A stretch of 24,118 nucleotides of DNA from a virus, in IMG/VR virus record IMGVR_UViG_3300006754_005399, positions 1-24,118 of that record; one strand, written 5' to 3'. The stretch's first letter is position 1; each line of letters starts with the position of its first letter. The position numbers were made by a program, and so were the translations under genes. A model generated the notes under the pieces. That model ran no database searches, was not told the origin of the DNA, and worked only from the letters and a program-made list of their open reading frames with translations. Of this stretch, positions 1-24,118 are shown piece after piece.

Positions 1-357
1 GCTAAAATAGCCGTTACCGCCTTTAGCGCTTAATCCACCTTCGAATGTACCTTCACCACGTGCACTAATCGGACCGTTAACTGTTAATTTTTGTTCAGGA
101 TTGGCTGCTGTACCAATACCAACATTACCGCCGCTTCTATTATAGACATTATCATCAGTACCGGATACCCATAAACTGAACGTATTACTAGGTGTAACAG
201 ACCATGCAAATAACTCACCGAGCTCCAGTTTTATTGTTGATAATGAAGGACCAGCAGTCTGGGCACCTACAGTTGCCTGTAATAAGTCGCCCGTGACCAT
301 TGAATAGCCAACTGGCACTGACGAAAGTTCACTAGTTTTTAACAGTCTATATGCCAT
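1..357 (-). CDS. Tail-fibre-like virion protein, N-terminal part, cut by left window edge
   Basis: The reading frame is open from an ATG at 357 to base 1 (119 codons, no stop), so the gene continues outside the window. The product starts MAYRLLKTSELSSVPVG. Around residues 78-96 it has GGNVGIGTAANPEQKLTVNG, followed by Gly/Ser/Ala-rich repeats such as ISARGEG and LSAKGGNG. The NVGIGT...P..KL.VNG...A.G pattern is known from fibrous shaft segments of phage tail fibres and bacterial surface proteins, many of which end in an S74-type intramolecular chaperone. That C-terminus would lie outside this window, so it is a prediction only. The gene follows the 569-aa gene after a 37-base gap that contains a TAAATA promoter-like element (367-373). 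There is no Shine-Dalgarno before the ATG. Being last in a row of giant virion genes fits a distal fibre role. Identity as a structural protein is fairly sure; the exact role is not. Confidence 0.75.
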   Translation of the reverse strand, partial: MAYRLLKTSELSSVPVGYSMVTGDLLQATVGAQTAGPSLSTIKLELGELFAWSVTPSNTFSLWVSGTDDNVYNRSGGNVGIGTAANPEQKLTVNGPISARGEGTFEGGLSAKGGNGYFS

Positions 358-366
358 ATCTATGAT

Positions 367-373
367 TATTTAT
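367..373 (-). promoter_or_regulatory. Late-promoter-like ATAAATA element before the tail-fibre gene
   Basis: On the minus strand the 37-base gap holds ATAAATA, ending 9 bases before the ATG at 357. It resembles the T4 late promoter core (TATAAATA). The same element precedes four other transcription-unit heads in this window at similar distance. No Shine-Dalgarno lies between it and the start codon. Confidence 0.5.
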
Positions 374-394
374 GTGTCTTTTGTATAAATCGAG

Positions 395-2104
395 CTATTT
401 AACTTCAACAACCTGTGACGCGTACGGAAACTTATTTGTGATAGACTCGTTACACATTTCTATCAGCTTTTCTTGGATTTTATATATCTCATGTAGCGGT
501 CGATTGATTGTATCGGCGAACATAGGCTCATTTATACCTACAAAATTATCTAAATCTGTTGCATAGCCAAATAGATTTGGATCTGTATCAAGTAAATTGC
601 GAGCTTTAACAAATTGTAACCTACCAACTGCATCATATTGGCCTACGTATTTGTAGTTCATATTATCTCTTAATAGCAAGTGATTATAAATTAATTTATG
701 CATTGATTTATTAATAACCCATGATGTGACGAATTCGCTCTCTTTAATATTAATGGCACTTAACGGATATAAATCAGTCTTATAGCCATCATGTGCTAAA
801 GTCTTATAATTGATATCTTCATTAAATTTGAATATTGCTCCAACTTGGCTAGGTACGCCTGTATGTATCGAATTGCCGCCCAAATGTACATAGTCATATG
901 TATATATATCGGCATGCATCAGGCTAGTAAATGCTAGCGACTGCGTCGTTATATTATTATCCGCAAGCCTAAATGCACCAATACTTTTTGACATTTTCGT
1001 TTTGAACTTTTTGAACAAGCTCTTATCTGTCATGACATAAACTATATTACCATGCTTCTTAGAAAATGTAATTTGCTTAAATTGCTCGTCGGTCTCTAAA
1101 GGATCGTCTAGGAGTGTTTTTCCGATTAACGTAGCTTCATTTGTATATTCAAACAATAGACCATTATCTGTTAATACAAAAATATTTTTTGTCACGTCGT
1201 CAACCGCTATGCTGACAGGTGAGCCTCCCGATAAATTTGTATATTCAGATTTTCGTGACGCTGTACGCTTCCAGTTTAGGTCTTTGTCGTAAATTTTGAA
1301 TCCGTGATCATCTTTATCCAAAACATATACATCATCATCTCCATCGACGTATATACTTACAGGGTTATTGAACTTATCTTTATCGTATATATTTTTACTC
1401 TTGCCACCGATTGTTTTAATTAGAAATCTACCAATACCGCTAACAGCCCTATTTGATGTCAGAACTGCATCGACATTAAATTTATGAATGTTTGAACCGT
1501 CAATTACAAACAATCGTTTCTCGGAATTAAATTGCATCGACTTAATATTAGTAAATTGCAAGCCTGAGGCATCTTCAATAGATTGTTTATTGAGATTAAT
1601 AGAAGCTGTATCGTCAACGAAATTACTGCGGTATCCTAATAATGTAGCTGACGTTGCAACAACCCCTACATACTCGGATTGAGAGTCAATACTTTGCGCG
1701 AAAGCGCCAGCTACAAGACCTGACAATGCTGTGCCTGTGGCTCCTATTTCGCTTAAATCACTCGTAGCTGCAGACGCTGGCCAATACCACGTTACCTCAT
1801 CTTTACCGGTATCGGCATCTGACGCAATGAAGCCTTTATAGCTTCTCGGAAAATTATTATCGGCTATTTTTGTTTGAGCATTTAAGTATAAAAAGTTATA
1901 ATGAAGCTTAAACAAAGCGGCGTTAACATTATCTGCCGTACACAGCTCGTTTGATTTTATCTTTACGTCTTCGAACTTGTAAGGCAACGTAAGCATATCA
2001 CCTAGATATCTATCTAGCGTAAAATATGTGGATATTTCAACATCTAACCCAGATGTACTTATAACAGCTGTATCTAATGATTTATTTACCGTTTCAATAG
2101 CCAT
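395..2104 (-). CDS. Virion structural protein with NHL/beta-propeller-like repeats (569 aa)
   Basis: No named family was recognised, but the protein looks like a phage baseplate or fibre-associated component. Residues about 185-375 contain at least four blade-like repeats of the NHL or Vgb type, each with a hydrophobic strand, an acidic or Gly turn and an aromatic strand: SMQFNSEKRLFVID, VSIYVDGDDDVYVLD, VSIAVDDVTKNIFVL and KQITFSKKHGNIVYVM. The N-terminal 100 residues look helical (LHYNFLYLNAQTKI). The C-terminal segment NEPMFADTINRPLHEIYKIQ also looks helical and could be an attachment region. There is no signal peptide or membrane segment. The ATG at 2104 lies inside the end of the 1193-aa gene (11-base overlap) and follows a strong Shine-Dalgarno, GAGGAGGAG at 2111-2119, so the start is well supported and translation is probably coupled. 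Structural role is inferred from position and repeat type; enzymatic activity is neither seen nor excluded. Confidence 0.7.
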   Translation of the reverse strand: MAIETVNKSLDTAVISTSGLDVEISTYFTLDRYLGDMLTLPYKFEDVKIKSNELCTADNVNAALFKLHYNFLYLNAQTKIADNNFPRSYKGFIASDADTGKDEVTWYWPASAATSDLSEIGATGTALSGLVAGAFAQSIDSQSEYVGVVATSATLLGYRSNFVDDTASINLNKQSIEDASGLQFTNIKSMQFNSEKRLFVIDGSNIHKFNVDAVLTSNRAVSGIGRFLIKTIGGKSKNIYDKDKFNNPVSIYVDGDDDVYVLDKDDHGFKIYDKDLNWKRTASRKSEYTNLSGGSPVSIAVDDVTKNIFVLTDNGLLFEYTNEATLIGKTLLDDPLETDEQFKQITFSKKHGNIVYVMTDKSLFKKFKTKMSKSIGAFRLADNNITTQSLAFTSLMHADIYTYDYVHLGGNSIHTGVPSQVGAIFKFNEDINYKTLAHDGYKTDLYPLSAINIKESEFVTSWVINKSMHKLIYNHLLLRDNMNYKYVGQYDAVGRLQFVKARNLLDTDPNLFGYATDLDNFVGINEPMFADTINRPLHEIYKIQEKLIEMCNESITNKFPYASQVVEVK

Positions 2105-5100
2105 TTATTGCTCCTCCTCGGTTTGGATCTAACACTGCTACTGTAGATGGCACGCTACCTGTGATGGAACTAACAGACGTACTATATACATTGTCCCATC
2201 CAACTAGATGCGACTTAGTATATGCCGGTACAATCTCGTCAAGATGCTCTTTTATTATGTTTTCTACATCGCTCTTTAACTTGCTGTCCGTTAGGGTAGT
2301 GTTCCTAATATTAACATTAAACATCTCGCTCTTTCTGCCAGGGATTCTATGCTTAAATACTCTCTCAATAGTATCAATATACCCGCGCTTACCAATTGGG
2401 ATATCCCATTTCATTGCCCCTGTATCTGTATGCGCAGTATACAATGATTTGATATCGAAGTAATCTAAAGCAGTATCGTATAACGAGATGTTTTTCATAC
2501 TAATACCGTTAAGCAGATAATGTTGAGGTTGATCTAAATGCTCAGATAAAAGTAGCTTAGTATAAAATGGTGATGTACCGACAGTTAACGGTTGGTCGAA
2601 TATATCTGAATAACTAAATCTACCTTGAGGTACACTCTTACTATCGACATGTATAGTATTGATATAAAAATCTAACTGACCGCGTTCGGAGTCAAACACA
2701 ACGCAGAAATTGTGCCAGCCGCTTTTTAATGCAGATATTGGATGTGATAAAGTAAACGCTGAATATGTTGATGTAGTTGTACTCGGATTATAGATAGTTG
2801 AAAGACCGAGTTTTACTTTAATATATTCGCCTCTATCATTTATAGTTTTACGAGCGTAGTCGAATCCAGTTGTTGTTTTCCATCCTGATAGCGGCGTTAA
2901 TATATGCTTAATTGTCGAGTCTTCGAGCTTTGTACCGCTAAGGATACTTGTGTAGCTAATCACGTCGCCACTCAGCGACAGTTTTACAAATTTTGCTCCA
3001 GATACGGACTGATTCGTTGTAATACAATATGTCTGATAATCTCCATTGCTATCAAACTCGCACATGAAGTCGATAAATCTATTATACAGGGTTCCTGTGA
3101 GACATGAAAGCGTTGTAGTGAATGTCTCGGCTCTGTTATTGTTTAATTTACTTACCTTGTTATTGCTATGTAACACCCATATATTGTTATCTTTATCACA
3201 ACCTATACCTTCAATAATATTAGCTGAACTAACTCCAAGTATATTAGCTGATATTGTATTATCATATGTATATACTTTATTATTTTGTAGCGACCATGGG
3301 CTGCCATTATTATCTACCATACTACCGTTACCGAAAATTATAGATCCTGATGTGGGATGTACATTAGAACTACCAGCGCCACTATGCGCATCGCTCATTG
3401 TAACAAGTACTCCTGTTGATGCAGATAGACCCTTACTTACAGAGTGTATATTAGCGGCTGTCAAATGAGAAGCTCCTGTCCCGAAATTCCAGACATTTGC
3501 ATTGGCTAATGTACCAATATATCCTGAGCTTCTATTACCGAGATTATATTTGAAATATTGTGCTGTATCACTATTAGGCTTTACTAGGATGTAAAGGTAA
3601 TCTTCACTTATCTCGAGATCTATCAGCATTTTACCGCTTAAATGGCTGCTACTTATTTTGTTTTGTATTGTACCGTTAATCGTATATTCATATATGTCGT
3701 TGTTATCGTCAACTATCCAGTAATTATCGCTCGAGCTTCTCTTACTAAATAGTCTGATCTGTTTATTGATATAATGTGTATGTAAATAAACAAAATCGCT
3801 ATTATATATGTGTACCTTATTTTCATCTGGTATAGCAATAAATGGTGTTACAGTGTCGTAATTAAATATACCAAAACCGTTGGTAATGTAATTGCCAATT
3901 ATTTGGTCACCTATAGGCTTGGTCCAATTAATATTATGCATCCAGAAATTAAGAGTAAATGAGCCTGTATGCTTAACAGAATTCATTGTACCGAAATTGT
4001 CAGCATTAAATGTATATACAGGCGGCGCGTCTACCGAAATGTTTACTAATTTGTAGTCTTTATATAAGTTTAGATTTTCAGCAATTAATGAATGCTTGAT
4101 CGAATTAATAACTTTTTGACTATTCTTTTTACCGACATGATGATACGCGTAGAGTATTCCTGGTTCGAACGTCAAATCACTCATCTTATCATAGATGGTT
4201 ATATGTTCAGCTGACGCGCCAAGTTTTCGTGTCAAGCTTTCATCCTTGTCTATATATACAATATTCTCAATAGCGCCTGACGTCAATGCAGATGTTCTTG
4301 TGTGGAAGCTTGAGTTAAAAAATCTATCTACCCAAATCGGTCCGGTTCTTTGAAGCGGAGAATTCGGTGCGCCAGAAAGCCACGAGCACAGCCACGTACC
4401 GTTCAGCTCTTCCGCGTTAGGTACGAGAACATTTTGTATACTGTTTTGCGATGTATCTAGCTTCTTAAATACCTTGTCTGATTTTATAGGCACGTTACCT
4501 GCAATTGCTCCAGACTTCAATAACGTAGTATCATTAATATTAATTCGGTTATATGGAGACATAACTTGCGGCATATGAAAATATGTTAGCTTGTCTGCTG
4601 GTATAAGTATTTCCTTTATATTCGCGTCATAACTAAGATGCATAGAATCATTGCCATATTCTTCGTATGTACCAGTATGGAGTTTAGTGTATGAGCGATG
4701 AGAAATTTCCGGCTGCGGGCCCGTATATGGATTATTTCTACTAACTCCGCCTTCAGGGGTAACTTGATTTTTGAGAGGTATAAATTCGGTAGCTATTTGA
4801 TGCGAGCTATAGCTAATATTATTAGTAGTAGACGTGACAACGTAATTGTTTTCAATATTTTGGTGCGAATTAGACGTAGATACATCAGTTGTGGTATCGT
4901 CGACAGCGCTTACATATGAATTCCAAGTTGTCTGTAGATTAAAGACTGTACCGGTATTGAGATCTCTATATTCAAACCTGTTACCAGAATTATACATACT
5001 TAGCGATCCTGGTACTGGTATGGCTGAAAGACCAGGCGTTCCATCGGCATCCGTTTCGTTTTGATGGTTTTGAATGAGCAATGCGATAGAAGTATGCTGC

Positions 5101-5675
5101 TCAGTTGACAAATTTTGGAGCAATGTTATTGTTTTATTAGTTTCATCTAACACATAATTAAATATCTGTCTATCATGTACCGCGTCGCTCCCGCTACTTC
5201 TAGAAGTAAACGTCATTGCAGAGCTGTTGCCTGGATTTACCGTTAGATATTTCAGTGCATTATCATATGGGTGACGTACTGTACAATAAACCGGGTTAAT
5301 AAACTCAATTTCGCAAAAATATCTATCGTCCATGTTAGCTGAAACGCCCGTAACAGCTACAGTTCCGAGATTGCCATTGATGACAACGAAATGATCATTA
5401 TCCTTAACTTTGAGATATGTGAGCATATAATTCGGATACGACGTCTTCGTCGTCTCCATTTTCATAATATGATTTGTTGTTTTTGCTTCTGTTAAAAATA
5501 ATGGATTATAATTATTATATGTAACGTCCTCGATCGCAGATAGAGCATTGATTGTAAATATACCTAAACCTTCTGACGTATATACTCTCATATCAGATAC
5601 GTCAATATCATCGTCAAGCTTATATGTTGCGCTTAACGGTCTAATGTTTTTTGGATGGTATTTTACCGGGTTCAT
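2094..5675 (-). CDS. Large virion protein with LamG/concanavalin-like domain interrupted by a propeller-like region (1193 aa)
   Basis: Probable tail-fibre or baseplate adhesin. The first strands of a LamG/ConA-like jelly roll are visible at residues about 565-605 (GSFTLNFWMHNINW then GDQIIGNY...GFGIFNYD). The usual second half appears only at about 945-1080 (GWHNFCVVFDSERGQLDFYIN, then the closing NGISMKNISLYDTAL). Between them lie about 320 residues with propeller-like strands such as IEGIGCDKDNNIWVLHSN. This layout suggests a domain inserted into a LamG fold, which in other proteins binds glycans or surface ligands. Residues 1-550 are beta-rich with no recognised family. The tail (about 1095-1160), with RIPGRKSEMFNVNIRN and a helix ending EIVPAYTK, may be an attachment region. 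The start lies 3 bases after the stop of the 996-aa gene with no clear Shine-Dalgarno, and the end overlaps the next gene by 11 bases. The LamG call is good; the ligand is unknown. Confidence 0.75.
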   Translation of the reverse strand: MNPVKYHPKNIRPLSATYKLDDDIDVSDMRVYTSEGLGIFTINALSAIEDVTYNNYNPLFLTEAKTTNHIMKMETTKTSYPNYMLTYLKVKDNDHFVVINGNLGTVAVTGVSANMDDRYFCEIEFINPVYCTVRHPYDNALKYLTVNPGNSSAMTFTSRSSGSDAVHDRQIFNYVLDETNKTITLLQNLSTEQHTSIALLIQNHQNETDADGTPGLSAIPVPGSLSMYNSGNRFEYRDLNTGTVFNLQTTWNSYVSAVDDTTTDVSTSNSHQNIENNYVVTSTTNNISYSSHQIATEFIPLKNQVTPEGGVSRNNPYTGPQPEISHRSYTKLHTGTYEEYGNDSMHLSYDANIKEILIPADKLTYFHMPQVMSPYNRININDTTLLKSGAIAGNVPIKSDKVFKKLDTSQNSIQNVLVPNAEELNGTWLCSWLSGAPNSPLQRTGPIWVDRFFNSSFHTRTSALTSGAIENIVYIDKDESLTRKLGASAEHITIYDKMSDLTFEPGILYAYHHVGKKNSQKVINSIKHSLIAENLNLYKDYKLVNISVDAPPVYTFNADNFGTMNSVKHTGSFTLNFWMHNINWTKPIGDQIIGNYITNGFGIFNYDTVTPFIAIPDENKVHIYNSDFVYLHTHYINKQIRLFSKRSSSDNYWIVDDNNDIYEYTINGTIQNKISSSHLSGKMLIDLEISEDYLYILVKPNSDTAQYFKYNLGNRSSGYIGTLANANVWNFGTGASHLTAANIHSVSKGLSASTGVLVTMSDAHSGAGSSNVHPTSGSIIFGNGSMVDNNGSPWSLQNNKVYTYDNTISANILGVSSANIIEGIGCDKDNNIWVLHSNNKVSKLNNNRAETFTTTLSCLTGTLYNRFIDFMCEFDSNGDYQTYCITTNQSVSGAKFVKLSLSGDVISYTSILSGTKLEDSTIKHILTPLSGWKTTTGFDYARKTINDRGEYIKVKLGLSTIYNPSTTTSTYSAFTLSHPISALKSGWHNFCVVFDSERGQLDFYINTIHVDSKSVPQGRFSYSDIFDQPLTVGTSPFYTKLLLSEHLDQPQHYLLNGISMKNISLYDTALDYFDIKSLYTAHTDTGAMKWDIPIGKRGYIDTIERVFKHRIPGRKSEMFNVNIRNTTLTDSKLKSDVENIIKEHLDEIVPAYTKSHLVGWDNVYSTSVSSITGSVPSTVAVLDPNRGGAINGY
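2111..2119 (-). promoter_or_regulatory. Strong Shine-Dalgarno for the 569-aa gene
   Basis: Reads GAGGAGGAG on the minus strand, six bases before the ATG at 2104 and inside the 3' end of the upstream coding sequence. It is the clearest ribosome-binding site in the window, and contrasts with the transcription-unit heads, which have none. Confidence 0.75.
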
Positions 5676-5678
5676 ATA

Positions 5679-8669
5679 TTAATCATGTATTACCTGCGCG
5701 TAAGCTGAATTTTGAGTTGTAATAGTATACATCGCTACATCAAACGTTACAACAATGTCGTTGCCTATACCAGATAACCCACTGTTATTTAACAAATAAC
5801 CGGTATTATGTGTATATGGTAAAATAGCCGTGTCAGCCTCTTCGACCGATCCTGCGCCTTGTGCATCTGTTTTTGACGCACTAAGACCTGAACCAAGACG
5901 TACGGTTAATTTATCTGTGTCAATTACTCCAGGAGACGCTGCATGTCTCCCTGAAGCGGTTGTACCGAATGATAGAGGATAAACGACAGATTCATCATCT
6001 CCGAATACTACTTGTGACTGAACGCCTTCAAGCGATATTGGACGCGTTTCTGATCCGCCTCTATTAACATTTGACTGTATATTACCGGACAATAACATAC
6101 CGTTGCTTCTTAATACTGTCTGGTAATTACCGATGTTATGATTGAACACAGCTCTATTCGGAGTAAACACATCCAGTTGTTTCTTAGTTAGGGCTTTTCG
6201 GTCAGTAGTATCATAATACCAGTTGTGCAATATTGGGGCATCGCTCGGTTCATAACCGAAAAAGTTAATGGTGTAAGTATTTTCTAATGTACTTAAAGCA
6301 CCGAAAGGTCGATCTATACGTGTAATATTAAAGCTATCACCAGTCACAGACGTGATGATAGAGTAAGGGGATGTTACAACATATCCTTCATTATACAGAA
6401 GGTTGTATGAGTCTTGATCTAGTTCAACAGTTCCCGACGATCCGGGAGCAAGTGTATTAATTGAATATACTTCCCGGAAGTCGTTATCATTAATATTGTA
6501 TGAATATATTGTCGGGTATATTAATTTGCTGTTAGAGGCAGACAGAAACGGATGCAATGATGTCTTAAAGAAATAGATATTTTCCGTTCTTTCATCATAC
6601 CACGGGTTACCGAACCTGCTGAAATTGCTATCATCTCCTGATATAGACACCATAACGCGTAGAGGTAGAATAGACTCAAAACTATTGTTAGTTAGATCAT
6701 ATTCAAACTTCTCAACAACAAAAAAGTTTTTAGTTTCAACTAAAATGACATTTCCAATGATATCAAACGCTTTGATGTTATTGTTTAATTCAGTTTTTAT
6801 ATCCTCATCCTTCTCGTACTTGATGAATATAGCGCTCAGCGCGCTGGACGTGGGAGATATCTCAGAGGAATATACATTTCTAAAATAAAAGTCAGCTGTC
6901 TCTAAATTATATCTATCATACACTGATAATACTGCTGATAATGGTGATGTTTTTTGCTCATACTTCGTTGTATTATTGGAGAGCTGGTATTGAAAATATG
7001 GATGCTTGGGATCGCTAAACTCACCCGTCAATGATATATGAGACGTATCACCAGTATTTTGTACAGCAGTATTTGTATATGTTCCTGCAGTCTGATTAGT
7101 AGTCAGTTCAACAGGACGAGTTTGCTTGAACAGAGCAAACTCGTTACCGTATATATCAGTCTTCCACTGATATAAACTATCCTCTCTAATTAGTAAATCA
7201 GATTGCTTCTCTTCTACAGGATATGGTCGCAGAGACTTCTTAACATATATATCTGATTTAGACCATATATCCTTTTCGTCACCTTCCCAAAAATCTATGT
7301 CATCATGCCATCTACTAATACCTGTACTTTGCAATTGCAGTGACTCTTCAACAGACTGATACGGGTAAAACTTTTGTATATGTCTGTCATTTACAATATC
7401 ACCATATTGTGTTTGAGATTCCTTGCCGGATCTAATACGCGTATTGTCGTCTGTATGGATGAGTACTGACGGTACATCTAATAATGAATTACCACGACCA
7501 GTCCCATATTCGTCAGGATCAGGAAAAACATATATTGTATTCGCCTCTAGGGCGGTCGGGTCGAGCTTATAATCAGATTCAATCCTCTCAAAGTTTATTA
7601 CACCTTCTTTGTCGGGTGTAAAGAACTTACCAATATCTTTGAGAGTTACCAAATTTGATTTGCTTGGTATAGTAGCATGCCCAGAATTATATCTGTTTAG
7701 ATAGTTCAGGTTAGGTGTTTTAGGTTCGAACAGAACGCCAGATACGAACTGTGTATTTGTTAAATTGGTACTCAAGTAGTACATCGTTGTGCCAGCGTAT
7801 TTTTCGACAAGCTTGCCTTGATATACTATGTTTAACGTGTCTTTACTTGGTAGCTGATTAACAAACTCACTGTCCGGGAGCTGTGTTATATCTGTTCTCG
7901 GGATATTAATCCCAATAATACTCTGATCAGCTGATTTGCCGTAAATACAGTCGTTGCCATCTTCAGTTACTGTAAGCAGTAATGGAATTTGACTTAACAA
8001 TTCTTGTATAGCATAATCAAGATCTAGCCAGATATTAGGATCGATATTTTCGGTGTTACTTTTCGACTCAGTAAATAGAACATTATCCGCGCTTAACGTA
8101 TAAATGGCCGCGGAAATAGTTGAATTAGTATCAAAATAATGACTATATTCGTCATATAAGGATTCTATCTCAATATAGATATTATCTATAACAGAACTAA
8201 CTGCTGGTATATTTGATACCGGGTATTTGTCAACAAAATCTTCATCATTTAATAAATTAGTAATAGTATCTTTTACTGACTTAGCAACTCCCCGTTCTGA
8301 ACCTTTCAGATAATGTACATGCTTTACATTTCGTAGATCCTGCCGTACGTCGATGATGTATTTTGATATTTGATTTAAGCGAGTAACGAAGAAAGGTATT
8401 ATAGTATCGAGTTCTTGCCTGTCATTGAAGTTTATTTTTGATAGAAAGCGCTGCTCTTCTGCTGTCGTATAATTGATAGTTATTTCTTTTAGTAGGTCAA
8501 CATATAACTCTCTTCTATAACTATTGAAATCAGAGCTAGATTTTTTCTTAGTATTATACCAAGATACCAGATATTCGTTGTATTTAGCAAAAAGGTCAGA
8601 TTCCGATACCAGCGAACTATCAATAGTACGAATCCATTCTAAATACGGTAACGGTTTAAGCTCTGCCAT
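5679..8669 (-). CDS. Large virion/baseplate-associated protein, family not recognised (996 aa)
   Basis: No family was recognised. Residues 1-240 are mostly helical (EWIRTIDSSLVSESDLFAKY; IIPFFVTRLNQISKYI) with a LKGSERG turn near 121-127. The rest is beta-rich with many Ser, Thr, Asn and Asp residues, typical of virion proteins. Around residues 610-720 there are propeller-like strand pairs (GNVILVETKNFFVVEKF; NPWYDERTENIYFFKTS). No transmembrane segment or signal peptide is seen. Downstream of gp6, T4 encodes gp7, a wedge protein of about 1030 aa. This gene is one position further on and of similar length, so a gp7-like wedge role is a positional guess only. It begins a new unit: a 34-base gap precedes it with GATAAATA ending 6 bases before the ATG at 8669, and no Shine-Dalgarno. 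A structural role is likely; the exact one is open. Confidence 0.65.
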   Translation of the reverse strand: MAELKPLPYLEWIRTIDSSLVSESDLFAKYNEYLVSWYNTKKKSSSDFNSYRRELYVDLLKEITINYTTAEEQRFLSKINFNDRQELDTIIPFFVTRLNQISKYIIDVRQDLRNVKHVHYLKGSERGVAKSVKDTITNLLNDEDFVDKYPVSNIPAVSSVIDNIYIEIESLYDEYSHYFDTNSTISAAIYTLSADNVLFTESKSNTENIDPNIWLDLDYAIQELLSQIPLLLTVTEDGNDCIYGKSADQSIIGINIPRTDITQLPDSEFVNQLPSKDTLNIVYQGKLVEKYAGTTMYYLSTNLTNTQFVSGVLFEPKTPNLNYLNRYNSGHATIPSKSNLVTLKDIGKFFTPDKEGVINFERIESDYKLDPTALEANTIYVFPDPDEYGTGRGNSLLDVPSVLIHTDDNTRIRSGKESQTQYGDIVNDRHIQKFYPYQSVEESLQLQSTGISRWHDDIDFWEGDEKDIWSKSDIYVKKSLRPYPVEEKQSDLLIREDSLYQWKTDIYGNEFALFKQTRPVELTTNQTAGTYTNTAVQNTGDTSHISLTGEFSDPKHPYFQYQLSNNTTKYEQKTSPLSAVLSVYDRYNLETADFYFRNVYSSEISPTSSALSAIFIKYEKDEDIKTELNNNIKAFDIIGNVILVETKNFFVVEKFEYDLTNNSFESILPLRVMVSISGDDSNFSRFGNPWYDERTENIYFFKTSLHPFLSASNSKLIYPTIYSYNINDNDFREVYSINTLAPGSSGTVELDQDSYNLLYNEGYVVTSPYSIITSVTGDSFNITRIDRPFGALSTLENTYTINFFGYEPSDAPILHNWYYDTTDRKALTKKQLDVFTPNRAVFNHNIGNYQTVLRSNGMLLSGNIQSNVNRGGSETRPISLEGVQSQVVFGDDESVVYPLSFGTTASGRHAASPGVIDTDKLTVRLGSGLSASKTDAQGAGSVEEADTAILPYTHNTGYLLNNSGLSGIGNDIVVTFDVAMYTITTQNSAYAQVIHD

Positions 8670-8675
8670 TGGAAA

Positions 8676-8683
8676 TATTTATC
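8676..8683 (-). promoter_or_regulatory. Late-promoter-like GATAAATA element before the 996-aa gene
   Basis: The 34-base gap after the 2211-aa gene reads GATAAATATTTCCA directly before the ATG on the minus strand. If the final A sits near -7, transcription would start at about 8669, the first base of the gene. No Shine-Dalgarno is present. Confidence 0.5.
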
Positions 8684-8703
8684 AACAGAAAACGGGTTTG
8701 ATA

Positions 8704-11700
8704 CTACAGTATACCACGATTGTCACCGGAAATAGTAGTGTTGAATAGCCCAAGCCCGTCTCTAAGTTCATAATCTATCATACTTTCTACAATACCGTTA
8801 GAAGTACTCCAGTTTTCTAAGCCGCTTTGTGATTCGACTAAATTGGTATAAGAATTAGTCCAATCTATAATCCCTTCCGATAATACGTTCGAATAGTATT
8901 CAATGTGATCGTAGACGGCGAAGTAGGTCTTAAATGTTTCATTTGTAACGGTTTCTCCTAATCCCCAGCCCCACGCTAAATTATATGAACTAAGCGGATA
9001 TGATGACAGCATCCCGACAGATTTTACATAATTAGGGTTAGTTTCGTAATTCAACACATCTCTATCCGATATTACAACATCTTTAATATACATTTCGTCA
9101 TATAGGCCTACAGTACTTCCCCCTGCCCAATTAAATGTATCAGGAACATCTGCAGTATCGCTGTTCGCCATCCAAAATTCTATCCAAGTACTCCATGTAT
9201 CGGGATCTCTCTCTATCGCTGTAAATTCATGAGAGAATTCATACCATTCATCAAGCGGAGGATGAATAATAGTAAAATCTCCATCAGGCACGTTGTTACC
9301 ATATTTGAATCCGAAGCCTCTGATGTTTTTGCCGCCGGAAGGTATATAAATTTTTGCTGTAATTATATAATTTTTCCCTGCAACCACACTGTTATACCGG
9401 ACTACTTTATGGTAAGCTATCGCCGTATCAGCTCTACTATATACAGCCATCGGATAATTCAAATCCGCATTCGTTTGAAGTATAGAAAGACTGGCTCCAG
9501 AAAATCCGTCCGTATTATCTAGATCCGTTAATATAATGTCTCTAATTCCATAGTTATCGTCAGTTGACGCTGAAAATGCATCTGTAGGAGGGCCCACGCC
9601 GTCAGTCGGACCATAAGGGACAAAAGTAAGATACTCAGAATTAGCAACAAAATCAGCGTCAAACTCTACCCAAGTCTCTAAGTCCATGTCAATGAAATTA
9701 CTATAATCGATATGAAACCGTCGGCCTTCATATGAAGAAGCCGAGCCAGCGTATATAATCATCCCGCTATACGTAGGTATTTCTGTTATTGAAATATTTC
9801 CAAGTCGGAGAAGATCATAGCCCTCAGCTGGTTGTGCACCGGTAAATACATACGGTGTACCGTTGTTGTTTGTCGAGGCTAACTGATATATTAATAGCCT
9901 GTTATGCGTCGAGGTATTAAATTCGAAATCATACCACTGCCCCGGAGTAAGAGTCTTCGACCACAACACATCTGCACCCGGATAACCTTGAATAGAAACT
10001 CCATCACAAGACGAATTACTGGGTGGTATATAAACCCTGCCCTTGATGCTATAGGATTTACCGATATCCATACCAGGAAATGTTTGGTGTATATAATGAG
10101 AATCTTCGTTAAAACCGGCTACCATCTGTATAGCATTAGGGTCACCCATATAATCCCAATAAACCCGCTCATTTGTCCATCCGTGGTCGCCATGAGACGA
10201 TGCTATCCCCCAATCTGATTCATAAATCGTGGCCAATTGGGTTACAGCAATATTTTTAAGAGAAAATTTATCTTTTGTGGGGTTTGCTGGAAATTCTGTA
10301 CCCGCTCCATCTGCTCCGTCTTGATGCATATAGAAACTAATATAGTCAGTTTTTGCTACGAATTCCGCCGAAAAGGAATGCCAAGCGTCTTTCGCTAAAT
10401 TGTCTGCCGTTCCGCAGAAGTCCCCGATGTGATAATCAACTCCGTCATAAAAACGAATATTATCTATCGCGCCTAATTCTGTTACTACAAGATTCTTAAC
10501 ATCAAACATCATCGATTGGTTGGTCGTGGGATATTCCCAAAGTGTTCCCTTTAGTGCATAAAAGCGTAACTCGTCGTGTTCCCTGTTCGTAAATTCAACA
10601 GAAAAGCTTTCCCAGCCATTCAGCGTGGTTGTACTGACTCCAACCTCAACACCATCCCGAAGCATAAGTTTAACCTCAGTTATAGGAGTAGCTCCGGGAT
10701 TTATATAAATATCTCCAGTTATTTTATATCTTTTATATGGAGTTAATAGGGTGTCGTGATGTAAGAAGTGATAAGCAGAACTGATGTTGCTCCCGAATCG
10801 AAGAGTATTTAATTCACCACCCGCTGTGTTCGGAGATGAAGCATTTCCCCCAGTCGCAGTCCATCCCTGTGAATCAGAACTAAAATCTGAAGTATAAGTA
10901 TTGGTACCAACTTCTGTTACTACAATATCTTTAATTCCAAAATCTTCTTCACCCGAATCTATTTTGAAGGTGAAATCGCCCGCAGCTTCTTTTGCCCAGA
11001 AATATAGAGTAGTTCCAACGGCTGTAAATTCTTCATTGAAACTAACCCATTCTCCCTTGGTGGTAATATTTAATATGTCGCCGCCCGGAGTCGTGGAATT
11101 ATCATTATCAATTCCAACAACATTTGCTTTAACATTATCTTGTTCAATATATACTTTTCCTGTGATTTTATATCTTTTTCCTACAGTTAATGAAAGGTTT
11201 TTTTCGATATAGTGATTGCTATTCAAAAGTTGGCCACCGTTGGTTGTATTAAAGAAAGCTCTAAGGACATTCGGTTCACTTGCGTAGGTCGCTCGTCGAT
11301 CTAGATCTCCATCTCTAGCCGTCCATCCATCTTCATCAGAACTAAAATCTGAAGTATAAGTATTGGTACCAGCGGTCGGGATATATCCCTCGCCAGTAAT
11401 TTTATATGTTTTACCTACGGTTAGCGTCGAGTCTCTCCTCGCATAGTGGACCGACTTCGCGGAGTCGGCGACTTTACCTACTAAAGTATCAGTGCTAGTA
11501 TCTCTATATATATCCATAGCAGACTCTTCTACCCAACCGTCTAATGGATCTGAATAGGTTCCTGCATAACCATGACCTTCAGTAAAGGATGAAGCATATA
11601 CAATTTTGGGATGAGTAGGATCAGCAATATAGAACTTACCTTTTACGTTATAGTTCTTTCCTATTGTAAGGCATCGATTATACAGGCTGTGGCTAGCTGC

Positions 11701-14700
11701 ATCAGAGCTTCCATTTTCTACAAGCACATATGTTTTACCACCATAATTTTCTATCCTTGTTGCTGTGCCATTAGATGCTCCCCAACCATTTGTATCAGTA
11801 CTAAAATCTGAAATATAACTGACGGTGTCGCTGAAATCCGAATTATAGATTTCAGCCGGTTCGCCTGCAGATACATACATAGGCATTACTTTTTTATATT
11901 CATTATTATAAAACTGTCTAATAACTATAGGTTCACCAGCTGTAATAATCCCAGTTGTAGTGTCGATTTGATCGCCAAGATTTTTACCGTATAACCCACT
12001 ACTGCTACCATAATTATGGAAATCTCTATCAAACTTACTTCTCGATCCCCAAGCTTTCTTGTGTGGTATTGAAACAAAATCCATTACTCGGCCGAGGCCT
12101 CCTGGATACCCGTAATTGTAATTCTTTGGCTGAAAATCATGCTGATCACAGATTGAATAAAGAGCATCTATATTACAAGTATCAGCGTCAGCAACATTAT
12201 CTGTAAAGTTAGCTATTTTTTCATATATTACTCTTCCGAGAGCGGTTGGCTTTGAACTTATACTACCAACTATTGAGCCGTAAAAATCGTCAAAGAATCT
12301 CTTACCCTTATTAATTGTTATCGGTTGCGTTCTATAACTCTTTATTGTTTCTATAGGATCAAAATCTTCATTAATCTTCGCAAATGCATATTTACCAGCG
12401 GAGGGAGATATCGTAAGTGAGAGGTCGCCTTCAATAGTCGAAGTACCAAATTTGTTGGTATATTTGTTCAGCCAATTATATCCTGTCCAGTCGCCTCGAG
12501 TAATATGGTGACCAAAAATTCGTTCAGGTCGTATAGAAATAGATGACGTAGCTAATGTGGTAGATATTGTAAATGCTGAAGATGCAGTTGGTGTCTGTGT
12601 TGGTATATTATATAATTTGCTCTCAAATGAATTTATTACTAGTAAATTATCATATGGATCAAAACTCATACCTCCTAAGTGATGAGTATCGGCACTCATC
12701 GTATAATTATATACCGTTCCTGCAGACGCATATACATTGGTAAACGTTGTATCGAGCACGTTAATATTTGCTTCGATGTCACCTGCCGTTGTTACTTTCG
12801 TAACTGTATTAGTGTCGTGCCCGACCCAAGCATTTTGATATTTGTCGAGTACAATAAATTGTGGATCGCGGAATCCGCTAACTTTGACTGACCACGTTCC
12901 AGTCGGTAAAATTTTATATACCCAGTCAGCGTAAATTGCTGAATCTATATTTGCTTCATGAAGCACGGTGCTAGATACGTTGTTAATCTTACCCTCATAC
13001 GGCTTAACAGTAACAACATTGTCTGTTACACTCTTGACGAGAAATTTGCCGTTGAAGAAGTCGTCTGTGAACCCGCTAACATATAATACATAGTTGCTAG
13101 CGATATTATTTACACCTGTATAGTATTCGTATTTAATTGTATCGTCGCTCATCGCGCGCGCTGAAATCGTCTGTATATCCTGTCTGATCCAGCTAAGCTC
13201 TGGTTGCTGATTAGATGTCGTTACCCACAGATTGCCTTGATTATCAGCGACTCCATCTACAGGCACTATACCTTTAGGTTCAAATACGTACTGTATATTA
13301 GCATAATTGCCTATAGGTACAGACATATTAAACGGAATAGCTCGGTTACCTAGTATAACTTGACCACTAGCAGGATGACTACAAGCTATCCAGTACTGTA
13401 AACCTTTACCGGATTCAATAAAAGCAGGAGCTAGCGAATCTTTACCGTCTATGACTTCATTTTCTGCAAGAATAGCTACATCTTGCGCTTCGCCAATTGT
13501 TCTAGATATCAGACCTGCGCCGTTGATGTCAGCGTACATACCGAACACGCCTGCAGATAATGTAATCCATGCATTTCTACTTGAGTCAAACGACACCCTT
13601 GTAGGTGTAATTTCTGACGAGGATTGTCCGACTGAATAATCTCGAATAATACTATTCGTAGTTAGCGGAACGGACTTGTTAATCTTATCTGTTATATATG
13701 GAAGATATATCGATGATGGAGAATCTGTATATGTATTTACAGCAGATAACGAATTACTTACTATACCTCCCCAAATATTTAATACCTTGTTATCTGAGTA
13801 TCTATCCGTCTCATAAATAGCTGATGAGCAAAATGGTGAACCAAACGTTGGTGTATCGGTTTTGACAAATTCTATTTTTCGATCGTGCATGATACCGCCG
13901 ACAGTATCACTATATCTATACACATCTTTAATAAACATAGTATTGACTTCACTCGTCGTCGGATTGCCTATAGATCCGGTAAATACGTCTTTATTAAATG
14001 TTGGTTTCTCAGGCAGCTCTACTTTACCTTGCAGTTTGCATGTATCTGTCGACTCGTACGGAATGAAATACCCTCTAAATTTGCCATCCAAGTGTACAGG
14101 TAACTGGTCATCTCTCACTCTATAGAAGTTAGTTGATATAAGTGCTGTTGATGTGTTCCATATATCACTACTACTGACCACAGACAAATTAGTAACATAT
14201 GTATGCATGTTCTCACTGACTCCAGGTACTGCCTGTTGACCAGAGAGTGGTGCATAGCTTTGCGTAAATATACCATTCTCGTCAACTAGATCTACAAAGA
14301 ACGGTACTTCAGTACATTGCCACTTATTCGAGGCTAGCGTCATTGTTCTAATACCAGAGCTAGTAAATGTGAGTTTGGATGCATGTCGATGTCTAATGCG
14401 CGCTGGTATTATACGGCTAAAATTACCGTATATTGACGGTAGCTTGACATCACCTCTTATATCGGATTCAATAACACCATCAACAATCTGCCTATAGTCT
14501 GAATGATTTGATAAATCTATCGCTGTAAATATTAAAACAGGATCTAGTCCGTGCTTTGGTGTGTCGTCACCATACACAAATTCAGTGCTACCGGAAACGC
14601 CAACAAATACTGCTGCAGTGGATTCTACATCAACAGCAGATAAAGGTACTCGCCTATAAAATTGAGCTCCAAACTTTTGACCTGATTCATAGTATATTGG

Positions 14701-15339
14701 CTCAACGGTTAGGCTCACACTGTTAACAGGACTATATATGATCGATCCGTTGTCGGCTGTTAATGTCTTATAGAATGACCAGGTATTGTCCAAATGCTGC
14801 CATTTGTCACTACTTGAGAGAGGTAATTTTTTTGAATCGGTACCGCTAACATATAAACTAATTGTATAACCGCTTGCAGATAATTGTTGATACGTATGTG
14901 TTGATCCAAATATGTTGAGATTTATCGGATTATCTTTTGAGCTCTCAAAGCCTGACGGTAAATTCTTTATTGCTAATGCATCGTCGGTGACAAGATCTAT
15001 TTGATCAATAATAAAATCAGTTACTGAAAGCCGTTTTGTTTCTGTGCTAAGATATTCATTACCGGCTGAATCGTACGCTACTAATGATACTATATAATGG
15101 CCGGGATATTTATATACATGGTCAGCTGATGATGATTTGTATGTTGTACCGTCTCCAAAATCCCAAACAAATAACTCATTCGACAAATAATTAAATGGCT
15201 CGGCAGCTGTATCAGCAATAAATTGAAATTGTGTCAGCTTGTTTGTGAATCCAGAAAGAGTGTTAGCTGCACCGTTATCGCCGGTACTAACACCACCGTA
15301 TACAGTAAACGGTATCTTAATTTTATTTGCAAATGCCAT
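8704..15339 (-). CDS. Giant virion adhesin: PKD domain, propeller-like region and carbohydrate-binding-like module array (2211 aa)
   Basis: The longest gene in the window and a probable peripheral baseplate or fibre protein that contacts host glycans. An N-terminal PKD/Ig-like domain lies at residues about 35-105, with the hallmark WDFGDGT (59-65) and the strand YPGHYIVSLVAYDSAGN. Propeller-like strands follow at about 575-920 (VSFDSSRNAWITLS; VADNQGNLWVTTS; VLDKYQNAWVGHD; SFDPYDNLLVINS). Residues about 1165-2095 hold repeated modules like CBM4/9 (CenC-type) domains: YTSDFSSD..GWTA, then GK.YKITG..YI, then W.SF..EFTA, then F.IKDIVVTE. Complete modules and isolated halves are mixed. The last ~115 residues match nothing recognised. 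The ATG lies 2 bases after the gp6-like stop, preceded by a weak GCGAG. Glycan binding is inferred from the module type; no catalytic motif was seen, so a depolymerase role is unsupported. Confidence 0.8.
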   Translation of the reverse strand: MAFANKIKIPFTVYGGVSTGDNGAANTLSGFTNKLTQFQFIADTAAEPFNYLSNELFVWDFGDGTTYKSSSADHVYKYPGHYIVSLVAYDSAGNEYLSTETKRLSVTDFIIDQIDLVTDDALAIKNLPSGFESSKDNPINLNIFGSTHTYQQLSASGYTISLYVSGTDSKKLPLSSSDKWQHLDNTWSFYKTLTADNGSIIYSPVNSVSLTVEPIYYESGQKFGAQFYRRVPLSAVDVESTAAVFVGVSGSTEFVYGDDTPKHGLDPVLIFTAIDLSNHSDYRQIVDGVIESDIRGDVKLPSIYGNFSRIIPARIRHRHASKLTFTSSGIRTMTLASNKWQCTEVPFFVDLVDENGIFTQSYAPLSGQQAVPGVSENMHTYVTNLSVVSSSDIWNTSTALISTNFYRVRDDQLPVHLDGKFRGYFIPYESTDTCKLQGKVELPEKPTFNKDVFTGSIGNPTTSEVNTMFIKDVYRYSDTVGGIMHDRKIEFVKTDTPTFGSPFCSSAIYETDRYSDNKVLNIWGGIVSNSLSAVNTYTDSPSSIYLPYITDKINKSVPLTTNSIIRDYSVGQSSSEITPTRVSFDSSRNAWITLSAGVFGMYADINGAGLISRTIGEAQDVAILAENEVIDGKDSLAPAFIESGKGLQYWIACSHPASGQVILGNRAIPFNMSVPIGNYANIQYVFEPKGIVPVDGVADNQGNLWVTTSNQQPELSWIRQDIQTISARAMSDDTIKYEYYTGVNNIASNYVLYVSGFTDDFFNGKFLVKSVTDNVVTVKPYEGKINNVSSTVLHEANIDSAIYADWVYKILPTGTWSVKVSGFRDPQFIVLDKYQNAWVGHDTNTVTKVTTAGDIEANINVLDTTFTNVYASAGTVYNYTMSADTHHLGGMSFDPYDNLLVINSFESKLYNIPTQTPTASSAFTISTTLATSSISIRPERIFGHHITRGDWTGYNWLNKYTNKFGTSTIEGDLSLTISPSAGKYAFAKINEDFDPIETIKSYRTQPITINKGKRFFDDFYGSIVGSISSKPTALGRVIYEKIANFTDNVADADTCNIDALYSICDQHDFQPKNYNYGYPGGLGRVMDFVSIPHKKAWGSRSKFDRDFHNYGSSSGLYGKNLGDQIDTTTGIITAGEPIVIRQFYNNEYKKVMPMYVSAGEPAEIYNSDFSDTVSYISDFSTDTNGWGASNGTATRIENYGGKTYVLVENGSSDAASHSLYNRCLTIGKNYNVKGKFYIADPTHPKIVYASSFTEGHGYAGTYSDPLDGWVEESAMDIYRDTSTDTLVGKVADSAKSVHYARRDSTLTVGKTYKITGEGYIPTAGTNTYTSDFSSDEDGWTARDGDLDRRATYASEPNVLRAFFNTTNGGQLLNSNHYIEKNLSLTVGKRYKITGKVYIEQDNVKANVVGIDNDNSTTPGGDILNITTKGEWVSFNEEFTAVGTTLYFWAKEAAGDFTFKIDSGEEDFGIKDIVVTEVGTNTYTSDFSSDSQGWTATGGNASSPNTAGGELNTLRFGSNISSAYHFLHHDTLLTPYKRYKITGDIYINPGATPITEVKLMLRDGVEVGVSTTTLNGWESFSVEFTNREHDELRFYALKGTLWEYPTTNQSMMFDVKNLVVTELGAIDNIRFYDGVDYHIGDFCGTADNLAKDAWHSFSAEFVAKTDYISFYMHQDGADGAGTEFPANPTKDKFSLKNIAVTQLATIYESDWGIASSHGDHGWTNERVYWDYMGDPNAIQMVAGFNEDSHYIHQTFPGMDIGKSYSIKGRVYIPPSNSSCDGVSIQGYPGADVLWSKTLTPGQWYDFEFNTSTHNRLLIYQLASTNNNGTPYVFTGAQPAEGYDLLRLGNISITEIPTYSGMIIYAGSASSYEGRRFHIDYSNFIDMDLETWVEFDADFVANSEYLTFVPYGPTDGVGPPTDAFSASTDDNYGIRDIILTDLDNTDGFSGASLSILQTNADLNYPMAVYSRADTAIAYHKVVRYNSVVAGKNYIITAKIYIPSGGKNIRGFGFKYGNNVPDGDFTIIHPPLDEWYEFSHEFTAIERDPDTWSTWIEFWMANSDTADVPDTFNWAGGSTVGLYDEMYIKDVVISDRDVLNYETNPNYVKSVGMLSSYPLSSYNLAWGWGLGETVTNETFKTYFAVYDHIEYYSNVLSEGIIDWTNSYTNLVESQSGLENWSTSNGIVESMIDYELRDGLGLFNTTISGDNRGIL
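10873..10909 (-). repeat. 37-bp perfect direct repeat, copy 2 (module boundary)
   Basis: Identical base for base to 11335-11371. It encodes the boundary peptide GTNTYTSDFSSD at the start of a full module. The distance between copies is 462 bases, exactly 154 codons, so exchange between them would remove or add one module in frame. Confidence 0.9.
11335..11371 (-). repeat. 37-bp perfect direct repeat, copy 1 (module boundary)
   Basis: Partner of 10873-10909. A third, diverged copy (about 3 mismatches over 26 bases) lies at 11794-11819, at the start of the first N-half module. Here the repeat joins a truncated N half ending GYIPTAGT directly to a new module start. Confidence 0.9.
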
Positions 15340-15341
15340 TT

Positions 15342-17180
15342 TTAATACTCGCTCGATCCTGGCCCTGTAAGTGCTGATTCTGACTCGACTACAATTTTAT
15401 TAATAAACGCAGTAGCATCGTTCAAAAACGGATATTTATAATACGGCATCGAAACGTCAGCACCTGCAGTTATTATATCTTGCTCAGGGAAAATAGGATT
15501 CCATAAAAGTAAATTCATACCTTCTAGTTGATGCATACCGTCTTTACGCTGTGTGGCTATTTTGGATACACCATCAAGATTTAATATATCTGTCACCATG
15601 TTTGATATGCTCAACGATTCGCCTAATTTGAATTGTTTGAAATAATTAACAATAATACCGTTAACTGCATTTTGGATTGATTCGAAGCTTCTCGTCGATG
15701 ATGAATTTCTAAACACCTTTAATATTGATTCATCCTTTACACCTACTGAGGGTGCCTGACCGACTGCTGGAATGCCGATATCTGCAGCAATATATATTGG
15801 ATCCATGACTAGCAGCTCTGTTGTTAATGTCTTATTTTCTCTTAACCCAGACACAATGAGATTCTTTTGTGACGGTGTCAGATAATTAGCTCTCGCAACA
15901 CCAGTCGTTATTTGCTCAATCTTAGGTACTACATAGCAATATAGATTATTAAAGTCGCACGAATCGGCGAAATTGACTTGATTTAATAATGTTCTCGGTT
16001 CGATATTCGATCTCGATAACTTTAACGTATCAACATTATACTTAAAATGACCATCTAAGTAATCCCAGTTGTTTACGACTTTTGTATCACGTATAATATT
16101 ACTATATGTCTGAAGCAAATAATTCTCATGATCAGATTTCGTCACAAGCCTGTACTGCGTTGCAAAAACTTTAGGTGCACGGGTTCTGATTTCTTCGACA
16201 GTTTCACCGGCGTAATATTCACTAGACGAATTAACGTTGGAAAACTGTACAAGTGCTAATTGATTTTGTGTAGCGTATTGAATATTTTTATCTTTTACAT
16301 ATGTATAGATGTCAGTGAACTGCACTGTATCATACGTACCGAGTCTACTACGATTTATCGCACCTGGACCGACAGCTCCAGCTGAACCGTCGCTGAGCAA
16401 GTAATAAACAGCAACCTGATCACCAGCTTTTAGCTTTTTACCCGTTCTACCATTGCCGAACTTTAATTCATAGCGCTTATTTTCATTCAATCTTACTTCA
16501 TATGTGCTCGCTGTACTCCTCTCTAAAAATAAACTTGTAGTTCTGTTCCACTCTGTCCATTTTTGTGTATCGATGTCCTTAACATATACATGTATATTAA
16601 AATGATCTACTGTTAGGTCATCGCCTGGCAACAGTACAAACGTCTCGTACTCCTCTCCAATCGACGTTATTAACGGATACTCCACGAACTTACCTTGATG
16701 TAGAATATACCTTTCAGCTAACGATGTTAAGTTCTGTGTTCCTGCATCCGTCTTCGTAAATGTAACGTCTTCGGTGAAAGTATAATGTATGCCGCCGATA
16801 TTAAAAAATGAGTAACGCGGTATTGTGTATGTGCTAGGGGATAAATCACTTGTGGCAGTTGCATCGAATGTTAATGCACTTGTTTGGTGACCGACTGGCT
16901 TGTAGTCGAGTGACTTGACAATTCTATTCATATTTTCATAAAGCTCAGCTTCTGAAAACATTGACTCAGTTGCAGTCTGATTCAAGTAAAATAATAATGT
17001 ATGGTAGCTGTATGCAATAATATCCATCATTGACGATAAATTACTACCTTCAAAGTTCTGGCCAGTGAAATAGCTGTTCTCGTTTAATCGCTGCTTTATT
17101 AGCGATTTTAAGCTCTCGGCATCAAATGCAGCATACGCTGTTTTGGGTAATGTGAAATCTGTTAATTCTTGTTTAGCCAT
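15342..17180 (-). CDS. Baseplate wedge protein, gp6-like (baseplate J family)
   Basis: Probable counterpart of T4 gp6, the wedge protein whose dimers form the inner ring of the contractile-tail baseplate. Visible hallmarks are the N-terminal helical segment with NLSSMMDIIAYSYHTLLFYLNQ (about residues 47-68), the baseplate-J signature YELKFGNGRTGKKLKAGDQV at 237-256 followed by a YLLSDG strand, and ETVEEIRTRAPKVFATQYR with VTKSDHENYLL at 326-356. These three blocks occur in this order across gp6/J proteins. Length (612 aa) is close to T4 gp6 (660). The start at 17180 follows AGGA with 7-base spacing and lies 16 bases after the gp25-like stop, and the two genes clearly form one unit. The gp25-then-gp6 order is typical of contractile injection systems. 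Confidence in the family is high. Confidence 0.92.
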   Translation of the reverse strand: MAKQELTDFTLPKTAYAAFDAESLKSLIKQRLNENSYFTGQNFEGSNLSSMMDIIAYSYHTLLFYLNQTATESMFSEAELYENMNRIVKSLDYKPVGHQTSALTFDATATSDLSPSTYTIPRYSFFNIGGIHYTFTEDVTFTKTDAGTQNLTSLAERYILHQGKFVEYPLITSIGEEYETFVLLPGDDLTVDHFNIHVYVKDIDTQKWTEWNRTTSLFLERSTASTYEVRLNENKRYELKFGNGRTGKKLKAGDQVAVYYLLSDGSAGAVGPGAINRSRLGTYDTVQFTDIYTYVKDKNIQYATQNQLALVQFSNVNSSSEYYAGETVEEIRTRAPKVFATQYRLVTKSDHENYLLQTYSNIIRDTKVVNNWDYLDGHFKYNVDTLKLSRSNIEPRTLLNQVNFADSCDFNNLYCYVVPKIEQITTGVARANYLTPSQKNLIVSGLRENKTLTTELLVMDPIYIAADIGIPAVGQAPSVGVKDESILKVFRNSSSTRSFESIQNAVNGIIVNYFKQFKLGESLSISNMVTDILNLDGVSKIATQRKDGMHQLEGMNLLLWNPIFPEQDIITAGADVSMPYYKYPFLNDATAFINKIVVESESALTGPGSSEY

Positions 17181-17196
17181 TATCTATCCTATTTTG

Positions 17197-17715
17197 TTAA
17201 TCCTCAAACATAAATCCGTCTGAATTTAATCTACCTTTTATTTTCTGTGCACCAACCGACTTATCCAGAATGTTAATGCCAAATGTAATATCATATGTAC
17301 CAGAGTCTTGATGACCAACTACGTCGAGAGATATAATTTCAACTCTCGGCTCATTTCTAGGTACTTCTAATAAAACTGTACGTGCAATGCGATCCGCTGT
17401 AACACTATTTACTGGATCAAAGCAATATGACGACAAATCAAGGCCAAAACTCGGATTTAATAATTTTTCACCGGGACGCGTCGTTAATAGATTTTCTATA
17501 GAATTTTTAATCTCTGGGAGATCTCGTATGTCAGTTAAATCTGTATTAATAAAGAAGCTAGGATTAGCTGCATTGTTAGTTACTGTTGTATATTGTAGAT
17601 CTAATAGAATGTCTTTATATTTGTAGGAGTCTATATCTTCTATTGAAGGATTTGCGTCTCCTTTAACAGCTTGAGGCTTAACGGTTTTCAGCTCATTTAG
17701 ATTAATAGAACTCAT
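17197..17715 (-). CDS. Baseplate wedge protein, gp25-like
   Basis: Member of the gp25/W family, part of the wedge core that binds gp6 and helps start sheath assembly. The signature lies at residues 65-95: LPEIKNSIENLLTTRPGEK followed by LLNPSFGLDLSSY. Next come the helix VTADRIARTVLLEVPRNEPRVEI and strands of the usual C-terminal half. At 172 aa it is about 40 longer than T4 gp25 (132); the extra part is an N-terminal stretch of about 55 residues without a recognised domain. The ATG at 17715 has no Shine-Dalgarno, and ATAAATA ends only 6 bases upstream, so the gene heads the late unit gp25-gp6-2211 aa. It is divergent from the plus-strand gene at 17792 across a 76-base gap. Confidence 0.92.
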   Translation of the reverse strand: MSSINLNELKTVKPQAVKGDANPSIEDIDSYKYKDILLDLQYTTVTNNAANPSFFINTDLTDIRDLPEIKNSIENLLTTRPGEKLLNPSFGLDLSSYCFDPVNSVTADRIARTVLLEVPRNEPRVEIISLDVVGHQDSGTYDITFGINILDKSVGAQKIKGRLNSDGFMFED

Positions 17716-17721
17716 ATAAAG

Positions 17722-17728
17722 TATTTAT
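17722..17728 (-). promoter_or_regulatory. Late-promoter-like ATAAATA element before the gp25-like gene
   Basis: On the minus strand the start is preceded by TAATAAATACTTTAT. The ATAAATA core ends 6 bases before the ATG at 17715. It shares the divergent 76-base gap with the plus-strand element at 17775-17781. Confidence 0.55.
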
Positions 17729-17774
17729 TACTAACAAATTCGTTCCTAAAGCCTATAATAATATGCTGAAACAA

Positions 17775-17781
17775 ATAAATA
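17775..17781 (+). promoter_or_regulatory. Late-promoter-like ATAAATA element before the 183-aa gene
   Basis: Plus-strand sequence AAATAAATATTTTTAACCT directly precedes the ATG at 17792. The core ends 10 bases before the start and no purine-rich Shine-Dalgarno is present. Confidence 0.5.
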
Positions 17782-17791
17782 TTTTTAACCT

Positions 17792-18343
17792 ATGAGTAAA
17801 TTTGACGTTATTGTAGAAGCTGCATTAGAAAGATTTCGTGGTACGAACTTTTTAGTTGGAGATCGTGTTAAACTTGTTGATAATTACCTGTCTCACGACT
17901 GGTTTAAGAAGCAGCCATCATTAAAGATTGAGCGAATCAAAGAAATGATTGATTCTGGTGATAATATCAGAGTAACTGCGGTAAAAGCTGATAGACCGGC
18001 TGTTGCCGATTCCGGCTCGTTTGAAGTTGTTGACGGGTTTTATGTTGATATTATGAGAGAAGCTGCTCCTGGGTTATTCTTACCAACTCAAGTATTTACA
18101 TTTCCGCAAGAATTGCTTGAGCATCAAGATGACGGTATTAACTTGGCAGGCCCTACACCCGATGGTCAAATTCGCAAAGACACCTCTAATATTAAGCCTG
18201 AAGAGCTTGAAGGTGATTCTGACGAGCTCAGAAAACTACAAACTCATGGTGATGGTGATGATCTAGTGAATCCAAAAGATAACACAAATATTGAAACGGT
18301 ACCTGCTGCAAAATCATATACTGCTAAATACATCGAGGGTTAA
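17792..18343 (+). CDS. Phage protein of unknown function (183 aa)
   Basis: The family was not recognised. Residues 1-60 read MSKFDVIVEAALERF, then FLVGDRVKLVDNYLSHDWFK and a helix around SLKIERIKEMIDSG. The GDRVKLVDN segment resembles a small barrel strand (KOW or SH3-like), but that is a loose visual match. The middle is beta-rich (FEVVDGFYVDIMREAAPG). From about residue 110 the chain is hydrophilic, acidic and probably disordered. It is one of only two genes on the plus strand, placed between the metabolic cassette and the gp25-gp6 unit. Its stop shares the palindrome TTAA with the stop of the opposing clamp-loader gene, so the two converge with a 4-base overlap. The TAAATA element upstream suggests late expression and hence perhaps a virion or assembly role. 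Confidence 0.75.
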   Translation: MSKFDVIVEAALERFRGTNFLVGDRVKLVDNYLSHDWFKKQPSLKIERIKEMIDSGDNIRVTAVKADRPAVADSGSFEVVDGFYVDIMREAAPGLFLPTQVFTFPQELLEHQDDGINLAGPTPDGQIRKDTSNIKPEELEGDSDELRKLQTHGDGDDLVNPKDNTNIETVPAAKSYTAKYIEG

Positions 18344-19266
18344 TTTTTAGTAATATCTGAAAGTTGAATTAAACAGCTATACGCGTTAATTTCTTGATCT
18401 ACTACAAACGCACTTCTATATAGCGCCTCAGCAACTGCAACTAATTGCATCTCTTTATGTTTGTTACTTGAAGTATCTATTTCGTTGAAAATCATTTTTA
18501 ATAATACAGGATAGTCTGAATTAAACTTCTCTTCATTTTCAATTATATATTTTCTAACTCTGAGAACATGACCGTTTGTAGTAAGAGTCAGTATTTGTTT
18601 AGCGAATTCTTCTCCTTTAACAGAACTCGAAATTACAATCTCTCCGTTCGCCGAGCAACATTTCTGAACTTCATTAATTATTTTTCTAAGATCAGGATAG
18701 TTGTTCTTAATAAATTTCGCGAGCTCATCTGTCTGATCTTTCGATATAGAAACCTCTTGCTGATCTAAAATATGCTGGATTCGAGTAATGCACTCTTCTA
18801 ACGGAGGTGTTAAATCTAAGCTCTGACACCTGCTCTGCAATGCGGGTATAATTCGATGACCGTAATTAGCAGTAAGAATAAATCTCGTAATTTCAGAATA
18901 CTCTTCCATTGTATTCCGTAAAGCTCTCTGCGCATCTTGACTTAGACCGTCGCACTCGTCTAGAATGATAACCTTAATACCACCATCTAAGCTCATAGTA
19001 CGGGCAAACTGAACGACTTTATTTCTTATTGTATCGATACCATTCTCGTCTGATGCATTGATATATAGATATTGAGACTTAAGAACGTCGTGAACGAGTA
19101 CCTTCGCTAGCGTAGTCTTTCCCACTCCAGGACTACCAACGAGTAGAAGATTTGGTATCTCTTCCTCTTTTTGAAACTTACCGACAATGGCTGCATTTTC
19201 TGAAGTTAATATAACATCAGCCAGTACCTTCGGCCTATATTTTTCTATCCAAAGATTATCAAACAT
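18340..19266 (-). CDS. Sliding-clamp loader subunit, gp44/RFC-small-subunit-like AAA+ ATPase (308 aa)
   Basis: Uses ATP to open and load the ring-shaped processivity clamp onto primer-template DNA for the phage polymerase. It opens MFDNLWIEKYRPKVLADVIL, the WxEKYRP...L.D box of RFC/gp44 proteins. It has Walker A GSPGVGKTT (44-52), Walker B VIILDECDGL (99-108), sensor 1 ILTANY (130-135) and the SRC arginine-finger motif in LQSRCQSL (143-150). Length matches T4 gp44 (319). The B motif is DECD rather than the DEAD or DEFD common in relatives. A longer frame runs back to an ATG at 19398, but it would overlap dUTPase. The start at 19266 is preferred because it gives the conserved N-terminus, follows GGAG by 6 bases and begins one base after the dUTPase stop. 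A gp62-like partner subunit is not seen in the window. It ends convergent with the 183-aa gene. Confidence 0.95.
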   Translation of the reverse strand: MFDNLWIEKYRPKVLADVILTSENAAIVGKFQKEEEIPNLLLVGSPGVGKTTLAKVLVHDVLKSQYLYINASDENGIDTIRNKVVQFARTMSLDGGIKVIILDECDGLSQDAQRALRNTMEEYSEITRFILTANYGHRIIPALQSRCQSLDLTPPLEECITRIQHILDQQEVSISKDQTDELAKFIKNNYPDLRKIINEVQKCCSANGEIVISSSVKGEEFAKQILTLTTNGHVLRVRKYIIENEEKFNSDYPVLLKMIFNEIDTSSNKHKEMQLVAVAEALYRSAFVVDQEINAYSCLIQLSDITKN

Positions 19267-19267
19267 A

Positions 19268-19777
19268 TTAATCTCCAGAACTCCCGAATCCTTTATCGCC
19301 TCGCTTCGACTCAACAACTTCATCAGCCCATTCACATTGTGGATGCAATAAAGGATAAACAACAAATTGCGCGATCTTATCACCCTTTTTGACTTCATGA
19401 TTAGCTAACGTCATATTTCGATAATTAGTTTTAAGGTTATATAATTTAACACCTAAATCACCACGATATCCGTTATCTATAACACCTAGATGAGGTTGGA
19501 TGCTGTGCTTAAATCCTAGACCAGATCGCGGCTCAATTCGAAACCAATATCCCGGTTGAATATATGCTAATGTCAAACCGACAGGTACGATAGCGCTGCT
19601 ACCGGCTTTAACAGTTACATCTTCAACAGCTACTAAATCGTAACCTGAATCACCGGTTCCAATGTCACTATTGTTTGCTCTAGGTAATTGTGCATCCGGA
19701 TGTGTCTTAACAAACTTAACGCTTGGATTGAGTATTAAATGTTGTCGTGTTATTAACGGGACTGAATCTTTTGACAT
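19268..19777 (-). CDS. dut: dUTP diphosphatase, trimeric type (169 aa)
   Basis: Hydrolyses dUTP to dUMP and diphosphate, keeping uracil out of phage DNA and supplying the thymidylate precursor. All five motifs of the homotrimeric family are present in order: I, GDSGYDLVA (42-50); II, EPRSGLGFK (82-90); III, GVIDNGYRG (98-106), with the catalytic Asp and the Tyr that stacks on uracil; IV, KGDKIAQFVV (131-140); V, KRGDKGFGSSG (158-168), the Gly-rich phosphate-binding tail. The enzyme therefore looks intact. An extra ~20 residues precede the usual start (VKFVKTHPDAQLPRAN); the ATG at 19777 is kept because AAGAAG lies just upstream. It sits between the 72-aa gene (60-base gap, no promoter recognised there) and the clamp loader (1-base gap), and is probably transcribed from the sigma70-like promoter at 20063-20090. 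Confidence 0.96.
   Translation of the reverse strand: MSKDSVPLITRQHLILNPSVKFVKTHPDAQLPRANNSDIGTGDSGYDLVAVEDVTVKAGSSAIVPVGLTLAYIQPGYWFRIEPRSGLGFKHSIQPHLGVIDNGYRGDLGVKLYNLKTNYRNMTLANHEVKKGDKIAQFVVYPLLHPQCEWADEVVESKRGDKGFGSSGD
19273..19276 (-). promoter_or_regulatory. Shine-Dalgarno deciding the clamp-loader start
   Basis: GGAG on the minus strand, 6 bases before the ATG at 19266 and inside the last codons of dUTPase. It supports the short start and translational coupling of the two genes. Confidence 0.65.
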
Positions 19778-19837
19778 ATCTTCTTAACTTCATCTCATAA
19801 TAAGATACATATTCCTAATGTCCAGTAAAAACTATCA

Positions 19838-20056
19838 TTAAATCCATTTAGTACCAAAATCATACGTCTTACCGTTTGGTTCTGGTTGAGGTTGTTGCGG
19901 TGTTTCGTTGAGAAGTGTTTCACCATCAGCTTGCGGTTTTGATTGACCAGACTCGACAGTTACACCGCCGTTTGTCTGTACCCACTGAATCAGATCCTGT
20001 ACCTTCTGATCACTTATAGTATATACGCCATGATTTTCGATCCATAAATTAGCCAT
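19838..20056 (-). CDS. Small protein of unknown function (72 aa)
   Basis: The family was not recognised. The first 30 residues look folded (LWIENHGVYTISDQKVQDLI, then QWVQTNGGVTVESG), possibly a short beta-hairpin plus helix. The next 30 are rich in Gln, Pro and Glu and probably disordered, and the protein ends GKTYDFGTKWI. It is first in the leftward cassette ahead of dUTPase and the clamp loader, so it is probably co-transcribed with them early in infection. The start is supported by the near-consensus TTGACT-16-TATAAT promoter, whose predicted +1 falls on the A of this ATG. It has no Shine-Dalgarno. Coding confidence rests on the promoter, the compact fit between neighbours and the protein-like N-terminus; the small size leaves some doubt. 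Confidence 0.7.
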   Translation of the reverse strand: MANLWIENHGVYTISDQKVQDLIQWVQTNGGVTVESGQSKPQADGETLLNETPQQPQPEPNGKTYDFGTKWI

Positions 20057-20062
20057 ATTAAT

Positions 20063-20090
20063 ATTATACGTGATATAACCGATAAGTCAA
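20063..20090 (-). promoter_or_regulatory. Sigma70-type (early) promoter for the 72-aa/dUTPase/clamp-loader cassette
   Basis: Minus strand: -35 TTGACT at 20090-20085, a 16-base spacer, and -10 TATAAT at 20068-20063. This is one mismatch from the bacterial housekeeping consensus and one base short of ideal spacing. Counting from the -10, transcription would start at about 20056, the first base of the 72-aa gene. Confidence 0.75.
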
Positions 20091-20097
20091 CTAAATA
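20091..20097 (+). promoter_or_regulatory. Late-promoter-like CTAAATA element before the 164-aa gene
   Basis: Plus-strand CTAAATATTTTGGC directly precedes the ATG at 20105, with the core ending 7 bases before it. It directly abuts the -35 box of the divergent early promoter, so both promoters share a 48-base gap. No Shine-Dalgarno is seen. Confidence 0.55.
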
Positions 20098-20104
20098 TTT
20101 TGGC

Positions 20105-20599
20105 ATGAGCAAGGACAATGATGAAATTAAGTCTTTAGTTGACCAATTAAAGGACAATACAATTGTTAATAATTCAATACAACAAACTTCGGAGGAATTC
20201 CGATTAGATAAAGATGATATAGAGGACTTTGTTGTTCAAAATTCAGGTAAGCTAATCAATGAAAGTCTTGATGTTATGAATAACGTAAAGGATTATATAA
20301 TGGCGTCCGGTGACCCGGATAGCATTAGCGCTTTATCTGAACTTATAAGAGCATCCAGCGGAGCTATCGAATCTCTTAATAAGATTGTGATTCAAAATAA
20401 GCGCTCAGCAACGTCGCTTGCTACAAAAAAAATGGATATAGATTCAAAGGTTGCTATTGAAGAAAAGAAGTCCGATGCCCTTATAGGTACAAGAGAGGAA
20501 ATGTTTAAGAAAATATTAGATCAAGCCAAGGTAGTCGATGTTAATGTAGCTGAACCTAATCTCGACCAAACTCCTGAACCTGACCCGCCTGCAAAATAG
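20105..20599 (+). CDS. Helical phage protein, possible terminase small subunit (164 aa)
   Basis: Mostly helical and strongly charged. Residues about 52-110 contain LINESLDVMNNVKDYIMASG, DPDSISALSELIRASSGAIE and SLNKIVIQNKRSATSL. This arrangement (a helix with a KDYI-like end, a short turn with Asp/Pro and Ser, then a helix containing the motif AL.ELI and SLNKI) recalls the central region of T4 gp16-type small terminase subunits, which select phage DNA for packaging. That is a pattern judgement from memory, not a search. The C-terminus is acidic and Pro-rich (EPNLDQTPEPDPPAK), probably disordered. It is one of two plus-strand genes, has a late-type element upstream, and its last 44 bases overlap the end of the opposing 390-aa gene. 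No large terminase gene is in the window. The coding call is firm; the function call is weak. Confidence 0.8.
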   Translation: MSKDNDEIKSLVDQLKDNTIVNNSIQQTSEEFRLDKDDIEDFVVQNSGKLINESLDVMNNVKDYIMASGDPDSISALSELIRASSGAIESLNKIVIQNKRSATSLATKKMDIDSKVAIEEKKSDALIGTREEMFKKILDQAKVVDVNVAEPNLDQTPEPDPPAK

Positions 20600-21728
20600 A
20601 GTTTGAGGTAACTAGCTTATTTAACGTCTGTATTTTATTGCGCATCACATCGACAGTAATCTTTGAGTTTTCAATAACAATATCAAATCTACCGTCCTTA
20701 ACCTTCTTTTTGTTTTGCGCTACTCGAGAGTATGATAAGATCTTATAAACAGCTCCAAGAGTATCTGATACAATATCGTCAATTATCGTAATAGATTGAG
20801 TCATACGCGTCCAGTGTAAATGATCGGTCATTAAATTATCTCCATGGGCCTGTGTAGGTGTTGACAGTGACTCCAGTGCTCTACTCATATGTATACGATA
20901 ATGTGTACTTACTTTCTTTGCAGCCTCCATCATATTTATTTTTGTTTGATCGTCAAGCTTATCTTGTATATTGGCCGGTATTGATGTCGGTATAACGCTG
21001 GCTCCACCAATTGTTTTTAATATAGTATGCGATATGTCCCAATACGGTATAACTGTATTATCTACTACTTCAAATATCCTACCGAGCGAACCTACGCTGT
21101 CGCTAAATTCTGTAAAATAATCAGCAACATCATCTGTTACTAAGCTCTTATATTCCTGCCTTACCTTATGATGAGCTTTTCTGAATCGGTCATGCCAATG
21201 AACAAGAAATTCATCATTCATGTTACCTGCACCAAACCGTGTCTTTAATTTTTCAATAGTATCAGTAACGTTCTGCGTCACATCACTATCGGGAATTTCT
21301 TTCCATTCTCTCAGTTCAGTAATAATATTATACGCGTGGAAATACGTTTTACCGCCTTCTACTTTTTTTGTAGGTAAATTATCTTTAGATCTAATCCAAA
21401 CTTCGTTTTTACTCAAGTATGAATTTATACCAATTAAGTCGTATTTTTTGTCGGATTGATTTGACGATACAACATTAGCTCCGACAGCACTTTCTTGAGC
21501 ATTAAATGTTCCATTGTTTATACTTTGAAAAAGTTTTGCCTGCTCAGTAATTGGATCGTTGAGATGTTTTGTCTCGCTCCACGCATAGTTTGCAGCAACA
21601 TAATCTCCATACTCATTAACAATCTTAATAAAATTAGAAGTAGCAATATGAAAATCGACTGAATTGGATATTTCGTAATCCGCTAATTCAGGTGCTCCAG
21701 TATTTATCGGTATTTGTATATCTGCCAT
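20556..21728 (-). CDS. Putative tail/baseplate protein, family not recognised (390 aa)
   Basis: No family was recognised. The protein appears mainly helical from about residue 140 onward (EKLKTRFG; FRKAHHKVRQEYKSLV; a long helical C-terminus with VMRNKIQTLNKL). The N-terminal part is mixed, and His and Trp residues are frequent in the middle (HWHDRFRKAHH; HLHWTRM). There is no signal peptide, membrane segment or catalytic motif. Its ATG overlaps the last base of the 526-aa stop (TAATG), so translation is probably coupled and the two products may act in one complex, for example at the baseplate hub. The 3' end runs 44 bases into the plus-strand 164-aa gene. A structural or assembly role is inferred only from its neighbours. 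Confidence 0.7.
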   Translation of the reverse strand: MADIQIPINTGAPELADYEISNSVDFHIATSNFIKIVNEYGDYVAANYAWSETKHLNDPITEQAKLFQSINNGTFNAQESAVGANVVSSNQSDKKYDLIGINSYLSKNEVWIRSKDNLPTKKVEGGKTYFHAYNIITELREWKEIPDSDVTQNVTDTIEKLKTRFGAGNMNDEFLVHWHDRFRKAHHKVRQEYKSLVTDDVADYFTEFSDSVGSLGRIFEVVDNTVIPYWDISHTILKTIGGASVIPTSIPANIQDKLDDQTKINMMEAAKKVSTHYRIHMSRALESLSTPTQAHGDNLMTDHLHWTRMTQSITIIDDIVSDTLGAVYKILSYSRVAQNKKKVKDGRFDIVIENSKITVDVMRNKIQTLNKLVTSNSILQAGQVQEFGRD

Positions 21729-23308
21729 TATACTATCGCTGTTTGTGTACCGTCAATTCCAAGCTCAGGTATCATTGCATCTGTATTTATATAGTTGTTT
21801 TTATAATAACCATCATACGAAGCGATTATATCAGTACCGAGAATATCGTCAGATGAATGAGGCTTAACACATACTACGGTGTTTACATATGCTCCGCTGT
21901 TTATTGCAAAATAATGGTCAACAGAAGTTGCAAACCATTCGCCGATTAATATTTTCGACATTGTCGCTTCTCTTAGAGCTTCAGATGAAGCTAGTACGCT
22001 ATATCTACCTGATGACCTAGCTGTAGACCCGTCAACATCATATGAAATGCTTGGTGCCAAGCCGAGAGCTTTTTTAATTATTTGATTTATACCGCCAGCA
22101 ATTCGTTCGTCCCTTTTCTTACCACCAGTATAAACATGCTTTGTTATTATATTTTCCATCTTCTCGTCATTTAATGGAAAGATAGATTGACCATTTACTT
22201 TGTCAGCGTAGAGTCTTTGCAATTTATTTCTAATCGCAACAGCATGTGTATCAGTACTGTCAATAGAAAATTGCTTACTACCATGAGCATAATTATGCAC
22301 ATGAGTGCTAATAAATTCGCGAATGCTGTCCATATTCGACATATTTGTATAGCAATAGCCTTGTAATGTTTCAAGGTTAGAAATTGTAGCTTTAGTAAGA
22401 CCGAACGTGTTAGTTTCGGACATATTAAAATCGTCATTATCATTAGTCGATAACGTCATTTCTCCTGTCTGTACGTTATATAAATCTATAATATACGAAT
22501 CAGCTCTATGATCACCCTCCAATACGCGCTTATAATAATCTTCAACCGGTCTCAGAAAAAATTCACCGTCGCGTTCTCTGCCTAATATGCATACATCTTT
22601 TGCCCCTACACTAGCATGATTGTCGAGCATATATTCAATATCATCATAAGCGGTGTGATTATTAGGTGACGAATAAAACTGCTTTGTGAGGCCGCGATCC
22701 CAATCGCGGGAAAATTTGACATTTTTACCTAAGCTCGACTGTATGCGATGCTTTATTGACTCACCGGTATATGCCTTTCTCATCTCATTGCTGACATGGC
22801 TTAGATTTAATTTGTCTTGAGTCCTTGCAAGAATGACATCAGATGTTGACCACTGCCTATGATCCTCAGATAATCTCTGATCAGCAACCTCTCTCAATAC
22901 AAATGTTTTTGTTTTAACAAACCCTCTACTGTTTAGTTCGTCAATTTCATCTTCAATGAAAAAATTATATGATATTAGCCACTCTTTATCTGATAGTGGA
23001 CCTTGAGGTTTAATTTTAATAGAAAGAGTATCTCTACTATCCGAGTTGAATACATATTTCGGTGTAAATACTCTATTAACTGCATCCTGAGAGCTTTCAG
23101 CAAATGTATCAATTACATTACCAGTATTGTCGAATGATACATAGCCTTCCTTAAAAATAGAAAATACATTATCGCGGATATATATGTCTTTGATTATACC
23201 TGTAGGCAGAGGCATCCGGTTAAGTCCATTACTCAAAATAAGTTCAACATTATAATCATGATTATTAAATTGAACAGCTGTAATATTTGGCGGTAATATA
23301 AAAGACAT
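21728..23308 (-). CDS. Putative baseplate hub protein, gp27-like (526 aa)
   Basis: The N-terminal ~160 residues are beta-rich. IIKDIYIRDNVFSIFKEGYV (38-57) and SFDNTGNVIDTF (58-69) are followed by strands around LSIKIKPQG and FFIEDEIDEL, like the tail-tube-type barrel of gp27/gpD hub proteins, which describe a local field, a boundary and a second barrel. The middle (about 120-260) contains mixed helices and a long HRQWSTSDVILAR segment, and the C-terminus has strands such as ILIGEWFATSVDHYFAINSG. No lysozyme domain is visible. Context supports the call: the gp53-like gene ends one base upstream of this start, and the start has GGAG at 5-base spacing. The gp27 match is a fold-level impression; a structural tail role is more certain than the specific subunit. 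Confidence 0.6.
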   Translation of the reverse strand: MSFILPPNITAVQFNNHDYNVELILSNGLNRMPLPTGIIKDIYIRDNVFSIFKEGYVSFDNTGNVIDTFAESSQDAVNRVFTPKYVFNSDSRDTLSIKIKPQGPLSDKEWLISYNFFIEDEIDELNSRGFVKTKTFVLREVADQRLSEDHRQWSTSDVILARTQDKLNLSHVSNEMRKAYTGESIKHRIQSSLGKNVKFSRDWDRGLTKQFYSSPNNHTAYDDIEYMLDNHASVGAKDVCILGRERDGEFFLRPVEDYYKRVLEGDHRADSYIIDLYNVQTGEMTLSTNDNDDFNMSETNTFGLTKATISNLETLQGYCYTNMSNMDSIREFISTHVHNYAHGSKQFSIDSTDTHAVAIRNKLQRLYADKVNGQSIFPLNDEKMENIITKHVYTGGKKRDERIAGGINQIIKKALGLAPSISYDVDGSTARSSGRYSVLASSEALREATMSKILIGEWFATSVDHYFAINSGAYVNTVVCVKPHSSDDILGTDIIASYDGYYKNNYINTDAMIPELGIDGTQTAIV

Positions 23309-23309
23309 A

Positions 23310-23672
23310 TTATCTCCGTAGTTTATTCAGTACTATTGTCACTACATCTGGCTTTAATATACGCAACAACATTCCAGGTTCAGGTAACAATACCGGATTC
23401 ATAATTTTATTGGTCAGCAAAATCAGCCACCACAAATTCTGTGTACCGTATATTTCCATGCTAATACGTACCCAAGTTTGCTTACCAGCTACGCGGATAT
23501 AATAAAAATATGCCTCATCTATATCGTCTGGTATTTCGAGCGTTTTTAATATGTTATGAGCATAGTAAATGTCGTCAACTTTGTACATATTAAATATCTG
23601 CTCATATGCCTTCACGTCAACATTTGGTAACTCGTCTATTTCAACTATATTTTTATATGTATCTTCTTTCAT
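23310..23672 (-). CDS. Baseplate wedge protein, gp53-like (120 aa)
   Basis: The central block TWVRISMEIYGTQNLWWLIL followed by LTNKIMNPVLLPEPG (residues 66-100) matches the pattern of T4 gp53-type and LysM-like baseplate proteins: a segment ending IYG, then two aromatic residues with WxLL, then N and a P-rich turn, then a strand (MLLRILKP). In T4, gp53 joins neighbouring wedges around the hub. At 120 aa it is shorter than T4 gp53 (196), lacking much of the C-terminal part. It lies 2 bases after the edge-cut upstream gene and 1 base before the hub candidate, so it is firmly inside a baseplate operon. No clear Shine-Dalgarno precedes 23672. A generic LysM-containing tail protein is the main alternative. 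Confidence 0.65.
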   Translation of the reverse strand: MKEDTYKNIVEIDELPNVDVKAYEQIFNMYKVDDIYYAHNILKTLEIPDDIDEAYFYYIRVAGKQTWVRISMEIYGTQNLWWLILLTNKIMNPVLLPEPGMLLRILKPDVVTIVLNKLRR

Positions 23673-23674
23673 AA

Positions 23675-24118
23675 TTAGGAGCTTGGGTTTACATATGCGT
23701 TATAAATACCTCCTGCTAACGTTCCTGATCCAAGAGAGCTGTGATAAAATAGGTTCTTACTTTCAGGTATCAGCGATTTGAGCTCGATATTAATTTGATA
23801 CGCATCCGGTATCATAGCTTCAACCACCCGGTTCTTCATCTTCGTCTTGTCCTCGACGAACACTTTTGAGCTAAATTTACTTGTGCGTTTGTGAGCGCGC
23901 ACAACATCGCGGAAGAATTCGCCTTCTCCTCCACCGAAATCTCGCGGTATATCAACTTCCATCTTTCCCGTGGGAGTTTCATGCAGATACGGTACCTGCA
24001 TAAGACGAGTAGCGCCGCGATTAACAACGCGTAGCGATGATATATATGCATACGGTGAATAAAATGTTCCCGGTATTTCGACTTCATATATTACTGGTGG
24101 TTCGAGGAATATCTTTGA
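23675..24118 (-). CDS. Putative tail-tube/baseplate protein, 3' part, cut by right window edge
   Basis: An internal Met lies at 24001, but the same frame is open, without a stop, to base 24118 (39 further codons). It reads YEVEIPGTFYSPYAYISSL and then VVNRGATRL before that Met, which looks like real protein, so the true start is probably outside the window. The C-terminal segment IPDAYQINIELKSLIPESKN followed by LFYHSSLG resembles the closing strand of proteins that start or cap the tail tube (T4 gp48/gp54 type), where a PxAxxxxIxLxSL pattern with a following aromatic stretch is common. That is a tentative resemblance. The stop lies 2 bases before the gp53-like start. Its role as a tail protein is inferred from position and this segment. 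Confidence 0.6.
   Translation of the reverse strand, partial: SKIFLEPPVIYEVEIPGTFYSPYAYISSLRVVNRGATRLMQVPYLHETPTGKMEVDIPRDFGGGEGEFFRDVVRAHKRTSKFSSKVFVEDKTKMKNRVVEAMIPDAYQINIELKSLIPESKNLFYHSSLGSGTLAGGIYNAYVNPSS

Follow-up and report, generated by a model that had tools for sequence, protein, structure and literature searches.

The question raised by this locus is how a phage protein could come to carry, besides complete domains, apparent halves of the same domain with no counterpart. The window, i.e. the whole stretch of DNA analysed (24,118 nucleotides, IMG/VR virus record IMGVR_UViG_3300006754_005399), contains a long ORF, here called the host ORF, in which a first-pass annotation had recognized carbohydrate-binding-like modules in the order stub, N, N, NC, NC, C, NC, C, NC, where N and C are the two halves of a module. 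In that reading, the C half was missing from two N halves, and the N half from two C halves. The features are listed below; "model" refers to positions in the module profile, and residue r of the host ORF corresponds to (15339-pos)/3+1.

8704..15339 (-), host ORF, 2211 aa, with a PKD domain near the N-terminus and the array at residues ~1162-2098
9046..11856 (-), whole nested array, residues 1162-2098, absent from the ortholog in contig L012
11827..11856 (-), first part of M1 ('stub'), AEIYNSDFSD, strand 1 of the outermost module, model 2-12
11608..11826 (-), N part of M2 (N1), model 4-73; best relatives L016a, L034 and L040
11368..11604 (-), N part of M3 (N2), model 3-77; best relative L024 (z 20.7)
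10906..11367 (-), M4 (NC3), whole, inside M3; AlphaFold model; 62% identity to the L007 module
10471..10905 (-), M5 (NC4), whole, inside M3 in tandem with M4; full profile match
10231..10470 (-), C part of M3 (C5), model 78-150; best relative L024 (z 36.1)
9772..10230 (-), M6 (NC6), whole, inside M2 after M3, the most diverged; full profile match
9517..9771 (-), C part of M2 (C7), model 77-152; best relatives L040, L016a and L034
9046..9516 (-), second part of M1 (NC8 without strand 1), model 12-149; placed in the tree with L002 (100/99)
11335..11370 (-), copy 1 of a 36-base perfect direct repeat, GGTACCAATACTTATACTTCAGATTTTAGTTCTGAT, at the start of M4
10873..10908 (-), copy 2 of the same repeat, at the start of M5

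The gene adjoining the host ORF upstream is a T4-type baseplate wedge gene (phrog_219, 5.2e-46), whose product shows 23-29% identity to phage baseplate wedge proteins, including those of cyanophages; the window is therefore assigned to a divergent T4-like phage. Three other large ORFs, of 569, 1193 and 996 aa (395-2104, 2094-5675 and 5679-8669), are kept in the same order in L012 and have no PHROG or accepted Pfam matches, apart from a weak NHL-repeat match of the 569-aa ORF. At 18340-19777 the longest ORFs of the clamp loader and the dUTPase overlap; the true start of the clamp loader probably lies further downstream, because its family match begins at residue 42. Two ORFs of 390 and 526 aa (20556-21728 and 21728-23308), with no PHROG match, are flanked by replication genes on one side and a baseplate wedge gene on the other.

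The array was searched with a profile built solely from modules of other phages, none of them from the window. Eight stretches of the host ORF were matched, each with an E-value of about 1e-11 or better, and the piece order originally proposed was borne out. Full-model matches were obtained for NC3 (residues 1326-1479), NC4 (1480-1623) and NC6 (1703-1854), and partial ones, over the model positions listed above, for N1 (1174-1240, E 4e-17), N2 (1246-1326, E 1.6e-13), C5 (1625-1702, E 1.1e-13), C7 (1856-1942, E 1.4e-11) and NC8 (1942-2092). The pieces are related to each other, as the annotation had assumed: they score 31 to 129 bits, against a top score of 3.5 bits across 100 shuffles of the array. 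N and C parts are equal in number, and their summed lengths (158 aa for N1 plus C7, 159 aa for N2 plus C5) agree with the claim that one N and one C make up a full module, contiguous modules being 145-154 aa long.

At first sight, piece order and lengths also fit a true mosaic of half domains, in which recombination at an internal seam removed C halves here and N halves there, leaving halves that fold alone or pair loosely; two of the three breaks do fall at one seam. When the pieces are read at sequence level as opening and closing brackets, the series is balanced and resolves into six whole modules, M1( M2( M3( M4 M5 ) M6 ) ). M1, running from the stub to NC8, holds M2 (N1 to C7); M2 holds M3 (N2 to C5) and M6; M3 holds M4 and M5. 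The inserted part is thus itself interrupted: M2 within M1, M3 within M2, M4 and M5 within M3.

Model positions are complementary in all three split modules (N1 4-73 with C7 77-152, N2 3-77 with C5 78-150, stub 2-12 with NC8 12-149). From these coordinates it follows that NC8, previously taken for a full module, lacks the first strand (about 11 model positions), and that the stub is that missing strand. Placed side by side, IYNSDFSD and NTDGFSGASLS, from stub and NC8, match LYTSDFSSDVDGWTGGSLS in the L002 module with no gap at the join, and the alignment of stub plus NC8 with this module runs end to end.

The pairing of the halves was analyzed by scoring each of them, against shuffles, on 19 reference modules. 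The three best scores of N1 were obtained with L016a (29.2), L034 (20.3) and L040 (19.3), and the same trio out of 19 was selected by C7 (L040 28.3, L016a 25.0, L034 21.3). N2 and C5 both pointed to L024, with scores of 20.7 (next 13.2) and 36.1 (next 10.2). L002, L016a and L024 are unbroken counterparts of M1, M2 and M3, respectively. In the unbroken modules of L024 and L016a the subfamily signature crosses the join, as GEGYI...IRFYDGVDY..GDF in the former and GKFYI...Y.GM.IY.GS.SSYEG in the latter. After joining, the alignments of M1, M2 and M3 to their unbroken relatives extend over the full or nearly full length, at 51%, 42-44% and 53% identity. Scores of the general profile do not discriminate between nested and crossed pairing; the preference for nesting comes from the subfamily relationships alone.

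With independent deletions, the nearest intact relatives of the halves would not fall into nested pairs, the stub would not coincide with the very strand that NC8 lacks, and N and C parts would not balance exactly, which makes the half-domain mosaic highly unlikely. We conclude with high confidence that the array arose by nested (recursive) insertion of six CBM-like jelly-roll modules that are each complete and belong to one family. The halves described as unpaired each have a partner, as identified by the unbroken homologues. Breaks had been placed always at the same point, after the GK.Y.I.G..YI strand; this holds for M2 and M3, while M1 is interrupted at a second place, after strand 1. Repeated recombination at a recurrent internal seam is likewise retained from the earlier reading, with whole modules being inserted into modules rather than halves being shuffled at the seam.

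M4 was modelled with AlphaFold from 16 sequences. The model is a confident all-beta sandwich (pLDDT 88.7), in which both seams fall in loops (residues 8-16 and 75-83). Its best match among solved structures is the CBM22 of 2wys (Z 14.2, 133 residues, rmsd 3.0), followed by CBM29, CBM4 and CBM16; the predicted module fold is a CBM22/CBM4-type beta-sandwich jelly roll. Sequence profiles matched solved structures only weakly. The profile check against PF02018 (CBM_4_9), suggested at the outset, gave a divided answer: 5 of 16 modules were matched (best 2.1e-7), and relatives in L004 (30.6 bits) and L016 (27.7 bits) exceed the family cut-off of 25.9, while no Pfam family, PF02018 included, is matched by those of the window itself. 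The latter are therefore regarded as distant relatives and not filed as CBM_4_9 members. Together with the predicted fold, the relatives above the cut-off uphold the original description of the modules as carbohydrate-binding-like. The predicted fold likens them to the jelly rolls of CBM_4_9, CBM22, CBM4 and CBM29; domains in the solved CBMs of these families are usually formed by one uninterrupted stretch of chain.

According to the proposed mechanism, a module would have entered a protein of the phage tail or baseplate region at one loop, and modules would then have repeatedly entered one another at two loops, after strand 1 and after the GK.Y.I.G..YI strand. The receiving loop would be left undisturbed, because an inserted jelly roll is expected to have its two ends close to each other. 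The apparent orphan halves would be the two ends of interrupted modules, and should pair across the insert in the folded protein. The suggestion that halves pair across the array thus went in the right direction, and that of halves folding alone is replaced by partners split by whole modules lodged in a loop. This pairing is deduced from sequence, because the model of M3 with its inserts (N2-NC3-NC4-C5) failed for N2 and much of C5, where pLDDT was under 50-60 and hardly any aligned sequences were available; nearly all rows had been put on NC3 by the aligner, making the model uninformative on pairing.

A relative with an empty site was found in L012, 72-74% identical on both flanks, in which the ortholog is 1269 aa long and the whole array is absent. 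Positions 9003-11861 of the window have no counterpart there, while the flanking DNA is about 73% identical; the ortholog reads KKVMPMYVSGGASEPGYVSSLQMLSTYP, and the window reads KKVMPMYVSAGEP-[array]-NPNYVKSVGMLSSYP. The missing block starts at the stub and stops with NC8, which are the limits predicted by the nesting. The empty site is too diverged to reveal a target-site duplication. Searching with the first 1146 aa of the two orthologs returned L012 alone and no intermediate array states. Fold, gene neighbourhood and absence from a relative suggest a likely role for the array as an optional adhesion device of the tail or baseplate, whose modules would bind host-surface glycans.

Modules of this family have short identical DNA ends in common, and the module in which contig L035 breaks off agrees with L040 in all of its first 101 bases; both facts would suit an assembly artefact, in which contigs of several phages were falsely joined at their modules. 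Such false joins would not produce complementary halves in nested order, and a single open frame of 2211 codons runs through all of the joins. Furthermore, the C-side order (part of M5, C5, M6, C7, M1) is found separately in L001 at 99.9% identity, the N-side, from stub to M4, being covered by one assembly. An artefact is considered extremely improbable.

The origin of the modules was analyzed by a maximum-likelihood tree of 22 modules, in which the six from the window occupy at least five separate places. M1 groups with L002 (100/99), M3 with L024 (100/97), M4 with L007 (100/99) and M2 with L016a, L034 and L040 (99/96). This scatter indicates that most modules were captured separately, not copied in place, apparently from a pool common to other phages. 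The alternative, duplication of one founder within the gene by unequal crossing-over, with halves as by-products of misaligned crossings, draws on M4 and M5: they begin with the same perfect 36 bases and are near relatives of each other, M4 being the best match of M5. These two alone may represent a local pair. Duplication is contradicted by the tree places for at least four of the six modules, M4/M5 aside, and M1, M2, M3 and M4 are closest, with strong support, to modules of other phages; as an account of the array it has next to no likelihood.

Outside the window, intact modules occupy loops in other phage proteins, several of which are encoded near tail genes. One receiving family, with one loop that acts as a 'socket', is found in L016 (3545-6265), L007 (5275-7131), L011 (5275-7083), L024, L034 and L040. 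In L016 three modules fill three loops of one protein, and in L007 and L011 the second loop alone is filled; this loop holds different modules in L007, L011, L016, L024 and L034, and within the family L016 alone has the other two occupied. The kinds represented by M2, M3 and M4 are present at the 'socket' loop (in L034, L024 and L007, respectively). In L018 (1127-4519) and L022 (2858-4852), modules of the same family lie beside Laminin-G-type lectin domains in phage proteins. Neither the modules nor the receiving proteins were matched in the phage isolates searched, and the bacterial and archaeal genomes searched gave no module relative.

The module ends are also conserved as DNA. For residues common between phages, the rate at which the same codon is used was 0.68 at the module start, against 0.45 expected, and 0.59 at the module end, against 0.42; an equally conserved middle motif gave 0.54, against 0.51. 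The expectation was computed per amino acid, and the comparison excluded modules whose detection relied solely on the DNA word. Among 129 sliding windows, the top 12 all fall at the two module ends. Mismatches to the common ends number 0 and 0 of 18 (5') and 0 and 2 (3') in M4 and M5, and 1-7 (5') and 4-5 (3') in the other window modules; such well-kept ends fit M4 and M5 being the latest arrivals. The identical stretch in L035 (1-101) and L040 (1609-1709) begins four bases before the TAT of the module; the two contigs come from one metagenome, their other genes are 66-71% identical, and the stretch looks like a recent module exchange.

These observations suggest that modules are exchanged by homologous recombination in their conserved ends, and recombination at such ends would be the means by which they spread. 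The modules encode no recombinase of their own, and inverted repeats were not seen by eye at their ends. A scan with the 17-mer of the 3' end returned 34 stretches, 6 of which encode a module, all in phages already in this set; the 3' word alone is weak evidence, because it is common by chance in viral contigs. The further idea that the modules are mobile in-frame DNA cassettes, moving among loops of phage structural genes, those of their own family included, so that nesting records successive insertions with the innermost latest, is offered tentatively and seems rather doubtful.

Six levels of nested insertion have been described in a 2026 survey of the SI3 region of the cyanobacterial RNA polymerase beta' subunit (rpoC2) (PMC13114784). 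Both cases involve domains within domains over several levels. SI3, whose domains are largely of the hybrid-motif type, is an elaboration of a cellular, cyanobacterial RNA polymerase, whereas the protein described here is a phage tail protein with CBM-like jelly rolls, for which an empty-site relative, an unbroken relative of each split module, separate capture and DNA-conserved ends are available. Phage proteins exchange domains continuously, prominently in tail proteins (PMC10684548). The present array shares with that work the exchange of domains between phage proteins; that account, in which the word 'nested' is absent, describes domains common to proteins, whereas here modules insert into their own family. 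Nested insertion and domain exchange in tail proteins are thus already known, and nesting of a family within itself in a phage protein appears unreported, no account of it having been found in the limited set of literature searched.

Same-family insertion over several levels, accompanied by an empty site, unbroken relatives and donor phages, makes observable a process that is usually ancient. In phage tail proteins, what look like 'orphan half domains' can be nested domains that have been misread, and the array is a natural experiment on the folding of a jelly roll whose chain is broken up by several hundred residues. Should exchange prove to be driven by the conserved DNA ends, the adhesion parts of phage tails would possess a unit of mobility the size of one domain.
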